Source: Woeseiaceae bacterium
GTDB taxonomy: Bacteria; Pseudomonadota; Gammaproteobacteria; Steroidobacterales; Woeseiaceae
Length of the DNA stretch: 64,000 nt
NCBI GenBank assembly: GCA_028279985.1
Contig: JANQMR010000024.1
Coordinates: 62,001 to 126,000 of the forward strand
Direction: 5' to 3'
Below, piece by piece: positions 1 through 64,000 of this stretch. A program made the translations under genes and the position numbers. Position 1 is the first letter of the stretch. Each line of letters opens with the position of its first letter. Under the pieces are notes generated by a model. It ran no database searches. It was not told the origin of the DNA and saw nothing but the letters and a program-made list of their open reading frames with translations.

Positions 1-141
1 GTAGGCCTCGCGATCGACGATCCCCTGCTCGTACCAGCGGGCGGCATGCGGCTGGATCTCGTTTTGAAAAAAGCTCCTTGCCGAGTCACGAAACATCTCG
101 TGCTCGTCTTCGAAGATCGTTCTGGTCACGGCCGTTCCCAT
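1..141 (-). CDS. Acyl-CoA dehydrogenase, N-terminal fragment (runs off the window)
   Basis: Only the first 47 codons are inside the window; the gene continues beyond base 1. The visible part reads MGTAVTRTIFEDEHEMFRDS and later EIQPHAARWYEQGIVDRE, the helical N-terminal domain of acyl-CoA dehydrogenases. The family is FAD-dependent and introduces a 2,3-double bond into an acyl-CoA, passing electrons to electron-transfer flavoprotein. It follows icmF and an enoyl-CoA hydratase on the same strand, with a 157-base spacer holding a short tandem repeat, so the three probably work in one acyl-CoA pathway. The substrate cannot be told from the fragment. Confidence 0.8.
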   Translation of the reverse strand, partial: MGTAVTRTIFEDEHEMFRDSARSFFQNEIQPHAARWYEQGIVDREAY

Positions 142-209
142 TGTTTCGATCGCGGGCTTAAAGTCTACCGTGCCTTGCCCTTCCGATCGATACGCCCGTA
201 ATCTGAAGG

Positions 210-251
210 CCTACTGTCCCCTGCCTATTGTCCCTTGCCTATTGTCCTTGG
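210..251. repeat. 14-bp tandem repeat, three copies
   Basis: Units at 210-223, 224-237 and 238-251 differ at one to three positions around the consensus CCTATTGTCCCTTG. The array lies in the spacer between the enoyl-CoA hydratase stop and the acyl-CoA dehydrogenase start. No hairpin or promoter is evident. It resembles the other short tandem duplications of this window. Confidence 0.8.
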
Positions 252-298
252 CCTTCAGTTCTTTGCCTTTAGGATCGACATGCTCATGACCTGAAAAC

Positions 299-1072
299 CT
301 ACCTTCCTTTGAAGTTGGCCTCACGTTTCTCGAAAAAGGCCTGCACGCCTTCGACATTGTCCTCACATCGAAACAGCATCTGCTGGACCTCGGCCTCGAG
401 ATCGTAGGCGCTCGCAAAGCCGTGGTCCATGGCATGGCGCATGACCTTCTTGGTGGCAGCCACGGATAGCGGGGCCCGTTTCGCGAGGCTTGCCGCCCAG
501 TCCAGCGCGGCGTCCAGCAGCGCCTCGGCGGGCGCAGCGCGGTTTGCGAGCCCCAGCGCGACGCATTGCTCGGCCGGAATACGCTCCGACTCGATACTGA
601 GCTGGAACGCCCGCCGGTAACCGAGCTGGCGCACGAGCTGCCAGTTGAGGCCGCCGTCCGGCACCAGTGAAATCGTCGTGAACGGCGACAGCAAAAACGC
701 GTCCTCAGCCATGATCAACAGATCGCATTGCAGCGCCACCGACAGGCCGATACCGGCCGCCGACCCGCCCACGCAGGCAATCACCGGCTTGGGCATCGTT
801 GCTATCGCCGACAACACCGGCCGATATTCGTACTGCAGCTTGCCGTGGACGCTGCGGCCGACCAGCCCGCTTTTGAGATCCGCTCCGGCGCTGAAGCTTC
901 GGCCTTCACCGGTGAGCACCACGACCCGTACCGACGTTTCCTCGTTGGCCTTCTCCAGCGCCGCCAGCAGATCGGCGCTCATCTCGGAAGTGAAGGCGTT
1001 CATCGCATCGGGGCGATTGAGGGTAATCAGGGCAAGGCTGTCGCGCTGCTCGTACAGGACGATTTCACTCAT
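299..1072 (-). CDS. Enoyl-CoA hydratase/isomerase family protein (crotonase)
   Basis: A 257-residue crotonase-fold protein of normal family length. Residues around 55-70 (GEGRSFSAGADLKSG) and 100-112 (CVGGSAAGIGLSV) form the CoA-binding and oxyanion-hole segments. The stretch FTTISLVPDGGLNW replaces the usual first catalytic Glu and carries Asp at the second site, as in PaaG-like isomerases, so isomerase or non-standard hydratase activity is as likely as classical hydration. It lies 82 bases downstream of icmF on the same strand and before an acyl-CoA dehydrogenase, which suggests a shared role in branched or short-chain acyl-CoA breakdown. The substrate is not determined. Confidence 0.88.
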   Translation of the reverse strand: MSEIVLYEQRDSLALITLNRPDAMNAFTSEMSADLLAALEKANEETSVRVVVLTGEGRSFSAGADLKSGLVGRSVHGKLQYEYRPVLSAIATMPKPVIACVGGSAAGIGLSVALQCDLLIMAEDAFLLSPFTTISLVPDGGLNWQLVRQLGYRRAFQLSIESERIPAEQCVALGLANRAAPAEALLDAALDWAASLAKRAPLSVAATKKVMRHAMDHGFASAYDLEAEVQQMLFRCEDNVEGVQAFFEKREANFKGR

Positions 1073-1092
1073 GGTCGGCTTCCTGGCATTTC

Positions 1093-1148
1093 GATGATCT
1101 ATTGAGATGATCTATATTGAGATGATCTATATTGAGACGATCTATTGC
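1093..1148. repeat. Tandem array of 13/15-bp units between icmF and the hydratase gene
   Basis: Units GATGATCTATTGA (1093-1105), GATGATCTATATTGA (1106-1120 and 1121-1135) and GACGATCTATTGC (1136-1148) follow head to tail, with a decayed copy after them. They fill most of the short spacer in the icmF operon. The array is AT-rich compared with the surroundings and is best explained by slipped-strand duplication; a protein-binding role is possible but not shown. Confidence 0.85.
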
Positions 1149-1154
1149 GACGAC

Positions 1155-4100
1155 CTACATATTACGCCGATACTCGCCGCCGACGTCGTAGAGCGCAGCC
1201 GAGATCTGGCCGAGCGAGCTAGACTTGACCGTCTCCATCAGCTCGGCGAACACGTTATCCCGCCGGCGCGCAACCGCCTGAAGCCGTTTGAGCGCCGGTT
1301 CGCCGTCGGCCTCGTGCGTCGCCTGGAAGGCGCGCAGAGTTCGGATCTGCTCCTGTTTTTCCGCTTCGGTCGAGCGCATCAGCTCCAGCTCATGCACTTC
1401 GTCTTCCTGACCGGCTTTCGGCAGGAAGGTGTTGACCCCGATCAGCGGCAGCGATCCATCGTGTTTCTTGCTTTCGTAATACAGGCTTTCTTCCTGGATT
1501 TTGCCGCGCTGATACATCGTATCCATTGCGCCGAGCACACCGCCCCGCTCGGAGATGCGTTCGAACTCCCGATAGACGGCCTCTTCGACCAGGTCCGTAA
1601 GCTCGTTGATGACGAACGAACCCTGCCACGGGTTCTCGCAGAAATTGAGCCCGAGCTCGCGGGAGATGATGAGCTGGATCGCCACAGCGCGGCGCACCGA
1701 CTGCTCGGTCGGCGTCGTGATCGCCTCGTCGAAGGCATTGGTGTGCAGGCTGTTGCAGTTGTCGAACAGCGCGTACATCGCCTGCAGCGTCGTCCGGATG
1801 TCGTTGAAGCTGATCTCCTGCGCGTGCAGGCTGCGGCCTGAAGTCTGTACGTGGTATTTGAGCATCTGCGAACGCGCGCCGGCGCCGTAACGCTCGCGCA
1901 TCGCGCGCGCCCAGATGCGGCGCGCGACGCGTCCGATTACCGTGTACTCGGGATCCATCCCGTTGGAGAAAAAGAAACTCAAGTTCGGCGCAAAATCGTC
2001 GATGTCCATCCCGCGCGCCAGGTAATACTCGACGATCGTAAAACCGTTCGCGAGCGTGAACGCGAGCTGACTGATCGGATTCGCGCCGGCCTCGGCAATG
2101 TGATAGCCGCTGATCGAGACGCTGTAGTAGTTGCGTACTTTGTTGTCGATGAAAAACTGCTGCACGTCACCCATCATTTTCATCGCAAACTCGGTGGAGA
2201 AAATGCAGGTGTTCTGCGCCTGGTCTTCCTTCAGGATGTCGGCCTGCACCGTGCCCCGCACGGTCGCAAGCGTCTCCTGCCTGATCCGCGCGTAAGTCTC
2301 GGCGTCCACCACCCGGTCGCCCGAGATGCCGAGCAAACCCAGTCCCAGACCGTCGTTACCTTCGGGCAACTCGCCCTGATACCGCGGCCGTTCCCGGCCG
2401 GCGAAGTAGGCGTCGATCTTCTCTTGCGCGGCCTGCCAGCCGCCGGTCTCCCGCAAATGCCGCTCGACCTGCTGGTCGATCGCCGTGTTCATGAAAAATG
2501 CGAGGATCATCGGCGCGGGACCGTTGATGGTCATCGACACCGACGTGGTCGGCGAACACAAGTCGAAACCCGAATAGAGTTTTTTCATGTCGTCCACGGT
2601 GGCAATCGACACACCGGAGTTGCCGACCTTGCCGTAGATATCCGGGCGCTCATGCGGATCTTCGCCGTAGAGCGTCACGGAGTCGAAAGCCGTGGACAAT
2701 CGCGCCGCCGGCTGCCCCAGCGACAGGTAGTGAAAACGCCGGTTGGTACGCTCCGGCGTGCCCTCGCCGGCGAACATGCGCGTCGGGTCCTCGCCGAGAC
2801 GCCGGTACGGGTAAACGCCTCCGGTATACGGGTAGGCGCCGGGCAGGTTTTCCCTGGACAGGAAGTTCAGCAATTCCCCCCAGTCGCGGTAGTCCGGGGC
2901 CGCGATCTTCGGGATTTGCTGGTGACTCAATGACTCCCGATAGTTTGCGCCGCTGATCTCGCGGCCGCGCACCGTGTAACTGTAACGCTCCGATTTTACG
3001 CCGGCCTTGCGCTCGGGCCACTCCCGCAACAGGCGCAACGAATCCGCCGACAATTCGGCCAGCGATTCCTGGTAACGCTGCCGAAGCACCAGCAGCGTCG
3101 AGTCTTCGTCACCGCTCAAGGCCTCTTGCGGATACGGGTCCAGGGCTTGCGGCAACGCGACATCGTCCAGTGTCGCCAGCGTTTCGTACAGATGCTGCAG
3201 GCGGCTTGCGATCTCGGCCTGGCTGTCGATACGCGTGTTGACCTGCCTGCCCTGTTCGGCAATCTCCGCGAGATAACGGATCCGCGCGCCCGGGATCATC
3301 GCCGTTGCGCGCGGTTCCCGTTCGCTGGTATCGAGTGCAGGCGTCCAGGCATCGGCATCGAGGCCGGCTTTCCGTGCAAGCCGCGCGCAAAGCCGGGTGA
3401 ACATCCAGCTTACGCCCGGATCGTTGAACTGGCTGGCAATCGTCGGATAAACGGGTACCTCGTCGTCGGCCGCGTCGAAGGCCAGGTGGTTGCGTTTCCA
3501 CTGCTTGCGGATGTCGCGCAGGGCATCTTCGGCACCGCGCTTGTCGTACTTGTTCAGCACAATCAAATCGGCAAAGTCCAGCATGTCGATTTTCTCGAGC
3601 TGGCTTGCCGCGCCGTAGTCGCTGGTCATGACGTACACCGAAAAATCGACCAGGTCGACGATCTCGCTGTCGCTTTGGCCGATACCGGCCGTCTCGACCA
3701 GGATCAGGTCGAAACCCAGCGACTTCAGGAATCGGATCTGGTCGCCCAACATCTCGCTGGTAGCGAGATGCTGGCGCCGCGTCGCAATCGAACGCATGTA
3801 AATGCGCTCGGAGCGCAGCGAATTCATCCGAATCCGATCACCCAGCAAGGCGCCGCCGGTACGGCGTCGGGTCGGATCCACCGCCAGCACCGCAATCCGG
3901 AACTCGGGGAAACAGGCGAGAAAACGATTCAGGATCTCGTCGGTCACGCTGCTCTTGCCGGCGCCGCCGGTACCGGTGATACCGACGACCGGTGCCTTGC
4001 CGGCCTTGACCTGCCATTCCTTACGCAGTTTCGCGAGCGTGGTCTCGTTGAAGGCGCCTTCCTCGATCGCCGAGATCGTCGCCGCGATGTCGATCGAAGA

Positions 4101-4598
4101 GTCACGACTCACCTCCGCCGGCGGCCGGGTGGCACGTCGCGCGGCCAGCGTACGCTCGACCAGATCCTGGATCATCGCCTCGAGGCCGAGCTCCATGCCG
4201 TCGTGCGGGTGATAGATCCGCTCGACGCCGTAATCCATCAGCGCCTTTATCTCCTCCGGTGTAATCGTGCCGCCGCCGCCGCCGAACACGCAGATGTGCT
4301 CGGCGCCCACGTCCTTCAGGCGATCGACCATGTAACGGAAGTACTCGTTGTGCCCGCCCTGATAAGAGCTGATGGCAATGCCGTCGGCGTCTTCCTGTAC
4401 CGCGGCCCTGACGATGTCGTCGACACTGCGATTGTGTCCGAGGTGGACCACCTCGATACCCTGCGCCTGAATCAGGCGCCGCATGATATTGATCGCGGCA
4501 TCGTGGCCGTCGAACAGGGATGCAGCCGTGACGAAACGAAGCGGCGTTCCGGCAGCCTCGCCGGTCACGCCCGGAATATCGCTGGCGGCAGTGCTCAT
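1155..4598 (-). CDS. icmF: Fused adenosylcobalamin-dependent acyl-CoA mutase with G-protein chaperone domain (IcmF)
   Basis: The 1147-residue chain has the IcmF domain order. A B12-binding domain spans about 20-150, with DGHDAA at 30-35 supplying the lower cobalt ligand His. A MeaI/MeaB-type GTPase spans about 200-420, with the P-loop GTGGAGKSS at 209-217, [10 protein letters not shown] at 301-310 and NKYD at 349-352. The substrate-binding TIM barrel spans about 540-1147. IcmF rearranges isobutyryl-CoA/butyryl-CoA type substrates, and its G domain protects and loads the cofactor. Gln795, in [10 protein letters not shown], stands where methylmalonyl-CoA mutases have the carboxylate-binding Arg, which argues against methylmalonyl-CoA. 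A segment of about 45 residues before it is longer than in family members I recall. Tyr598 (GVYPYRR) lies where IcmF normally has Phe. It is divergent from a TetR gene that may control it. Confidence 0.95.
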
Positions 4599-4689
4599 AA
4601 ACGGTCTCCTGCGGAATGCGCGCAGCCAAGAAATCGGGACTTACTGAATAAATCCAATAAAAATCAAAGACCTTGGCTATTGCAAAAAA

Positions 4690-4705
4690 TTTAATCCAGA
4701 TTAAA
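4690..4705. promoter_or_regulatory. 16-bp palindrome in the icmF/tetR divergent promoter region
   Basis: The 165-base spacer between the two divergent starts is AT-rich and contains TTTAATC-CA-GATTAAA, an inverted repeat with perfect 7-bp arms. This size and symmetry fit a TetR-family operator, and the neighbouring regulator would then control itself and icmF. Assignment to that regulator is inference from position. Confidence 0.5.
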
Positions 4706-4763
4706 ATAATGGAGAACCGCCTGGAACTCAAGTCCAGCTCAAGTACGAGGGGTCAGCGTCGAA

Positions 4764-5363
4764 ATGACTACGCGTCTTGCCCGGAAACCCGCCGACAGCC
4801 GCTTTGCCCTGAAACGCGACCGCATGCTCAAGGCGGCGGCGTTTTGTTTCAATCAAAAGGGTTACAGCGGCACTTCGCTCAAGGACGTGGCCGACCAGCT
4901 CGGCTTGACCGATGCCGCGCTCTATTATTATGTCCGCAACAAGGAAGAGCTGGTTTACCAGTGTTACCTGCGCGCGGCCGAAGTCGGCCGTGAAGCAATG
5001 GACCGAGCCGTTTCAGACGGCGGCAACGGCTTCGACCAGGTGCGGCGTTACCTGCGATACCACGTCGAAATCATGGTCGGCGACCGCGGCCCGGTTGCGA
5101 TCATGAGCGAAATTCCGTCCTTGAAACCCGAACACCGCGACGAGGTGCTGGCCTTGTCCAGAAGCCACAGCACGCGCTTCGAAGCCATGCTCGAACGCGG
5201 CATTGCCGACGGCAGCATCGCGCAATGCGACGTGCGCATGACCGGCAACGCAATCATGGGAGCCTTGAACTGGATTCCGAAGTGGTTTCACGGCGACGCG
5301 ACGATCGCGCAAAACATCGTCGACGAGTTCCCGCACATTCTGAGCAGCGGCTTGAAATCCTGA
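4764..5363 (+). CDS. TetR/AcrR family transcriptional regulator
   Basis: A 199-residue protein of usual TetR length. Residues about 18-65 form the DNA-binding domain: a first helix RDRMLKAAAFCFNQKGYSG, then TSLKDVADQLGLTDAALYYY, the recognition-helix signature, and NKEEL. The C-terminal helical part would bind an effector. It is transcribed away from icmF across a palindrome-containing spacer, and TetR regulators near acyl-CoA genes commonly sense acyl-CoA esters, so control of the icmF operon is the leading guess. The ATG follows a weak AGGGG about 10 bases upstream. Its 3' end faces the sulfatase operon. Confidence 0.93.
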   Translation: MTTRLARKPADSRFALKRDRMLKAAAFCFNQKGYSGTSLKDVADQLGLTDAALYYYVRNKEELVYQCYLRAAEVGREAMDRAVSDGGNGFDQVRRYLRYHVEIMVGDRGPVAIMSEIPSLKPEHRDEVLALSRSHSTRFEAMLERGIADGSIAQCDVRMTGNAIMGALNWIPKWFHGDATIAQNIVDEFPHILSSGLKS

Positions 5364-5369
5364 GTTGGA

Positions 5370-5389
5370 TCGAGCTCGATCGAGCTCGA
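5370..5389. repeat. Two tandem 10-bp palindromes between convergent genes
   Basis: TCGAGCTCGA occurs twice in a row, and each copy is its own reverse complement. The site lies in the 84-base spacer between the tetR stop and the stop of the leftward sulfatase operon. It could form a cruciform or stop polymerase from both sides, but there is no T-run, so a classical intrinsic terminator is not supported. Confidence 0.7.
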
Positions 5390-5447
5390 ATGTCGAACCG
5401 GATGCCGATGACCTGTGTCGTACAAACGCCGCGGCCGCCGGCGGGCG

Positions 5448-7016
5448 TCACTCGCCGCTATGGTCCACCCGCCACGGACCTTCCCGCTGCAAAATCGCCT
5501 GAATGAGTTCCCGGTTTCTCTCGCGACTGCGTTGTTCTATCCGGATCGCGACGTCCGGCGGTTCGAAGATACGGCCCAGGTCGTTGGTTTCCACTTCCCA
5601 GGCCGACAGCGCGGCCCGGAGTTCTACCAGTTTCTCACGGTACGCGGGATCGTTCGCAAGATTATGCACCTGCTGCGGGTCGGCGGCGCTGTCGTAGAGT
5701 TCCTCGACCGGCCGGGTCGGTGCCATGAACAGCGACGGCACGGGCCCGAGCTCACCCGCGCGATGCAGGCGGAACATCAAGCGTAACACCGGGTAGCGCG
5801 TTTCCTTGTAGATATTCTGCTGGGCATACGGCCGATCGGGATAGTAGTTGCGTATGTAGCGGAACCGTTTGTCGCGGACCGTCCTGATCCGATCGACCGT
5901 TTCGTCTGCCCGATCGCGCGATCCGAACGCATAGCGCCGCGTCACCCTATTCTTGCCGAAAAACGGCCGCCCCTGCATGAGCGGAGGCGGATCGATACCC
6001 GCCATGCTCAGCGTCGTCGCCGTCAGGTCGATGGCCGTTACCAGACGCCCGGAGACCTCGCCGCACCGGTACCCTGCCGGCGGCGGTAAGGCTTTGGGCC
6101 AAGACACGACCAGCGGGATGTGCAACCCGGAATCGTAAAGCCATTGTTTGCCTCGAACCATCGCCCGGCCGTGGTCGGCAAACACGACGACGACCGTATT
6201 GTCTGCAAGCCCCTGCTCTTCGAGGCGCCGCAGCACGTAGCCGACTTTGACATCGAAGGCCATGACCGCGTTGAGGTACTGCGCCCAGTCGCGCCGCACG
6301 GTGGGGTGATCGGGATAATACGACGGCAGATCAACCTTGCCCGGGTCCGCGGGCGCGTCGATCCGTTCGTGTGCCGTGTCCCATGCCGGCCCGCGATGCG
6401 CCTCCTTGAACTGCACGTGCGCAAAAAAGGGTTGATTGTCGTTGAGATCGTTGAAATCGCGGCTGTCGTAAGGCCTGCCGTCGTAACGGAAGTTCCAGTC
6501 GCGTTTGGCCGAACCGACGATGGCGTCGCCGTCCGTTCCGGCGTCCGGCGGCGCGAGCGTGACGGCCAGAGCCGTAAAATAGCCGGCATCCCGGAAGTAA
6601 TCCGTCAACAGCCTGACGCCGTCCGGCAACGGCTGTTTGCGGTCGGCGGGCGTGCGATGATGGTGCGCGCCGATGCTGGTCGAATACATGCCCGTGTAGA
6701 AGGCGGACCGGCTGATCGAACAAATCGGCGACGTCGTGTATGCATGCGTGAACCGCATGCCGTTTGCCGCGAGCGCATCGAGCGTGGGCGTGCGCGATTC
6801 CGGTTCGCCGTAGACACCCCAGTCGGGCCCCATGTCCTCGGCAACGATCCAAAGAATGTTGGGTCGCGCAAGCTCTGCGGTGTCCCCCGGCGCTGCCGCA
6901 GCGGCACGTTCGCCACCAAGACCGAACGAGCTACCGAGAAAGCCGGTGAACAGCAGTAAGGCAAAGCGTTTGCGCCGCTTCAGTCGTTGCGCGCCCGCCG
7001 CTCCCTCGTCCCCCAT
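5448..7016 (-). CDS. Sulfatase (S1 family) with unusual CSISR maturation motif, exported
   Basis: A 522-residue sulfatase, last gene of the leftward galactan operon. The chosen ATG at 7016 sits 20 bases after the previous stop and precedes a basic n-region and hydrophobic stretch (RFALLLFTGFLGSSFG), a likely signal peptide. The catalytic Cys that becomes formylglycine is C99 in SPICSISRSAFYTG. The motif is C-S-I-S-R, with Ile where Cys-X-Pro-X-Arg is usual; related sulfatases carrying a GAHHHR stretch may have Ala there. Metal-binding residues appear as AEDMGP (60-61) rather than a DD pair. Near the C-terminus lie FADHGR and ELYDSAADPQQVHNL, typical of the family. It is expected to remove sulfate from a polysaccharide fragment in the periplasm. 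Confidence 0.9.
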   Translation of the reverse strand: MGDEGAAGAQRLKRRKRFALLLFTGFLGSSFGLGGERAAAAAPGDTAELARPNILWIVAEDMGPDWGVYGEPESRTPTLDALAANGMRFTHAYTTSPICSISRSAFYTGMYSTSIGAHHHRTPADRKQPLPDGVRLLTDYFRDAGYFTALAVTLAPPDAGTDGDAIVGSAKRDWNFRYDGRPYDSRDFNDLNDNQPFFAHVQFKEAHRGPAWDTAHERIDAPADPGKVDLPSYYPDHPTVRRDWAQYLNAVMAFDVKVGYVLRRLEEQGLADNTVVVVFADHGRAMVRGKQWLYDSGLHIPLVVSWPKALPPPAGYRCGEVSGRLVTAIDLTATTLSMAGIDPPPLMQGRPFFGKNRVTRRYAFGSRDRADETVDRIRTVRDKRFRYIRNYYPDRPYAQQNIYKETRYPVLRLMFRLHRAGELGPVPSLFMAPTRPVEELYDSAADPQQVHNLANDPAYREKLVELRAALSAWEVETNDLGRIFEPPDVAIRIEQRSRERNRELIQAILQREGPWRVDHSGE

Positions 7017-7036
7017 GCACTTTCGCAAACGGTCCG

Positions 7037-8488
7037 TCACGGACGTCGCGTCATGGGCTCGAGCGGAAACTCCGGATGTTCGGTTCTCGCCCCCCGCAAC
7101 GCGTCCATCAGGCGCGCCGTCACGTCGGGGTGCTTTGTCGCCAGGTTGACCGATTCGCCAGGGTCGGTGCCAAGGTCGTAGAGCTCGGGTTCCGCGTCCA
7201 GGAACTTGACGAGCTTCCAAGGCCCGCTGCGCAGCGCCTGAATCGGGCCCCGGCGTTCGTTGAATTCCCAGTAGAGAAACGCGTGACGCGCCTGGCCGTC
7301 CTCATCGCCCAGCGCGGCCGGCAGGTAGGAAATGCCGTCGTTCGGCGGACAGTCGGTCACCGCCGCAAGCTCGCAGGCGGTCGCCATGAAGTCCCAGAAG
7401 GCTGAAACGTGCGCGGTCTCGGCGCCCGCCGGGACCGAACCCGGCCACCAGGCGATCGTCGGCATGCGGATGCCGCCCTCGTACAGGTCACGCTTGCCGC
7501 CGCGGAACGGGCCGTTGCTGTCGAAAAAGCCCCGGTCGTATTCGTGGCCGTTGTCGCTGCTGAAAATCACCAGCGTGTCGTCGGCGATGCCCCGCTCACG
7601 CAGGCGATCGAGGATACGCCCGACGTCCCGGTCCAACCGCGACACCATCGCAGCGTAGGACACGTTGCCTTCCGCATCGTGCTTGTAGTGCCCGTCGGTC
7701 TTCATCGCTCGCTCCGGCCAGCCGAGGTCCCGGTACGGCGCCCGCGAGTCCTCGGGCGCGGCCGCCGGAAAATGCGGCAGCGCCGAGGCGAAGTAGAGAA
7801 AAAAGGGCCGCTTGCCGGCATTGCGGTCGATGAAAGCCAGCGCCTCGTCGGCCAGCAGGTCCTGAATATAGCGCCTGTCGTCCTTGCCGTGATCCTTGCC
7901 GTGCTCGACGTAGGACCCGGTTTCCGTGCCAGTCGTGTCTTCTGCGAGCAACTCGACCGCATCGTTGCGGTAGAGAACCGTCTGGTCGCGATAGTGATAA
8001 TGCGCGTCGACGTGGCGCCGGTAGCCGAAAAACTCGTCGAAGCCCTGGCGGCTAGGCATCGCGGCCAAAGACTCGCCGCGGCGCTCCGCGAGCCCCCACT
8101 TGCCGACGATCGCGGTCCGGTAGCCGGCGTCCCGCAGCACCTCGGCGACCGTCGTGTCGGCTTCCGTCAGGTCCACCGGCAGGCCGCCCTTGGTCCAGCG
8201 CGGATTGCCGCGGATCGGCGAGTGGCCTGTGTGCAGGCCCGTCATCAGGCTAGCACGCGACGGGCCGCAGACGGGCGAGCCGGCGTAGTGGTCGGTGAAC
8301 CGTATGCCCTCGCGCGCCATCTGATCGAGGCGCGGCGTGCGGATCTTGGTCTGCCCGAAGGCGCCGACGTCGCCGTAGCCGAGGTCGTCGGCGAGGATGA
8401 AAACGATATTGGGACGCTCGTCCGCGGCAGCGGCGAACGCGACTAGCAGCGACGAGACCAACAGCAGCAAACCGGCGGCAGTTTTCAC
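7037..8488 (-). CDS. Sulfatase (S1 family, arylsulfatase A-like), periplasmic
   Basis: A 483-residue protein with a clear signal peptide (MKTAAGLLLLVSSLLVAFAAA). The first metal site is LADDLGYGDVG (34-44), and the maturation motif is C74 in SPVCGPSRASLMTG, the canonical Cys-X-Pro-X-Arg converted to formylglycine by a sulfatase-maturating enzyme not present here. VGKWGL, FSSDNGHEY and ELYDLGTDPGESVNLA complete the family signature. The start is a GTG that overlaps the TGA of the preceding glycosidase gene (GTGA), indicating translational coupling. It should hydrolyse sulfate esters on oligosaccharides released by the neighbouring glycosidases; position specificity is unknown. Confidence 0.94.
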   Translation of the reverse strand: MKTAAGLLLLVSSLLVAFAAAADERPNIVFILADDLGYGDVGAFGQTKIRTPRLDQMAREGIRFTDHYAGSPVCGPSRASLMTGLHTGHSPIRGNPRWTKGGLPVDLTEADTTVAEVLRDAGYRTAIVGKWGLAERRGESLAAMPSRQGFDEFFGYRRHVDAHYHYRDQTVLYRNDAVELLAEDTTGTETGSYVEHGKDHGKDDRRYIQDLLADEALAFIDRNAGKRPFFLYFASALPHFPAAAPEDSRAPYRDLGWPERAMKTDGHYKHDAEGNVSYAAMVSRLDRDVGRILDRLRERGIADDTLVIFSSDNGHEYDRGFFDSNGPFRGGKRDLYEGGIRMPTIAWWPGSVPAGAETAHVSAFWDFMATACELAAVTDCPPNDGISYLPAALGDEDGQARHAFLYWEFNERRGPIQALRSGPWKLVKFLDAEPELYDLGTDPGESVNLATKHPDVTARLMDALRGARTEHPEFPLEPMTRRP

Positions 8489-9942
8489 AGCCTGCCCTCG
8501 ATGCGAAAGTCGGCGCGGGTGAAGGACATCTCCGGTGCGACGAGCTCGGCCGAGTCGCCGTCGCCGCGGAGCTCGATCGACCGGTAGGCGCCGAAGCCGT
8601 CGTCCGTTTCGACCAGTGCCGTGGCCGCGAGGCGTTCTTCGAGCCGGGAACCGTCGAAGCGGACACGGACCGCGCGATCGCCGTCCGACTTGTTCAACAC
8701 GAAGACCAGCACCGTATCCCCCTGCTTCACGGCGTATCCGTAGCTGCTGTCGTCCAGCGTGAAGCTTCTCAAGAACTCCCCGCCCTGCGCCGCCGCGATC
8801 AGGGCCATGCCCAGGTGGAAGGGATTCTTGCGATAGCCGTGGCGAGTGCTGAGCAAGCCACCGCCGTCGCGGTGATCCGACGCGCCCGGCAGCACCGTGC
8901 TCCAGAACGCCGTGCGGTCCCAGTTGCCGATCAACAGCTCCGAGAGGAAATCCGTGAGCAAAAGCCCGCGGCTGTAGCGGTCGAAACCGCGCAGGTTTTC
9001 CTCCTTGCCCAAGCCATATTCGTTGTTGGCGATCAGCAGGCCCGGGCGGCCGGCCTGCCGCGCGATCTCGCGATAGAAGTCCGCCGCCTCCCGCCAGACC
9101 CGCCCGCCGGCCTTACGGTCGAAGTTCTTGCGGTCGCGCAGCGGATGTTCGCTGCGCCATTCGTCGAAAGTGCCGGGCTCCAGGCCCGGCGGATCGCCGC
9201 CGTAGGGCCATTTGCCGTGGGTCTCGAAACCGTCCGCCGTGCCGCGGTCGTGCGCGAGGAAGCGCCGGATGCGTTCCGGATCGCCGGGGTTGTCGTTCCA
9301 GAACACGCGGATCTCAGGGTCTTCGCGCTTCATCGCAACGGCGTGTTCGGCGAACACGGCCGCGAAGGCCTCGATACCGCCGTGACGGTGGATGTCCTCG
9401 TTGCCGATGTACCAGTCCGCGCCGCCCGAACCCTGCGCCTTGACGTAGCGCACCATCGCGGCGGCGCGCTCGATGCTGTCGCCGCGGCGGTCGAAGCGTT
9501 CTCCCGACAGCGAGTTGACGCCGAACACCGGCGCGATACCGCTGGCCTTCACGAACGCCAGGTACTCGTCGAGGCTCATCCATTCGTCCGGCGGCGCGTC
9601 GCTCGCCGGCGACCAGTCGGGATCCCAGTTGTCGCCGACCAGGACGCCGGTCGGCGACCGCCAGTTCCAGTACTGGACCACCGTGCCACCCGGGTAGCGG
9701 CCGAGCGTAATCCCCGCCTCCCGGGCCCAGCGGGCGAACGCGCCGTCCGCGTAGATCTCGTCCTGCTCCGAGGAATAGACGAAATGCAGGCCGACGAGCC
9801 GGTCGCTGACGCGGAATTGCGGCGCCGCGGTGTCGATCGTGACCACGTCGCCGTTCGCCGCCGCGCCGGATGTGCTCGCCGTGACAGCCATGACTAAGGC
9901 CGCTGCGCACACCGTTGCAAGGCCGGGCAGCGCCTTGACCAT
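8485..9942 (-). CDS. Putative clan GH-A glycoside hydrolase, exported (paralogue of next upstream gene)
   Basis: 485 residues with a signal peptide (MVKALPGLATVCAAALVMAV). I cannot place it in a named GH family. The barrel-type features are RYPGGTVVQYWNWRSPTG (82-99), reminiscent of GH39/GH51/GH79 N-terminal strands; E182 in WYIGNED as candidate acid/base; and E308 in IANNEYGLG as candidate nucleophile. The spacing of about 126 residues fits a retaining (beta/alpha)8 enzyme. A short beta-domain follows. It closely resembles the first 520 residues of the adjacent 804-residue protein but lacks that protein's C-terminal modules. Alternative upstream starts exist (ATG 9975, GTG 10020); 9942 was chosen for the signal peptide. 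Likely role: cleaving the sulfated galactan. Confidence 0.75.
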   Translation of the reverse strand: MVKALPGLATVCAAALVMAVTASTSGAAANGDVVTIDTAAPQFRVSDRLVGLHFVYSSEQDEIYADGAFARWAREAGITLGRYPGGTVVQYWNWRSPTGVLVGDNWDPDWSPASDAPPDEWMSLDEYLAFVKASGIAPVFGVNSLSGERFDRRGDSIERAAAMVRYVKAQGSGGADWYIGNEDIHRHGGIEAFAAVFAEHAVAMKREDPEIRVFWNDNPGDPERIRRFLAHDRGTADGFETHGKWPYGGDPPGLEPGTFDEWRSEHPLRDRKNFDRKAGGRVWREAADFYREIARQAGRPGLLIANNEYGLGKEENLRGFDRYSRGLLLTDFLSELLIGNWDRTAFWSTVLPGASDHRDGGGLLSTRHGYRKNPFHLGMALIAAAQGGEFLRSFTLDDSSYGYAVKQGDTVLVFVLNKSDGDRAVRVRFDGSRLEERLAATALVETDDGFGAYRSIELRGDGDSAELVAPEMSFTRADFRIEGRL

Positions 9943-10024
9943 CGCGCCGGGGCGAAACCGGTCGACTACGTGCATACGCACGAGGGCCCGCGGCCCCGAC
10001 TGTCGCACAGAACGAAACACGCGA

Positions 10025-12439
10025 CTATTCGATGAAGATCGCGTCCAACCAGACGCCCGCCTGGTCGCCGCCGGAGAAGCGGATCTTCTCTAGCGTCGTC
10101 GCACCGCCGCTGTACGGCAGCGTGCCCGATACCCAGGCGCCGTTGTTGAACTCGACGACGTAGCCGCCGGCGGCGAGCTTCAAGACAATACGCCGGAGCG
10201 GTGCCGGGGCGAAGGTATCGTTCATGAACTGCAGATCGCCGTCGGCGCTCTCGGGTATGGCCGTCGTGCCGTTCACCGGATCGACGTAATACAGTCGCCT
10301 GTCCTCACCGGCCGTCGAGCTGGCGCCGAGCACCAGCTCGAAGGACTTGTTGCCGGCGGCGTCCAGCCCGGCGACCGTGATGTCCTTGCTGCGGTCGGCC
10401 GCGGTGCGGCGCAGCGCCGCCCTGAAGTCGACCTGCACGCCGTCGAGCGCGGCAGCGGCGCGGAAGATGCCGTCAATGGCGAAACCGCCGGCGACGCGAT
10501 CGATCAGCAGGGCGTTGTTGCCGGGCCTGCCCGCCACGTCGACGCCCGCTGCCGGTACGTTGTCCCAATTGCCGACCGCGGTGCCCGCGTCCAGGTTCGC
10601 GGCGTTGGTGTCGCTTTGCTTGGCGGCGTCGTTGAACGTCGCCGTGAACAGCTCGGAGGTCACCGGCACGGCGGTGAGCTCCGAGCCAAAGGACTCCCGG
10701 TCCCACTTGTCGACGGCGACGACCCGGTAGATGTAGCTCGCGCCGTTGACGAGGCCGGTATCGATAAACGATCCCTCGCTCAGGTTGCTGGCGATCAGGT
10801 CCAGCGGGGCATTCGGATTGTTGCCGCGATAAACCCGGTACTCCGAGAAAAACGGCGCGGTCGAGGCGCTCCAGCTCAAGGACACCTGGGCGTCGCCGGC
10901 AATCGACGTCAGATCGGCGACCGGCCCCGGCGGCTTCGGCCACGGGATAGGCGTGCGCGGAAACACGATTCGGGTATACGACAAGGGCGGCAATTCGCCC
11001 GTGAACATCCGCGCCAGCTTGTCGTACTCAATGGCCGTATCGACGTACTCGCCGAAATCGTCCTCGGTATCGACCATCGAGATCGCCTCGATCGTAGACC
11101 TACGGCACCATTTGCGGAAAAAGCGCGGCAGGCGGTCGCAAAAGCCCGCCGGTAAGGCCACGAGGGGATTCAAACGGACGCCGTCGATGCCTATCCGCAC
11201 CGGCTGCGCAGCCGTCGACTTGTTGATCAGGTATACCTGCAACTCGCCCGTGGTTTTCGCCGAGAAGCCGTGGACCTGCAGGAAGTCCGTCTGCGAGCGC
11301 ACCATCGTCGCACCCTGCGCCCGGCCGAGCAGGCCCAAGCCGAGATGCACCGGGTTCTTGCGGAAATTGTTGCTCGGGCTCACCAAGGCGCCTTCGTCGG
11401 AATTCAAGACGTTGCTCCAGAAGGCCGTCGAATACCAGTTGCCGAGGAAATGTTCCTGCAGCATGTCGGTCAGCAGCAAGCCCTTGGTGTAGCGATCGAA
11501 GCCGATCAGGTTTTTCGCGCGTCCCAGGCCGTATTCGTTGTTCGCGATCAAGAGACCCGGCCGGCCGGCGGCGATTGCCGCGTTGCGATAGGTGTTCGCG
11601 GCAAAGCGCCAGGCGCGGTTGGCGTTCTTCCGGTCCCGCACCGGCACCTCGACCAGCCACTCCTCGAAGGTGCCCGGCGGCCGGTTGGGATCGCCGCCGA
11701 AGGGCCATTTGCCGTGCGTCTCCAGGCCGTCGGCGGTGCCGCCGTCGTTCGCCAGGAAGGTCCTGATGTTGTTGGCGTTGGCGCCGTTGACGTTCCAGAA
11801 AACCAGGATGGTCGGGTCGGCCTGTTTCATCGCCTCGGCGTGCGCCCGGAAGGCCCTGGCGTACTTCGCGATGCCGCCGCCGTGCAGGTTCTCCTCCTCG
11901 TTGCCGATGTACCAGATCGCGCCGCCGTAGCCGCGGTCCCTGACGTACTCGACCATGCGCACCGCCCGATCGACGCTGTCCTGCTGCCGGTTGTACTTGT
12001 GCCCCGACAGCGAGTTGACGCCGAACATCGGCCGGATGCCGCTCTGATCCACGAAGGTCAGGTATTCGTCCAGGCTCATCCACTCCGACGGCGGCGCGTT
12101 GTCGGTCGTGTTCCAGTTCGGGTTCCAGGGATCGCCGGTGCCTACGCCGGTCGGGTTCTCCCAGTCCCAGAACTTGACGATGGTCCCACCCGGATAACGT
12201 CCCGTACCGATACCGGCCTCCCTGGCCCAGGCGGCAAGCTCACCGTCTTCGTAGATCACGTCCTTTTCGTTGCTGTAGACGAAGTGAACACCCACCATCG
12301 TATCGCTGATGACCCACCTTTCATCGTCGGCCGAAACGGTGACCTCGACGGCCGCCGCCTGGTGCGCAATCAGACCGAACACGACAGACATTAGTGCCGC
12401 CACGGTCACACCGAGTTGTCTTGTGCAGATATCGTTCAT
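10025..12439 (-). CDS. Putative clan GH-A glycoside hydrolase with FN3 and C-terminal beta-sandwich module
   Basis: 804 residues, signal peptide ending near IAHQAAA (about 30). The catalytic region (about 40-520) shares long blocks with the neighbouring 485-residue protein: HFVYSNEKDVIYEDG, RYPGGTIVKFWDWENPTG, E181 in WYIGNEE and E302 in IANNEYGLG. A fibronectin type III domain follows at about 527-617 (GDAQVSLSWSAS...SYIYRVVAVDKWDRES), then a region of about 185 residues rich in beta strands that may bind carbohydrate. The ATG is preceded by GGGGGTGACGAG, a strong ribosome-binding site. Catalysis by the two Glu residues is inferred from motif shape; the family is unassigned. Confidence 0.75.
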   Translation of the reverse strand: MNDICTRQLGVTVAALMSVVFGLIAHQAAAVEVTVSADDERWVISDTMVGVHFVYSNEKDVIYEDGELAAWAREAGIGTGRYPGGTIVKFWDWENPTGVGTGDPWNPNWNTTDNAPPSEWMSLDEYLTFVDQSGIRPMFGVNSLSGHKYNRQQDSVDRAVRMVEYVRDRGYGGAIWYIGNEEENLHGGGIAKYARAFRAHAEAMKQADPTILVFWNVNGANANNIRTFLANDGGTADGLETHGKWPFGGDPNRPPGTFEEWLVEVPVRDRKNANRAWRFAANTYRNAAIAAGRPGLLIANNEYGLGRAKNLIGFDRYTKGLLLTDMLQEHFLGNWYSTAFWSNVLNSDEGALVSPSNNFRKNPVHLGLGLLGRAQGATMVRSQTDFLQVHGFSAKTTGELQVYLINKSTAAQPVRIGIDGVRLNPLVALPAGFCDRLPRFFRKWCRRSTIEAISMVDTEDDFGEYVDTAIEYDKLARMFTGELPPLSYTRIVFPRTPIPWPKPPGPVADLTSIAGDAQVSLSWSASTAPFFSEYRVYRGNNPNAPLDLIASNLSEGSFIDTGLVNGASYIYRVVAVDKWDRESFGSELTAVPVTSELFTATFNDAAKQSDTNAANLDAGTAVGNWDNVPAAGVDVAGRPGNNALLIDRVAGGFAIDGIFRAAAALDGVQVDFRAALRRTAADRSKDITVAGLDAAGNKSFELVLGASSTAGEDRRLYYVDPVNGTTAIPESADGDLQFMNDTFAPAPLRRIVLKLAAGGYVVEFNNGAWVSGTLPYSGGATTLEKIRFSGGDQAGVWLDAIFIE

Positions 12440-12473
12440 CTCGTCACCCCCGTTGAATAGCGTTCTCAATTGA

Positions 12474-14027
12474 TTACTTTCTTTCGCGCTCCGTTCTGTC
12501 CTCGATCGACTCGAGCATTGCCTGAAGCTCCGCAACAACGCCGGGACGTTCGGCGGCGAGGTTGTTCTGCTCGCCGATATCGACCGACAGGTCGTAGAGC
12601 TGGGGCTCCTTGCTCAGACCGTGCTCGATGTTCTTGGTGTGGAACCACCTCGGCAGGTTGGCGTCGGCGGCCAGCGGCTCGATGTATTTGAGATTGCCCC
12701 TGCGAATCGAAAAGGTTCGCATCGATTCCTTGAACAGCACATGACGTCCCGTGTCACTGCTTCCAAGCAGCGCATCGAGAACGTTGCGACTGTCGATGGC
12801 TTCGGCGGTATCGAGCTCCACGCCGATCAGTGCGGCCAGCGAGGCATAAAAATCGACCTGGGAGACGACGGCATCGCTGTCGCCGGGCGGCACGGTGCCC
12901 GGCCAGTAGACGATCGTCGGCACGCGCGCACCGGCCTCGAAGGCGCTGTACTTGCCGCCGCGGAACGGGCCGCTCGGATTGTGTTCGCCGACGAGTTCGA
13001 CCGCCCGATCGTCGTAGCCGTCGTCCAGCACCGGGCCGTTGTCGCTGGTGAAGATCAACAAGGTATCGTCGGCGATACCCAGCGCCTCGAGCTCCCTGAC
13101 GATCTCACCCGTCATCCAGTCCGTCTGCACGATGGCGTCGCCGCGCGGTCCCATCCGGCTTTTGCCCTGAAAGCGCGGGTGCGGCAACCGCGGCACATGA
13201 ATGTCGTGGAAGGAGTGGAACAGGAAAAACGGCCCTTCCTTGTTGTCCCTGATGAAGGCAAGCGCCTTCTCCGTGAACACGTCGGGAAACTCCTCGTCGA
13301 TCCACAACGCGCTTTCGCCGCCGGCCATGTAGCCGATGCGCGAAACGCCGTTGACGATCGTCGCGCTATGCTGCGGGTTGGCCGTCACGCGCAAAAGCTC
13401 GGGGTTCTCGGTGCCGGTGGGCCGGTCCCCCACCTTCCTGCCGTAGCTGACCGTGATCGGATCGGCCGGGTCGAGACCGACGACGCTGTGATTCTCGACG
13501 TAGACGGTCGGCACACGATCGCCGGTAGCCGGTAAAAGGAACGCGTAGTCGAAGCCGATCTCCAGCGGTCCGGGTTCGATGGTTCCGTTCCAGTCGACGT
13601 CGCCGTCGCCCAGGCCGAGATGCCATTTGCCGACAACCGCTGTCGCGTAGCCTGCCTCCCGTAACATCGCGGGTAGCGTCGGCTGCCCGGGCCGGATCAA
13701 CAGCGACGCATCGCCCGCCAGTACCCGTGCCCGGCTGCGGAAACCGTACTCGCCGGTCAGCAAGGCATAACGCGACGGGGTGCAGGTAGCCGCTGCGGCG
13801 TGCGCATCGGTAAAACGAATGCCGTTGTCGGCCAGGAAATCGATGCTGGGGGTCTCCACACCGACCGCGCCGTAGCTGCCGACGTCGGCATAACCCAGGT
13901 CGTCAACGTAAATGACAATGATGTTCGGCAAGCGCGGCTGGTCCGCGGGCGGAGCCGTCGGCTCGTCCGGGTCGGTGCCACATCCCGCCAGAAGTGCAAA
14001 AAGCACCAAAAAGCCAAGTCGTATCAT
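12474..14027 (-). CDS. Sulfatase (S1 family), lipoprotein
   Basis: A 517-residue sulfatase anchored by a lipoprotein signal: MIRLGFLVLFALLAGC, lipobox LAGC, with C16 as the acylated residue. The metal-binding DD is in YVDDLGYADVG, and the formylglycine precursor is C82 in TCTPSRYALLTG. VGKWHLGLGDG, SFHDIHVPRLPHPRF, TSDNGPVLDDG and QLYDLSVDIGEQNNLA are family signatures. The ATG overlaps the TGA of the giant upstream gene (ATGA), so the two are translationally coupled. Attachment to the outer membrane would place it beside the TonB-dependent receptor. Regiospecificity is unknown. Confidence 0.94.
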   Translation of the reverse strand: MIRLGFLVLFALLAGCGTDPDEPTAPPADQPRLPNIIVIYVDDLGYADVGSYGAVGVETPSIDFLADNGIRFTDAHAAAATCTPSRYALLTGEYGFRSRARVLAGDASLLIRPGQPTLPAMLREAGYATAVVGKWHLGLGDGDVDWNGTIEPGPLEIGFDYAFLLPATGDRVPTVYVENHSVVGLDPADPITVSYGRKVGDRPTGTENPELLRVTANPQHSATIVNGVSRIGYMAGGESALWIDEEFPDVFTEKALAFIRDNKEGPFFLFHSFHDIHVPRLPHPRFQGKSRMGPRGDAIVQTDWMTGEIVRELEALGIADDTLLIFTSDNGPVLDDGYDDRAVELVGEHNPSGPFRGGKYSAFEAGARVPTIVYWPGTVPPGDSDAVVSQVDFYASLAALIGVELDTAEAIDSRNVLDALLGSSDTGRHVLFKESMRTFSIRRGNLKYIEPLAADANLPRWFHTKNIEHGLSKEPQLYDLSVDIGEQNNLAAERPGVVAELQAMLESIEDRTERERK

Positions 14028-17000
14028 CGCGGTCGATTCCTTTGCTGTTTTTCCGTCAGCGGCAGCCAGGTCCTGAGTGGCGGGAAGACGGGCTCGAGCA
14101 TCTGCTCGTCCCATCGCCGGTGTTCGGCGCGGAGCGCGGCCAAGCGTTCGCCATTGGCTCCGGCCAGGTTTCGCGTCTCGGCAGGATCCCGGCCGAGGTC
14201 GAATAGCAGGCGCTCGTCCGGTGTCCAGATCGCCTTCCAGATCGCCTTGTTGTCGCCGCGCAGGATGGCGGCCTCGCCGGCATCGAAGCGGCGCCAGTAG
14301 AGCGCCTCGTGCGGCGGACCCGATTTTCGGCCGGTTAAAAAGGGAACCAGATCCACGCCGTCCAGCGGATGCTCGATCGAGATCGCGGCACCGGTCCGCG
14401 CCGCAACCGTCGCCATGATGTCCAGCGATATGACGGGCTGCGAATACTCCCGTCCCGCCTCGATCACCGCCGGCCAGCGCAGCGCAAACGGTACCCGCAG
14501 GCCGCCTTCGAACAGCGTGCGCTTGCGACCGCGCAGCGGTGTGTTGCGCGAGGCAAAACCGGTGCCGCCGTTGTCCGACAGGAAAACCACGAGGGTGTCA
14601 TCGGCGATTCCCTCGTCGTCGAGCGCGTCGAGCACGCGGCCGACGCCGTCGTCGACGGCACTGACCATCGCCGCATAAGCCCGGCGCTTTTCGTCCGCGA
14701 CGTGTGCAAAACGCTGGAGATACTTTTCGGTCGCCTGTAACGGCGAATGCGGTGCGTTGTAGGACAGATACAGAAAAAACGGCCCGCCGCTCCGGCGGCG
14801 GATGAAATCGACGGCCTTGTCGGACAGCTCGTCGGTCAGATAACCGTCGATATCCACTGCGCGCCCGTTGTGGCGCAGCCGCGTGCGATACCAGTCGAGG
14901 TGCATCTCGGCGTCGGAGAGATTGTCGAGCGTCAGCTCTTCCGGAAAATAACGGTGTCCCCCGGTCAGGAAACCGAAAAACTCGTCGAAGCCGCGCTGCC
15001 TCGGACGCAGGTCCGGATGCGTGCCGAGATGCCATTTACCGACTGCCATCGTCGCGTAGCCCGCGGATTTGAGCGCTTCCGCGATCGTCGTCTCCGACAA
15101 CGGCAAGCCGCCGAGGGGATCGGCCGGGTCGTTGTTCGGGTTGCGGTCGAAACCGAAGCGGCTCTGATACCGGCCCGTCATCAGGCCTGCCCGGCTCGGC
15201 GCGCAAATGGAGTGGCTGACGTACCCGCGGGTAAATGTCACGCCCTCGGTCGCAACGCGGTCGATGTTGGGCGTCGGGATTTCCGTGCCGCCGGTGAAAC
15301 CGACGTCCGCGTAGCCAAGATCGTCGGTGACAATTAAGACAACGTTTGGATCGATGTCCGTATAAGCTTGGTCGTCGGTAGCGATCGGGACAACGTTTGG
15401 GCTGTCACTGCGACGGGCCGAAGGCAGGTTCGCCGGCTCGGTATACGCGTCGATGTCCACAGTCCGCGTCGGCAGACCGTCGCTGCCGACGGCGACCCGA
15501 ATCGAACCCGGTGCGCCGGTGGACTGCACCAGCGCCAGCGCCTTGCCGCGGAAGGCGCGGCGCGAATCGGCCTTGGTCGAGTCCAGATCGAGGATGTCGC
15601 CGTTCTCGACGCCGATCAGGCGACCCGGACCGCGGACGTCGAAATGCAGGCGGTTGCCGGCTTGCGGCACCAGCGTCCCCTTCGCATCGACGACATCGAC
15701 TTCGATGCGGGCCACGGCGCGGCCGTCCGCCGGCATCCCGCCGCGGTCGGACACGACGCGCAGCGCCGCGGGTTCAGCGGCCGTCCGGCGAATCGCCGTG
15801 CGCGAGACACCGTTTTTACCGCGCGCGACGACGCGCAGCTCGCCGGGCGTGTACGGCACCGTCCAGACGATCTGCATCGCGTCGGTCATCGGCTTTTCGC
15901 CGAGCGAATCGCCGTTCAGGAACAGCTCGGCACGGTCCAGGTTCGTGTAGACGACCACCGGGATGCCGACGCCCTCCTTGCCCGGGTGGGTCCAGTGGGG
16001 GTCCAGGTGCACCATCGGCAGCTCCGACCACTGGCTGCGGTACAGGTGATAGGGGCCCTTGGGAAAACCCGCGAGATCGATGATCCCGAAGTTCATGGTC
16101 CGCGCCGGCCAGCCGCGGGACTCGCCCAGGTAGTCGAACGCCGTCCAGCGGAAGGTGCCGATCAGGTAAGGCAGCTCCCGCGCCAGCCGGATCTCTTCGC
16201 GGATCGGCATGCGCACCAGGTTGTTGTCGAACGAGGACGCGTACTCCAGCGGCTCTTCCGGCCACACTTCCGTCGCCGACAAGTCCGGCACCGGGTACAC
16301 GCGCGACTTGATGCGTTCCCAGATTTCCGCGGCGGTCCTGTTCGGGTTGTTGAGCTCCCAGGGCGCCGGGTTGTCGCGCGTGCGGTATTCGGTTTTCGAA
16401 CGGTAGACGCCGCGCGTGTGCAAGGAGTGGGTGATTTCCGTGCCGACGACGACCCGTTCGGGGTTCTCGGCGTGGAACTTCTCGATCGCGCCGACGAACT
16501 CGCCGTGGCCGTTGAAGCCCGCGATGTCCGCGTGCGGATAACTGTAGCCGCGCCCCTGCGTGATCGGCCGCGTCGTATCCAGCGAGCGGATGTGATCGAC
16601 GAGCTTTTTCTGCGTCTCCGCCGTCGCGTCGCGCACCTCGTTGCCGACGCTCCAGAGAATCACGCTCGGGTGATTGCGGTCGCGCCGGATGAAGGCGTCG
16701 AGGTCCTTTTGCCACCAGTCCTCGAAGTACAGGCCGTAATCGTACGGCGCCTTCGGCGTCTCCCAGCCGTCGAAGGCCTCGTTCATGACCAGGAAACCCA
16801 TCTCGTCGGCGAGGCGGTAGAACTCCGGCGCAAACGGATTGTGCGCCGTGCGCAGGGCGTTCGCACCCATGTCCTTGAGCAGTTCCAGGCGATGCCGCCA
16901 GACGTCCTCGGGCACCGCCGCGCCGACCGGCCCGCCGTCGTGGTGCAGGCAGACGCCCTCGAGCTCCAGCGGCTCGCCGTTGAGCAGGAAACCGCGGTCG

Positions 17001-19405
17001 ACCGTGAACTCGATGGACCGCAGCCCGGTCACGGTCTCGTAGCGGTCGAGCGGCCCGCGCGAATCCGACAGCGTGAACACCGCGGTGTAGAGGCTCGGCG
17101 CATCCGGCGACCAGAGCCGGGGCGCCGTCACGTCGAGCTGCTGGTCGACCGACGTGGTGTCGCCCGCGGCAAGGGTGACCCGCGATTCGCCGCGCGCGAC
17201 TTCGACGCCGTCGGCATCGAGCAGGCGCAGGGTCGCGGTCGCGTCGATCGGCGCGTCTTGCGAATTGACGACCTCGTGCGTGGCGAGGACCGTGGCCCGT
17301 TCGCGGCCGACGTCCGCACCGCGCACGAAAGCGCCGTGCTCGCGGACGTGCACGGGGCCGGTGACCGTCAACCAGACGTCGCGGTAGATGCCCGAGCCGG
17401 TGTACCAGCGGCCGCTGGGCAGCTTGCTGTTGTCGACGCGCACGGCGATCGTGTTCTCGCCTTCACGCAACAGGTCCGTCAGGTCCAGCGAGAACCCGAT
17501 GTAGCCGTAAGGCTGGTAGGCGCGCTCCTCGCCGTTGACGTAAACGCGAGCGTTCATGTAAACGCCGTCGAACGTCAGGCGAACCGCCTTGTCTTCCCAA
17601 CCCGGGTCGTAGTCGATCTGCTTCCGGTACCAGCCGACGCCGCCGGGCAGGAACGCGCCGGGCGCGCCGGCCGGATGGTCCTCGGCATAGTCGCCTTCGA
17701 TGCTCCAGTCGTGCGGCAGGTCGAGCAGCCGCCAGCCGCCGTCGTCGAAACCGGGTTCCGCGGCGCCTTCGATATCGCCCAGCGCAAACGACCAGTCGTC
17801 GGTGAACAGCCGGCGTTGCCGTTCGGAGTTCGTTTCGTTCGCGGCCGCGGCAGCGAGCGGCGGGGTCGCATCGGGATCGAAATTGAAACCGGCGTAGGGC
17901 GAACGGGTCCTGGCGTCGTTCAGGATCGTCCGCATCTCGGCAACGACGGCCGGATGCTCGGCGGCGACGTTGCGGGTTTCGGCGGGGTCGCTCGCGAGGT
18001 CGTAGAGCTCGATGGGCGCGTCGGGGTCGTAGCCTTGCGGCTGCGGGCGCAGCACTTTCCAGTCGCCGCGGCGCACGGCCTGCGCGGGATGCGGCTGGCG
18101 GCCGTGAAACTCCCAGTACAGATAAGCATGTGCCGGCTGTTCGCCGCGCCCCGTCAACAGCGGCGCAAAGGAGATGCCGTCGACGCCCTCGGGCGTCTCG
18201 GCCCCGGCCAGCTCGGCCAGCGTCGGCAACACGTCCCACTGCGCCGAGACGTGGTCGCTCGAGCGCCCGGCCTCGATCACCGAGGGCCAGTACGCGATCA
18301 TCGGCACGCGTATGCCGCCTTCGTGGAGGTCGCGCTTGACGCCGCGCAGGCCGCCCGACGAATCGAAAAAGTCGACGTCCTGGCCGCCCTCGGGCGCGGG
18401 CCCGTTGTCGCTGGTGAAGACGACCAGCGTGTTCTCGGCGAGCCCCAGGCGCTCCAGGCGCTGCAGGATCTTGCCCACGTCCGCGTCGAGTCGCGAAATC
18501 ATCGCCGCGCGGGCCGCGCGCGGTTTCGGGTGCGGCGTGTAATCGCCGTCGTCCAGCGGCGTTTCCGTCCAGCGGCCCTCGTAGGCCTCGAGCTCGGCGT
18601 CCGGGACCTGCAGCGCCGAATGCGGGATCGTCGCTGCGTAGTAGAGGAAAAACGGCTCGTCTTTCGCGCGCTCGATGTAGTCCAGCGCTGCCTCGATCAA
18701 GCGGTCCGGCGCATAGTCCTCGCCGATGTATTGCCGGTAGTCCTCCGCACGGTCCGAGGTACCGGCCATATCCGCGTGCGGAATGAAAAAACGGTTATTG
18801 AGCGCGACGCGCTCGTCGTTACGCCACAGGTGCGTCGGATAGTAGTTGTGCGCCTGCTTCTGGTCGAGGTAACCGAAGAAATAGTCGAAACCGTGTTTGT
18901 TCGGCACGCCCGCGCTGCCGGGCCCGCCGAGTCCCCATTTGCCGACCAGGCCGGTCCGGTAGCCGGCGCCGCGCAACACTTCGGGCAGCGTCTCGTAGGC
19001 GAAATCGATGGACATCTGTCCACGTTCTTCCTCGTCGCGGAAGCCGCCCAGCTCGTAGTTACCGCGGATCTGCACCCGCCCCGTGTGCTGGCCGGTCATC
19101 AGTGCGGCGCGCGACGGCGCGCACACGGTGCTACCGGCGTAGTGCTGCGTGAACAGCAGCCCCTCCGCCGCCAGGCGGTCCAGGTTGGGCGTGTCGATGT
19201 GCGCCTGGCCGTAGGCACCGAGGTCGCCGTAACCCAGGTCGTCGGCCAGGATATAGACGACGTTGGGCCTGGGCGGTGCTGCCGGAGCGGCGTCGCCGGA
19301 GCCGGCGGCCCGCAGCCCGGCAGAACCGCCGGTCTCGCCGCAGGCGCTAAGCAGCAGCGCAAACGCTAAACCGGGTACTACACGAGCGCGGCGCGAAAAA
19401 GTCAT
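14024..19405 (-). CDS. Trifunctional lipoprotein: sulfatase - GH2 glycosidase - sulfatase fusion
   Basis: A single 1793-residue reading frame carries three enzymes. The lipoprotein signal MTFSRRARVVPGLAFALLLS ends at the acylated C22 (LLSAC). Sulfatase 1 spans about 45-500: DD55-56, C95 in TVCAPSRAALMTG and TSDNG near 331-335. A GH2 beta-galactosidase-type region spans about 530-1320: jelly-roll start, DVWLTVTGPV, acid/base E923 in SVGNEVRD, nucleophile E990 in VVVGTEITHS, then a DUF4982-like part (RAELFLNGDSLG) and further beta domains. Sulfatase 2 spans about 1353-1793: DD1361-1362 and C1401 in SICAPSRAGLMTG. Both sulfatases keep complete motifs, so all three sites look active. The junction has a 17-residue duplication of the sulfatase start. 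It lies 10 bases after the receptor gene stop. It would remove two sulfates and cleave a galactosyl bond on one surface-tethered chain. Confidence 0.9.
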   Translation of the reverse strand: MTFSRRARVVPGLAFALLLSACGETGGSAGLRAAGSGDAAPAAPPRPNVVYILADDLGYGDLGAYGQAHIDTPNLDRLAAEGLLFTQHYAGSTVCAPSRAALMTGQHTGRVQIRGNYELGGFRDEEERGQMSIDFAYETLPEVLRGAGYRTGLVGKWGLGGPGSAGVPNKHGFDYFFGYLDQKQAHNYYPTHLWRNDERVALNNRFFIPHADMAGTSDRAEDYRQYIGEDYAPDRLIEAALDYIERAKDEPFFLYYAATIPHSALQVPDAELEAYEGRWTETPLDDGDYTPHPKPRAARAAMISRLDADVGKILQRLERLGLAENTLVVFTSDNGPAPEGGQDVDFFDSSGGLRGVKRDLHEGGIRVPMIAYWPSVIEAGRSSDHVSAQWDVLPTLAELAGAETPEGVDGISFAPLLTGRGEQPAHAYLYWEFHGRQPHPAQAVRRGDWKVLRPQPQGYDPDAPIELYDLASDPAETRNVAAEHPAVVAEMRTILNDARTRSPYAGFNFDPDATPPLAAAAANETNSERQRRLFTDDWSFALGDIEGAAEPGFDDGGWRLLDLPHDWSIEGDYAEDHPAGAPGAFLPGGVGWYRKQIDYDPGWEDKAVRLTFDGVYMNARVYVNGEERAYQPYGYIGFSLDLTDLLREGENTIAVRVDNSKLPSGRWYTGSGIYRDVWLTVTGPVHVREHGAFVRGADVGRERATVLATHEVVNSQDAPIDATATLRLLDADGVEVARGESRVTLAAGDTTSVDQQLDVTAPRLWSPDAPSLYTAVFTLSDSRGPLDRYETVTGLRSIEFTVDRGFLLNGEPLELEGVCLHHDGGPVGAAVPEDVWRHRLELLKDMGANALRTAHNPFAPEFYRLADEMGFLVMNEAFDGWETPKAPYDYGLYFEDWWQKDLDAFIRRDRNHPSVILWSVGNEVRDATAETQKKLVDHIRSLDTTRPITQGRGYSYPHADIAGFNGHGEFVGAIEKFHAENPERVVVGTEITHSLHTRGVYRSKTEYRTRDNPAPWELNNPNRTAAEIWERIKSRVYPVPDLSATEVWPEEPLEYASSFDNNLVRMPIREEIRLARELPYLIGTFRWTAFDYLGESRGWPARTMNFGIIDLAGFPKGPYHLYRSQWSELPMVHLDPHWTHPGKEGVGIPVVVYTNLDRAELFLNGDSLGEKPMTDAMQIVWTVPYTPGELRVVARGKNGVSRTAIRRTAAEPAALRVVSDRGGMPADGRAVARIEVDVVDAKGTLVPQAGNRLHFDVRGPGRLIGVENGDILDLDSTKADSRRAFRGKALALVQSTGAPGSIRVAVGSDGLPTRTVDIDAYTEPANLPSARRSDSPNVVPIATDDQAYTDIDPNVVLIVTDDLGYADVGFTGGTEIPTPNIDRVATEGVTFTRGYVSHSICAPSRAGLMTGRYQSRFGFDRNPNNDPADPLGGLPLSETTIAEALKSAGYATMAVGKWHLGTHPDLRPRQRGFDEFFGFLTGGHRYFPEELTLDNLSDAEMHLDWYRTRLRHNGRAVDIDGYLTDELSDKAVDFIRRRSGGPFFLYLSYNAPHSPLQATEKYLQRFAHVADEKRRAYAAMVSAVDDGVGRVLDALDDEGIADDTLVVFLSDNGGTGFASRNTPLRGRKRTLFEGGLRVPFALRWPAVIEAGREYSQPVISLDIMATVAARTGAAISIEHPLDGVDLVPFLTGRKSGPPHEALYWRRFDAGEAAILRGDNKAIWKAIWTPDERLLFDLGRDPAETRNLAGANGERLAALRAEHRRWDEQMLEPVFPPLRTWLPLTEKQQRNRPR
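15299..15400 (-). repeat. 51-bp in-frame tandem duplication at the GH2/sulfatase junction
   Basis: Residues 1336-1352 (PNVVPIATDDQAYTDID) and 1353-1369 (PNVVLIVTDDLGYADVG) are adjacent copies of the sulfatase N-terminal metal-site strand. At DNA level about 36 of 51 positions agree between 15350-15400 and 15299-15349. The second copy is the functional one; the first has diverged and may act as linker. It marks the point where a separate sulfatase gene was probably joined to the GH2 gene. Confidence 0.85.
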
Positions 19406-19415
19406 CGCCGCGCGC

Positions 19416-22127
19416 TTACAAACGGAAGCGCACGCCGGCAAACCACTTACGCCCGCTGTGCTCGGTGAAGTTGACGAGATTGTCGTAAGGCGCAAGGGCA
19501 TTCGGCGACGTCGGTACGTGGCGGACGACGGTCGGATCGTCCGTGAGGTTCAAGCCCTGGAACACCAGCGTTATCGCGTCGGTGAGCTTGTAGGAGACGT
19601 TGAGATCGAGAATGTCGCTGCCGTCGTCCAGGCGGTTGCCGCCGATCGGGCGAAAAAACTCGTCGCGGTTCCGGTACGCGATACGCCCCGAGAACGCGCC
19701 GTCGTCGTAAAACAATGCCGCATTGAAGACGTTGTCGGAAACGCCGGCGAGCCCGACCGTGTACTGCGCGTTCGGGTTGAAGACGAACTCGATGTCGTTT
19801 TCGATCAACGTGAAGTTGACGGCCGCGCCGACGTGTCTCAGCGGACCGGGCAGGAAGCTGAAGGTCTGCTGGTACTGGACTTCGACGCCCTGGATGTTCT
19901 CGTTCGCTTCTTCGTTGACCGGACGGCTCACGGTGAAGTCGACGCCGTCGTAGGTTTCGATCGCGTCTTCCGACGAATTCGGGAAAATGACCGTGTCGAG
20001 ATCCTTGAAAAAGGCGGCCACGGAAAACAGCCCGTCTTCGGCGAAGTAGTACTCCAGCGACAGGTCGAACTGGTTCGCCTCGAACGGCTCGAGGAACGGA
20101 TTGCCGCCGGAGCCCGTGGGCTGGCCGATATTTTGGTTAAAGCCCAGCGTCCGCGTGGCGCCGAGCGTGTCGATCGGCGCACGCGCGATCGTCTGCGCGG
20201 CGCCGAAGCGCAACAGTAAATCGGGCGTCAGCTCGAAGTTCAGGTTCAGGTTCGGCAGCACGTTGCTGAAATCGTTCTCTAGCCTGACGGGCTCGGGGTC
20301 GCCGAAAATCACGTCGGTCACTTCACCGGTCCCCGGGTCGATGATCACTTCGACGACGTCGGCGGCAAAGCCCCGCGAGCTCACGTCGGTTTGCACGACA
20401 CGAACGCCGATGTCGCCGAAGAACGGCAGACCGGACAGCTCGCCGCCAAACTCGAGCATCAGGTAGCCGGCCAGCCGGTCCTCCTCGACGTCGTAGCTCG
20501 AGGCCAGGTCGCTGACGCTTTCGCGGTCGAACGGGAACGGCCCGCCGACTTCGGCGAACACGCCGATGGGATCGAAAACGGGCCAGGCCTGCGGAAACGC
20601 GCCGTCGGCGCCGCCCAGAAAATCGTCGTAGGGGAAATCGACGCCGTAGGCGGCGACCGGCCGCGGGTCGTTGTTGACGTTGAAGGCCCGCACGTCGTTG
20701 TCGAACAGGCTCTCCTTGCTCCGGCTGACGTAACGCAGGCCCGCGCCGAACGCGGTGAAAAACGCGCCGTCGAGGCTGCGCTCGACGTCGACGCGCCCGG
20801 CGTAGAGCTCGTCCGTCACGTCCTGCTGCTGGAGCTGCAGCCGCTGCAGCCGAAAATCGTCGTTCGTGCCCAGGGCGTCGGCGGATACGAGCTCGTAGAC
20901 GCCGTCGTCCACCATCCGGAAAGCCGCGTTGACGCGGGGAGGAACGCGCTGGCTGCGCGGCTGGTAGAGGACCCGGTCGCGCGTCGTTCGCGAATAGCTG
21001 CCGTCGGCGTTGACGCTCCAGTCGCCGAGGCCCCAGTCGAGGTTGACGCCGAAAGCCGAGGACACGTCTTCCTGCGTGAGATGCTGCATCTGCACGCGGA
21101 CCGGCCCGATGTTCGAATAATCCGCCGCCGTCATGACGTTGTTCGAATCGACGGCCGACGTGCCCGTGTCGAAGCCGGCGTTGCCGGCGCGCGCGTTGTT
21201 GAACTGCAGGAACGAACGGCGATCAATGCCTTCGCGATCCGTATGCAGGCCGTCGACCGTCAGGCGCAGCGCCGGCGAGATGTCGTATTGCAGTGTTGCA
21301 TAGGCGCCGATTCGATCGTCGGTGCCGTGCGTGTAGCGGTACTGGATGTTGCCCGGCGCAAAGTCGTTGGTGCCGTCCGCGTCGAAGTCTCGGTTATCCA
21401 CGAAGGCGCCGTTGATCTGCCGGTTGGTGGGCGTGTCCGAATCGCGAAACGCGATACCCGCCGCGAAGCCCAGCCGTCCGTCGAGGTGCTTGCCGATGTA
21501 CGCCCCGCTGCCGCGCAGGCCGAAACCGTCGCTGCCGCTGCGATCGGCATCAAGCTCCGAGAAATTGCCGAGCACCTGCCCGGTGAAGACGCGATCGGCG
21601 TCCGTCTCCAGCGGCTTGATCGTCTGCAGGTTGATCGTTCCGGAGATGCCGCCCTCGATCAGGCTCGCCTGCGGCGTCTTGTACACCTCGGCGCCCCGCA
21701 TCAGCTCGGACGGGAACTGATCGAAGCGGACGTCGCGGTCGGGCGCGGCGGTGGATATCTCGCGGCCGTTTAAGATCGTCAGGCCGAAATTCGGCCCGAG
21801 ACCGCGGATGGAAATCTGCGAGCTGTTGCCGCGATCCCGGTCGGCGGCGAGGCCGGGGAGCCGCTCCAGCGACTCGGCAATCGACAAGGACGGCAATGCG
21901 CCGATGTCTTCCTGGGCGAGCACGTCGCGAATGTCCTCGGCAGCCCGCTTGTTCTCGCGTGCGTCGAACAGGCTGCGGCGGTAGCCCGTCACGTGAATCT
22001 CGTCGATGACATCCTGGTCCGCGCCGGTGCGATCCGGCTCCGTTCCCGGTTCCTGCGCCACCACCCGATTCGAGATCACGCCGGCAACGCCGATCAGCAG
22101 CAAGGCTGCATAACGACTGGTCGTCAT
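19416..22127 (-). CDS. TonB-dependent outer-membrane receptor, carbohydrate type
   Basis: A 903-residue receptor with signal peptide MTTSRYAALLLIGVAGVI up to VVAQ. The plug domain follows (IHVTGYRRSL, ALPSLSIAESLERLPGL, QISIRGLGPNFGLTILNGRE), with a long beta-barrel ending FAGVRFRL. The plug signature matches the large proteobacterial receptors that import oligosaccharides with energy from TonB-ExbBD. As first gene of the operon with sulfatases and glycosidases, it is the likely entry port for sulfated galactan fragments; there is no SusD-like partner, as usual outside Bacteroidota. The ATG at 22127 follows GGGGGT. Transcription probably starts near the AT-rich motif at 22242-22262. Confidence 0.94.
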   Translation of the reverse strand: MTTSRYAALLLIGVAGVISNRVVAQEPGTEPDRTGADQDVIDEIHVTGYRRSLFDARENKRAAEDIRDVLAQEDIGALPSLSIAESLERLPGLAADRDRGNSSQISIRGLGPNFGLTILNGREISTAAPDRDVRFDQFPSELMRGAEVYKTPQASLIEGGISGTINLQTIKPLETDADRVFTGQVLGNFSELDADRSGSDGFGLRGSGAYIGKHLDGRLGFAAGIAFRDSDTPTNRQINGAFVDNRDFDADGTNDFAPGNIQYRYTHGTDDRIGAYATLQYDISPALRLTVDGLHTDREGIDRRSFLQFNNARAGNAGFDTGTSAVDSNNVMTAADYSNIGPVRVQMQHLTQEDVSSAFGVNLDWGLGDWSVNADGSYSRTTRDRVLYQPRSQRVPPRVNAAFRMVDDGVYELVSADALGTNDDFRLQRLQLQQQDVTDELYAGRVDVERSLDGAFFTAFGAGLRYVSRSKESLFDNDVRAFNVNNDPRPVAAYGVDFPYDDFLGGADGAFPQAWPVFDPIGVFAEVGGPFPFDRESVSDLASSYDVEEDRLAGYLMLEFGGELSGLPFFGDIGVRVVQTDVSSRGFAADVVEVIIDPGTGEVTDVIFGDPEPVRLENDFSNVLPNLNLNFELTPDLLLRFGAAQTIARAPIDTLGATRTLGFNQNIGQPTGSGGNPFLEPFEANQFDLSLEYYFAEDGLFSVAAFFKDLDTVIFPNSSEDAIETYDGVDFTVSRPVNEEANENIQGVEVQYQQTFSFLPGPLRHVGAAVNFTLIENDIEFVFNPNAQYTVGLAGVSDNVFNAALFYDDGAFSGRIAYRNRDEFFRPIGGNRLDDGSDILDLNVSYKLTDAITLVFQGLNLTDDPTVVRHVPTSPNALAPYDNLVNFTEHSGRKWFAGVRFRL

Positions 22128-22241
22128 TGGATTTACCCCCCGTTTTTTCAAAGCTCCCGGCAGCCATTTTTTTCGATGGCGCCCCGCACAGACAGTCCAT
22201 CGCCGTGGTTCGATTGCCGGCTCGACCGATACTCTATTCAA

Positions 22242-22262
22242 TAATGCTATTGATAGTATTAG
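22242..22262. promoter_or_regulatory. Candidate GntR operator upstream of the receptor operon
   Basis: The 235-base spacer between the receptor start and the GntR stop contains TAATGCTATTGATAGTATTAG. Within it AATGCTAT-TG-ATAGTATT (22243-22260) is an inverted repeat with one mismatch. The same elements (TAAT[A/G]CTATT and TAGTATTAG) recur upstream of the galactonate operon at 29984-30007, with three more bases between them. The site is 115 bases before the receptor ATG, consistent with promoter overlap. Binding by the adjacent GntR protein is inference. Confidence 0.65.
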
Positions 22263-22362
22263 TATGATAAATAGACCGAGGCGATGTCAAGCCCCGATTC
22301 GTGCAGGCGTCGTTTTGGGGCTCGAACCGAAAGACTGAGCCGACAGGCATCGCGCGGAGTGC

Positions 22363-23082
22363 TTAAGACGCCGCCTCGGATGCCGCCGACATGTCCAGCA
22401 ATTGCAGCGCCTCGTCCAGCATACGCTCGACCGCGAGCGCGGCCCCGTCGCCGTCGCCGCGGGCAATCGCTTCGTAGATGGCGCCGTGATCGTCGACGCT
22501 GGCAGCACGAACGCCCTTCGCGGTATTGGTCAGGCGAATCGAAAACCGCAACGCGGTATCGACGACGAAAGAGAACTGGCGAAAAAAGCGATTGCCGCTG
22601 GCCTCCAGAACGGCAATGTGAAAAGCGATGTCGGCCTCCAGCGGATCCCGGGCGCCGGTGGCGGCTTCGCGCATATCGTCGAGCCGGCGTGCGATCTCCG
22701 CAATGGCTTCGCCGTCCCGGTGCGAGGCCGCCTCGCGGGCCGCAGCGGGCTCGATCGCCCTGCGGGCGATCAGGAATTCGCGCAGCAAATCTATGGAGAA
22801 GCGGCGCTGCAAGGTCCAGCGCAGGACGTCCGGGTCGAACAGGTTCCATTCGGATTCGGGCTCGACGTAGGTGCCGCGGCGCGGGCGCGAACCGACCAGG
22901 CCTTTTGCCGTCAGCATCTTGATCGCTTCGCGTACCACGGTTCGACTGGCGTCGTACTGCTTCGACAGCTCGGCTTCGATCGGCAGGCTCTCGCCGGCCG
23001 GTGCGTCGCCGCGCACGATCATCCCGCCGATCGCTTCCACCAATTCCCGGGTCAGGTACCGGGACCCGCCTTTGTAACTCAT
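22363..23082 (-). CDS. GntR family regulator, FadR/FCD subfamily
   Basis: 239 residues. The N-terminal winged helix covers about 5-75 (LSKQYDASRTVVREAIKMLT and GLVGSRPRRGTYV), followed by an FCD effector domain (LRWTLQRRF, FLIARRAIEPAAAREAA, DIAFHIAVLEASGN) whose His and Asp residues usually bind a metal and a sugar acid. It is the last gene of the galactonate operon, so it probably senses a pathway intermediate such as galactonate or 2-keto-3-deoxygalactonate and represses both operons. Its ATG overlaps the TGA of a 42-codon reading frame that duplicates its own N-terminus. Confidence 0.92.
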   Translation of the reverse strand: MSYKGGSRYLTRELVEAIGGMIVRGDAPAGESLPIEAELSKQYDASRTVVREAIKMLTAKGLVGSRPRRGTYVEPESEWNLFDPDVLRWTLQRRFSIDLLREFLIARRAIEPAAAREAASHRDGEAIAEIARRLDDMREAATGARDPLEADIAFHIAVLEASGNRFFRQFSFVVDTALRFSIRLTNTAKGVRAASVDDHGAIYEAIARGDGDGAALAVERMLDEALQLLDMSAASEAAS

Positions 23083-23204
23083 GTCGCCTCCATCGGCAGG
23101 CTCTCGCCAGCCGGTGCGTCGCCGCATACGATCGTCCCGCCAATCGCTTCCACCCACTCGCGGCTCGGGTATCGGGACCCGCCTCTATGGCTCATGTCAC
23201 AACT
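22979..23204 (-). repeat. 113-bp tandem duplication covering the 5' end of the GntR gene
   Basis: Bases 22979-23091 and 23092-23204 are adjacent direct copies, alike at most positions over the first 105 or so bases. The unit includes the start codon region and the first 37 or so codons of the regulator gene. Because 113 is not a multiple of three, the upstream copy ends in TGA exactly at the ATG of the intact gene. Confidence 0.85.
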
Positions 23205-23207
23205 CAT
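23079..23207 (-). pseudogene. Truncated duplicate of the GntR N-terminus (42 codons)
   Basis: The frame reads MSCDMSHRGGSRYPSREWVE and continues to GESLPMEAT. It matches the first 37 or so residues of the downstream regulator (MSYKGGSRYLTRELVEAIGG) and stops before the recognition helix. Its ATG overlaps the TGA of the SMP-30 gene, and its TGA overlaps the ATG of the regulator, so the ribosome path through the operon stays coupled. Several substitutions are conservative (S/T, R/K), so it may still be translated; a useful product is doubtful. I treat it as a gene remnant. Confidence 0.7.
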
Positions 23208-24136
23208 GCCACCTCCATTCCGGCCCGGCGCAATACCGAATCCTGAAGCCGTGCGCGGGGCGTCGAGCCGCCGCACACGCCAGTTTCGAATACGAACAAG
23301 GCGCCCGACGAGGGACTTGCCTCGAGCGTGTCCTCGCCGAGCCCTGCGCGGGCGCTGACGACGAACAGCAGATTGCCGTTCGGACCGCCGAAAGCCGGGC
23401 AGGTCGGCTGCGGCGCCTCGACGTCGATACGCGCGAGTTCGTCGCCGCGCCGCGACAGGCGCAATACGCAGCCGCCGCCCCACAACGCAAGCCATAAACC
23501 GCCGTCGGCATCGGTCACCGCGCCGTCGGGTGCGCCGTCTTCGAAGCGGGTCAATACCTCGCGCTGCCCCGGCGTCCCGGAGCCGACGTCGAACGGCGCC
23601 GCATACACCTCGCCGAGCGCCGAATCGGAAAAGTACATGCGGTCTCCTTCGGGGCTCCAGCAAAGACCGTTGGTAATGCGCAGCCCCTCGAACACGGCAG
23701 CACCACAGCCGTCCGCGCCGATGCGATACATCGTACCCCGCGGCTGCGCCTCCTGCCGCGCAGGCCCCTCCAGCATCGACCCGGCCCAGAAGCGTCCGGC
23801 CGGATCGACGCGCCCGTCGTTGAGCCGCAAGCCCGGACCGAGCGCGGCCGGCCGGCACAGCCAGGCGAGACGGCCGGTCTCAGGCGCGTAGAGGGCGAAA
23901 CCCGATTCGAACGCGGCCAGCAACAAGTCGTCGCGGCCGGCGACGAAACCGAACGAGCCCAGCCGCTCGGGGGTACGATAGGTATCGAGTTTCAGCGACG
24001 GCCACGCAAGGCGATGGCAGCGGCGCCCTTCGATGTCCGTCCACCAGACCGTGCGGTCGCTGTCGCGCCAGAGCACGCCCTCGCCCAGCGTATCCCGGGT
24101 CTCGACGGTTTCGATCAGACGGGCGCGAACGCTCAC
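23204..24136 (-). CDS. SMP-30/gluconolactonase family sugar lactonase
   Basis: 310 residues, six-bladed propeller lactonase family. Signatures: LGEGVLWRDSDRTVWWTD with the metal ligand E19; LGPGLRLNDGRVDPAGRFWA; GLRITNGLCWSPEGDRMYFS; and PDGAVTDADGGLWLALWGGG. Members hydrolyse aldono-1,4- or 1,5-lactones using a divalent metal. In this operon it would open the galactonolactone made by the SDR dehydrogenase. The start is GTG overlapping the TGA of the symporter gene (GTGA). Expected to be cytoplasmic, since no signal peptide is seen. Confidence 0.92.
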   Translation of the reverse strand: MSVRARLIETVETRDTLGEGVLWRDSDRTVWWTDIEGRRCHRLAWPSLKLDTYRTPERLGSFGFVAGRDDLLLAAFESGFALYAPETGRLAWLCRPAALGPGLRLNDGRVDPAGRFWAGSMLEGPARQEAQPRGTMYRIGADGCGAAVFEGLRITNGLCWSPEGDRMYFSDSALGEVYAAPFDVGSGTPGQREVLTRFEDGAPDGAVTDADGGLWLALWGGGCVLRLSRRGDELARIDVEAPQPTCPAFGGPNGNLLFVVSARAGLGEDTLEASPSSGALFVFETGVCGGSTPRARLQDSVLRRAGMEVA

Positions 24137-25695
24137 CACCAGTACCAGTACAGTCCGATCAGGATAGCGCTGATGACCGCGGCCGCAGCGTTGAAGCGCG
24201 GCGTCGTTGTAAAGCGGATCTTGCCGAGCTGAATGGCGTCGGGGTGGGTCTTGGCGCCCGCCGCCAGCGATACTGCCACCGCGGCGGCGACACACAGCAG
24301 GAACACGAAGCCGACCCGGTTCATGAACGGCACTTCGGGGAGATAAAGCTTGAACAGCAGGGAGAACACGGCCGAGCCGATAGCGGCGGCCAGCGCGCCG
24401 GCGGCGGTCGTGCGCTTCCAGAACATGCCGAGCAGGAACAGGACCACGATGCCGGGCGTGAAAAAGCCGGTGAACTCCTGGATGAACTGAAACGCCTGTT
24501 CGGCGCTGCCGAGCAACGGTCTTGCGGCCAACACCGCGATGACCAGCGCCGTGAACGCGACGCCGCGGCCGATCCAGACCAGCCGGCCCTCGGACGTGTC
24601 GGGCCGCAGCGGCCGGTAGAGGTCCATCGTGAATATCGTCGCAATCGAATTGACCATCGACCCAAGCGAGGACACGATCGCCGCGACCAGCGCGGCGAAG
24701 ATCAGGCCGCGGATGCCGGCCGGCGCGTACGCCATCATCGACGGATAGGCCTGGTCGGGCTTGGCGAGGTCCGGCTCGAGCACGAAGGCCGCGATGCCCG
24801 GAATCACGACCAGAATCGGAATCAGCAGTTTCAGGAACGCGGCGAACACGATGCCGGCCTGTGCCTCCTTGACGCTTTTCGCGGCCAGCGCGCGCTGGAT
24901 GATGTATTGGTTGAACCCCCAGTAGGAGAGATTCATGATCCACATGCCGCCTAGCAGCACCGAGAGTCCGGGCAAAAACTTCCAGTTCGGATCGTCGCGG
25001 GACAGGATCATGTCGAACTTCTGCGGCGCCTGCTGCATCAGCGTACCGAAGCCTGCGAGCGCCCCCTCGCCGCCGCCGACCGCGTCCAGCGCGAGATAGG
25101 CGATCAGCAATCCGCCGGACACGAGCATCACCACCTGGATGATGTCGGTGAGCGCGATCGCCTTGAGTCCCCCATACAGCGAATACACCGCCGCGAACGC
25201 GGCGAGGGCCACGAGCCCCCAGCCTAGCTCGAGCCCGGTCAGCGTGTTGATCGTCAGGGCACCCAGCCACAGGATCGAGGTCAGGTTCACCAGCGTATAC
25301 ACGCCGAGCCAGAACACGGCCATCACGGAACGCACGGTGCCGTTGTAACGGTCCTCCAGGAACTGCGGCATCGTGTAGATGCGCTTCTCCAGGAAAATGG
25401 GCAGGAAATACTTGCCGACAATGAGCAAGGTGATGGCCGCCATCCATTCGTAAGAGGCGATCGCGAGACCGATGGCAAAACCCGATCCCGACATGCCGAT
25501 CACCTGCTCGGCGGAGATGTTGGCCGCGATCAGCGATGCGCCGATGGCCCACCAGGGCAAGGACTTGCCGGCAAGGAAATAGTCCGCCGTGTCCTTCTTG
25601 TGGCCGGCTTTCTCACGCGAAACCGTCCAGGCGATGCCGACCAGCAGCACTACGTACACTGCCAGCACCATGTAGTCGATCTTGGCCAGACCCAT
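24133..25695 (-). CDS. Sodium/sugar symporter (SSS family, SGLT type)
   Basis: 520 residues with about 14 hydrophobic helices beginning MVLAVYVVLLVGIAWTV. Family landmarks are DYFLAGKSLPWWAIGASLIA, AEQVIGMSGSGFAIGLAI, VYSLYGGLKAIALTDIIQ and NQYIIQRALAAKSVKEAQ. The closest characterised type is the bacterial sodium/galactose transporter vSGLT, which agrees with a galactose pathway. It would carry the monosaccharide across the inner membrane. A spacer of 62 A-rich bases separates it from dgoA, and its stop overlaps the lactonase start. Confidence 0.93.
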   Translation of the reverse strand: MGLAKIDYMVLAVYVVLLVGIAWTVSREKAGHKKDTADYFLAGKSLPWWAIGASLIAANISAEQVIGMSGSGFAIGLAIASYEWMAAITLLIVGKYFLPIFLEKRIYTMPQFLEDRYNGTVRSVMAVFWLGVYTLVNLTSILWLGALTINTLTGLELGWGLVALAAFAAVYSLYGGLKAIALTDIIQVVMLVSGGLLIAYLALDAVGGGEGALAGFGTLMQQAPQKFDMILSRDDPNWKFLPGLSVLLGGMWIMNLSYWGFNQYIIQRALAAKSVKEAQAGIVFAAFLKLLIPILVVIPGIAAFVLEPDLAKPDQAYPSMMAYAPAGIRGLIFAALVAAIVSSLGSMVNSIATIFTMDLYRPLRPDTSEGRLVWIGRGVAFTALVIAVLAARPLLGSAEQAFQFIQEFTGFFTPGIVVLFLLGMFWKRTTAAGALAAAIGSAVFSLLFKLYLPEVPFMNRVGFVFLLCVAAAVAVSLAAGAKTHPDAIQLGKIRFTTTPRFNAAAAVISAILIGLYWYWW

Positions 25696-25757
25696 GACTC
25701 CCCCTATCGTCGTCCTGTCTTCGTTCTATGGTCGTTTTATCGTTGTTTTTGTTGTTT

Positions 25758-26396
25758 TTATAGTGTTCGGTCGCCGGCGCCGCGTATCGCCGCGACGACG
25801 GCTTGCGCCTTTTCGAAAACCGCCCCGGCCGTATCGCCCCGCCGGTAAATCTCCGAGCCGATGCCGACGCCCGCAGCGCCGGCCGCGAGCCAAGGGCCGA
25901 GATTGCTTGCGGCAACCCCACCGACGGCAAACACGGAGACACCGTCGGGAAGTACCGCGCGCACAGCCTGCAACAGTGGCAAACCGCCGGGTTCGGCCGG
26001 GAACAGCTTGAGGTGCGTCGCCCCGGCGTCGATGGCCGCGAACATTTCCGTCGGCGTCCGCACGCCCGGCAGCGACACCATCCCGCGTGCCAGCGTACGC
26101 TGCACGACGCCCGCATCGACATTCGGCGACACGACGAGCGCGGCGCCCGCATCGGCGACCTCGTTCACGCTGTGCGCCGAGAGCACCGTGCCCGCGCCGA
26201 CCACCGCGCGGCCGGACAAGGCGTCCGCCAGTCGCGCAATGCTTGCCAGCGGCGCCGGCGAATTCAACGGCACTTCGAGCACGAGTATGCCGGCTTCGAC
26301 CAGTGCCTCGCCCACCTCGACGGCTTCGTCCGGCGTTATGCCGCGGAGAATGGCAATCACCGGCATCGCGGCGACGGCGTCGTCGAAAAGTCTCAC
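25758..26396 (-). CDS. dgoA: 2-dehydro-3-deoxy-6-phosphogalactonate aldolase
   Basis: 212 residues, standard length for the KDPG/KDPGal aldolase family. It cleaves 2-keto-3-deoxy-6-phosphogalactonate to pyruvate and D-glyceraldehyde 3-phosphate. The Schiff-base Lys is K130 in THLKLFPAE; R18 (AILRGI) and E41 in LEVPLNSP are the substrate and proton-transfer residues. VPLNSP is typical of DgoA rather than Eda, supporting the galactose isomer. The GTG start overlaps the TGA of dgoK (GTGA), so it is coupled to the kinase. Confidence 0.93.
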   Translation of the reverse strand: MRLFDDAVAAMPVIAILRGITPDEAVEVGEALVEAGILVLEVPLNSPAPLASIARLADALSGRAVVGAGTVLSAHSVNEVADAGAALVVSPNVDAGVVQRTLARGMVSLPGVRTPTEMFAAIDAGATHLKLFPAEPGGLPLLQAVRAVLPDGVSVFAVGGVAASNLGPWLAAGAAGVGIGSEIYRRGDTAGAVFEKAQAVVAAIRGAGDRTL

Positions 26397-27376
26397 TCCG
26401 TGCCCCCTTGGAACGATTTCTGGATCGATTTCTGGATCGATTTCGCCATCGCCCACAAACCGTTGGCCGCCGACGTCTCCGCGTCGACGCAATCGCTACG
26501 GACCCCGAGTTCGCCGAGGGCCGCCGCATAGCGGCCGGCAACCGCGGGCGTTCCGATTACCGTTACCGGCACGCACCGTTCCGATGCGGCAAGCAGGTGC
26601 AGCACGCCGGCGACGTCGGCACCGACGATCAGCCCCGACAAGCGTTGCGCCGCCGCGGCCGCGTCTGCCTGTCCGGTGACCCGCTTCGCGCGCACGCTGA
26701 AGAGTTGGTGCAAGAGCGACGCGCCGTCGCGCCCGGCGGCGCGGACAGCATCGAGAAACACGGCATCCGGCTCCGGCGACGGCTCGGCTTCGCCGTCTAG
26801 CAGCACACCGTTCGCGCACAAGCCGGCAAAGACTTCGCCGGCGACGCTGGTCAGAAAATCGACGATCTCGCCGTCCCTGAGGCGCACCCACTTGGCGTGC
26901 GTGCCCGGCACGCAGGCCAGTCGCTCGCCGTCGCGCGCTTCGGGACACAGCCTGAGCCAGCCCGCGATCTCGGTTTCTTCGCCACGCAGCACATCCGGCT
27001 CACCAAAGACATTGGTGCAGGCCAGACCGCGAACGATGTGTATCGACCGGCCGCGCGCCGTGAAACCTTCGCTGAGACCGGCATCGTCCGGCGCCATCGG
27101 GCACGGCCCGTAGCCTACGTCTTGCCACCCCAGCGTCGATCCGACCATGCCGGCCATGACGATGGGCAAGCCGCCCGGCGACTCGTCGGCCAGCCAATCG
27201 GCGACCAGATCGAAAAACGTGTCCTCGAAGCGATCGCGAGTCAGCCGCGAGGCACCCGGGCCGTGGCGTACCGACTCGATCCTGACGGCGCCGTCCGCGG
27301 CGCCGGGCGACAGCTTGAACGCCTGCAGGTTGGTGGTGCCCCACATCGCAGCGACCAGGCGTTCGTCACCGGACAC
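26393..27376 (-). CDS. dgoK: 2-dehydro-3-deoxygalactonokinase
   Basis: 327 residues, DgoK family. Signatures: MWGTTNLQAFKL near the N-terminus, VMAGMVGSTLGWQDVGYG, VFGEPDVLRGEETEIAG, CVPGTHAKWVRLRDG and FLTSVAGEVFAGL. It phosphorylates 2-keto-3-deoxygalactonate at O-6 with ATP, feeding DgoA. The start is GTG after GGGAGAGA. The last codons contain a 12-bp tandem repeat (SIQKSIQKSFQ) not expected in the family. Confidence 0.93.
   Translation of the reverse strand: MSGDERLVAAMWGTTNLQAFKLSPGAADGAVRIESVRHGPGASRLTRDRFEDTFFDLVADWLADESPGGLPIVMAGMVGSTLGWQDVGYGPCPMAPDDAGLSEGFTARGRSIHIVRGLACTNVFGEPDVLRGEETEIAGWLRLCPEARDGERLACVPGTHAKWVRLRDGEIVDFLTSVAGEVFAGLCANGVLLDGEAEPSPEPDAVFLDAVRAAGRDGASLLHQLFSVRAKRVTGQADAAAAAQRLSGLIVGADVAGVLHLLAASERCVPVTVIGTPAVAGRYAAALGELGVRSDCVDAETSAANGLWAMAKSIQKSIQKSFQGGTE
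26411..26446 (-). repeat. 12-bp tandem repeat in the 3' end of dgoK
   Basis: Three units (26411-26422, 26423-26434, 26435-26446) of consensus GATCGATTTCTG encode repeated S-I-Q-K residues at the C-terminus. They lie past the conserved kinase core, so they probably do not affect catalysis. Confidence 0.85.
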
Positions 27377-27415
27377 TAGTGTTCTCTCCCGTAAATAAAC
27401 AGACGGGCCAGGACA

Positions 27416-28177
27416 CTAGGTTCGTCCGCCGTCGATCACGAAATACTGGTTGGTGATCAGCGCACTGTCGTCGGCGGCCAGGAACAGCGCCAGGTTGGCA
27501 ACGTCGCGCGGCAGGATGCGCCGGTCGAGTGCAACCTGCCGCATCCATTCGGCTTCGGCCTCCGGTGTCAGCCAGTTGTCGAGCTGCCGGTCCGTGACGA
27601 CCCAGCCGGGCAGTATGCTGTTCACCCGGATCGAATCCGCGCCGAAGTCGCACGCCAGCGCCTTGGTCAGCCCGAGCAAGCCGGCCTTGGCCGTTACGTA
27701 ACCGGGCATTTGCCCCGGCCCTAGCAGGGCATTGATCGAACTCATGTTGACGATGCTGCCGCCACCCGCCTCTCGCATGATCGACACGGCGACCTGCGAT
27801 GCGAAAAAGGCCGCATCGAGATTGACGGCGAGACAGGCGCGCCAATGCTCCTCGGTGACTTGCAGCGGCTCGTGCCGCGTATCGTTGGCGACGTTGTTGA
27901 TCAGCACGCCGAGACCGCCCGCAGCTTCGGCGAAGTCGACGACGGCCTGCTTGAGCGCCGGAACGTCGGTGACGTCCACGCGCCGAAACCAGAGCTCGAC
28001 GCCGTCGCCCAGGCGCTCGCGAAGCCCGGCGGCGGCGGCCTCGTCGATATCGATACAACCGACGCACGCGCCCTGCTCGGCAAACGCCTCGACCATCGCC
28101 GCGCCGATGCCGCTGGCGCCGCCGGTGATCATGACCGGCCGGCCGGCCAAGCTCGGGTAACGCGCAAGCGCGCTCAT
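27416..28177 (-). CDS. SDR family sugar dehydrogenase (probable galactose/aldose 1-dehydrogenase)
   Basis: 253 residues, classical short-chain dehydrogenase. The nucleotide-binding TGGASGIG is at 18-25, D45 in CIDIDE suggests NAD preference, NNVAND lies near 95-99, and the catalytic residues are S147 (MSSIN), Y160 and K164 (YVTAK). In sugar-acid operons this type oxidises an aldose to its lactone, like the xylose dehydrogenase of Caulobacter, so it would make galactonolactone here. The ATG shares its A with the TGA of the dehydratase gene (TGATG), showing coupling. Substrate is inferred from context. Confidence 0.88.
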   Translation of the reverse strand: MSALARYPSLAGRPVMITGGASGIGAAMVEAFAEQGACVGCIDIDEAAAAGLRERLGDGVELWFRRVDVTDVPALKQAVVDFAEAAGGLGVLINNVANDTRHEPLQVTEEHWRACLAVNLDAAFFASQVAVSIMREAGGGSIVNMSSINALLGPGQMPGYVTAKAGLLGLTKALACDFGADSIRVNSILPGWVVTDRQLDNWLTPEAEAEWMRQVALDRRILPRDVANLALFLAADDSALITNQYFVIDGGRT

Positions 28178-29907
28178 CAATGCGACTCCCGCTCCACCGT
28201 CGAGCCGCTGGCGCCGCGCAGGAAGTCCAGGTCGCAGCCCCGGTCGGCCTGCAGGATGTGGCGCGCGCTCAACGCCAGGTAGCCGCGGGTCGGCCCGTTG
28301 TCGCTCCGCGTCCGCTCCCAGGCGGCGCGCCGTTCTTCGAGCTCCCGGTCCTCGACCAGCAATTCCAGCCGGCGTGCCGGACCGTCAAGCAGGATTTCGT
28401 CGCCGCTTCGCACCAGCGCCAGCGGACCGCCGACCTCGGCCTCGGGTGCGATGTGCAACACCACCGTGCCGAAGGCGGTGCCGCTCATGCGTGCATCGGA
28501 CAACCGCAGCATGTCGCTGACGCCGCGGTCCAGCAGTTTCCTCGGTAACGGCATGTTGCCGACCTCGGGCATGCCCGGGTAGCCGACCGGTCCACAGCCG
28601 CGAAGCACCAGCACCGAGGACGCGTCGACGTCGAGGTCCGGCGTATCGATGCGCGACTTGAAGTCCTCGATCGTGTCGAACACCAGGGCCTTGCCGCGGT
28701 GCCGCAACAACTGCGGCGAAGCGGCGCTGGGTTTCATGATCGCGCCGCCCGGCGCCAGGTTGCCGTGCAATACCCAAATGCCGGCGGTTTCGTTCACCGG
28801 CGCGTCGAGATCGCCGATCACCTCCGGTACGTAGCACTCCGCGTCGCCGATGATTTCGCCGAGCGTTCTCCCCTCGGCGGTCGGCGCGTCCAGGTGCAGC
28901 AGGCTTTGCATCGCTTTCATCAAGGCCGGCAGGCCGCCTGCATAATGGAGGTCTTCCATCAGGAACCGGCCCGAGGGTTGTATGTTCGCCAGCAGCGGCA
29001 CGTCGCGCCCGAGCGCGTCGAAATCGTCCAGGGTCAACGGTATTTCGGCGCGGCCCGCCAGGGCCAGCAGGTGAATCACCGTGTTCGTCGAGCCGCCCAG
29101 CGCCGCGTGCACGCGAATCACGTTTTCGAACGCTGCGCGAGTCAGGAAGCGAGACAGGCGGCAATCGTCTTCGACGAGTTGCACGATACGCCGGCCGGTC
29201 AGGTGCGCCATCGCCTGGCGGCGCGCGTCGACGGCGGGCAGTGTCGCATTGTAGGGCAACGCCAGGCCGAAGGACTCCGCGACGGCGGCGAAGCTCGATG
29301 CCGAACCCATGGTCATGCAGGTACCGCGAGAGCGCGACATGCCCGCTTCGACCGCGAAGAACTCGGACGCGCTCATCCGCCCGGCGCGCACGTCCTCGGA
29401 CAACCGCCAGACGTCGGTACCCGAGCCGATGTCGCGGCCGCGGTACTTGCCGTTCAACATCGGTCCGGACGAAACGATCATCGTCGGCAGATCGACGCTC
29501 GCCGCGCCCATCAACTGGCCCGGCGTGGTCTTGTCGCAGCCGCCCAGCAACACGACGCCGTCGATCGGATTGGCGCGGATGGACTCTTCCACCTCCATCG
29601 CCAACAGGTTGCGATACAACATTGCGGTCGGCCGCATTTGCGTCTCGCCGAGCGACATGGCCGGAAACTCCAGCGGCAAACCGCCCGCTTCCCAGACGCC
29701 GCGTTTCACGTACTCGGCAATCTCGCGAAGATGGGCATTGCAGGGCGTGAGCTCGGACCAGGTGTTGCAGATGCCGATGACCGGACGGCCGTCGAAAACG
29801 TCGTCGGGCAGGCCCTGCGCCTTCATCCAGCTACGGTGGATGAATCCGTCCCGGTCCAGCTTGCCGTAGGATAGCGCACTTCTCAAAACGCGTTTTTTGT
29901 CCGCCAT
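28177..29907 (-). CDS. IlvD/Edd family sugar-acid dehydratase (galactonate/arabinonate type)
   Basis: 576 residues. Three conserved cysteines bind an iron-sulfur cluster: C56 (NTWSELTPCN), C124 (LLGGCDKTTPGQ) and C197 (SRGTCMTMGSASS), the set found in pentonate/hexonate dehydratases of this family, which usually carry [2Fe-2S] and Mg2+. ALGGSTNTVIHLLALA and RLSDARMSGTAFGT are further signatures. It dehydrates an aldonate to the 2-keto-3-deoxy acid; with DgoK and DgoA downstream, D-galactonate is the likely substrate. This differs from the enolase-superfamily DgoD of enterobacteria. First gene of its operon; the ATG is preceded by GGAGG. Confidence 0.9.
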   Translation of the reverse strand: MADKKRVLRSALSYGKLDRDGFIHRSWMKAQGLPDDVFDGRPVIGICNTWSELTPCNAHLREIAEYVKRGVWEAGGLPLEFPAMSLGETQMRPTAMLYRNLLAMEVEESIRANPIDGVVLLGGCDKTTPGQLMGAASVDLPTMIVSSGPMLNGKYRGRDIGSGTDVWRLSEDVRAGRMSASEFFAVEAGMSRSRGTCMTMGSASSFAAVAESFGLALPYNATLPAVDARRQAMAHLTGRRIVQLVEDDCRLSRFLTRAAFENVIRVHAALGGSTNTVIHLLALAGRAEIPLTLDDFDALGRDVPLLANIQPSGRFLMEDLHYAGGLPALMKAMQSLLHLDAPTAEGRTLGEIIGDAECYVPEVIGDLDAPVNETAGIWVLHGNLAPGGAIMKPSAASPQLLRHRGKALVFDTIEDFKSRIDTPDLDVDASSVLVLRGCGPVGYPGMPEVGNMPLPRKLLDRGVSDMLRLSDARMSGTAFGTVVLHIAPEAEVGGPLALVRSGDEILLDGPARRLELLVEDRELEERRAAWERTRSDNGPTRGYLALSARHILQADRGCDLDFLRGASGSTVERESH

Positions 29908-29983
29908 CGCCTCCGCCCGGCCGATTCGTCATCAAGTAATGCTGCGGTGTTGCGGAGCGACACCGAACCGTTACTTTGTATAT

Positions 29984-30007
29984 TAATACTATTAATACTA
30001 GTATTAG
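29984..30007. promoter_or_regulatory. Candidate GntR operator upstream of the galactonate operon
   Basis: The 214-base spacer upstream of the dehydratase gene is GC-rich except for TAATACTATT followed by AATACTAGTATTAG. The segment 29993-30006 (TAATACTAGTATTA) is a perfect 14-bp palindrome. Its two halves match the motif at 22242-22262 before the receptor operon. On the minus strand TATACA follows at once and could be a -10 element, so a bound repressor would block it. Confidence 0.65.
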
Positions 30008-30121
30008 CTCGTCAGACCTGTCAACGGGCGTGCAAGTCGGATAAAGCGCAGGCGCGCCGACTTTGTCATGACCGGGAGGGGTATCGGGTTCGGGCTCCAC
30101 GGGGCCCGCCGCGGCACCCGA

Positions 30122-30844
30122 CTACTCGGAGCTTTCGATTCGCTCGATTGTCGCCGCGACTTCGGCGTCGAGGTCGGCGATCTCCTTACGCAACAATTCG
30201 TCGTCGGGCCGACGCGTCGCCGCAAGCTCGTTGAGAAAATCCATCCGGGATTCGAGACGTAGCCGGATTTGCCTGGACCTTGCATCGTCCAGACGATTGG
30301 AACGATCGGAGCGATTGGAGCCGCCGGCCTCGAGGCTCAGGGACACGCCAGCCGCGCTGCCGCGCCGCAGCCGTCCGATGTCTTTTTCTACCAGCCGCTT
30401 GACGATGGCCGCGTCTCCCAGGCTATCGGCCAGTCCGGCATAGGCTTCGCCCGCGCGCTCACGTTGTTCTGCGCTCAGCGTAGCGGATAATTGCCTGTAC
30501 ACGGCAACGAAGGAATCGTGTCCACGCTCCGCGGACAGGCGGTACCAGGCCAGCGCGGCGACCGGGTCCTCGTCCACGCCTTTGCCGGTCAAGTACATGT
30601 AGCCGACCATGTACTGCGCGTACTTGTCGCCCAGCGGGGCGAGCTCGTCACGGTATATGACGATGGCGCGCTCGTAGACGCCCCGGTCGAAAAGCCGGTC
30701 GACCTTTTGCTGGGTGTCCAGCGCCTTGCGGTCGGGCTCGTAGCCCGGGAAACGCTCGCCGGCGAATGCCTGGCACCAAAACCCACTCGAAAAACCGAGG
30801 CAGACGGACGACAGCAGCATTGTCTTCGATACCCAGGCCGACAC
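30122..30844 (-). CDS. Exported Sel1-repeat protein, function unknown
   Basis: 240 residues from a GTG at 30844 that follows AGGGGATGC; longer frames reach 30904. The N-terminus (MLLSSVCLGFSSGFWCQAFA) looks like a signal peptide. One clear Sel1/TPR-like unit is visible: AQYMVGYMYLTGKGVDEDP then AALAWYRLSAERGH. The C-terminal third is charged and helical. An internal 9-bp triplication at 30295-30321 gives an R/S/N/D-rich stretch. Sel1 repeats mediate protein contacts; no partner is evident. It lies downstream of the leucine-type cluster and may be its last gene (gap 120 bases). Confidence 0.7.
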   Translation of the reverse strand: MSAWVSKTMLLSSVCLGFSSGFWCQAFAGERFPGYEPDRKALDTQQKVDRLFDRGVYERAIVIYRDELAPLGDKYAQYMVGYMYLTGKGVDEDPVAALAWYRLSAERGHDSFVAVYRQLSATLSAEQRERAGEAYAGLADSLGDAAIVKRLVEKDIGRLRRGSAAGVSLSLEAGGSNRSDRSNRLDDARSRQIRLRLESRMDFLNELAATRRPDDELLRKEIADLDAEVAATIERIESSE

Positions 30845-30964
30845 GCATCCCCTGCGCCGCAAACCGCCCCGCGCGACCGTGCCATTGTAGTATCCCGACT
30901 GCATGCTGACTTGGATCGATGAGAAAGCCGCTAAGTTCCTTCGGACAAAGACAGTATCACGCCA

Positions 30965-31786
30965 TCACGCCGGTCCGCCGCCGCCATCCCGGCCGGCGTC
31001 GGCGAACACGGGCTCGCGCTCGTCGAGATTCGCCTGCACGGCCTCGCGCTGGTTCGGCGTGCCGATAACACCGCCCTGCAAGACAGCCTCGAGTGCGAGG
31101 CTGTCCGTTACCGGCGACTGCCAGCCCGCTTCGAGCAGGCGTTTGATCGCACGAACGGCGTCGGGCGAACGGGCCGCAATCTCGCTCGCCGTGGACCGCG
31201 CCGCCGCAAGCGGATCGGCATGCACGGCCGTCACCAGGCCGAGCCGGTCGGCCTCGGCCGCATCGACGACCCGCCCGGTCCAGGCCAGTTCCTTGAGCAG
31301 GTCGACGTCGACCAGGCCGCGCGCAGTGGCCGACATCGCCATGTCGGGCACGAGCCCCCAGCGGATCTCCATGATCGACAAGCGCGCATCCGGCGCCGCG
31401 TAACGCAGGTCGGCGCCGAGCGCAATCTGCAGGCCGCCGCCCCAGGCGATACCCTGAATCGCACAGACGACCGGTACCGGCAACTCTCGCCAGGCGTAGG
31501 CGGCCCGCTGGAACAGGTTGGCCGGCGAACCGGCCTGCGGCGCAAACAAGACCGGATCGATGCCTGCCGATGCCGCCGAAAACAGCTCGAGGTCGATACC
31601 GGCGCAAAAGTTGTCACCCGCCCCTCGCAGAACGACCGCGCGTACCGTCGCGTCGCCGGCCAGCGTGTCCGCCGCGGCGACCAGCGCTTCGAACGCCCGC
31701 ATGTCCAGCGCATTGTGTTTGCCGGGCCGCTCGAGCACGACCTCGGCGACGTGATCCTGCACCTTCAGGCTTACGCGATCATCCAT
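30965..31786 (-). CDS. Crotonase/enoyl-CoA hydratase family protein
   Basis: 273 residues, crotonase fold: GDNFCAGIDLELFS near 58-70 and IQGIAWGGGLQIALGAD around 110-125. The Glu of MEIRWGLVPD matches the first catalytic Glu, and Asp replaces the second, as in many isomerase-like crotonases. The sequence MAMSATARG replaces the usual glycine-rich stretch after it. In leucine degradation clusters the crotonase is a methylglutaconyl-CoA hydratase (LiuC/AtuE-like); the altered active site makes that assignment uncertain. Same strand as, and 33 bases downstream of, the MaoC gene. Confidence 0.87.
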   Translation of the reverse strand: MDDRVSLKVQDHVAEVVLERPGKHNALDMRAFEALVAAADTLAGDATVRAVVLRGAGDNFCAGIDLELFSAASAGIDPVLFAPQAGSPANLFQRAAYAWRELPVPVVCAIQGIAWGGGLQIALGADLRYAAPDARLSIMEIRWGLVPDMAMSATARGLVDVDLLKELAWTGRVVDAAEADRLGLVTAVHADPLAAARSTASEIAARSPDAVRAIKRLLEAGWQSPVTDSLALEAVLQGGVIGTPNQREAVQANLDEREPVFADAGRDGGGGPA

Positions 31787-31819
31787 CCGTCACCCCCTTG
31801 CGTCGACGACGGCGCCGGT

Positions 31820-32677
31820 CTACACCGCCAGTGTACATCTACCGTTCTTGATCACGACGGCATCGCGCTCCGGCACCGAACACTCGAAGGAGACGACGTT
31901 GCCGTCCTGCCACATATCGGTACGAATCCGATCGCCCGGGATCACCGGCGCCGAGAAACGCGCGTCGAAACCGCTGATCAAGGTGTGATCGTAGTCGCAG
32001 ATCGTTTTCAGAATCGCGTGACAGGCGATACCGTAACTGCAAAGCCCATGCAGGATCGGCCGCGCGTAGCCGGCACGCTGCGCGAGCACCGGATCGGCAT
32101 GCAGCGGATTCCGGTCGCCGTTCAAGCGATACAACAAAGCCTGGTCCGGACGGGTGTCCAGCTCGCAGAACAGGTCGGGCTCCCGCCGCGGCACGCGATG
32201 CGACTTCGGCAAGGAACCCCGGGGGCCGCCGAAGCCGCCGTCGCCGCGAGCCAGGATCGTGTTGCCGATCGTGAACAACACGGTTTCATCCTTCGCCAGG
32301 CGCGCCTCCGCCTCGAACAATACCAGCGCCCCGCGAGCTTCGCCGCGATCGTAGGCGGCGGCAATACGCCGGTCGATGCTGATTTCCGCGGCCGGCGGCA
32401 GCGGCCGGTACAACTGCAGCCGCTGCTCGACGTGCAGGACCTGGCGGTAATCCCAACCCAGGTCCGGCGGAAACATATCGGGCACCAACACCGTCGCGAG
32501 CGACGGCAGCGTCTTGAGCGGCCGTCCCTGCTCGAATACGTAGCGCAGCGCCTTGGGGTCCACGGGATTGCCGCCGAACCCGACGCTGAGCGCGTAGAGC
32601 ATGGTCTCGGTGTCGCGGTAACTGGTTTCTAGGCCGACGACCGACGTCGCCATCAGTTCTTCGTAATTGAGCGCCAT
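31820..32677 (-). CDS. MaoC-like 2-enoyl-CoA hydratase (double hot-dog)
   Basis: 285 residues with the hydratase-2 layout: an N-terminal hot-dog without the motif, then a C-terminal hot-dog with YRLNGDRNPLHADP, where Asp and His are the catalytic pair, followed by PILHGLCSYGIA. Such proteins hydrate trans-2-enoyl-CoA to the (R)-3-hydroxy form, like peroxisomal MFE-2. Its presence inside a leucine/isovalerate-type cluster is unusual, and it may serve a related branched acyl-CoA instead. The N-terminal KALRYVFEQGRPLKTLP is typical of the family. Confidence 0.9.
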   Translation of the reverse strand: MALNYEELMATSVVGLETSYRDTETMLYALSVGFGGNPVDPKALRYVFEQGRPLKTLPSLATVLVPDMFPPDLGWDYRQVLHVEQRLQLYRPLPPAAEISIDRRIAAAYDRGEARGALVLFEAEARLAKDETVLFTIGNTILARGDGGFGGPRGSLPKSHRVPRREPDLFCELDTRPDQALLYRLNGDRNPLHADPVLAQRAGYARPILHGLCSYGIACHAILKTICDYDHTLISGFDARFSAPVIPGDRIRTDMWQDGNVVSFECSVPERDAVVIKNGRCTLAV

Positions 32678-32722
32678 CCGGCGCCAGTTTAGAGGCTTGC
32701 CGCAAACCGCCGCAAGCGCGGC

Positions 32723-34333
<1,611 letters not shown>

Positions 34334-34422
34334 CGGTCAGGGGACTGTCGATAATGCATTGGCCTGTCCTGTTGAGCCTCGCCCGGAAGCGCCGGCCCGA
34401 ATCTCAATTGTCAACCGGTTGG

Positions 34423-35580
34423 TCAACCGCTTGCATTGAACAGCTCCCGCCCGATCAGCATGCGCCGGATTTCGCTGGTACCCGCGCCGATCTCGTAGAG
34501 CTTCGCGTCGCGCCACAGCCGGCCGGCCGGGTACTCGTTGATGTAGCCGTTGCCGCCCAAGGCCTGGATCGCCTCGCCGGCCATCCAGGTAGCCTTTTCC
34601 GCGACGACCAGGATGCAACCGGCGGCGTCGAATCGGGTAGTCTGCTCGCGATCACAGGCGCGGGCAACCGCGTAGACATAAGCTCTACCGGAATTCATCG
34701 TCGTGTACATGTCGGCGAGCTTGCCCTGCATGAGCTGGAATTGTCCGATCGGCCTGCCGAACTGCTTGCGATCGTGCACGTACGGCAGCACCAGGTCCAT
34801 GCAGGCGCGCATGATGCCGAGCGATCCCCCGGACAGCACGACCCGTTCGTAGTCCAACCCACTCATCAGGATGGCTGCGCCCTTACCCTCGGTTGCCAGC
34901 AGGTTTGCCGCCGGCACGCGGCAGTCCTCGAACAGCACCTCGCTGGTGTCGGAGCCGCGCATGCCGAGCTTGTCGAGCTTCTGCGGCGTGGACAGGCCCG
35001 GCATACCGCGTTCGACAACGAAGGCGCTGATGCCGCGTTTGCCGACTCCTGCGTCGGTAACGGCATAAACGATGATGACGTCCGCCTCGGGCGCGTTCGT
35101 GATCCACATCTTGGACCCGTTCAGGACATAGTCGTCGCCGTCCCTGACGGCGGTGGTCCGCATGCTCATGACGTCGGATCCGGACCCCGTCTCGCTCATC
35201 GCCAGCGAACCGACGTGCGCCCCCGACATCAGCTTGGGCAGCAATCGGCTGCGTTGCTCGTCGTTGCCCCAGCGATATAGCTGGTTGACGCAGAGATTCG
35301 AATGCGCGCCGTAGGACAGGCCCACCGATGCCGACGCCCGGCTGATTTCCTCCATCGCGACGACGTGCGCCAGGTAGCCCAGGCCCGCGCCGCCGTAATC
35401 GGGGGAAACCGTGATCCCGAGCAGGCCCAGCTCGCCGAGCTCCGGCCAGAGGTCGCGGGGAAACGCATTGCCGGCATCGATCGCCTCGGCGCGCGGCGCT
35501 ATGCGGTCCTTCGCGAAAGCCGCAACGCTCTCGCGCAACAGATCGACCTCTTCTCCGAGACCAAAGTCGAAATCGAACAC
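34423..35580 (-). CDS. Isovaleryl-CoA dehydrogenase
   Basis: 385 residues. The catalytic Glu is in the helix [18 protein letters not shown], the position special to isovaleryl-CoA dehydrogenases, whereas most acyl-CoA dehydrogenases place it near the C-terminus. Also seen are [14 protein letters not shown] (FAD and substrate loop), [13 protein letters not shown] and [20 protein letters not shown]. It oxidises isovaleryl-CoA to 3-methylcrotonyl-CoA in leucine breakdown, feeding the carboxylase next to it. The start is GTG with AGGAG nine bases upstream. Confidence 0.94.
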
Positions 35581-35660
35581 GGAATCAACTCCTGACGGGT
35601 TGCCGTTCGCCGGACCGCTATTCTCGGCCGTTTGCAGCCTTGGTCGAATACCTACTATCA

Positions 35661-35825
35661 GGTACCCACTCGAGTTTCAGCTTGCACCTATCGATCCGGT
35701 ACCGCAAATGCAGGTACCCACCAGAACATCGCCCCGCATTGAACTAACCGAACACGCAGCGAAAGGTACTCACTCGAATTTCAGTCGGCACCTGTCGATC
35801 CGCTACCGCAAATCGGGTACCCCCA
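35661..35825. repeat. Pair of imperfect 61-bp direct repeats in the spacer upstream of isovaleryl-CoA dehydrogenase
   Basis: Copies at 35661-35722 and 35765-35825 each start GGTAC[C/T]CACTCGA, contain CACCT[A/G]TCGATCCG and CTACCGCAAAT or GTACCGCAAAT, and end in a GGTACC-type site. The intervening 42 bases are unrelated. They fill most of the 259-base gap between the regulator stop and the dehydrogenase start, which has no gene. They could be regulator-binding sites or copies of a genome-wide small repeat. Confidence 0.85.
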
Positions 35826-35839
35826 AGACGCGTCGGTCC

Positions 35840-37079
<1,240 letters not shown>

Positions 37080-37102
37080 GGCCTGCCAGTGTCCTGTTAA
37101 CG

Positions 37103-37615
37103 CTAGCGCGCATACTTCGACAGCGTGTCGCGCCAGGCTTCGAGCTTGTCCCCGAAACCCAGTGCCGCATACGCCGGGCTGGTCGAAGGCAAAACGTCGT
37201 AATTGGCTATCCGCCCGGCCGTTGCCGGCTCCACCATACGCAGGTAAAGCGACTGGGCTTTTTTGCCGTTGAAACAAACCGCGCTGAGCTGCGGGTGTGT
37301 ATCGAAAAATCCGTCGAAGTCGTTGACCCGCGCCGTATCCAGGCGGATGTCGGCGTCCATGCTGCCGGGCCGGACCGAGCTGTGGAGCACGTCCCAAACG
37401 GCAATGCCATGTTGCCGGATGCGCGCGCAGCGTTCCGCGTAACTCCCTCCGGCGCCGAAAAGCTCGGCCATGATGCGCCAGAAGGCATTGCGCGGATGCG
37501 CGTAATACTGCCGCGCCTCGAGCGACGCCCGGCTCGGCAGGCTGCCGAGTATCAGCAGGCGTGCATCGCTGCGGGCGATCGGAGGAAAACCCGTCGATTC
37601 GACGAGTTCCGCCAT
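37103..37615 (-). CDS. DNA-deoxyinosine (hypoxanthine-DNA) glycosylase, UDG superfamily family 6
   Basis: 170 residues. ARLLILGSLPSRASLEARQ corresponds to the first uracil-glycosylase motif; YYAHPRNAFWRIMAELFG, GIAVWDVLHSSVRPGSMDA and VLPSTSPAYA are family signatures. The family removes hypoxanthine arising from adenine deamination, the first step of base excision repair. Its ATG overlaps the TAA of the TonB-like gene (TAATG), so it is translated from the end of the transport operon, an odd placing for a repair gene. Confidence 0.88.
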   Translation of the reverse strand: MAELVESTGFPPIARSDARLLILGSLPSRASLEARQYYAHPRNAFWRIMAELFGAGGSYAERCARIRQHGIAVWDVLHSSVRPGSMDADIRLDTARVNDFDGFFDTHPQLSAVCFNGKKAQSLYLRMVEPATAGRIANYDVLPSTSPAYAALGFGDKLEAWRDTLSKYAR

Positions 37616-38565
37616 TAAGCCGGGAAAAAATCGATTGGCTTGGTGGTCGTAATCGCCTCGACGTCCCGGGCCTCGAACCGGAACAGCTTCACCCGCCGCA
37701 CGAGCCGCTCTTCGAGCTCGGGGTCGCCGAGCTCGCTGGAGACGACCTCGCAAAACGTCACTTCACCCGAGGGCGCGATCGTCAACCGCAGCACCAGCTT
37801 GCCTTCCAGCGTCGGGTCGCGCCGCAGGGCGCGGTTGTAGAGCGAGAAGATGGCGCCCTTGTTCTTGTCGAACACGAGCTCGATCTCCTCGCGAGAGCGC
37901 GACGCCTTGCCGCTGGTGCCGGTGCGGCGGGCGCCACCCGCCTGTGCGAGGCCCGCCACCGGGCTGTCGACCTGGGTCGTCGTGCGCCCGGCGATTCCGG
38001 TGCCGCCGGTGTTGCGGCTCATGTTTGCAGTGTTGATGCCGCCCGACGCCGCAGCAGCCTTGGACGTGATCATGGAACGCTCGTTGCGCTCCGCCTCGCC
38101 GACCGACGCCGTCAACGGCCGGTTATCGGCAACCGATTCCAACAGCTCATTGTCGACGAGGTCCGCCAGGTCCTCGGCGAACGGCATCAGCGCCGCCTGT
38201 GCCTGCTCGCGGGCGACTTCGGTCCGGTCGATCGGCTCAGGCTCAGGCGCTGGTTCCGGCTCGGCCTCGACCACCCGCTCGGGCTCCGGTTCCTCCAGCG
38301 GCTCCGGCTGCTCGTCGGGCTCGGGCTCCTGCACCTTGGGCGGCGGAGGCGGCAGCGGCTTCTCCTGCAACAGGAGTTTTGCGATACGCGGCGGGATCTC
38401 CTCTACATCATAGGGCTCCGGCTCGGGACTGGGGAGGAACGGCCAGACGGCGCCGAGTACCAGCGCACCCAGCAGGACGGCGCCGAGCACGCGCTTGAAC
38501 TTCCGTTCCTGTTCGGACTGCGTCGTCCATGGCAGGTCGTATTCTCTGTAGAACGGTAAATCCAA
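37615..38565 (-). CDS. AgmX/PglI C-terminal domain protein, TonB-like energy transducer
   Basis: 316 residues. A short cytoplasmic head precedes one membrane helix (VLGAVLLGALVLGAVWPFL, about 26-46). A proline/glutamate-rich stalk (PLPPPPP, then repeated E-P) follows, and then a C-terminal domain with IELVFDKNKGAIFSLYNRAL, GKLVLRLTIAPSGEVTFCEV and LEERLVRRVKLFRFEA, the AgmX/PglI domain related to TonB. With the ExbB- and ExbD-like genes upstream it should pass proton-motive energy to an outer-membrane partner. The start is TTG with AGGAG eight bases upstream. AgmX/PglI is named after gliding proteins of Myxococcus; whether this cell glides is unknown. Confidence 0.88.
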   Translation of the reverse strand: MDLPFYREYDLPWTTQSEQERKFKRVLGAVLLGALVLGAVWPFLPSPEPEPYDVEEIPPRIAKLLLQEKPLPPPPPKVQEPEPDEQPEPLEEPEPERVVEAEPEPAPEPEPIDRTEVAREQAQAALMPFAEDLADLVDNELLESVADNRPLTASVGEAERNERSMITSKAAAASGGINTANMSRNTGGTGIAGRTTTQVDSPVAGLAQAGGARRTGTSGKASRSREEIELVFDKNKGAIFSLYNRALRRDPTLEGKLVLRLTIAPSGEVTFCEVVSSELGDPELEERLVRRVKLFRFEARDVEAITTTKPIDFFPA

Positions 38566-38580
38566 TTCCGCGACTCCTAG

Positions 38581-38608
38581 TCCGAGAGCAGGGCGTCCGA
38601 GAGCAGGG
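38581..38608. repeat. 15-bp tandem duplication upstream of the TonB-like gene
   Basis: TCCGAGAGCAGGG occurs at 38581-38593 and 38596-38608 in the 60-base spacer between the ExbD-like stop and the TTG start. It is another short tandem duplication, without visible regulatory symmetry. Confidence 0.8.
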
Positions 38609-38625
38609 CCAAGTCCCTCAGCCCC

Positions 38626-39153
38626 TCAACGCGATGCCTGCAGATCTTCGAGCTTGTCCGAGCTCTTCTGCAGCACGGCGAGCGAAATCTGGCCGTAGTC
38701 CGATTCCGTGCAGGTCGCCATGACCTTCTTCAGCAAGCGGTACGGGATGTCCTTGTCACCCATGATCGTGACCTCGCGCCCGGCGATGTCGTCCCTGGCC
38801 TCGCGGCGCAACACCCGATCGTTCTGGGACTTGAGCGCTTGGCGCAAGGCCGGTATGTCGTTGCCCTTGGTCGCCATGACGTCGGCGACCTTGGCCACCG
38901 GTTCCCCCTGCACGAGAATGTCTTCGTCGCCGATCAGGATCACCACCGTTTCCTTGGCCTTTTCCTCGGCGATCGACTCCGGCAGTTGCACGTCCCTGGC
39001 GTTCGGCAACACCTCCACGTCGGAGGAGTTCACGAGCAGGAAAAACACCAGGATCGTGAAGATGTCCATCAGCGAAACCAGGTTCAGCGACGCAACACCC
39101 TTGTTGCGCCGGTGATGTTTTTCCATCCGCTTCACACGTCCCGACTTGGCCAT
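38626..39153 (-). CDS. ExbD/TolR family biopolymer transport protein (Asp retained)
   Basis: 175 residues. The single membrane helix SLMDIFTILVFFLLV carries D30, the protonatable residue of ExbD/TolR/MotB-type stators. The periplasmic part (ETVVILIGDEDILVQGEPV, then VTIMGDKDIPYRLLKKVMAT) is the ExbD fold. It starts two bases after the stop of the second ExbD gene. A later ATG (residue 10) is possible. It should pair with the ExbB-like channel and the other ExbD as a proton-driven motor. Confidence 0.92.
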   Translation of the reverse strand: MAKSGRVKRMEKHHRRNKGVASLNLVSLMDIFTILVFFLLVNSSDVEVLPNARDVQLPESIAEEKAKETVVILIGDEDILVQGEPVAKVADVMATKGNDIPALRQALKSQNDRVLRREARDDIAGREVTIMGDKDIPYRLLKKVMATCTESDYGQISLAVLQKSSDKLEDLQASR

Positions 39154-39155
39154 GG

Positions 39156-39668
39156 CTACTGTCCTCCGTCGAGCACCGGCGCATCGCCGATCGAGATGTC
39201 CGGAAACAGGTCGAAACGCTCGACCGCATCGCCGTCAATGCGTTCTTCGACACGCACCCGGTCCATCACCTGGACTACCGTGTCGTAGGAAATGTCGGGT
39301 TCGAGCAGGATCGCCGCATCGGTTTTCTGCGGATAACGCCGCTTGATCTCGGCCAGTTTCACCGACACGCCGTCGTAGTCGTAAAGCTCGCCGACGTTGG
39401 GATAAATCCCCAGGAGGCCCTGGTTACGGTCACCGATCTCGATCTTGTCCTCGCGGACGATGACCTCCAGGTTGAAGGTCTGGTCCTGCGGATCCACGGG
39501 CTCGCTCGAGGAGCCTGGCAGATTCAATTCCAGAATCGCCAGTCGCGAGAACACCGCGGTAATCAACAGGAACGGAACCAGGATCACCATCAGGTTCATG
39601 AACGCCGTGATATTGAGCTCGGCCGTGTCGGTATTGCGACGGCGGCCGCCTCTGCGGCTGCGGATCAT
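39156..39668 (-). CDS. ExbD/TolR family protein with Asn in place of the conserved Asp
   Basis: 170 residues. The basic N-terminus (MIRSRRGGRRRNTDTAE) leads into LNITAFMNLMVILVPFLLI, where canonical ExbD reads F-I/M-D. Here N25 replaces the essential Asp25. The periplasmic region is divergent (LEVIVREDKIEIGDRNQGLL, AEIKRRYPQKTDAAILLEPD). The helix is otherwise intact, so the protein probably folds and assembles but cannot relay protons itself, unless it works together with the paralogue that has Asp30. Confidence 0.9.
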   Translation of the reverse strand: MIRSRRGGRRRNTDTAELNITAFMNLMVILVPFLLITAVFSRLAILELNLPGSSSEPVDPQDQTFNLEVIVREDKIEIGDRNQGLLGIYPNVGELYDYDGVSVKLAEIKRRYPQKTDAAILLEPDISYDTVVQVMDRVRVEERIDGDAVERFDLFPDISIGDAPVLDGGQ

Positions 39669-39672
39669 GGTG

Positions 39673-40314
39673 TCAGGCTCCGGCGGCTTTAAGCTGTCTC
39701 TCGGTGACTGCGTTCAGGAACTTGACGCTGGCCATCTCCAGGCTGTCCACGAGCTGGTTGGTTTTGGACTGCAGCAGCGCATGGACCAGAAGCAGCGGGA
39801 TCGCAACCATCAGGCCGAAAGCCGTCGTGTTCATCGCCACCGAAATCGAGGCCGACAGCATGTCCGCCTTGTCGGCCGGATTGGCGTTCGACACGGCGGT
39901 GAACGCGGCGATCAGGCCTATGATCGTGCCGAGCAGGCCCAGGAGCGTCGCGATGTTGGCAAGCGTCGCGAGATAATGCGTTCGCTTCTCGAGCCGGGGC
40001 AGGACCTCCATCAGGCTCTCTTCCATCGCCTTCTCGATGTCGTCCCGACGGCGCGCCGATTTCACCCGGTACAGCCCGTAGGTCAGGATCGAGCCGATCG
40101 CCGCCTTGGAATTGGCCGTGTGGGTCGCGGCTTCCTGGAAGTTGCCGGCCTTCAGGAACGGCACGATCTTTTTCCACAAAGCCCGGTTGCTCGCGCCCGA
40201 CATCGTCAGGTACGTCCACCGCTCGACGGCGATGGCGACGCCCAACGCGAACACCAGCATGATGGGGTACATGAACGGCCCACCGTTCTGAAAAAATCCG
40301 ATAATGTCACCCAT
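39673..40314 (-). CDS. MotA/TolQ/ExbB proton channel family protein
   Basis: 213 residues with three membrane helices: about 14-30 (YPIMLVFALGVAIAVE), 117-140 (ATLLGLLGTIIGLIAAF) and 158-178 (SISVAMNTTAFGLMVAIPLL). The second and third hold the small and Thr residues lining the proton path. The cytoplasmic loop is typical of AglR/TolQ. It would form the pentameric stator with the two ExbD-like proteins encoded directly downstream (gaps of 4 and 2 bases). Confidence 0.93.
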   Translation of the reverse strand: MGDIIGFFQNGGPFMYPIMLVFALGVAIAVERWTYLTMSGASNRALWKKIVPFLKAGNFQEAATHTANSKAAIGSILTYGLYRVKSARRRDDIEKAMEESLMEVLPRLEKRTHYLATLANIATLLGLLGTIIGLIAAFTAVSNANPADKADMLSASISVAMNTTAFGLMVAIPLLLVHALLQSKTNQLVDSLEMASVKFLNAVTERQLKAAGA

Positions 40315-40363
40315 TTGATTGCTCCTCTTACATCAAACAGTCATCGTCTCGAGCAGGAAACGC

Positions 40364-40942
40364 CTACTCCCCGTTGTCGTCGTACAGATCTCCGTACAGA
40401 TCGCCGTAATAGCCGACCTGCCGCAGGAATTCTTCGCGATCGATCGGCGCCAGCACCTCGTCGATCAGGGTGTTGACCGGACGGCCCAGCAGGTCGCCCG
40501 GATCCGATTTTTGCCAGGGCACGATGTACAGGACCTTCGGCAATTCCCGGTTACCGGTGATCTCGGTACGACCAAGCTCCATCTCGTCCATGACGCCGGC
40601 GGCGGATTCTCGCCGTGTGACGTCGCGCGCGACCGGCGCCGGGGCGCCTGCGTCGTCCGCTGCCCCGGTCCCGGCCGTCGTATCGACGGCGGGTTCCGGT
40701 GAGCCGAGGTCGGCACCGGAGAGTCGCGACGTATCGACAGCCGGCTCGAGGCCGTTGGCGGCGCCAGTTACCGGACTGGAGGTATCGTCGGCCGGCTCGA
40801 AACCATCGGGTACGTCCGCTTCAGGACGGTAGGTATCCACGCCGGGCTCGAGCTCGTCGACCCCGTGATCCTGTGTCCATGCGGGCGTCGACAGCATCAT
40901 CATTACGATCCAAGGCATCGGTCCCCTGCGATACGATTTCAT
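40364..40942 (-). CDS. Exported protein of the ExbBD/TPR operon, function unknown
   Basis: 192 residues from the ATG at 40942, which follows GAGGT; the start MKSYRRGPMPWIVMMMLSTPAWTQ looks like a signal peptide. The middle is low complexity with repeated L/F-E-P-A-x-D-T units (GFEPADDTSS, GLEPAVDTSR, SPEPAVDTTA). The C-terminal part (REL PKVLYIVPWQKSDPGDLLG, then TLIDEVLAPIDREEFLRQV) looks folded. The frame stays open upstream to 41062 through a 12-bp-periodic segment, so a longer product is possible. I do not recognise the family. Confidence 0.65.
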   Translation of the reverse strand: MKSYRRGPMPWIVMMMLSTPAWTQDHGVDELEPGVDTYRPEADVPDGFEPADDTSSPVTGAANGLEPAVDTSRLSGADLGSPEPAVDTTAGTGAADDAGAPAPVARDVTRRESAAGVMDEMELGRTEITGNRELPKVLYIVPWQKSDPGDLLGRPVNTLIDEVLAPIDREEFLRQVGYYGDLYGDLYDDNGE

Positions 40943-41010
40943 TGCCGACCTCTTTGCTGGCCCGATTGCCGACTTTATTGCCGACCCGATGGCCGGCCTT
41001 ATGGCCGTCG
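40941..41010. repeat. 12-bp-periodic degenerate repeats upstream of the unknown exported protein gene
   Basis: ATTGCCGAC recurs at 40941, 40965 and 40977, with degenerate forms (GATGGCCGG, TTATGGCCG) continuing the 12-base spacing. Read on the minus strand it gives A-I/S-rich codons without a stop. It could be a 5' extension of the gene or a slipped-strand array in the leader. Confidence 0.65.
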
Positions 41011-41024
41011 CAAGCTCCGTTTGC

Positions 41025-41711
41025 TCATTCCGGGACATTGGCCGTCCGCCGGTTCGCGCCAACCCGGCGCCTCAGATCGGTGATCCACTTGTCGACCTGA
41101 CGGTCCTCGCCGACAATCGCGCGATAACGCTCGAAATGTTGCAGCGCAGCATCAAGGCGCTGAAAATAGAGCTCGTTCAGCACACCCAGGTTGTAGTGTG
41201 CCAAGGCGTAATCCGGGCTGGCTGTGACGGCCTTCAAATAAGCGGCTTCGGCGTCGGCGAAACGTCCGGATTTACGAAACAGCAGGCCGGACTGGTTCAG
41301 CGCCGCCGCGTTGTCGGGATCGATGGCCAATGCCGCGTCGACGGCCCGGCGCGCCGCCTCCAGATCGCCGTTGCTCGCGTGGATGATCGCCAGATTGACG
41401 TGTGGCCCCGGATACCCCGGGTATTGCAGCAGGAACTCCTTGAGCCTTAGCTCCGCGTCGACGTAGTCGCCCGACGCCATGACCGCGACCGCCTGTTCGT
41501 AGAGCGTCCGCGCCTTGGGCGGTACTTCCACGCCGCCGTCCGGCAACGATGCCGCCGCCCCGGCTTCGCCGGCGGCCGAGCCGGCTCGCTGCCCACCCGG
41601 CGATGCGCAACCCGACGCCGTCAGCACGACGCCGGTCAAGACCAGCAGGGCGACCGACGATGCCCGGGCTTCCCCGGTCCGAGCTTCCCTAATAGAGCGT
41701 AGTAAACACAT
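41025..41711 (-). CDS. TPR lipoprotein of the ExbBD operon
   Basis: 228 residues. A lipoprotein signal (SVALLVLTGVVLTASGC) precedes a Gly/Ala-rich linker and about three TPR units: LYEQAVAVMASGDYVDAELR, PHVNLAIIHASNGDLEAARR, and AALNQSGLLFRKSGRFADAE with YALAHYNLGVLNELYFQRLD. It probably scaffolds the envelope complex from the periplasmic face of a membrane. The ATG at 41711 lies inside the end of the upstream TPR gene (23-base overlap), indicating coupling; a later start is possible. Confidence 0.85.
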   Translation of the reverse strand: MCLLRSIREARTGEARASSVALLVLTGVVLTASGCASPGGQRAGSAAGEAGAAASLPDGGVEVPPKARTLYEQAVAVMASGDYVDAELRLKEFLLQYPGYPGPHVNLAIIHASNGDLEAARRAVDAALAIDPDNAAALNQSGLLFRKSGRFADAEAAYLKAVTASPDYALAHYNLGVLNELYFQRLDAALQHFERYRAIVGEDRQVDKWITDLRRRVGANRRTANVPE

Positions 41712-44619
41712 CTTCGCTGCGCTCCGTTTTCGCATACCGGGCCGGCGACAGGCTCGCCAGCCGCCGGAAACTCTTTCGTACCCATTCGTCGTAAACGCCG
41801 TCGGGCGCCCGATCGGCGTTCGCCTTGTAAAGCTCGATTGCCTTTTCCTCGAACGGGTAAACCTGTTCCTCGAGCAGCAGCTCGTACTGTTCGAGTGCCG
41901 CCGCATCGAGCTCGCCCGGGCGTTCGGAGTCCATCAGATCGGCGGCGAAAGTCTCGTAGACGTGGCCGAGCCGATAAGTCGCCGCGGTCGTGACTTCGGC
42001 GACGCCATAATCGGCCGCCTTGGTATAGGCCTCGATGGCCGCCTCCATCAGCGCGCGCTTGCGTTTCATGCTCTCGGCCAGCGGCTGGGTCAGCTTGGCG
42101 ACCTCGAATCGACGCAAGGCCGGCTCCGACAAGGCGAGCGAAGCCGTGGCCGCGAGAAAACGCGTACGATCCGAGCGCTCCGCGCCCGCGGTCGCATCGG
42201 CCCGGACCAGTTCCTCGAGCCGCGCGGTGCGGGCCCGGTTGTCGCCGGTAGCCTCGGCGATCTCGAGCAGGCGATGACGTGCCTCGATCGACTCGGCGAC
42301 CGGTTTCGGGTAGCGCCGGACGATCTCCTCCAGTACCGCCTGCTCGCGGGCGAGGCTGCCGCCGGACTCATCGCCGAACCCATCGCTGAACCCATCGCCG
42401 AACCCGTCGCTGAACCCGTCGCTGAACCCGTCGCTGAACCCGTTGGCCGAATCAGCGGACTCATAGAGCTCCGCGGCCTTCCACAAGGCCTCGCGTTTCA
42501 CCGCGTCCGGGCTGCCGGCCGCGTTTGCAATCCGTTCGAACTCGGCGGCGGCGTCGATGCCGCGCCCGGCGCCCATGTAGGTCACGGCGAGCTTCTGTGT
42601 GACGTCGTCTGTGAACTCGCTGTCGGGATAGTCGCGCCGGTACTGTTCCAGGACGCCCGCAGCGCGGTCCCAGGCCTGCATCGTAATCAGGGCCGCCGCC
42701 GCGTCGTACTCGGCGGTTTCGCGTACCTCCGAATCCGGTACGGCCTCGCCCAGGCGCATGAAATGCGTGACCGCGGTTTCGAGATCCCCCGCATCGCGTG
42801 CCTGCTCGCCCTGTTTGTAGATCGACGAGGCGATACGCCGCTCGATTTCCCCGCCGGCCGCCAGGTCGTCCGCGGGCGTGTAGCCCTGGAGCTCGTAATA
42901 GGAGCGCTCGGCTTGCTCGAACAATCCCGTGTCGAATTGGGAATGCGCAATGACCGTCCATGCCGTGCGCGCCAGCGGCGCCTCGACCGGCGGCTGCCAG
43001 CCGACGACGGTCTGACCGACGGCCATGGCCAGGTCGAACTGCTCTTGCGCAAACAGGTCTTCGGCGACCGTGGTCAGCACCGCGGCCGACTCGGGGTGTT
43101 CCGGATAGGTATCGGCGAAACGCAGACCGCTGTCGAGAGACTTCCGGTGCCATGCCGCCCGCGCCGCGGCGTCATCGACGAGCGACTTCTCGTGTTCCCG
43201 GTACGCGAGCAATGCCGCATAGCCGGCTTCCGCAGATTTGTCGTTCAGCGGATAAGCGTAAGCCGTGCGCTCGTATTCGATCGTCGCCGCTTCGTAGTCT
43301 TCGCTCTCGAACAGGATTTCGGCCAGCAGGAAATTGGTATTGGCGCTGTCCGTCTCGCCCGGGAAGTAGGCCAGGTGCTTGCGGTACCATCGCGCCGCCG
43401 CCTGGTAGTCGCTTATCCTGCCGTCTTTCTGGGCCTCTGCGTGGAAGTACTGCGCGAGATCGGTCAGATTCGCCTTCAGGTGATTCGCAACCGCAAGGTT
43501 CTCCTCGCGCGCATTACGTACCCAGAACGCACCGTCCATGCCGTAACGTTCGACGAAACCCTTCTTGCCTTCGAGCACTAGACTGGGAAACCCTCCCCGC
43601 TTGTAGGCCTCGATGGCCTCGACCTTCAGCAAGGGCGCTTTCGGGTGGTACGGATCGCGACGGACGAAGGCTTCGTAGGCCCCGGCCGCGTCCACGTAAC
43701 GTTCCTTGTCGAGATACAGGTCGCCGAGATTTCTGTAGATGACGTGGCCGTAAGCCGGCGGCTCACGCGACGCGAAGTAGGCATCGATGCTGTCGGGGCC
43801 TTCGAGGTAGGAGAAGCTCAGACTCAGGACGCGAAACGTATCTTCGATGAGCTCCCGCTCGGCACGGCTCAGCGCCGCCAGGGGTTCGTCGCCGTCCTCG
43901 ATTTCGAGGCCGCCGATCTTGCGGTCCAGCAGCTCGAAAAACGGCCCCAGGCTGTCTTCGTGCCAGGCGAGCTTGAACTGCGACCAGCCGAGCTTGTAGA
44001 GCGATTGCTCGTAGAATCGGGATGCCTCGCCGAAATCGGTAACGGCATCGTAGGCGATTTCCGCAAGCCCGTAGTTCTTGCGCAAAAACAGCATCTCACC
44101 GCGCCGAAACTGGACCTCGTCGATCAACGGTGTCTCCGGGTAACGCTGGACGAGCTCGTCGAGCGCGGCCAGCGCTTCGTCGGTGCGACCGCCGGTCTCG
44201 TAGGCCCGGGCAAGCTGGTACAACACCGTGTCGTTGCGCCGGTAGTCCGGATAGGCTTCCAGTAGCTGCCGGTAGAGACCGACCGCGTTGTCGAATCCCT
44301 CGTCGAATCCCTCACGCCCCAGTGCATCGACGTTCTGCACCAGTTGGTCCGCTTCGCCGGCTTCGAGCTCCAGATCGCCGAGCCTGCGCATTGCCTCCGC
44401 GCGCAGCAGCGGGTCGTCGGAGACGAGATCCAAAAAAGCACGATAACTGTCGCGCGCGAGGTCCGAGCTTCGGACGATGACTTTGCCGGGACGGACCTCG
44501 ACCTCCTTGTTCTCGAGGCTTTTTATCGTGTCGCGCCGTTTGACGCCGGCAGACGCATCGAAGCACGGCGACAACAGCGCAATCGAGATCAGCGCGACTG
44601 TCGTTGCCCGCAGTTTCAT
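41689..44619 (-). CDS. Large periplasmic TPR protein of the ExbBD operon
   Basis: 976 residues with a signal peptide (MKLRATTVALISIALLSPCF up to DASA). Many TPR-like helix pairs are visible, for example VLYQLARAYETGGRTDEALA, FRRGEMLFLRKNYGLAEIAY, NFLLAEILFESEDYEAATIE and KLAVTYMGAGRGIDAAAEFE. This architecture recalls large TPR proteins of myxobacterial gliding operons. Residues about 726-750 contain a Gly-Phe-Ser-Asp repeat from a 12-bp array. The ATG overlaps the stop of the preceding gene (ATGA). It probably works as a periplasmic scaffold between the TonB-like protein and the outer membrane. Confidence 0.87.
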   Translation of the reverse strand: MKLRATTVALISIALLSPCFDASAGVKRRDTIKSLENKEVEVRPGKVIVRSSDLARDSYRAFLDLVSDDPLLRAEAMRRLGDLELEAGEADQLVQNVDALGREGFDEGFDNAVGLYRQLLEAYPDYRRNDTVLYQLARAYETGGRTDEALAALDELVQRYPETPLIDEVQFRRGEMLFLRKNYGLAEIAYDAVTDFGEASRFYEQSLYKLGWSQFKLAWHEDSLGPFFELLDRKIGGLEIEDGDEPLAALSRAERELIEDTFRVLSLSFSYLEGPDSIDAYFASREPPAYGHVIYRNLGDLYLDKERYVDAAGAYEAFVRRDPYHPKAPLLKVEAIEAYKRGGFPSLVLEGKKGFVERYGMDGAFWVRNAREENLAVANHLKANLTDLAQYFHAEAQKDGRISDYQAAARWYRKHLAYFPGETDSANTNFLLAEILFESEDYEAATIEYERTAYAYPLNDKSAEAGYAALLAYREHEKSLVDDAAARAAWHRKSLDSGLRFADTYPEHPESAAVLTTVAEDLFAQEQFDLAMAVGQTVVGWQPPVEAPLARTAWTVIAHSQFDTGLFEQAERSYYELQGYTPADDLAAGGEIERRIASSIYKQGEQARDAGDLETAVTHFMRLGEAVPDSEVRETAEYDAAAALITMQAWDRAAGVLEQYRRDYPDSEFTDDVTQKLAVTYMGAGRGIDAAAEFERIANAAGSPDAVKREALWKAAELYESADSANGFSDGFSDGFSDGFGDGFSDGFGDESGGSLAREQAVLEEIVRRYPKPVAESIEARHRLLEIAEATGDNRARTARLEELVRADATAGAERSDRTRFLAATASLALSEPALRRFEVAKLTQPLAESMKRKRALMEAAIEAYTKAADYGVAEVTTAATYRLGHVYETFAADLMDSERPGELDAAALEQYELLLEEQVYPFEEKAIELYKANADRAPDGVYDEWVRKSFRRLASLSPARYAKTERSEDVFTTLY
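42370..42441 (-). repeat. 12-bp tandem array (six units) in the large TPR gene
   Basis: Six units of ATCGCTGAACCC / GTCGCTGAACCC run from 42370 to 42441 and encode G-F-S/G-D repeats. All keep the frame, and the array lies between TPR units. Copy number may vary between strains. Confidence 0.92.
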
Positions 44620-46490
44620 TCGGACACCTCGCCGACCGCCGCCGCCATGTCGTAGATCGCCGCCAGGGCAAAACGCGCTTGCACGGTATAGACGTCGAGT
44701 CGTTGTTTCTGCGCGCTGAGCTCGCCCACCGCGATGGACTGCAGGAAAGCACGCTGCTCGGCCATCGTCCCCTCGACGCGCAGGCGCAGGTCGTCGATGC
44801 GCGGCGCGAGCCCGCCGACCCGCGTGCCGAACGCGTCGAATTCCAGCGGCTGTCCGGCGATCGACCCGTCGACCTGGCGGCGCGAGCGCTGGGTTTCGAC
44901 CAGCGCCTCACCCGTCTCCCTGAGATCGCGCCGGATGCGCCAGAGCCGGTGCTTGAATTCACGTTCGAGCTGCCACTGCAGGACGCCTTTCAGGAGCCGG
45001 ATCTTGTCGCGAACTTCCTCGGCTTCCGGAATGTCCGCCGCGAGCGCGAGCGTCTGTTCGAGGCCGCTGATCTCTCCCCAGAGCTCGAACTCCCGTTCGT
45101 CGGCCAGGGCAAGCCAGTCCCGGCTGCTTTCGATGTGGTTCAGCAGGGCGTCGAATTCGAGCTTGCGGTCGATCATTCCTTCGAGATCGGCGCGTTCCAG
45201 CGCCGCTTGCGCCCGGGGCAGGCGTTCCCGATAGGCAAGCCGCCGCGTTTCGAGCATGTCGGCGTAGACGCCGATGTTCCGCCGCCATTCGTCGAGGTTG
45301 TTCCTGAGATAAGCCAGATCGCGGTAGTTCTTGAGCCCCTCCTGGAACGCGTGGGTGGACAGCAGGTGAAACAGGTATCTCGCCTCGGGGCCTTCGGGCA
45401 GCGCTTCGAGGCGCCAGTACCAGCCGGTGCTGTCCAATGGATCGTCGGCCAGGAAATCGTCGAAGAACCGCCCCGACTCGATGCGCCCTATCGTTCGATC
45501 GATACGGCCGGCTTCTTCGTAGAAGGCCTCGACGGCATTCAGGTAGTGATCCGCGGCCTGGCTGATCGAATCGAGCTTCGCCAGGGCGTACGGAATCGCC
45601 AGCATCGATTCCTGCACGGCCGGATCCAGGAGATCGCGGCTTCTTAGCTCCATCCAGGGCACCAGCGCCCGCCGGTAACTGTGTATTTCGGCGTCGGCCC
45701 AGCCGACCCCCAGGAGCGCCTTGTTCGAGAACGGGCCCTCGAGGCGTACCCGTTGCAGCGGCGCTTTGGCGGCTCGATGTCGTCCGTCCTGCAGCAGGGC
45801 GTAGCCCAGCGCGAGGTTGGCTTTGTCACGCAGCGCGGTCAGCTCTTCGTTGAAAGGGTTCATGTCACCCAGGTCGTCGAGGATTTTTTGCGCCGCTTCG
45901 ATACGGCCGCTTCTGACCAGCGCGACACCGAGATTGAATCTGGCGTAACTCGCCCATTCGCTGCGCCCTTTCCAGTTCTCGAGCAAGCCAATGGCGCGAT
46001 CGTACTCGCCGCCGTCGATCATAAGTTGCGCGCGCAACATCGAAGCCTCGCGCCGCAGCTCGTCCGGCAGCTCGCCCTCGATGTTGGCCAACGCTTGTCG
46101 GGACTTGTCCAGATAGCCGCGGTGACGCCAGATCTTGGCGAGAAAAAACCAGGTCCGGTCGCGAATCCCGCTACCGACGTTGTCGGCGAGCAGACGCTCG
46201 AAAATCCCGGCCGCCTCGAGATGATTGCCGTAGGAGAGATACAGACCGCCTTTCAGGAGCTCCGCCTGATCGGCGTGTGCATCGAGCTGCGACTGCCGTT
46301 GTGCTGCGAGCAGCCGGACGATGGCGGGGAAATAGTCTTCCTGATAGAAGTAATACAGAACCTCGCCGTAGTGCGGGTCCTCGACCGTGATCGGTTCCGG
46401 ATCGTTCCCGCCGGCGTGCACGAGCGACGGCGGGACCGCGCACATCAGCGCGACGCACAGGCTCAAGCGGCTGGAACGGCGGGCGGGCAA
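44616..46490 (-). CDS. Periplasmic TPR-like protein of the ExbBD operon
   Basis: 624 residues from a TTG that follows GGGAG, with a signal peptide (LSLCVALMCAVPPSLVHAGG). The first 230 residues contain TPR-like helices (HYGEVLYYFYQEDYFPAIVR, GGLYLSYGNHLEAAGIFERL, FNLGVALVRSGRIEAAQKIL). The C-terminal 250 are long and charged (RLAYRERLPRAQAALERADL, LKGVLQWQLEREFKHRLWR) and are probably coiled coil. It sits between two other envelope genes with near-zero gaps, so a shared complex is likely. Confidence 0.83.
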   Translation of the reverse strand: MPARRSSRLSLCVALMCAVPPSLVHAGGNDPEPITVEDPHYGEVLYYFYQEDYFPAIVRLLAAQRQSQLDAHADQAELLKGGLYLSYGNHLEAAGIFERLLADNVGSGIRDRTWFFLAKIWRHRGYLDKSRQALANIEGELPDELRREASMLRAQLMIDGGEYDRAIGLLENWKGRSEWASYARFNLGVALVRSGRIEAAQKILDDLGDMNPFNEELTALRDKANLALGYALLQDGRHRAAKAPLQRVRLEGPFSNKALLGVGWADAEIHSYRRALVPWMELRSRDLLDPAVQESMLAIPYALAKLDSISQAADHYLNAVEAFYEEAGRIDRTIGRIESGRFFDDFLADDPLDSTGWYWRLEALPEGPEARYLFHLLSTHAFQEGLKNYRDLAYLRNNLDEWRRNIGVYADMLETRRLAYRERLPRAQAALERADLEGMIDRKLEFDALLNHIESSRDWLALADEREFELWGEISGLEQTLALAADIPEAEEVRDKIRLLKGVLQWQLEREFKHRLWRIRRDLRETGEALVETQRSRRQVDGSIAGQPLEFDAFGTRVGGLAPRIDDLRLRVEGTMAEQRAFLQSIAVGELSAQKQRLDVYTVQARFALAAIYDMAAAVGEVSE

Positions 46491-46493
46491 GGC

Positions 46494-47192
46494 TTACTCC
46501 CATTCCTTGACGACGAACTCCGGCTGTTGTTTCGGCACCCGGTCGGTGATTTCGAGCTCCACGTACTTGGCGCCTATGCCCTTGTTGAAGTTCAGGGTCG
46601 CACCGCGTCTGTAGTCGCGATTGTGCGGCCCCTTGCCCGTGAACACGGCGACCAGCTCGTGATCGCCCGTTTTGAGATTCGCCATGTGCACGCGATGCAC
46701 GCCACCGCGCATCAGCGCTCCGACCTCGCGCCGGGTATAGAGGTAATTGCTCACCTCCTTGCCGTTGATTTTCAGATTGATCGAATCGAGCTCGAAATAC
46801 TCACCGACGTCCATCGAGACGAAAAACGCAACCTGGGAGTTCGCGGGGAACAGGAGCTCTTCCTCGAGCAGGAACAGATCGCGATTCAGGTCCAGCACTT
46901 CCTTCTTAAGGGACTGCACGTCCTCGTCTAGCGCCCGGAAACGATCGCGGGAACCCGCTTCGGCGGCCTCCAGCGCGGCCGCATCGGCCATGGCGGCCTC
47001 CGCGTCGATTATCGACATCTCCTGGGCCGACATCTCCTGGGCCGATATCTCCTCGGCCACCATCTCCGCCGCCATCTCTTCAGCCGCGATTGGCGCAACG
47101 AGACCGGTCGCGCAAACCGCCACGAACGCGAGGAATGCGGTTTCGACCCTGGCGGGTTTCGCCCCGCTTGTTTTCACGCTGTTCGATTTCAA
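46494..47192 (-). CDS. Exported protein with coiled coil, first gene of the ExbBD/TPR operon
   Basis: 232 residues from a TTG preceded by GGGAG; a GTG at 47177 is an alternative. A signal-like stretch (FLAFVAVCATGLVAPIAA) is followed by Glu/Ala/Met-rich repeats from a 15-bp array, then a heptad-like helix (FRALDEDVQSLKKEVLDLNR). The C-terminal domain (VAFFVSMDVGEYFELDSINL, VHRVHMANLKTGDHELVAVF, KYVELEITDRVPK) looks like a beta-sandwich. It may contact the TPR proteins. I know no named family for it. Confidence 0.7.
   Translation of the reverse strand: MKSNSVKTSGAKPARVETAFLAFVAVCATGLVAPIAAEEMAAEMVAEEISAQEMSAQEMSIIDAEAAMADAAALEAAEAGSRDRFRALDEDVQSLKKEVLDLNRDLFLLEEELLFPANSQVAFFVSMDVGEYFELDSINLKINGKEVSNYLYTRREVGALMRGGVHRVHMANLKTGDHELVAVFTGKGPHNRDYRRGATLNFNKGIGAKYVELEITDRVPKQQPEFVVKEWE
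47014..47073 (-). repeat. 15-bp tandem array in the first gene of the ExbBD/TPR operon
   Basis: Units at 47014-47028, 47029-47043, 47044-47058 and 47059-47073 follow GACATCTCCTGGGCC; the first two are identical and later ones decay. They encode repeated A-Q-E-M-S / A-E-E-I-S pentapeptides just after the predicted signal peptide. Confidence 0.9.
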
Positions 47193-47301
47193 GTGGCTAT
47201 CTCCCGCGAATCACATTGCCAGGGGCCGCGCCGCTCGGATCGGCCGGTGTCGAATCGACCGTGCGGATCGACCGCTCGGATAGACGATCGAGCCGCAGCC
47301 G

Positions 47302-47811
47302 CTACTCCCGGAGCAGCGAGCGTACCTGGTCGAGATACTTCAGCTCGTAACCCGGCTTGTAACCGTAATGTACGTAACGGACGCTGCCCTCCCGGTCGAT
47401 GATCACCGTTACCGGCATCGCATTGACCTGGTAGAGCTTGCTGACCTCCTTGCCGTCGTCGAACAGCACCGGAAAACTCACGCCGAGCTCGCGAATCATG
47501 TCCATCGCCCGGTTCGGATCGTCGTCGATGTTGACGCCCAGCAGGCTGAACCCGACCCGTTGATAACGGGTATACAACTCGTCGAGCAACGGCATCTCCT
47601 GCCGGCAGGGCCCACACCAGGTCGCCCAGAAATTGACCATGACGACGTCGCCGCGAAACTCCGACAGACGCAGGTTCTCACCCGTCGCACTCTTGAGCGC
47701 GAAATCCGGAGCGAGCTGGCCCTTGAGACCGGACGACGGACCGGACGACGCAAGACTCGTCGCGGCAAGAACACTCAAGAACACGCCGAGCGTCAGATAC
47801 CTGATTTTCAT
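47302..47811 (-). CDS. TlpA-like periplasmic thioredoxin
   Basis: 169 residues with a signal peptide (MKIRYLTLGVFLSVLAATSL) and the TlpA/ResA fold: LAPDFALKSATGENLRLSEF, VVMVNFWATWCGPCRQEMP with the WCGPC redox site, and YQVNAMPVTVIIDREGSV with the cis-proline. It reduces disulfides in envelope proteins, classically apocytochromes or CopX-type targets. Its stop is about 110 bases upstream of the ExbBD/TPR operon on the same strand; a functional link is not shown. Confidence 0.93.
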   Translation of the reverse strand: MKIRYLTLGVFLSVLAATSLASSGPSSGLKGQLAPDFALKSATGENLRLSEFRGDVVMVNFWATWCGPCRQEMPLLDELYTRYQRVGFSLLGVNIDDDPNRAMDMIRELGVSFPVLFDDGKEVSKLYQVNAMPVTVIIDREGSVRYVHYGYKPGYELKYLDQVRSLLRE

Positions 47812-47980
47812 GTCCACATCCTGTCGTTGCCAGCCTGTTGCAGTCGCTGTCGGGGCGACTTTGCATGGTGACAGCCGGGGTCGTTTCGAGCCGTGATTAT
47901 CGTCACACAAAGTGCCGCTGCCGGCATGACGGCCGAGCCCTAATGATAGGCGCATGAGGCTGAATTTAAAGCGAAAACTC

Positions 47981-47996
47981 GTCGCCTTTCGGCGAC
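47981..47996 (-). terminator. Possible intrinsic terminator of apbE
   Basis: GTCGCC-TTTC-GGCGAC is a perfect 6-bp hairpin in the 251-base gap between tlpA and apbE. Read leftward it is followed by GAGTTTTCGCTTTAAATTC, a modest U-rich stretch. It lies about 66 bases after the apbE stop. The short stem and imperfect U-tract keep this tentative. Nothing else was recognised in the gap. Confidence 0.4.
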
Positions 47997-48062
47997 AGAT
48001 CGCATGTTTTTTCGCGACAGGGGGGACGGCCGCGAACTATCGGGCCTTACGCGCGGCGCGGC

Positions 48063-49097
48063 TCAACAGGCGTCCGGCACCGGCTCGGTCGCTGGCACGT
48101 CGACGGGCTCGACCTCGGGCCGCTGCAGGCCGTTGGAATAGAACGTCCGGCCGTCGGCGTCGATGACGATACTCTCGTAGTCCGGCAGGCAGGCAATCAG
48201 CTTGAGTCCCTTGTCCACGCCCATCACGAACACCGACGTGGACAAGGCGTCGGTGATCACGGCGTCCGGGCCGAACACGGTTGCGCTTCGCACCCCGCCG
48301 GCGGGGCGGCCCGAACTCGGTTCGATGATGTGATGATAACGGACGCCCTCCTCTTCGAAGTAACGTTCGTAGTCGCCGGAGGTCGAGATGGCCTCGTCCT
48401 CCAAGGGCACGGAAATCGCCACCTGGCCGTCCTCGCGCGGATCGCGGATACCGACTATCCACGGCCGGCCGCGACGATCGCCGAGAAGCCTGGAATCGCC
48501 GCCGGCGGTAACGATGCCGTTTTCGACGCCGCGGCTTTTGAGGATGTCGACGCCGCGTTCGACCACGTATCCCTTGGCGATACCGCCGAGATTGATACGG
48601 ACGCCCGGTTCCAGGAAGCGGACGGTTCCGGTGGCCCGGTCGAGCTCGATCAGCTCGTAGTTGATGTGCTCGACCGCGTCTTGCACGGTCGCCTCGTCGG
48701 GCCGCTTGCGCTCGCGGAAGTCGTAATGCTGGCCGACGCTGTCGTAGGTGATGTCGAAGGCGCCCAGGGTCAGCACCGATATGTCCAGCGAGCGCTCGAT
48801 GATCTCGAACAGTTCCTCGCCGGCGACGACCGGCAGGCTCGCCGCGTCGCGATTGATCTGCGAGATTCCGCTGCCCTCGATGTAGGTGCTCATGAGCTGG
48901 TTGATCCGTTCCGCCTCCTCGAATACCTCCTCGAGTACCCGCTCTCCCTCGACAGGGTCGTCATGCCAGAGGTAGACATTGACCTCCGTCCCCATCATCG
49001 GCCTGGCGTCACCGACCCACTCCGCGCCGGCGTCACCGGCCGCGGCCGCCAGCGCGAGCGCCGCTAGAGTTAGCCCCGCGCGAGGGTTATGCTTCAT
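48063..49097 (-). CDS. apbE: FAD:protein FMN transferase (ApbE family)
   Basis: 344 residues with a signal peptide (MKHNPRAGLTLAALALAAAA). Landmarks: PMMGTEVNVYLWHD, FEEAERINQLMSTYIEGSGI, LGAFDITYDSVGQHYDF, INLGGIAKGYVVERG, TAGGDSRLLGDRRG, and the metal/active-site segment ITDALSTSVFVMG. ApbE proteins transfer FMN from FAD to a Thr on exported proteins, notably Nqr/Rnf subunits; none is encoded here. Divergent from lemA, with start codons 30 bases apart. Confidence 0.93.
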   Translation of the reverse strand: MKHNPRAGLTLAALALAAAAGDAGAEWVGDARPMMGTEVNVYLWHDDPVEGERVLEEVFEEAERINQLMSTYIEGSGISQINRDAASLPVVAGEELFEIIERSLDISVLTLGAFDITYDSVGQHYDFRERKRPDEATVQDAVEHINYELIELDRATGTVRFLEPGVRINLGGIAKGYVVERGVDILKSRGVENGIVTAGGDSRLLGDRRGRPWIVGIRDPREDGQVAISVPLEDEAISTSGDYERYFEEEGVRYHHIIEPSSGRPAGGVRSATVFGPDAVITDALSTSVFVMGVDKGLKLIACLPDYESIVIDADGRTFYSNGLQRPEVEPVDVPATEPVPDAC

Positions 49098-49126
49098 TCC
49101 CGTGTTTGTCCTCAAGGAGCGGGAAG

Positions 49127-49717
49127 GTGACCACATTTCTGGTATTCCTCGCGATCATTGTCGCCATGGTGTTCTGGGCAATCGGTATTTACAACCGATT
49201 GGTCAACGAGCGCAACCGCGTCAGGAACGGTTTCGCCCAGATCGACGTTCAACTGACCCGCCGCTACGACCTGATTCCGAATCTCGTCGAAGCCGTGAAA
49301 GGCTACATGAAACACGAACGCGAGACGCTCGAGGCCGTCATCAATGCGCGCAATACGGCGGTCGCAAGTCTCGAAGCCGCCAGCGCCGACCCGGCGAATG
49401 CCGAGGCCATCCGCCGGCTCGGCGAGTCCGAGGGCGCGCTCGGCAGCGTTCTCGGACGCCTGTTCGCCCTGTCGGAAGCTTATCCCGACCTCAAGGCGAA
49501 TCAAAACATGATGCAGTTCCAGGAGGAGCTCGCCAGCACCGAGAACAAAGTGGCTTTCTCGCGGCAGGCCTTCAACGACTCGGTGATGAGCTACAACAAT
49601 ACCGCCGAGAACTTCCCGAACAACATCATCGCCGGCATGTTCAACTTCAAGCTGGCAAGCTTCCTCGAGATCGAATCCGAGGAAAAACGGGCCGTTCCCG
49701 AGGTGTCGTTCGGCTGA
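49127..49717 (+). CDS. LemA family protein
   Basis: 196 residues from a GTG with AAGGAG seven bases upstream. One N-terminal membrane helix (TFLVFLAIIVAMVFWAIGIY) precedes NRLVNERNRVRNGFAQIDVQ, RRYDLIPNLVEAVKGYMKHE and FNDSVMSYNNTAENFP, the LemA signature. The family forms helical bundles on the membrane and commonly pairs with M48 proteases, as with the next gene. The exact role is unknown. Confidence 0.93.
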   Translation: MTTFLVFLAIIVAMVFWAIGIYNRLVNERNRVRNGFAQIDVQLTRRYDLIPNLVEAVKGYMKHERETLEAVINARNTAVASLEAASADPANAEAIRRLGESEGALGSVLGRLFALSEAYPDLKANQNMMQFQEELASTENKVAFSRQAFNDSVMSYNNTAENFPNNIIAGMFNFKLASFLEIESEEKRAVPEVSFG

Positions 49718-49754
49718 AGCCCGGCGGCACACGCTGAGCTACGCCGGAGGCCCG

Positions 49755-51710
49755 GTGAATTTCTTCGAGGCCCAGGACCAGGCAAGGCGCGCGACGCGCC
49801 GTCTGATCGTGGTATACGTGGCCGCCACGGCTGTCATCGTGGCCGGCGTGACGCTGGTCGTCGGCATCGCCCTTTACACGACATCCGGCGGTGCCGCCTA
49901 CCAACCCGCCGTTTTCCTGGACCGTCAGGCGCCGGTGCTTGCGGTCGTCGCCGTCCTCACGACGTTTTTCATCGCCGGCGCCACGCTGTATCGCATGGCC
50001 ACGCTGGCCGCCGGCGGCGCCCGCGTGGCCGGCGAGCTGGGCGGCACCGAGGTCACAGCCGACGTCAGCGACCCGCTGAGACGCCGGCTCCGAAACGTCG
50101 TCGAAGAAATGGCCATCGCCTCGGGAGTGCCGGTACCCGACATCTACGTCCTCGAGCAGGAGGCGGGCATCAATGCCTTCGCCGCCGGCTACGCCCCGGC
50201 CGACGCCGCCGTCGCGGTCACCCGCGGTGCGCTCGAGGTGCTAGACCGGGACGAGCTGCAGGGTGTGGTCGCACACGAGTTCAGTCACATACTCAACGGC
50301 GACATGCGGCTGAACATCCGCATGATGGGCGTACTATTCGGCATTATGTCCCTTGGCCTCATGGGCCGGATGATCCTCCGCGGCGGCGGCCGCCGCGGCG
50401 TCATCATCGCCGGACGGCGCAACAAGGGCGCCGGCGCGGTGCTGCTGATCGGCCTGGGGCTCGCCGTTTTGGGCGCCGTCGGCGTGTTTTTCGCAAGAAT
50501 CCTCAAAGCCGCGGTATCCCGCCAGCGGGAATACCTGGCGGATGCCGCGGCCGTGCAATTCACCCGGCAAACGCGCGGGATTGCCGGCGCCTTGAAAAAA
50601 ATCGGCGCTTATTCACAAAGCTCGCTGATCCGTGAGTCCGACGCGGAAGAAATCAGCCACATGCTGTTCGGGTCGGGCTTGAAACTGCCGCGGCTGTTTG
50701 CGACGCATCCGCCGCTGACGGCCCGCATCCGGGCGCTGGAGCCGGGTTTCAGCGAAAGCGACTATCCTAGCGGCGACCCGCGATCCGCCGAGCTTTCACC
50801 GCAGGCCGCCGAGGACGAGCGGCGACCGGCGGCCGCGATGGCCCTCGCGGCCGAAGGCAGCGTGCCGTCGCCAGCCGCGATCAGCGGCTCGGTCGGCCAA
50901 CCCGGCAGCGAACAGGTAGCTTACGCGATGCAGCTCCGCGCAAGCATCCCGGACCCGCTCTACGCCGCCGCCCATTCCGCCGACCGGGCCTGGCTGCTGA
51001 CGCTCGCGCTGTTGCTCGATCGCAGCGGCGGTGTCACGGGCCGGCAACTGTCACTGCTGGAGGAGCAACTGGGCGGAGACCGGCGGCGCGCCGTGGCGGC
51101 CTTGTACGACGTGCTGTCGTCCATCGGCGCCGAGTATCGCCTGCCGGTGCTCGAGATCGCGTTTCCCGCCCTGAAAAAGCGACCGGCGGCAGAGATCGAC
51201 TACCTGCTTGCACTGACTCGACGGATGATCGACATCGACGGCGAAGTCGATCTCTACGAATACTGCTTCCAGCGGGTGCTGTCCCACGGTCTCGCTCGAG
51301 CCGGCGCGGCCGTCGGCCGCCTCAAAGCCAACCGCGTCGAGGTCAGGGAGGCCGCCGTTCGGCTGCTGGGTATCCTGGCGAAACGCGGCCACGACAGCGA
51401 CGAGCGCCGCCGCGAAGCGTTTCGGGCGGGCTTGGGCGAATTCGGCTGGGCCGACGGTGTCGACTACGCGTCTGCCGGGAGCGGCTCCGTTGCGGGCGAT
51501 TCCGTCACCGGCGGCGCCTTTGGCGCGCTCGATCGGAGTCTCGACATTCTGTCGGCCCTCAATGCAGCCGGCAAGGAGCGTATCGTTGCCGCGCTGGCCG
51601 CGACCGCCGCCTTCGACGGCCGCCTCGCCGTCGCCGAAGCCGAGTTGTTGCGCGCCGTTTGCGCGACGCTGGATTGCCCGCTGCCGCCCATCGTCACCTC
51701 CGCCGTCTGA
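49755..51710 (+). CDS. M48 family membrane metalloprotease (HtpX-like) with C-terminal extension
   Basis: 651 residues, about twice the length of HtpX. Helices lie at about 18-40 and 60-80. The zinc site is HEFSH (174-178) with the third ligand E259 in SRQREYLADAAAV. Two more helices lie at about 190-205 and 225-247. The protease part ends near 340 (LFATHPPLTARIRALEP). The C-terminal 300 residues are helical with a TerB-like look (LALTRRMIDIDGEVDLYEYC, ELLRAVCATLDCPLPP). It probably degrades damaged membrane proteins. GTG start preceded by CGGAGG, 37 bases after lemA. Confidence 0.92.
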   Translation: MNFFEAQDQARRATRRLIVVYVAATAVIVAGVTLVVGIALYTTSGGAAYQPAVFLDRQAPVLAVVAVLTTFFIAGATLYRMATLAAGGARVAGELGGTEVTADVSDPLRRRLRNVVEEMAIASGVPVPDIYVLEQEAGINAFAAGYAPADAAVAVTRGALEVLDRDELQGVVAHEFSHILNGDMRLNIRMMGVLFGIMSLGLMGRMILRGGGRRGVIIAGRRNKGAGAVLLIGLGLAVLGAVGVFFARILKAAVSRQREYLADAAAVQFTRQTRGIAGALKKIGAYSQSSLIRESDAEEISHMLFGSGLKLPRLFATHPPLTARIRALEPGFSESDYPSGDPRSAELSPQAAEDERRPAAAMALAAEGSVPSPAAISGSVGQPGSEQVAYAMQLRASIPDPLYAAAHSADRAWLLTLALLLDRSGGVTGRQLSLLEEQLGGDRRRAVAALYDVLSSIGAEYRLPVLEIAFPALKKRPAAEIDYLLALTRRMIDIDGEVDLYEYCFQRVLSHGLARAGAAVGRLKANRVEVREAAVRLLGILAKRGHDSDERRREAFRAGLGEFGWADGVDYASAGSGSVAGDSVTGGAFGALDRSLDILSALNAAGKERIVAALAATAAFDGRLAVAEAELLRAVCATLDCPLPPIVTSAV

Positions 51711-51842
51711 CGTACAGGTGCACAACCGGTGAGCGCGGCGGCGATTTGACGTATTATTGCGCCATTCGAGCTTTTCGGGCTCGGGCTTCCTCTGACAAGC
51801 CGCAAGCTGCGGCGCGACGGCCCGGCCCAAGGATAGTCGATC

Positions 51843-52679
51843 ATGTTGTACAAATCGCTGACCGTACTGGTCATTTCACTCGCCCTGATCGTGATCGCGC
51901 CCGGCACGGCGCTTGCCGAGACCCGCGAAGAAAAGCGCGTCACCGAATCGGCGGACGTGCTCGATCAGTTTCTGAGAATTCCGGAACAGTCGATTCCGCC
52001 GACCTTGCTGTCGAGAGCCTATGCGGTCGCCGTGATACCGGGCGTGATCAAGGCCAGCCTGACCGTCGGCGCCCGCCACGGCAAGGGCATCCTCGTCGTA
52101 CGGCAGGACGACGGGGCGTGGAGCAATCCCGCGTTCATCGCCCTGACCGGCGGCAGCGTCGGATTCCAGGTCGGCGTCCAGTCGACGGACGTCATTCTGG
52201 TCTTCAAGACGCGCCGGGGGGTGGACGGTATTGCCAAAGGCAAACTGACCCTGGGCGCGGACGCGTCGGTCGCCGCCGGTCCGGTGGGCCGTCACACCGG
52301 CGCTGCAACCGACCTGGCATTCAAATCCGAAGTCGTTTCGTATTCGCGCAGCCGCGGTTTGTTTGCGGGCGTCGCGCTCGAAGGTGCCGGCGTCACGATG
52401 GACCGCAAGGCCAACGCGGCGTTTTACGGTTCATCAACTATAACGCCCGAGAAGATTTTCACCGGCGGGTCCGACATAGTAGCGCCCGAGGTCGCCGGCC
52501 GTTTCGTACGACTGTTGACAGCGCAAACCAGCCGCTTGCCGACGCAACCCGGCATGCGCGCAGGCCGGCCGGCGGAGACCAAACCGGCTGAGCAATCGAC
52601 GGTACGGACATTCGGCATCCCCGATCCCGACGAGAACGCCGCCGACGAAGACCTGCTGCAGTACGATACCGGCTATTGA
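51843..52679 (+). CDS. SYLF-domain (Ysc84-like) exported protein
   Basis: 278 residues with a signal peptide (MLYKSLTVLVISLALIVIAP up to ALA). The SYLF domain covers about 50-225: RAYAVAVIPGVIKASLTVGA, HGKGILVVRQDDGAWSNPAF, GGSVGFQVGVQSTDVILVF and SYSRSRGLFAGVALEGAGV. SYLF proteins bind phosphoinositides or other lipids in eukaryotes; the bacterial role is unclear, probably envelope lipid association. The C-terminal tail is acidic and low complexity. Its 3' end overlaps the convergent lipoprotein gene by seven bases. Confidence 0.92.
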   Translation: MLYKSLTVLVISLALIVIAPGTALAETREEKRVTESADVLDQFLRIPEQSIPPTLLSRAYAVAVIPGVIKASLTVGARHGKGILVVRQDDGAWSNPAFIALTGGSVGFQVGVQSTDVILVFKTRRGVDGIAKGKLTLGADASVAAGPVGRHTGAATDLAFKSEVVSYSRSRGLFAGVALEGAGVTMDRKANAAFYGSSTITPEKIFTGGSDIVAPEVAGRFVRLLTAQTSRLPTQPGMRAGRPAETKPAEQSTVRTFGIPDPDENAADEDLLQYDTGY

Positions 52680-53395
52680 CCGGCGGTATCGCCCGGTTCG
52701 TTTCCTTCTTCGTTTCCAACTTCAAGGGAGCGGCGACGGAATTCGTCACGGATCGCGTCCAGACTGGTTGGCGCCTGCGACTCCGTTTCGGCGTTTGACG
52801 CATCGCCGCGCTCGACCGGCGTCTCCGGGAGCGCGGGCGGTTCCTCGGCCATCGGTTCAACCATTGGTTCAAACATGGATTCAACCATGGGTTCCTGGAC
52901 CACGGGTGTCTCGGCCGCGGGTCCTTCGCCGGCAACCAAGCCACCGGCCTCTGCCGGCACCGGAATCACGGCCACGGGTGCGTTGCCCGCCGGTCCCGGA
53001 TCTTCGGCTGGCGGCAGCTCCACAGGTACCTCGCCGAACTGCGCGAGATACTCCGCTTCTTCCCGCAGACGCGCGGCTTCAGCCGCGCGCCGCCTCGCCT
53101 CGGCGGCGGCACGCTGGGCACGGCGCAAGGCCTCCCGCTTGCGTTCCGACTCAGCCTCGAGCTCGGCGCGCCTCAGGGCCTTTTCGCGCGCCAAAATCCG
53201 GTCGACGGCTTCCCGGGCATTCAGGCACTCGGCCTCATAGCGGGTTTCGGCCCGATTCCGGGAACAGCGCACCATCACCGCCTCGAGCACCACCGGATTC
53301 GCAATGAACTCCTCGACTGAACGCGGCGGCGGCTCTTCGCTACACGCGGTCAGCAGGACGGCGGCCAGGCCGAATGTGGTAAGACGCGTCAACAT
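52673..53395 (-). CDS. EexN-like lipoprotein with Ala/Arg/Glu-rich helix
   Basis: 240 residues. The lipobox is LLTAC in TTFGLAAVLLTACSEEPPP. The following SVEEFIANPVVLEAVMVRCS and YEAECLNAREAVDRI with paired Cys match short EexN-type lipoproteins. A long charged helix (REKALRRAELEAESERKREA and on) precedes a Pro/Glu/Met low-complexity tail containing a 12-bp-type repeat at about 52855-52893 (E-P-M-V-E-S-M). EexN proteins of conjugative plasmids hinder mating, but chromosomal relatives have no known role; no transfer genes are here. Confidence 0.72.
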   Translation of the reverse strand: MLTRLTTFGLAAVLLTACSEEPPPRSVEEFIANPVVLEAVMVRCSRNRAETRYEAECLNAREAVDRILAREKALRRAELEAESERKREALRRAQRAAAEARRRAAEAARLREEAEYLAQFGEVPVELPPAEDPGPAGNAPVAVIPVPAEAGGLVAGEGPAAETPVVQEPMVESMFEPMVEPMAEEPPALPETPVERGDASNAETESQAPTSLDAIRDEFRRRSLEVGNEEGNEPGDTAGQ

Positions 53396-53477
53396 GCTGT
53401 GGCAAACGTGCTCGAACCGACCGTGGTTCGGGCAAATATCAAGAAACTCAAGGCCCTGCATCCGGAATCATAACACC

Positions 53478-53496
53478 GGTGTCGACCGCCGACACC
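53478..53496. other. GC-rich hairpin in the gap before the LplT-like gene
   Basis: GGTGTCG-ACCGC-CGACACC, a perfect 7-bp stem, lies in the 232-base region between the divergent lipoprotein and transporter starts. No U-tract follows. It could affect either leader, but no function can be stated. Nothing else was recognised in this gap. Confidence 0.45.
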
Positions 53497-53627
53497 GACA
53501 CAGGTTCGCAATTTCGTGAACCGGCGGTAAGGTACCGGGCCGCCGTGCCGGACGGCGCCCGGTCACCGCCCCGCCGCGGGCCGGATGTTATAGTCGCGGG
53601 CCCGCAAGTCCTTGATGAAAGGCCCTG

Positions 53628-54956
53628 ATGTCGGAAACCGGCCAGTTCCGCCTGCTCGGCCAGCGGCGTTTTGCGCCGTTTTTCGTCACCCAGTTTCTGG
53701 TTGCCCTCAACGACAACGTGTTTCGCAACGGGCTGGTTATCCTGGTCACGTTCCAGGGCGTACTCGTTGCGGGCATGAACCACAGCCAGCTTGCCAACGT
53801 CGCGGCGATACTCTTCATCCTGCCCTATTTCCTGTTCTCCGCGACGGCCGGACAACTGGCCGACAAATACGAGAAATCGATGTTGATGCGGCGCATCAAG
53901 TTGCTGGAAATCGCCTTGATGCTGATCGCGGCGTTTGCCTTCGTATCGCAAGCGTACGTCGTCCTGCTGTTCGTGCTGTTTCTGATGGGCCTGCAGTCGA
54001 CGCTGTTCGGACCGGTCAAGTACGCCTATCTGCCGCAGCAACTGGCGACCGCGGAGCTGGTCGGCGGCAACGCACTGGTGGAAGCGGGAACCTATATCGC
54101 CATCATCCTGGGTTTGATCCTCGGCGGCTTCGCGGTTGCGGCAGGCCCGGACAATCAGACGCTGCTGGGCGGCATGCTGGTCGTCATTGCCCTTGCCGGC
54201 TACGTCGCGAGTCGCCAGGTGCCGCTGACGCCTGCGGTCGACCCGGCGCTTCGGATCAGTCTCAACGCCTGGCGTGCAACCTGGCGCATCGTCGGTTTCG
54301 CGCGCCGCGAAAAAAGCGTCTTCCTGTCGATCCTGGGTATCTCGTGGTTCTGGGCCTTCGGCTCGGCGATGATCGCGCAGGTACCGGCGTACACCCTCGA
54401 CTTCCTGAACGGCGACGCGAGCATCGCAACCAGTCTGCTGGTCGCGTTTGCGATCGGGGTCGGCATCGGGTCCTTGCTGTGCGAGCGGCTTTCCGGCCGC
54501 CGCATCGAGCTCGGCCTGGTGCCTTTCGGATCGATCGGCCTGTCCGTGTTTGCGGTCGACCTGTACTTCGCCCAACCTGTCCCGAGTCCCGATGCGGTTG
54601 CGACCGTCGGCGATTTCCTGAGCCGGCCGGGTAGCTGGCGGGTGCTGATCGATGTCGCACTACTCGGCGCTTTCGGCGGCTTCTACAGCGTGCCGTTGTA
54701 CGCGTTGATTCAAGAACGTTCGGAGCGCCGTCACCTGTCGCGCATCATCGCCGCCAACAACGTCCTAAATTCGCTGTTCATGGTCGCCGCCGCGGGACTG
54801 GCGATTGCGGCGCTGAGCCTGGGCTTCTCGATCCCGGAGTTGTTCCTGATCCTCGCGGCACTCAACGCCTTGGTCGCGATCTACATCTATTCACTGTCGC
54901 CGGAGTTCCTGACGCGTTTTCTGGCGTGGGTGACCTTGCGCGGCGATCGCCGCTAG
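53628..54956 (+). CDS. MFS transporter, LplT-like (lysophospholipid transporter)
   Basis: 442 residues with about 12 membrane helices. The N-terminus RRFAPFFVTQFLVALNDNVF is the LplT signature, followed by LPYFLFSATAGQLADKYEKS and LQSTLFGPVKYAYLPQQL. LplT flips lysophosphatidylethanolamine inward for re-acylation by Aas; here no acyltransferase is attached or adjacent. The ATG follows GAAAGGCCCTG. It converges on the large NTPase gene with 16 bases between stops. Confidence 0.9.
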   Translation: MSETGQFRLLGQRRFAPFFVTQFLVALNDNVFRNGLVILVTFQGVLVAGMNHSQLANVAAILFILPYFLFSATAGQLADKYEKSMLMRRIKLLEIALMLIAAFAFVSQAYVVLLFVLFLMGLQSTLFGPVKYAYLPQQLATAELVGGNALVEAGTYIAIILGLILGGFAVAAGPDNQTLLGGMLVVIALAGYVASRQVPLTPAVDPALRISLNAWRATWRIVGFARREKSVFLSILGISWFWAFGSAMIAQVPAYTLDFLNGDASIATSLLVAFAIGVGIGSLLCERLSGRRIELGLVPFGSIGLSVFAVDLYFAQPVPSPDAVATVGDFLSRPGSWRVLIDVALLGAFGGFYSVPLYALIQERSERRHLSRIIAANNVLNSLFMVAAAGLAIAALSLGFSIPELFLILAALNALVAIYIYSLSPEFLTRFLAWVTLRGDRR

Positions 54957-54972
54957 TGTCAGGGTGCCGAGA

Positions 54973-57900
54973 TCAAGGCTCCGTTTCACCGACCGCCAGC
55001 CTGCGCCGCCATTCCGTCAGCAGTTCCTCACGGTTACCGAACAGGCCGGGCCCGCTGCTGTCGGAAAAACGAAACGCCTGGATCGTCGGATAAGCGTCGC
55101 GCAACACCGGCAACATGAAATCCCCTGCCGTCATCCGGCCGCCCGTCGTTCGGCCGCCGAAAACCAAACCGGCACCGTTCAGCGCGCGCGGCAGCAGCAT
55201 CGCGTCCTGCCACTCCAGTCCCGTTGCCTTGACGATGACCTGATGCACCCAACGATCGGTTCGAAACAGCACCCGCAAACCGGACCGGGCAAACGCAATC
55301 TCGCGGACGGCCTCCGGCAAAGTCAGAACCGCCTCACCGGCCCGTGAATCCGCGAGGTCGAACTGCCGCGCCGTGTTCAGGGCATCGACGATCACGAGAA
55401 AACGACCGTCCGGCGACACGGCAATGTGTCTGACGGCGGCGTCGCCGCGCCACAGACGACGCAGGTTCCAGTTGCCGGCGTCCGTCGCCGACACCAGACT
55501 CAGCGAACCGCTCTCACTTCCCACGTAGAGATTGTTCGGATCGGCAAAAGCGAGGCCGTTGTGCGTCTCGGCGAAATCGATCGCCGCAAGGACACTGCCG
55601 TCGCGGACGTCGACGATCTCGGCGCGCGTGCCCAATAGAACGGCGAGCAGGCCGGAATCCGGCGAGAACGCCATAGCCGACGGCAAAGCGGCCGGAATAT
55701 CGATACCGAAAGGGAGAGGCTCGCCGTTTCTGCCGTTCCAGATCCGGATCGTGTTGTCGTCCGCGGCGCTGGCGACAAACCGGCCATCCGGACTCGTCAC
55801 CAGCATCCGGACGGCGCCGCTGTGGCCGATGAAACTGAGCTCTTCCCGGGCCGCGAGAAAGCGCTCGGGCAACTCGGCGGTCTCGACCCGGTGCACGTGG
55901 CCCGTGCGGTCGCCGATGAACACGGCGGCCGCGTCCGGCATCGCTACGACGGGAGCGTCGGCGGCGGGCGACCAAAGGGTGTGACCGTCGAAGCCCCGGT
56001 CTACGGCAATACTCGCGGGCACCGCCGGGACACGCCAGAATCGCACGCTGTCTCTCGGGCTGCCGGTAATCAGCACCTGTTCGTCGGCGCTGAATGCGAG
56101 TAAGCCCGTCGCGCCGCCCGCCCCGATCGTGGGGCCCAGGCGCTGGCCGTCCCGCGCACGATAAAGCTGGTAACCGATGCCGGGCTGGCCGACCGCCACC
56201 TGGCTGCCGGACGGCGAGAACTCGAGCTGCCACTGGCCACGACCCACTTCGTCGAGCAACAAGGCCTGCGGCTCGTCGATACGCCACATTGCGGCGCCCG
56301 CATTGCCGTAGACGACGCCGAGCGCGTCCCCGCCCGCGGAAAGGGCCAGGCGGCTGGGCTGCGCCCGCAGGTCGAGCTGCGCCAGCATCTCTCCGGCGGC
56401 GAAGTCCCAGACGCGCACGGCCCGATCGAAATCGGCAATGGCGATACGGCGCCCCGCATTGTCCAGCGCCACCAGGGCCGGCGAGCCGCCGACCAGCAGG
56501 CGCGATATCATGCCGCCGCCGTCCAGCGACCACAATTCCAGCGTCGTTTCGGTATCGCCGCGGCGTTGCACGAACAGATGCGCACCGTCTCCGGTCAGTC
56601 GTGAGCCGATGCTGCCCGGGCCGATGGGCAGCGTGGCAACGCGATCGCCGCTTACCGTATCCCAGACCGTTACCGTTTCAGCGGTCGCCGTTACCAGTCG
56701 CCTGGCGCCGGAATCCACGCCGATGAACTGTTCGCTCTCGTTGACGGCGACCGCCCGCACCGGTTGCGCGAACGCGAGATCCCAGATTCGGGCGCTGTCG
56801 CTCTGCATCGCCCGTGCGAACGCGAACCGGCCGTCCTCGCTGATCGAGATCCTTTCGGTATCGGTTTCGACCGGATCGAGGATATTCAGGCCCCGCTGAA
56901 AGTCCTCGACCAGCACCTGGGAGTCGAGGGTCAGGTTCCAGCCCACGAGGTGCCCGGAAACCCCGGTCACCTCGTCGCGCAAGCTCAGGCTCCAGGTGCC
57001 GGAGAGCATCTCGCCGCGCAGATCGCGAAGCTGATCGGCAGGAATCCGTAAATCCTGATTGGCTGCCGCGCGTTCGACGCCGGGATCGACTTCCACGGTT
57101 CGACCGGACGGCGCGATGAGCTTGATCCTCAGGTCGGACGCACGCGGATGACTCAAGGTGAGAGACAGTCCCACGCGCGATACGCTGGCCTCGCGATCGA
57201 CCGGATCGACAATGACGCGGCGCAACAGCGGCGTGACCTCCAGGGCGGTCATGCGCCAGTCGTCCCGGCGTTCGAGCCCTTGCGGCGTCAGGGTCCATTG
57301 CAACACACGCGCCTGCTCCGTCGCGGTCAGCACCAGACTGCCGGGGTCGAAGACGAATCGGCCGGCAGGCGGGCCGCCGAGACTGGCGAGCATCAGCGGA
57401 TAGTCGTCCGCGATCAGCATCGCGGCGCGGTTACGGCGCTCGGGAGTCGGCTCGAGCAGCGATTCGATCGTGGCGAACAAGGCCTCGTCGCGGCGTTCCC
57501 CGCGCATCGCCTCGAGGGAGCGGCGCTGCCAGAAATCGCCACGCAGCTCGTCGGCCAGCGCGTGCCGGCCCGTGAGCCGGGACGTCAGCGCCGCGATTGC
57601 CTCTATTTGCCCGACGTCGCGTGCACCCCGGGCGCGGCGGACCAGAAACGACTCGTAGAGCTTGTCCGCGGCTTCGGCATGTCCGGGAAACGAGCGGAAG
57701 TTGGACCAGGTCGTCTCGGCAACGGCGGGTTCCACGCTGTCCGAAGTCAATACCCGGACGTAGGGATTCGGCAAAAGCTGCGTGTACCAGAACGGAACCG
57801 CGATCATGACGAGAAACAGCGCGGCGGCGACGGCCGGCCCGCGCCAGTGCGTCGGCAGATTGTCGTTCGCCCATTTTGCGGTGAAAACCGATCCGAAAAT

Positions 57901-58992
57901 CCGGTTGCGGACCTCGAGCCGTCCGTCGATGTCGACCTCGATCAGCCCGACCGCCATCAGCTTGCGCTGTAACGCGGAGCCCATGTCGGTCGGCACGTCG
58001 ATACCCTTGCGCAGGCGTCCGTAGAGCGTCAGCAAGGCTTCCTTGCGCCTGTCCTCTTCGACGATACGCCGATGGATGTGGCTCATCATCGGTTCGCTGT
58101 GCAAGGCGGCGCGACCGGCGAGCTGCCGCATGACGATCTGGTCTATGTCGGCGTCGATATCCTCGGACATCACCTCTCGCGACACGGCACGGGCGAGCTT
58201 CTGGGTCAGGTACGGCTGGCCCCGTGTCCAGTGGTAGATCCGGTCGAGCGCCCTGGCGGCCGCGTCGCCGGCGAGACCGAGCTCGGTCGAATACCGGTCC
58301 AGGTCGGCGCGGGAAAAATCGTCCAGCGGTATCGACTGCGTCACCTCGAAAGGCGACGCTTCGGGCGTTTGAATCAGGCTTTGCGGATCGCATTCGCCGA
58401 TCAGCGCGAAGCTCAGCCGGGAAAAATCGGGATCGGTGCGACGGGCGTTGTGCGCGGCGCGAATACTGGCCAGCAACTGATCGGCGAACGGCAATTCGGC
58501 GACGCACTCCACCTCGTCGACGAAAACGACGACCGGTTCCGCAACATGTCGCAAAATGACTTCGGAATAGAAGTCGACCAGCCGTTGACGGTTCGACGCC
58601 AGCGATTTGTCCTGCCACCACGCCTGCAGGTCGAAACGAATCCTGAGCTGGCGCAACAGACGATAGGCCACGCTGTAATACCAGCGGCCGGGATCGTTGC
58701 CGGCGTCCCGCACGCTGATCTGCTCAAGATCGAGTATCGCAAGCTTGTGGCCGTTCGCTTCCAGGCGGGCCGCCGTGGCGGCCACCAGGCTGGACTTGCC
58801 GCTGCGATCGGGAGCGATGACGGCCACGTACCGGCATGCGAGGAGCGCCTCGAAGGTCAACTCGTCGGCGCGGCGGCCGATATAGCTGGCGCGAACGGCA
58901 TGCAGCGGCGGACCGACGCAGAAAAACTCGTCGACACCCTCGCTTTTCGGGCGCCCGGCGCCCGGCTGCTGTTGGTCCGTGGACTCGCTCAT
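54973..58992 (-). CDS. P-loop NTPase (STAND-like) / membrane segment / P-domain / WD40 beta-propeller protein
   Basis: 1339 residues with an uncommon architecture. Residues 30-300 form an AAA/STAND-like NTPase: Walker A APDRSGKSS (60-68), Walker B VVVFVDEVE (154-162), a LIGECDP sensor (197-203) and a winged-helix-like part up to about 370. One membrane helix follows (GPAVAAALFLVMIAVPFWYT, 385-404). Residues about 585-695 resemble a proprotein-convertase P-domain (SLTLSHPRASDLRIKLIAPS, LSGTWSLSLRDEVTGVSGHL). Many WD40-like blades cover about 705-1240, including LVTSPDGRFVASAADDNTIR. The tail names a RFSDSSGPGLFG segment. The NTPase resembles sensor proteins that detect a ligand with the propeller. 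ATG 58992 was chosen over GTG 59007. Confidence 0.85.
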   Translation of the reverse strand: MSESTDQQQPGAGRPKSEGVDEFFCVGPPLHAVRASYIGRRADELTFEALLACRYVAVIAPDRSGKSSLVAATAARLEANGHKLAILDLEQISVRDAGNDPGRWYYSVAYRLLRQLRIRFDLQAWWQDKSLASNRQRLVDFYSEVILRHVAEPVVVFVDEVECVAELPFADQLLASIRAAHNARRTDPDFSRLSFALIGECDPQSLIQTPEASPFEVTQSIPLDDFSRADLDRYSTELGLAGDAAARALDRIYHWTRGQPYLTQKLARAVSREVMSEDIDADIDQIVMRQLAGRAALHSEPMMSHIHRRIVEEDRRKEALLTLYGRLRKGIDVPTDMGSALQRKLMAVGLIEVDIDGRLEVRNRIFGSVFTAKWANDNLPTHWRGPAVAAALFLVMIAVPFWYTQLLPNPYVRVLTSDSVEPAVAETTWSNFRSFPGHAEAADKLYESFLVRRARGARDVGQIEAIAALTSRLTGRHALADELRGDFWQRRSLEAMRGERRDEALFATIESLLEPTPERRNRAAMLIADDYPLMLASLGGPPAGRFVFDPGSLVLTATEQARVLQWTLTPQGLERRDDWRMTALEVTPLLRRVIVDPVDREASVSRVGLSLTLSHPRASDLRIKLIAPSGRTVEVDPGVERAAANQDLRIPADQLRDLRGEMLSGTWSLSLRDEVTGVSGHLVGWNLTLDSQVLVEDFQRGLNILDPVETDTERISISEDGRFAFARAMQSDSARIWDLAFAQPVRAVAVNESEQFIGVDSGARRLVTATAETVTVWDTVSGDRVATLPIGPGSIGSRLTGDGAHLFVQRRGDTETTLELWSLDGGGMISRLLVGGSPALVALDNAGRRIAIADFDRAVRVWDFAAGEMLAQLDLRAQPSRLALSAGGDALGVVYGNAGAAMWRIDEPQALLLDEVGRGQWQLEFSPSGSQVAVGQPGIGYQLYRARDGQRLGPTIGAGGATGLLAFSADEQVLITGSPRDSVRFWRVPAVPASIAVDRGFDGHTLWSPAADAPVVAMPDAAAVFIGDRTGHVHRVETAELPERFLAAREELSFIGHSGAVRMLVTSPDGRFVASAADDNTIRIWNGRNGEPLPFGIDIPAALPSAMAFSPDSGLLAVLLGTRAEIVDVRDGSVLAAIDFAETHNGLAFADPNNLYVGSESGSLSLVSATDAGNWNLRRLWRGDAAVRHIAVSPDGRFLVIVDALNTARQFDLADSRAGEAVLTLPEAVREIAFARSGLRVLFRTDRWVHQVIVKATGLEWQDAMLLPRALNGAGLVFGGRTTGGRMTAGDFMLPVLRDAYPTIQAFRFSDSSGPGLFGNREELLTEWRRRLAVGETEP

Positions 58993-59124
58993 AAGTGTTG
59001 GCGACACCGGATAGTCAGCTCGTTCCGGGTATTATTCTGGGTGTTTTGGAATCCCGCTTCCAGTTCGAGGTCGCATTTTCACGAATCCGGTATACTCGCG
59101 CCACGCCCGACGAACGAGCCGCCC

Positions 59125-59382
59125 GTGCCACCCGTGGACTATTGCCACCGACATAACCTGGTCGACCCCGAAACCGCCGGCCTTGAGCGCCGCTACGGCA
59201 TACGCGTGCGCCTGCCGCCCGGCGACACGCTGCGTCGACTGCTCGGCGACGACTGGGAACGCCTGCACTGGTACCCGACCGAGCTCGAACGCGACAAGGC
59301 TTTCGACGACATGGCCCAACGCCACGGCTATTACCGCAAGACCGACACGCCGACACAGATTCTCGAGAAGATTCTGAGATAA
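59125..59382 (+). CDS. Small conserved-looking protein, function unknown
   Basis: 85 residues from a GTG. The sequence is compact and charged: YCHRHNLVDPETAGLERRYG, LPPGDTLRRLLGDDWERLHW, YPTELERDKAFDDMAQRHGY, and ends QILEKILR. There is no signal peptide or membrane helix. Codon use resembles the neighbours. It is divergent from the NTPase gene and 145 bases upstream of icd on the same strand. I do not recognise the family. Confidence 0.7.
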   Translation: MPPVDYCHRHNLVDPETAGLERRYGIRVRLPPGDTLRRLLGDDWERLHWYPTELERDKAFDDMAQRHGYYRKTDTPTQILEKILR

Positions 59383-59454
59383 GCCGTCTCCCGGGCGATC
59401 GAATAGACCTCGAATGGCCCTCAAATGGCCATGAATCGTTACGCCATGAATCGC

Positions 59455-59460
59455 TATAAT
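59455..59460 (+). promoter_or_regulatory. Candidate -10 element of the icd-aceK operon
   Basis: TATAAT is a perfect -10 hexamer 68 bases before the icd ATG. No good -35 box is visible at 16-18 bases. Upstream, CATGAATCG occurs twice, at 59430 and 59446, and CCTGCACGACAA is duplicated further downstream. The direct repeats could bind a regulator. Confidence 0.5.
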
Positions 59461-59527
59461 AGGCCGCCCCGGCGCCCTGCCGGCGGACCCTGCACGACAA
59501 CCTGCACGACAACAAGCGGAGCAACCC

Positions 59528-60838
59528 ATGGCTGATGCAGCACCGACACCGCCTGCCGGCGGTGCCAAGATCACGATCGACGACGGCAAGCTGAACGTAC
59601 CGGACGAGCCGATCATTCCGTTCATAGAAGGCGACGGCACCGGGCCGGACATCTGGCGAGCAACGGTAAGGGTCCTGGACGCCGCGGTGGCAAAAACTTA
59701 CGGCGGCCGGCGCCGCATCCATTGGATGGAAATCTACGCGGGGCAGAAGGCGTTCGACCATTTCGACTCCTGGCTGCCCGACGAAACGGTGGATGCCTGC
59801 CGCGAGTATCTGGTTTCGATCAAAGGTCCGCTGACCACGCCGATCGGCGGCGGCATCCGCTCGCTGAATGTCGCGCTCAGGCAGCTACTCGACCTGTACG
59901 TCTGTCTTCGACCGGTGCGCTGGTTCAACGGCGTACCGTCGCCGGTACGCGACCCGGGCAGCGTGGACATGGCGATTTTTCGCGAGAATACCGAGGACAT
60001 CTACGCCGGTATCGAGTTCGAGCGCGGCTCGGAAGCGAACAAGAAATTCCTGGAGGTTTTCAAGGAGCATTTCCCGAACGAATACGGAAAAATCCGCTTC
60101 CCGGACAGCTCGGGTATCGGCCTGAAGCCGGTTTCCCAGGAAGGTACCGAGCGGCTGGTGCGCGCCGCGATCGAATACGCGATCGCGAACGGCCGCCGGA
60201 GCCTGACCTTCGTGCACAAGGGCAACATCATGAAGTTCACCGAGGGCGCGTTCCGCAATTGGGGTTACGAGCTCGCCGAACGCGAGTATCCGGATCAGAC
60301 CTATACCTGGGATCAGTGGGAACGCACCCGAACCGAGAAAGGCGCCGATGCCGCCAATGCCGAACAGGAAGCCGCGCTGGCATCGGGCAGGGTCCTGGTC
60401 AAAGACGCGATTGCCGACATCACATTGCAGCAGGTGCTGACCCGTCCGAAAGAATTCGACGTCATCGCAACGATGAACCTGAACGGCGACTACCTGTCGG
60501 ACGCGCTCGCCGCGCAGGTGGGCGGCATCGGCATCGCGCCGGGCGGCAACATCAATTACGCCAGCGGCCATGCCGTGTTCGAAGCCACCCACGGCACGGC
60601 GCCCAAATACGCAAACAAGGACGTCGTCAATCCGGGGTCCCTGATCCTCTCCGGCGAGATGATGTTGCGCTACATGGGCTGGACCGAGGCAGCGGACGCG
60701 ATCATCGCGGCGATGGATACGACGATCGGACAAAAAACCGTCACCTACGACTTCGCCCGGCTGATGGAGGACGCAACCAAGGTCAAATGCAGCGAATTCG
60801 GCGACGCCTTGATTGCGAACATCACCGCCGATATGTGA
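59528..60838 (+). CDS. icd: NADP-dependent isocitrate dehydrogenase
   Basis: 436 residues, the E. coli-type homodimeric enzyme. [15 protein letters not shown] holds S112, equivalent to the Ser phosphorylated by Ace[36 protein letters not shown] and [20 protein letters not shown] are substrate and metal sites. It decarboxylates isocitrate to 2-oxoglutarate with NADP. Its TGA overlaps the GTG of aceK, giving a coupled pair that controls the branch between the TCA cycle and glyoxylate shunt. Confidence 0.97.
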
Positions 60839-62598
60839 GCGTGCGGCACCCGGCAAACCCCGTTGACGATGCCGCCGGGACGGCGCGCGGCATCGTCGGC
60901 GCGTTTGTCGCCTACAACGAGGAGTTTCGCCGGGTCACGCGGCTCGCGGCACGGAGTTTCGAGGCCCGAGACTGGATCGAAACGCGGCGCAACGCCGTGC
61001 GGCGGATAGAACTCTACGAGGACTCGGTCAACCGCTCGGTGACCCGGCTTCGCGAAACGCTGGGCGCGCAAGCGCAAGACCGCGATCTGTGGGCGGCCGT
61101 AAAGCAGGCTTACGCGAAGCGGATCGCCGGATTTTCCGACAACGCCTTCTTCAAGACCTTTTTCAGCTCGATTACGCGGCGCATTTTCAGGACCGTGGGC
61201 GTGGACGTCAGGGTCGAGTTCGCCGCCTCCGACGTCTCCCCGCCCGACGTTTCAGCGGATGGCGCCGACGTCAGGCGATACGAGAATCGCGGCGCCGTGC
61301 GCTGGCTGTTCGACCAGGTCTTGTCCGATTTTTCTTTCGGGGTTCCTTACCGCGATCGCGAGAGAACCATCCGCTTCATCGCGACCGAGATCGAGGCCTA
61401 TTGCGCGGCACACGATCTCGGCGACATCGCTTGCGTCGAGTTGCTCGCTCCGGTCTTCTATCGTTCGACCCGCGCCTACCTAGCGGGACGTATCGACGGT
61501 GACGGCTGGTCCTCGACGCTGGTCGTCGCGATGCGCAACGGCGACGAAGGCATCGTGGCGGACGCCGTCATTCTGTCGGACAGCGATGTCCGCATGCTGT
61601 TCGGATACACCCGTTCCTACTTCCACGTGGACCTGGAAAACGTCGGCGCAACCGTCAGCTATTTGCGCCTGCTGATGCCGCACAAGCCGCTGGCCGAGAT
61701 CTACACGGTGCTCGGGCGCGCCAAGCAGGGAAAAACCGAACGTTACCGGTCCCTGTTTCAACACCTGGAGCATTCCACGGACCGGTTCGTCCATGCCAGC
61801 GGCGTCAAGGGCATGGTGATGGAGGTATTCACGCTGCCGTCCTACGACGTCGTCTTCAAAGTCATCCGGGACCGGTTCGAGTACCCGAAAACCAGTAGCC
61901 GCGCCGATGTCATGGACAAGTACGATCTCGTCTTCAAGCGCGACCGGGCCGGACGCCTGGTCGACGCCCAGGAATTCCGCAGGCTCCGTTTTCCCGAAAA
62001 CCGCTTCGCGCCCGAACTGCTCGCGAGCCTGCTCGAGCATTGCGCGGAAACCTGCCGGATCGAGGACGGCAACCTGGTGGTAGAGCACGCGTACATCGAG
62101 CGGCGCCTGGTCCCGCTCAACCTCTACCTCGCCGACGCTAACACCGAGGCCGCGTGCGCCGCCGCGATCGACTACGGCCAGGCCATCCGCGACCTGGCGA
62201 TGAGCAACATTTTCGCCGGCGATCTGTTGATAAAGAACTTCGGCGTATCCAGGCACGGGCGCGTCATTTTCTATGACTACGACGAGTTGTGCCTGGTGAC
62301 CGACTGCAACTTCCGCCATCTGCCCGAACCCGAAGACGACTACGACGAGCTACGCGCCGACGCCTGGTTCTACGTCGGACCGAACGACGTTTTTCCTGAG
62401 CAGTTCATCGAGTTCCTCGGCTTCAAACCCGACGCCAAACAGGCCTTTCTGGATCATCATTCGGACCTGTTGACCGCCGAATTCTGGGCCAGGCTGAGAC
62501 AACGCCTGGCCGGCGGCGAGGTGCTCGAAGTGCTGCCGTATACCGCCAGGAACTGGACCGAGCACCGCGGCCGCTCGCTGGTGCCGAGGATGGGGTGA
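60835..62598 (+). CDS. aceK: Isocitrate dehydrogenase kinase/phosphatase
   Basis: 587 residues from a GTG overlapping the icd stop (GTGA); a second GTG lies six bases on. AceK signatures include [54 protein letters not shown] (ATP-binding Lys), [20 protein letters not shown] and [13 protein letters not shown] (metal Asp). It phosphorylates and dephosphorylates Icd to divert isocitrate into the glyoxylate shunt during growth on acetate or fatty acids, which suits the acyl-CoA genes here. In enterobacteria aceK sits with aceBA; next to icd is a different layout. Confidence 0.97.
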
Positions 62599-62647
62599 CC
62601 GGACGCACGCCGGGGCCCGGCCCGCAAAACCCGGCCCACAAAACGAG

Positions 62648-62675
62648 AAAGGCAGGGACTCAAAGCCCTGCCTTT
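62648..62675. terminator. Bidirectional intrinsic terminator between aceK and the cold-shock gene
   Basis: AAAGGCAGGG-ACTCAAAG-CCCTGCCTTT forms a perfect 10-bp stem with an 8-base loop. The A and T ends give a short U-tract on either strand, so it can serve both aceK (50 bases after its stop) and the convergent cold-shock gene (45 bases after its stop). Confidence 0.85.
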
Positions 62676-62719
62676 CCGGCGTCTTGCCGCACGCTTTGGA
62701 GGGCGCGGCGAAACGGGTG

Positions 62720-62926
62720 TTACAGTGGAACGATGTTCTCGGCCTGCGGGCCTTTCTTGCCCTGGGTGATCGTGAACTCGACCTTCTGGCCCTCGGCCAG
62801 CGTCTTGAAGCCCCCGCCCTGAATCGCGCTGAAATGCGCGAAAACGTCAGGGCCGCCTTCCTGCTCGATGAAGCCGAATCCTTTGGATTCGTTGAACCAC
62901 TTTACGGTTCCGGTAACGGTAGACAT
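62720..62926 (-). CDS. Cold-shock protein (CspA family)
   Basis: 68 residues, single OB fold. RNP1 is SKGFGFIEQ and RNP2 is DVFAHFSAI; the start [13 protein letters not shown] and end GPQAENI are typical. It binds single-stranded RNA/DNA as an RNA chaperone; whether it is cold-induced cannot be told. GAGGTAAAACAC precedes the ATG. The 249-base region upstream holds no gene; a 6-bp inverted repeat (ACTGCC/GGCAGT, near 63098-63118) lies in it. Confidence 0.96.
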
Positions 62927-63149
62927 GTGTTTTACCTCAGATATCAAAAGAATTGCCGTCCGCTTGGACGCTGTTTGCCGTCGTGTTGCTGTGACTTATG
63001 AATCTCAGGTCGAGCTACCTTACCAATACAGATATCTGCGTACCGGAACATCCGGGTTCCGAAAATCTGGGGGAACGTCGAATCCGAACCATAAATACTG
63101 CCCCGACTTCAGGCAGTCGGACTATAACGGTAGCTTCGGGCAATAGCGA

Positions 63150-63169
63150 GCAAAAAAGCGACTTTTTGC
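63150..63169 (-). terminator. Possible terminator of glpD
   Basis: GCAAAAA-AGCGAC-TTTTTGC is a 7-bp inverted repeat whose outer edge lies six bases after the glpD stop. The U-run forms part of the stem rather than following it, so its strength is uncertain. Confidence 0.35.
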
Positions 63170-63175
63170 CGTTCG

Positions 63176-64000
63176 TCACACGACCCGCAGGGAATCGCTG
63201 TACCGACTGAGCGCGTCGATCTCACGGGTCTTGCGCGCCGCGTCCCAGCCGAGCTCCGCCGCCGCGATCCCGGCAATCTCCGGGTAAAGGCCGCGCCCCT
63301 GGTCGGCCGCGAGACCCAGCATCGTGCGACGGTACACGATATCGGCGAGGGTATGCGGCATCTCCTGCCGGGCGACGAAGGTGAGCTCGGCGGCCAGGAT
63401 ACCGCTACCGTCGCCGATCAGCCGTCGCTGTGCCGGATCGGATTCGGCAAGCCCGGCGATACCCGCGGCGCGCCCGCCGTAGATCGACAACAGGCGTTCC
63501 ACGCCGTCTTCGCGCAACACGCCCAGCGCGGTCAAGGCCCGGCGCGCCTCCTCGATGCCGGATGCACCCGGCAGCGCGCTATCGTGGGTTCGACAGGCCG
63601 GCAGGGTTTTTCCCAGCCGTTTTGCAACCCGGTCCACGGTCTGCTCGGCAAGTTCCCGGTAGGTCGTGAGCTTGCCGCCGACGATCGACAGCAACCCGGC
63701 GCCGATCTCGCGATTCTCGGTGACGATGTGCCGCCGCGTGATCGCCGACTCGGGACCGGCCTCGTGGTACGGCAGCGGCCGCACGCCGGAGTAGGTGTAG
63801 AAGACATCGTCGGTCGTGAGCCCGGCGGACGGGAACACGCGATTGGTTTCGCTCAGCAGGTATTCGACCTCCTCGCTGCTCGCGCGGGTGTCTGCGGGAT
63901 CGCCGTCGTAACGGATGTCGGTCGTGCCGATCAGAAACATGCCGTTCCAGGGAAGGATGAAAAACGGCCGGCCGTCGGATTCCGCCTCGACGTAGAACGC
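63176..64000 (-). CDS. glpD: Aerobic glycerol-3-phosphate dehydrogenase, C-terminal part
   Basis: The gene enters from beyond base 64000; 274 C-terminal residues are visible. PFFILPWNGMFLIGTTDIRY, YTYSGVRPLPY and LLSIVGGKLTTYRELAEQTV are FAD/substrate-binding segments of GlpD, and the rest is the helical C-terminal domain (AELTFVARQEMPHTLADIVY). The enzyme oxidises glycerol 3-phosphate to dihydroxyacetone phosphate at the inner membrane and passes electrons to quinone. The distinction from other FAD-dependent DAO-family enzymes rests on the VGGKLTTYR stretch. Confidence 0.94.
   Translation of the reverse strand, partial: AFYVEAESDGRPFFILPWNGMFLIGTTDIRYDGDPADTRASSEEVEYLLSETNRVFPSAGLTTDDVFYTYSGVRPLPYHEAGPESAITRRHIVTENREIGAGLLSIVGGKLTTYRELAEQTVDRVAKRLGKTLPACRTHDSALPGASGIEEARRALTALGVLREDGVERLLSIYGGRAAGIAGLAESDPAQRRLIGDGSGILAAELTFVARQEMPHTLADIVYRRTMLGLAADQGRGLYPEIAGIAAAELGWDAARKTREIDALSRYSDSLRVV

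Follow-up and report, generated by a model that had tools for sequence, protein, structure and literature searches.

The operon and its gene pair

The window analyzed here (the whole stretch of DNA, 64,000 nt, from a Woeseiaceae bacterium) contains a minus-strand operon in which two adjacent glycoside hydrolase (GH) genes lie among sulfatases, uptake functions, and De Ley–Doudoroff galactose pathway genes. The genes are as follows:

5448..7220, minus strand: S1 sulfatase, CSISR site, nearest solved relative S1_8A (Pfam PF00884, structure match)
7037..8488, minus strand: S1 sulfatase, CGPSR site, nearest solved relatives S1_20 (3S-Gal) (PF00884)
8485..10020, minus strand: core GH protein 1 (P0001, 511 aa, GTG start); signal peptide, (beta/alpha)8 barrel, and beta-sandwich, nothing further
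10025..12439, minus strand: core GH protein 2 (P0002, 804 aa, ATG start); signal peptide and the domains given below
12474..14114, minus strand: S1 sulfatase, lipobox LAGC, CTPSR site, nearest solved relatives S1_15A/S1_15B (PF00884)
14024..19501, minus strand: single open frame encoding an S1 sulfatase (S1_20-like), a GH2 beta-galactosidase-like part, and an S1 sulfatase (S1_19-like, 4S)
19416..22241, minus strand: TonB-dependent receptor (TIGR01782, over cut-off)
22363..23157, minus strand: GntR/FCD transcriptional regulator
23204..24115, minus strand: SMP-30/gluconolactonase family lactonase
24133..25695, minus strand: sodium/solute symporter
25758..26492, minus strand: 2-dehydro-3-deoxy-6-phosphogalactonate (KDPGal) aldolase (NF006600, over cut-off)
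26393..27376, minus strand: 2-keto-3-deoxygalactonokinase (DGOK; PF05035)
27416..28180, minus strand: short-chain sugar dehydrogenase, presumably the galactose dehydrogenase of the first step
28177..29907, minus strand: IlvD/EDD sugar-acid dehydratase, arabinonate/galactonate type

P0001 and P0002 are secreted paralogues that share 49% identity over 495 residues (E 1e-155). The barrel and beta-sandwich of P0002 (residues ~31–500) are followed by an fn3-like domain (~508–590) and a C-terminal domain (~600–804) for which a Pfam search returned no family. P0001 lacks both of these additional domains, so the two genes are unlike in architecture. The initial annotation had described a tandem pair with a common region marked by RYPGGT, WYIGNE, and IANNEYGLG, and this description holds, with both reading frames in place and all three motifs found in each protein. 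Because the motifs are also kept in relatives from other phyla, they are not a chance feature of the pair. The P0001 gene ends in a 4-base overlap with the sulfatase gene at 7037..8488. Promoter and terminator scans returned no more than shuffled sequences gave.

The five sulfatase domains previously noted around the pair are borne out by PF00884 matches in 5448–7220, 7037–8488, and 12474–14114, and by two in 14024–19501. Based on matches to solved structures, they are closest to galactose 2-, 3-, 4-, and 6-sulfatases. S1_8A is a galactose-2-sulfate 2-O-sulfatase, and S1_15A and S1_15B are galactose-6-sulfate 6-O-sulfatases (PMC12549532); the subfamily assignment of 7AN1 and 7ANA (S1_20) is taken from PMC10154620. 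The GH2 part matches beta-galactosidases and is 53% identical to a GH2 protein encoded near the Pelagicoccus relative of the pair (see below). Elsewhere in the same genome, the sulfatase loci of contig 25 look, with translations judged by eye, like different sugar pathways.

Relatives, family placement, and fold

Four sequences make up what we refer to as the core (P0001, P0002, and two homologues elsewhere), and six more distant relatives form a second tier. The searches yielded core relatives of the pair in two genomes only, a Cellvibrionaceae MAG and Pelagicoccus mobilis. A search of genome contigs with P0001 as the sole query returned no relatives, and the same kind of search with a two-sequence alignment returned two loci. 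There were no relatives in the viral contigs searched, nor in 98 genomes chosen by genus and order. One match within the bacterium's own genome lies on the strand opposite an aspartyl-tRNA synthetase-like gene and was dismissed as chance. An S1_8-like sulfatase lies no more than a few genes from the core GH in each of the three core loci. A literature search found no paper on the family of the pair or on GH-A enzymes that act on sulfated galactans, and no biochemistry of any family member.

None of the Pfam and NCBIfam models reaches its cut-off on the catalytic region of the pair. P0001 has no Pfam match even at E ≤ 1, and P0002 scores 13.9 bits against Pfam GH79n (cut-off 23.1), a model that is likewise under its cut-off on one relative (20.3 bits). 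Pfam GH51 does not match the pair, the Pfam gathering scores for GH39, GH79, GH30, and GH44 are not reached, and NCBIfam ArfA gives 24.9 bits against a cut-off of 625. When a ten-sequence profile (core plus second tier) was searched against the PDB, GH51 alpha-L-arabinofuranosidases ranked top (E 2e-24, nearly full length), followed by GH30, GH44, GH79, and GH39 at E ~1e-6 to 1e-2. With a core-only profile, the GH51 signal falls to 2.5e-6 over ~135 residues; most of it comes from the second tier. The earlier suggestion of weak similarity to several GH-A families, none above a curated cut-off, is therefore upheld and can be refined, in that GH51 is clearly the nearest by sequence.

Our own GH51 HMM, built from 18 proteins, gave 410–788 bits for true GH51 proteins and 17–41 bits for the core, and P0001 aligns to just 18% of it. 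In a tree that includes a sample of 19 GH51 proteins, support is 100/100 for the core and 100/100 for the core plus second tier; the core lies outside the GH51 set, which forms one side of a 96/94 branch. What the core has in common with GH51, a clan GH-A family that also holds some endoglucanases, is the barrel and beta-sandwich, the R-[WYF]-P-G-G motif, the Asn-Glu acid/base, the Glu nucleophile, and the top profile and fold match. In contrast to GH51, the core has Thr/Ser after RxPGG (usually Cys/Asn in GH51), does not retain the N-terminal GHFxEH motif, and occurs in a galactan-type locus. We conclude that the family is rare, apparently undescribed, and distantly akin to arabinose-removing enzymes, from which it is set apart by the Pfam and NCBIfam results and by our HMM. 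It should be noted that the core sequences may already have a place in CAZy, perhaps as distant members of GH51.

The fold supports placement in clan GH-A. Of two structure models, the one used is the second, an AlphaFold model of P0002 (pLDDT 64, pTM 0.61); the other was of poor quality (pLDDT 57). The top Foldseek matches to its barrel are GH51, GH44, GH79, and GH30 (TM ~0.6, E ~1e-17), in line with the barrel guessed at the outset. With VIA-align, GH51 2vrq scores Z 21.2 (rmsd 4.6, 380 residues) and GH30, GH44, and GH79 about 1 Z lower; overall, GH-A structures match at Z 18–21 over ~320–380 residues. Thus GH79, GH30, and GH44 have a fold in common with the pair and, together with GH39, give weak profile matches. 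A (beta/alpha)8 barrel with a beta-sandwich is supported by this moderate model, in which the active-site loops are least certain.

The candidate catalytic positions and that of the core-specific Lys, assigned by alignment, are:

9397..9399, minus strand: P0001 Glu208, predicted acid/base (WYIGNE); column invariant in core, second tier, and GH51
9211..9213, minus strand: P0001 Lys270 (THGKW; HYY in GH51 and second tier)
9019..9021, minus strand: P0001 Glu334, predicted nucleophile (IANNEYGLG); column invariant in core, second tier, and GH51
11897..11899, minus strand: P0002 Glu181, predicted acid/base
11534..11536, minus strand: P0002 Glu302, predicted nucleophile

In the alignment, the Glu residues follow the GH-A pattern, with an Asn-preceded acid/base and a nucleophile on a later strand, both in the GH51 catalytic columns. 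Together with the moderate model, this suggests the catalytic assignments above and a retaining mechanism. The strand-6 position after His is Lys in all four core sequences, whereas it is Tyr in 6/6 of the second tier and 19/19 GH51 proteins. The core-specific Lys would bind a charged substituent, and the exchange beside the catalytic center could alter the chemistry.

Favored and alternative readings of the pair

The reading that we favor, and consider fairly probable, is that the pair are retaining clan GH-A hydrolases of a rare family, outside GH51 but nearest to it, that cleave beta-D-galactosidic bonds of a heavily sulfated beta-D-galactan. They could instead be divergent GH51-type alpha-L-arabinofuranosidases or alpha-L-arabinanases that debranch or cut a sulfated arabinogalactan, in which case they would form a new subfamily within GH51 and not a family of their own. 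Both profile and fold indeed place GH51 nearest. The sugar-acid dehydratase scores a high 827 bits on the L-arabinonate dehydratase model (cut-off 882), and such dehydratases can be common to arabinose and galactose pathways. We think this unlikely, given the gap of more than 360 bits between the core and any true GH51 in the sample, the separate clade, the Lys in place of the GH51 Tyr, and the lost GHFxEH motif. Further, the locus carries a kinase and an aldolase of the hexose (KDPGal) type, and its S1_15-like sulfatase works on C6, which is absent from arabinose.

It is quite unlikely that the pair belongs to an unpublished CAZy family, or to an existing one for marine galactans that has neither a Pfam model nor a close solved structure. 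New families are regularly added by CAZy, and GH86 agarases do appear (Z 12.6), but only among the structural matches of the weaker first model. The PDB matches of the ten-sequence profile are to the GH51, GH30, GH44, GH79, and GH39 families listed above, with no entry recognizable as GH86, GH50, GH150, or GH167. GH167 differs in being GH42-like, with four domains and ~775–808 aa (PMC6923384), and the papers found on families around GH188–GH194 concern other enzymes. Finally, the Lys found in every core member in place of the nucleophile-adjacent Tyr could mean that the proteins are noncatalytic or strongly altered, and bind sulfated galactan. This we regard as highly improbable: both catalytic Glu residues, the Asn that precedes the acid/base, and the RYPGG Arg are invariant across distant phyla in the alignment, and no hydrolase that could be endo-acting was seen in the operon besides the pair.

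Substrate and proposed pathway

Computation gives the family and relatives of the pair, the types of domain, and the gene context; the substrate is read from that context. Because the genes around the pair encode sulfate stripping and galactose use, the substrate of the preferred galactan-cleaving enzymes is probably a heavily sulfated galactose polymer from seaweed or another marine organism. A sulfated substrate had been suggested from the sulfatase surroundings, and the matches to galactose-sulfate S1 structures (S1_8A, S1_15A/B, S1_20, S1_19) agree with it. GH16 is absent from the whole genome (controls were detected in the same search). Given this absence and the D-galactose pathway in the locus, agar, porphyran, and kappa/iota-carrageenan seem less likely than a beta-D-galactan.

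The operon resembles the systems of the GH167 exo-enzymes, which are active on beta-carrageenan, and of the Pseudoalteromonas distincta lambda-carrageenan locus in combining hydrolases, S1 sulfatases, and GH2 on sulfated galactans, and the S1_8 and S1_15 sulfatases of the latter match those found here. However, the lambda-carrageenan pathway uses GH150 and GH110, neither of which is seen in our operon (the GH110 model, PF23763, matched none of the controls and so carries no weight here), and our operon adds S1_20-like and S1_19-like domains.

In the pathway that we propose, P0002, the longer, multidomain protein, would probably act first, attacking the polymer extracellularly or at the cell surface. 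The TonB receptor would import the oligosaccharides, which the shorter P0001 would then cut in the periplasm, a division of labor that we infer for the two paralogues. Glu208/Glu181 would act as acid/base and Glu334/Glu302 as nucleophile. The sulfatases would remove the sulfates at positions 2, 3, 4, and 6 of galactose, the GH2 domain would free the sugar, and the De Ley–Doudoroff enzymes would oxidize it.

More tentatively, and as a possibility to which we give limited credence, the core may constitute a new clan GH-A CAZy family in which the clan's nucleophile-side Tyr in the -1 subsite is swapped for a sulfate-holding Lys, so as to cut directly at sulfated galactose of a little-studied marine beta-galactan, and the second tier may constitute a second new sulfatase-linked family. 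The Lys change offers a testable idea of how a hydrolase tolerates or requires a sulfate where it cleaves. Beyond agars and carrageenans, enzymes that act on highly sulfated galactans are scarce, and a new family whose operon names its sulfates would yield the means to cut such polymers and determine their sequence. It would also account for the ability of some marine bacteria to feed on highly sulfated galactans.

The tandem gene pair and its putative operon

The initial annotation had placed a tandem pair of glycosidase genes here, and two minus-strand open frames, P0001 and P0002, were indeed found, separated by four bases and encoding proteins with 49% identity across 495 residues. Between 29907 and 5448, genes on the minus strand follow one another closely, separated by short gaps or overlapping slightly, an arrangement suggestive of one operon or a few.

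Minus-strand features of the locus (sulfatase subfamilies assigned by best match to solved structures, not by SulfAtlas)
5448-7220, minus: S1 sulfatase; nearest solved S1_8A, then S1_8B (galactose 2-sulfate)
7037-8488, minus: S1 sulfatase; nearest solved S1_20 (3-sulfate)
8485-10020, minus: P0001, open frame, 511 aa
10025-12439, minus: P0002, open frame, 804 aa
12474-14114, minus: S1 sulfatase; nearest solved S1_15A and S1_15B (galactose 6-sulfate)
14024-19501, minus, N-terminal part: sulfatase; nearest solved S1_20 (3-sulfate)
14024-19501, minus, C-terminal part: sulfatase; nearest solved S1_19 carrageenan 4-sulfatases

Both glycosidase N-termini read like Sec signal peptides. P0001 has no residues beyond the shared region; P0002 continues into an fn3-like domain (top PDB match, an Fn3-like protein) and then ~200 residues without a Pfam family. 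This C-terminal domain (10025-10642), also present in a Cellvibrionaceae homolog and likewise without a Pfam match, may be a carbohydrate-binding module. The single frame at 14024-19501 (1825 aa) opens with what reads like a lipoprotein signal (LSAC) and fuses a GH2 beta-galactosidase between two sulfatases, S1_20-like on its N-terminal and S1_19-like on its C-terminal side. Immediately outside the locus end lies a fused isobutyryl-CoA mutase/GTPase, IcmF (1155-4598, over cut-off).

Likely placement within clan GH-A

A clan GH-A barrel had been proposed, and structure prediction supports this. The AlphaFold model of P0001 was weak (pLDDT 57); that of the P0002 barrel (pLDDT 64, pTM 0.61) matched GH51, GH44, GH79, and GH30 in Foldseek (TM about 0.6). 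VIA-align to GH51 2vrq gave Z 21.2 (rmsd 4.6, 380 residues), with GH30, GH44, and GH79 practically level (Z about 20). The predicted fold is thus most likely a GH-A barrel with a beta-sandwich, and the family is not nameable from such models alone. In alignments, Glu208 (P0001)/Glu181 (P0002) and Glu334/Glu302 fall in the GH51 acid/base and nucleophile columns, respectively; both columns are invariant across GH51, the core group (P0001, P0002, and homologs L006 and L007), and six more distant relatives ("tier 2"), as is the strand 6 motif His. We are highly confident that both proteins are clan GH-A glycoside hydrolases. Two residues past this His, Tyr is fixed in the 19 GH51 and six tier 2 proteins, and Lys stands in all four core members. 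In clan GH-A, the strand 6 Tyr contacts the nucleophile; we infer that the core Lys could balance sulfate in the −1 subsite.

Weak similarity to several GH-A families, none over a curated cut-off, had been anticipated and is what the searches returned. P0001 had no Pfam match at E ≤ 1 and nothing relevant among PDB sequences. P0002 matched GH79n, the GH2 barrel, and fn3 in Pfam, all below threshold, and its catalytic region matched GH51 among PDB sequences at no better than 0.05. NCBIfam returned the GH51 enzyme ArfA at 8.5e-6 (24.9 bits vs. a cut-off of 625). A ten-protein profile matched GH51 structures at 2e-24 over nearly the whole chain with catalytic motifs in register, followed far more weakly by GH30, GH44, GH79, and GH39; the core-only profile (four proteins) reached 2.5e-6 over 135 residues. 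A GH51 model built from 18 proteins, collected from genomes via the GH51 C-terminal Pfam domain, scored its own members at 410-788 bits, tier 2 at 47-66, and the core at 17-41 (read by bit scores, as its E-values assume a one-sequence database and are not comparable to dbCAN's). In profile-profile comparison, the core matched tier 2 at E 2.5e-59 vs. 8.6e-13 for GH51, and the tree, in which the program flags long branches, resolves the core and its union with tier 2 (100/100 each) apart from GH51 (96/94). P0001 and P0002 likely belong neither to GH51 nor to any other family that could be tested, CAZy's own classification apart.

Tier 2 (L007:3411-5654, L018:14941-17445, L021, L022, L023, and L011; sources include Pelagicoccus and Flammeovirga) shares ~22-29% identity with the core across most of its length (E 1e-25 to 1e-48), and is possibly another undescribed family. 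It is more diverse than the core, with nucleophile motif EWN and no Pfam family over cut-off; sulfatases adjoin several of its genes. Proteins from Persicobacter (L019:14728-16431) and Streptomyces (L020:5791-7950) form long branches intermediate between GH51 and tier 2.

Distribution and conserved neighborhood

P0001 and P0002 were the sole core members found in a search of their own genome. As 98 genomes from its genus and order yielded none, acquisition of the locus by transfer is probable; the GC of the locus is ordinary relative to the window. A pattern scan of ~85,000 species genomes recovered two more: L006, from a Cellvibrionaceae MAG (70% to P0002, likewise with fn3 and C-terminal domains), and L007, from the verrucomicrobium Pelagicoccus mobilis (46% to P0001). 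Profile searches found no further core members in 384 genomes of the Pelagicoccus class or 390 of the Cellvibrionaceae MAG's order. Because pattern scans overlook relatives, the family's rarity is an estimate.

In Pelagicoccus, one series comprises a GH2 (53% to the window's), an S1_20-like sulfatase (47% to the N-terminal part of 14024-19501), the core gene and, 4 bases downstream, an S1_8-like sulfatase (36%). The core gene of the Cellvibrionaceae MAG is accompanied by a TonB receptor and an S1_8-like sulfatase (37%); a 49% relative of the window's S1_15-like sulfatase adjoins a tier 2 gene. As partner links recur across phyla, a chance neighborhood is unlikely. The GH2 and first sulfatase fused at 14024-19501 are separate adjoining genes in Pelagicoccus. 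An S1_8-like sulfatase lies at most a few genes from each core gene (5448-7220; L006:87-1502; L007:11475-13028), with formylglycine sites that vary (CSISR, CSTSR, and CSPNR in place of CxPSR).

A sulfated galactan as candidate substrate

The sulfatase functions given are taken over from the proteins matched and are putative here (PMC12549532, PMC10154620, PMC6923384). The GH2 part of 14024-19501 matches beta-galactosidases, and the De Ley-Doudoroff route for D-galactose is encoded (dehydrogenase, lactonase, dehydratase, KDGal kinase, and KDPGal aldolase). From these three lines, a D-galactose-rich polymer sulfated at several positions is probable. Three more sulfatases, in two other sugar loci on contig 25 of the same genome (249-285 kb; L045-L047), look unrelated to galactan use.

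Retaining GH-A enzymes cleave beta-D-galactosidic, not alpha, bonds; the operon showed neither an alpha-galactosidase nor a 3,6-anhydrogalactose gene, and GH16 is absent from the genome, which together favor a beta-D-galactan, with agar or carrageenan less probable. On balance, we lean toward a sulfated beta-D-galactan as the substrate of this locus.

Follow-up and report, generated by a model that had tools for sequence, protein, structure and literature searches.

Among the closest described counterparts of the protein analysed here is P36 from the ulvan locus of Formosa agariphila, where an S1_25 sulfatase domain and a GH78 domain act consecutively on the same terminal rhamnose (PMC8511951). 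In the λ-carrageenan locus of Pseudoalteromonas, where the enzymes are separate proteins, a GH2 enzyme acts only once the terminal galactose is fully desulfated (PMC12549532). The sulfatase subfamilies of interest are known from stand-alone enzymes. BT1622 (PDB: 7ana) and BT1636 (PDB: 7an1), both S1_20, remove the 3-sulfate from galactose or GalNAc (PMC10154620), and in BT1636 a histidine reads the axial O4 of galactose while a glutamate and an arginine read O2 (PMC10154612). Among S1_19 enzymes, PsS1_19A can act on internal G4S residues (PMC6923384). A second characterised S1_19 relative, S1_19B, is exo-acting. Here we describe a gene that joins an S1_20 sulfatase, a GH2 module and an S1_19 sulfatase in one frame, together with the locus around it. 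The window, meaning the whole stretch of DNA that was analysed, is 64,000 nucleotides long.

Results

One frame encodes a lipoprotein with two sulfatases and a GH2 module

The gene and its parts, all on the minus strand, are as follows, with the basis of each call in brackets.

14024..19405, minus strand: whole gene, lipoprotein S1_20-GH2-S1_19, 1793 aa (ORF, Pfam, residue check)
19340..19405, minus strand: lipoprotein signal peptide, lipobox LLSAC, lipidated Cys22 (sequence)
17861..19276, minus strand: N-terminal S1 sulfatase, aa 44-515, nearest S1_20; C95 at 19121-19123 (structure-sequence matches)
17819..17860, minus strand: linker 1, aa 516-529 (stands in for the S1_20 C-terminus and stop and the GH2 signal peptide of a congener)
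15437..17818, minus strand: GH2 module, aa 530-1323, five Pfam sub-domains; E923 at 16637-16639, E990 at 16436-16438 (Pfam, structure-sequence matches)
15350..15436, minus strand: linker 2, aa 1324-1352, 29 residues (congener comparison)
15299..15400, minus strand: tandem imperfect 51-nt duplication, 36/51 identical (sequence)
14066..15349, minus strand: C-terminal S1 sulfatase, aa 1353-1780, nearest S1_19 carrageenan 4-sulfatases; C1401 at 15203-15205 (structure-sequence matches)

On translation, the frame runs from M1 at 19405 to a stop ending at 14024 and holds 1793 codons with zero internal stops, as an earlier note on this DNA had claimed; the strand, which that note did not give, is minus. 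The start at 19405 is favored because the stop of the TonB-receptor gene ends at 19416, 10 nt before this ATG. The resulting N-terminus, MTFSRRARVVPGLAFALLLSAC, is a lipoprotein signal. An alternative ORF of 1825 aa starting at 19501 overlaps the TonB-receptor gene and is less likely. Of the surface tethering proposed in the earlier note, the LLSAC lipobox bears out the membrane anchor and gives no indication of the outer-membrane face.

Pfam recognizes two full Sulfatase domains (together 1.7e-127) and, between them, GH2 N-terminal, sandwich, barrel, DUF4982 and C5 domains. All three enzyme domains align full-length to solved enzymes. The residues named in the earlier note, C95 and C1401 (both in CAPSR), both DD sites, E923 and E990, were all found at their given positions. 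The S1 catalytic sets are intact (C95/C1401, K156/K1457, H262/H1553, D333/D1611), as are the DD pairs D55-D56 and D1361-D1362 of the N- and C-terminal domains; an extra, decayed DD lies at D1344. The GH2 glutamates sit in WSVGNE (E923) and VVGTE (E990), so that the fold modules, acid/base and nucleophile are present. GC content at codon position 3 (GC3) stays high through both junctions. Neither junction has an in-frame internal start with a signal peptide; the modules are therefore expected as one chain. The S1-GH2-S1 anatomy is far beyond chance, and a sulfatase and a glycosidase share one uninterrupted chain, as in multimodular enzymes of the P36 kind. The proposal of a lipid-anchored three-enzyme chain with active-site residues intact in every domain is thus supported.

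Nearest relatives predict action on sulfated galactose

The best solved relatives of the N-terminal domain are 7ana (401 bits) and 7an1 (342 bits), followed by a match at 225 bits, with S1_4 (7all) at 147. H186, E339 and R358 of the fusion align with the galactose-contacting His, Glu and Arg of BT1636, which we take to be H177, E334 and R353. These nearest relatives place the domain in S1_20 with a predicted specificity for galactose-3-sulfate. For the C-terminal domain, the six best solved matches are all S1_19 galactose-4-sulfatases at 324-312 bits (including 6bia, 9hh3, 6b0j and 6prm), the next being an S1_16 at 241, and a stand-alone S1_19 in congener G012 shares 55% identity with it. It is accordingly classed as S1_19 and predicted to hydrolyse galactose-4-sulfate. 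Since one characterised S1_19 is endo-acting, the domain could also act on internal residues.

The closest solved GH2 is the uncharacterised 3gm8, followed by beta-galactosidases, including B. circulans enzymes, and the λ-carrageenan GH2 9bey. Scores against the NCBIfam equivalogs GalB (665) and GalA (643) fall short of the cut-off of 900, and we file the module as GH2, neither GalA nor GalB. Its nearest characterised relatives suggest beta-galactosidase activity.

An unfused congener probably retains the state before fusion

An unfused version of the locus is found in 1 of 73 genomes of the same genus (G1031:C249, an 11.5 kb contig, locus L072). Its gene order is that of the window, namely TonB-dependent receptor (69% identity), S1_20 (65%), GH2 (57%), the GHx hydrolase described below (56%) and symporter (66%). 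Its S1_20 and GH2 are two genes that overlap by 14 nt (ATGCCGATCGGTAA), each with its own lipoprotein signal, and no S1_19 was seen on the 11.5 kb contig. The congener proteins confirm the domain boundaries of the fusion. Because S1_20 and GH2 are separate, overlapping and in the same order there, the fusion is taken to have arisen from operon neighbours.

At junction 1, the match to S1_20 extends to FNFDPDATP and the match to GH2 begins at QRRLFTDDWSF. Missing between them are the S1_20 stop codon and the entire signal peptide of GH2, about 45 residues having been lost with a short linker in their place. Judged by this alignment, the junction is a deletion and not a sequencing frameshift. At junction 2, GH2 homology reaches the final residues of the congener protein and is followed by the 29-residue linker and then the S1_19 domain. 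This is where the duplication lies, as a decayed copy, PNVVPIATDDQAYTDID (15400-15350), and then PNVVLIVTDDLGYADVG (15349-15299), the latter being the first S1_19 strand; the decayed copy forms an extra S1 metal-site strand that ends linker 2. GC3 is 0.79 in the S1_19 part as against 0.87 in S1_20 and 0.89 in GH2, which suggests a later or separate arrival. The congener comparison supports a history in which S1_20 lost its stop, GH2 lost its signal peptide and an S1_19 unit was added C-terminally, so that two separately anchored lipoproteins would have become a single anchored chain.

The fusion lies in a probable sulfated-galactan locus

The neighbours of the fusion run in the same direction.

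5448..7220, minus strand: S1_8-type sulfatase, nearest λ-carrageenan S1_8A (9bb9) (sequence match)
7037..8488, minus strand: second S1_20-type sulfatase, nearest 7an1/7ana (sequence match)
8485..10020, minus strand: GHx1, paralogue of GHx2 (50%), conserved GNE (E208) and NNE (E334) (sequence comparison)
10025..12538, minus strand: GHx2, unclassified TIM-barrel-like hydrolase with fn3-like C-terminal part (profile/sequence comparison)
12474..14027, minus strand: S1_15 sulfatase, lipoprotein, nearest λ-carrageenan S1_15A (9bas) (sequence match)
19416..22241, minus strand: TonB-dependent receptor (69% identical to the congener receptor in the corresponding position)
22363..23157, minus strand: GntR/FCD regulator (profile)
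23204..29907, minus strand: SGL lactonase, sodium:solute symporter, KDPGal-type aldolase, 2-keto-3-deoxygalactonokinase, SDR dehydrogenase and IlvD-type dehydratase (profiles)

Downstream of the fusion come S1_15, whose start shares 4 nt (ATGA) with the stop of the fusion gene, then GHx2, GHx1, the second S1_20 and S1_8; upstream are the receptor, the regulator and the galactose genes. The set from lactonase to dehydratase reads as a De Ley-Doudoroff-like galactose oxidation pathway, and the sulfatases of the locus, the fusion included, would cover O2, O3, O4 and O6 of galactose if they act as their nearest relatives do. Galactose-active sulfatase relatives and galactose oxidation genes together bear out the sulfated-galactan context proposed earlier. 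Among the window proteins scanned, no classical agarase or carrageenase family was recognized, which leaves the polymer as a sulfated galactan of unassigned type; GH150 and GH110 were likewise not recognized among them, the GHx pair itself being unclassified.

GHx1 and GHx2 are tandem secreted paralogues with no Pfam family above cut-off and a weak GH51/GH79-like similarity. A syntenic counterpart lies in the congener (L072:1530-3038, minus strand). GHx was absent from the remaining genus genomes searched and had no match in 335 Bacteroidota genomes, in a search run without a positive control. The conserved glutamates of GNE and NNE point to a retaining enzyme of clan GH-A, and the pair possibly represents a new GH family. 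A structure prediction of GHx1 from two sequences reached a pLDDT of 43, too poor for use. Elsewhere in the window (54973-59007, minus strand) a 1344-aa protein combines an AAA_35 domain, a proprotein-convertase P-domain and WD40 repeats.

Cys-type sulfatases require formylglycine maturation. Many such sulfatases are present in the genome, and no canonical FGE was recognized among its three PF03781 loci (G000 C40:138631, C25:158521 and C7:2902; L061-L063). Judged by features typical of FGE and EgtB, one of these is EgtB-like and the other two are without the cysteine pair of FGE. Maturation would have to come from an anaerobic-type enzyme or from a missing contig.

The S1-GH2-S1 order is rare in sampled genomes

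The survey took in 73 genomes of the genus, 127 of the order and 369 of the class, 340-345 from Bacteroidota with a further 246 of a single family, and the inspected matches in 72,556 plasmid records; it turned up no second S1-GH2-S1 protein. For the large genome samples, scoring was limited to the best two to four candidates of each genome, and Planctomycetota and Verrucomicrobiota lay outside the survey; the absence is one from the sample, not from nature. Within the genomes sampled and the literature searched, the claim that no protein of this order has been described therefore stands. Three places in the plasmid records cover at least 80% of the query. The matches inspected, one of these three (Flammeovirga) and two weaker ones, are adjoining but separate GH2 and sulfatase genes; the plasmid matches also include unannotated ones from Persicobacter. 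A scan of genome contigs with poorly conserved peptides returned only four GH2 relatives, none seen fused. Outside the genus, the nearest GH2 (51%, G715) is a stand-alone protein whose gene has S1_15- and S1_8-like sulfatase genes next to it.

The earlier expectation that S1 sulfatases and GH2 enzymes are separate proteins thus holds for GH2. It does not extend to S1-GH fusions in general, which are known from P36 (S1_25-GH78; PMC8511951) and from an S1_19-GH16 protein of 1097 aa that we found in a Bacteroidota genome (L065:1593-4886, minus strand). The latter continues into FISUMP-like and secretion-sorting-like C-terminal parts, and its gene adjoins galactokinase and galactose-1-phosphate uridylyltransferase-like genes. 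At L066:1836-3923, no stop separates a short-chain dehydrogenase frame from the lipoprotein S1_20-type sulfatase that follows it; this is either a fusion or a pair of coupled genes that has an internal start. We rejected an apparent 1406-aa S1_20 frame (L064), in which the sulfatase is an ordinary one and the open frame upstream of it is spurious.

Discussion

On balance, we read this protein as an exo-processing lipoprotein with three enzymes that arose by fusion of operon neighbours and belongs to a locus for sulfated-galactan use. S1_20 and S1_19 would clear the terminal beta-galactose of a galactan, probably of the seaweed type, and GH2 would release that galactose. After export, the fusion would be held by its single lipid anchor. 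The beta-galactose at the non-reducing end of an oligosaccharide would lose its 3-sulfate to the S1_20 domain and its 4-sulfate to the S1_19 domain. The GH2 domain would then free the bare galactose, which could be imported and enter the De Ley-Doudoroff-type oxidation encoded by the adjacent genes. Fusion may benefit the cell through matched stoichiometry and one shared anchor. By analogy with P36, action of both sulfatases before the GH2 cut is the most likely order, because the predicted 3S-Gal and 4S-Gal specificities combine with a λ-carrageenan GH2 that needs a fully desulfated terminal galactose. A galactose carrying both sulfates is not required by any observation, and the two sulfatases may serve alternative substrates.

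The earlier note had instead proposed that the protein desulfates, cuts and desulfates again; S1_20 and GH2 would then work on the terminal residue and S1_19 on the newly exposed or internal next one. Such a division of labour would suit the ancestral pairing of S1_20 with GH2, to which S1_19 with its lower GC3 was apparently added later, and the action of PsS1_19A on internal G4S residues (PMC6923384). Nonetheless, S1_19B is exo-acting, and a GH2 of this type is reported to need a fully desulfated terminal galactose (PMC12549532), so that a 4-sulfate there would have to leave first. The predicted 3S/4S-Gal specificities and this need of the GH2 relative fit the other order better, and we regard the cut between two desulfations as poorly supported and unlikely, if worth keeping in view.

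Other specificities altogether are less probable still. The GH2 might be another beta-glycosidase, or the sulfated glycan might not be galactose-based, given that 3gm8 has no known activity, that the GalA and GalB cut-offs were missed and that subfamily predicts specificity only approximately; yet several sulfatases nearest to galactose-active enzymes share one gene run with a galactose-type oxidation pathway. It is very improbable that one of the modules has lost catalysis and acts as a scaffold or in binding: the decayed duplicate of the first S1 strand at junction 2 and the lack of a recognized FGE among the PF03781 matches might hint at this, but each of the three modules retains all its catalytic and metal residues and the duplicate strand lies outside the S1_19 domain. 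An assembly or sequencing artefact joining separate genes is barely credible even for a single metagenome-type genome with one assembly of the species, as a frameshift error would spare the signal peptide, while here some 45 residues have given way to a short linker, junction 2 adds an entire module in frame, and the outer flanks (TonB receptor and S1_15) are in register.

Returning to the exo-processing lipoprotein, a bolder version of it would be a single-chain machine in which the O3 and O4 sulfatases and the beta-galactosidase pass one chain end between their sites, feeding on a multiply sulfated galactan opened by a new GH family (GHx1/GHx2); we offer this tentatively and think it unlikely in its full form. 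The fusion predicts that O3 and O4 desulfation is coupled with beta-galactose release at one chain end, and the unfused operon state within the same genus makes a before-and-after comparison of separate and fused enzymes possible. A possible use of the fusion is as a single-protein tool for work on sulfated galactans.

Compared with the known systems, P36 is like the fusion in carrying a sulfatase and an exo-glycosidase on one chain in a marine polysaccharide locus; its sulfatase clears the terminal sugar and its glycosidase then removes that sugar. It differs in having one sulfatase, of another subfamily, with a GH78 rhamnosidase acting on ulvan in Bacteroidota, whereas the fusion has two sulfatases of different subfamilies around a GH2 and is a lipoprotein of a galactan locus. 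The Pseudoalteromonas λ-carrageenan locus shares S1_8A-, S1_15A- and GH2-type enzymes with the window and follows a cyclic sulfatase-then-glycosidase logic ending in galactose, but all its enzymes are separate, it has no S1_20, and it uses GH150 and GH110; S1_19 is mentioned there only for the kappa/iota pathway (PMC12549532). The S1_19-GH16 protein likewise joins S1_19 to a galactan-type glycoside hydrolase, with its GH16 on the C-terminal side, a sorting-domain-like C-terminus and one sulfatase, in all of which it is unlike the fusion. BT1636 and BT1622 (S1_20) and PsS1_19A/B (S1_19) are the nearest solved relatives of the sulfatase domains, but are stand-alone enzymes. What is new is the domain arrangement; sulfatase-glycosidase fusions as such are already characterised in P36.
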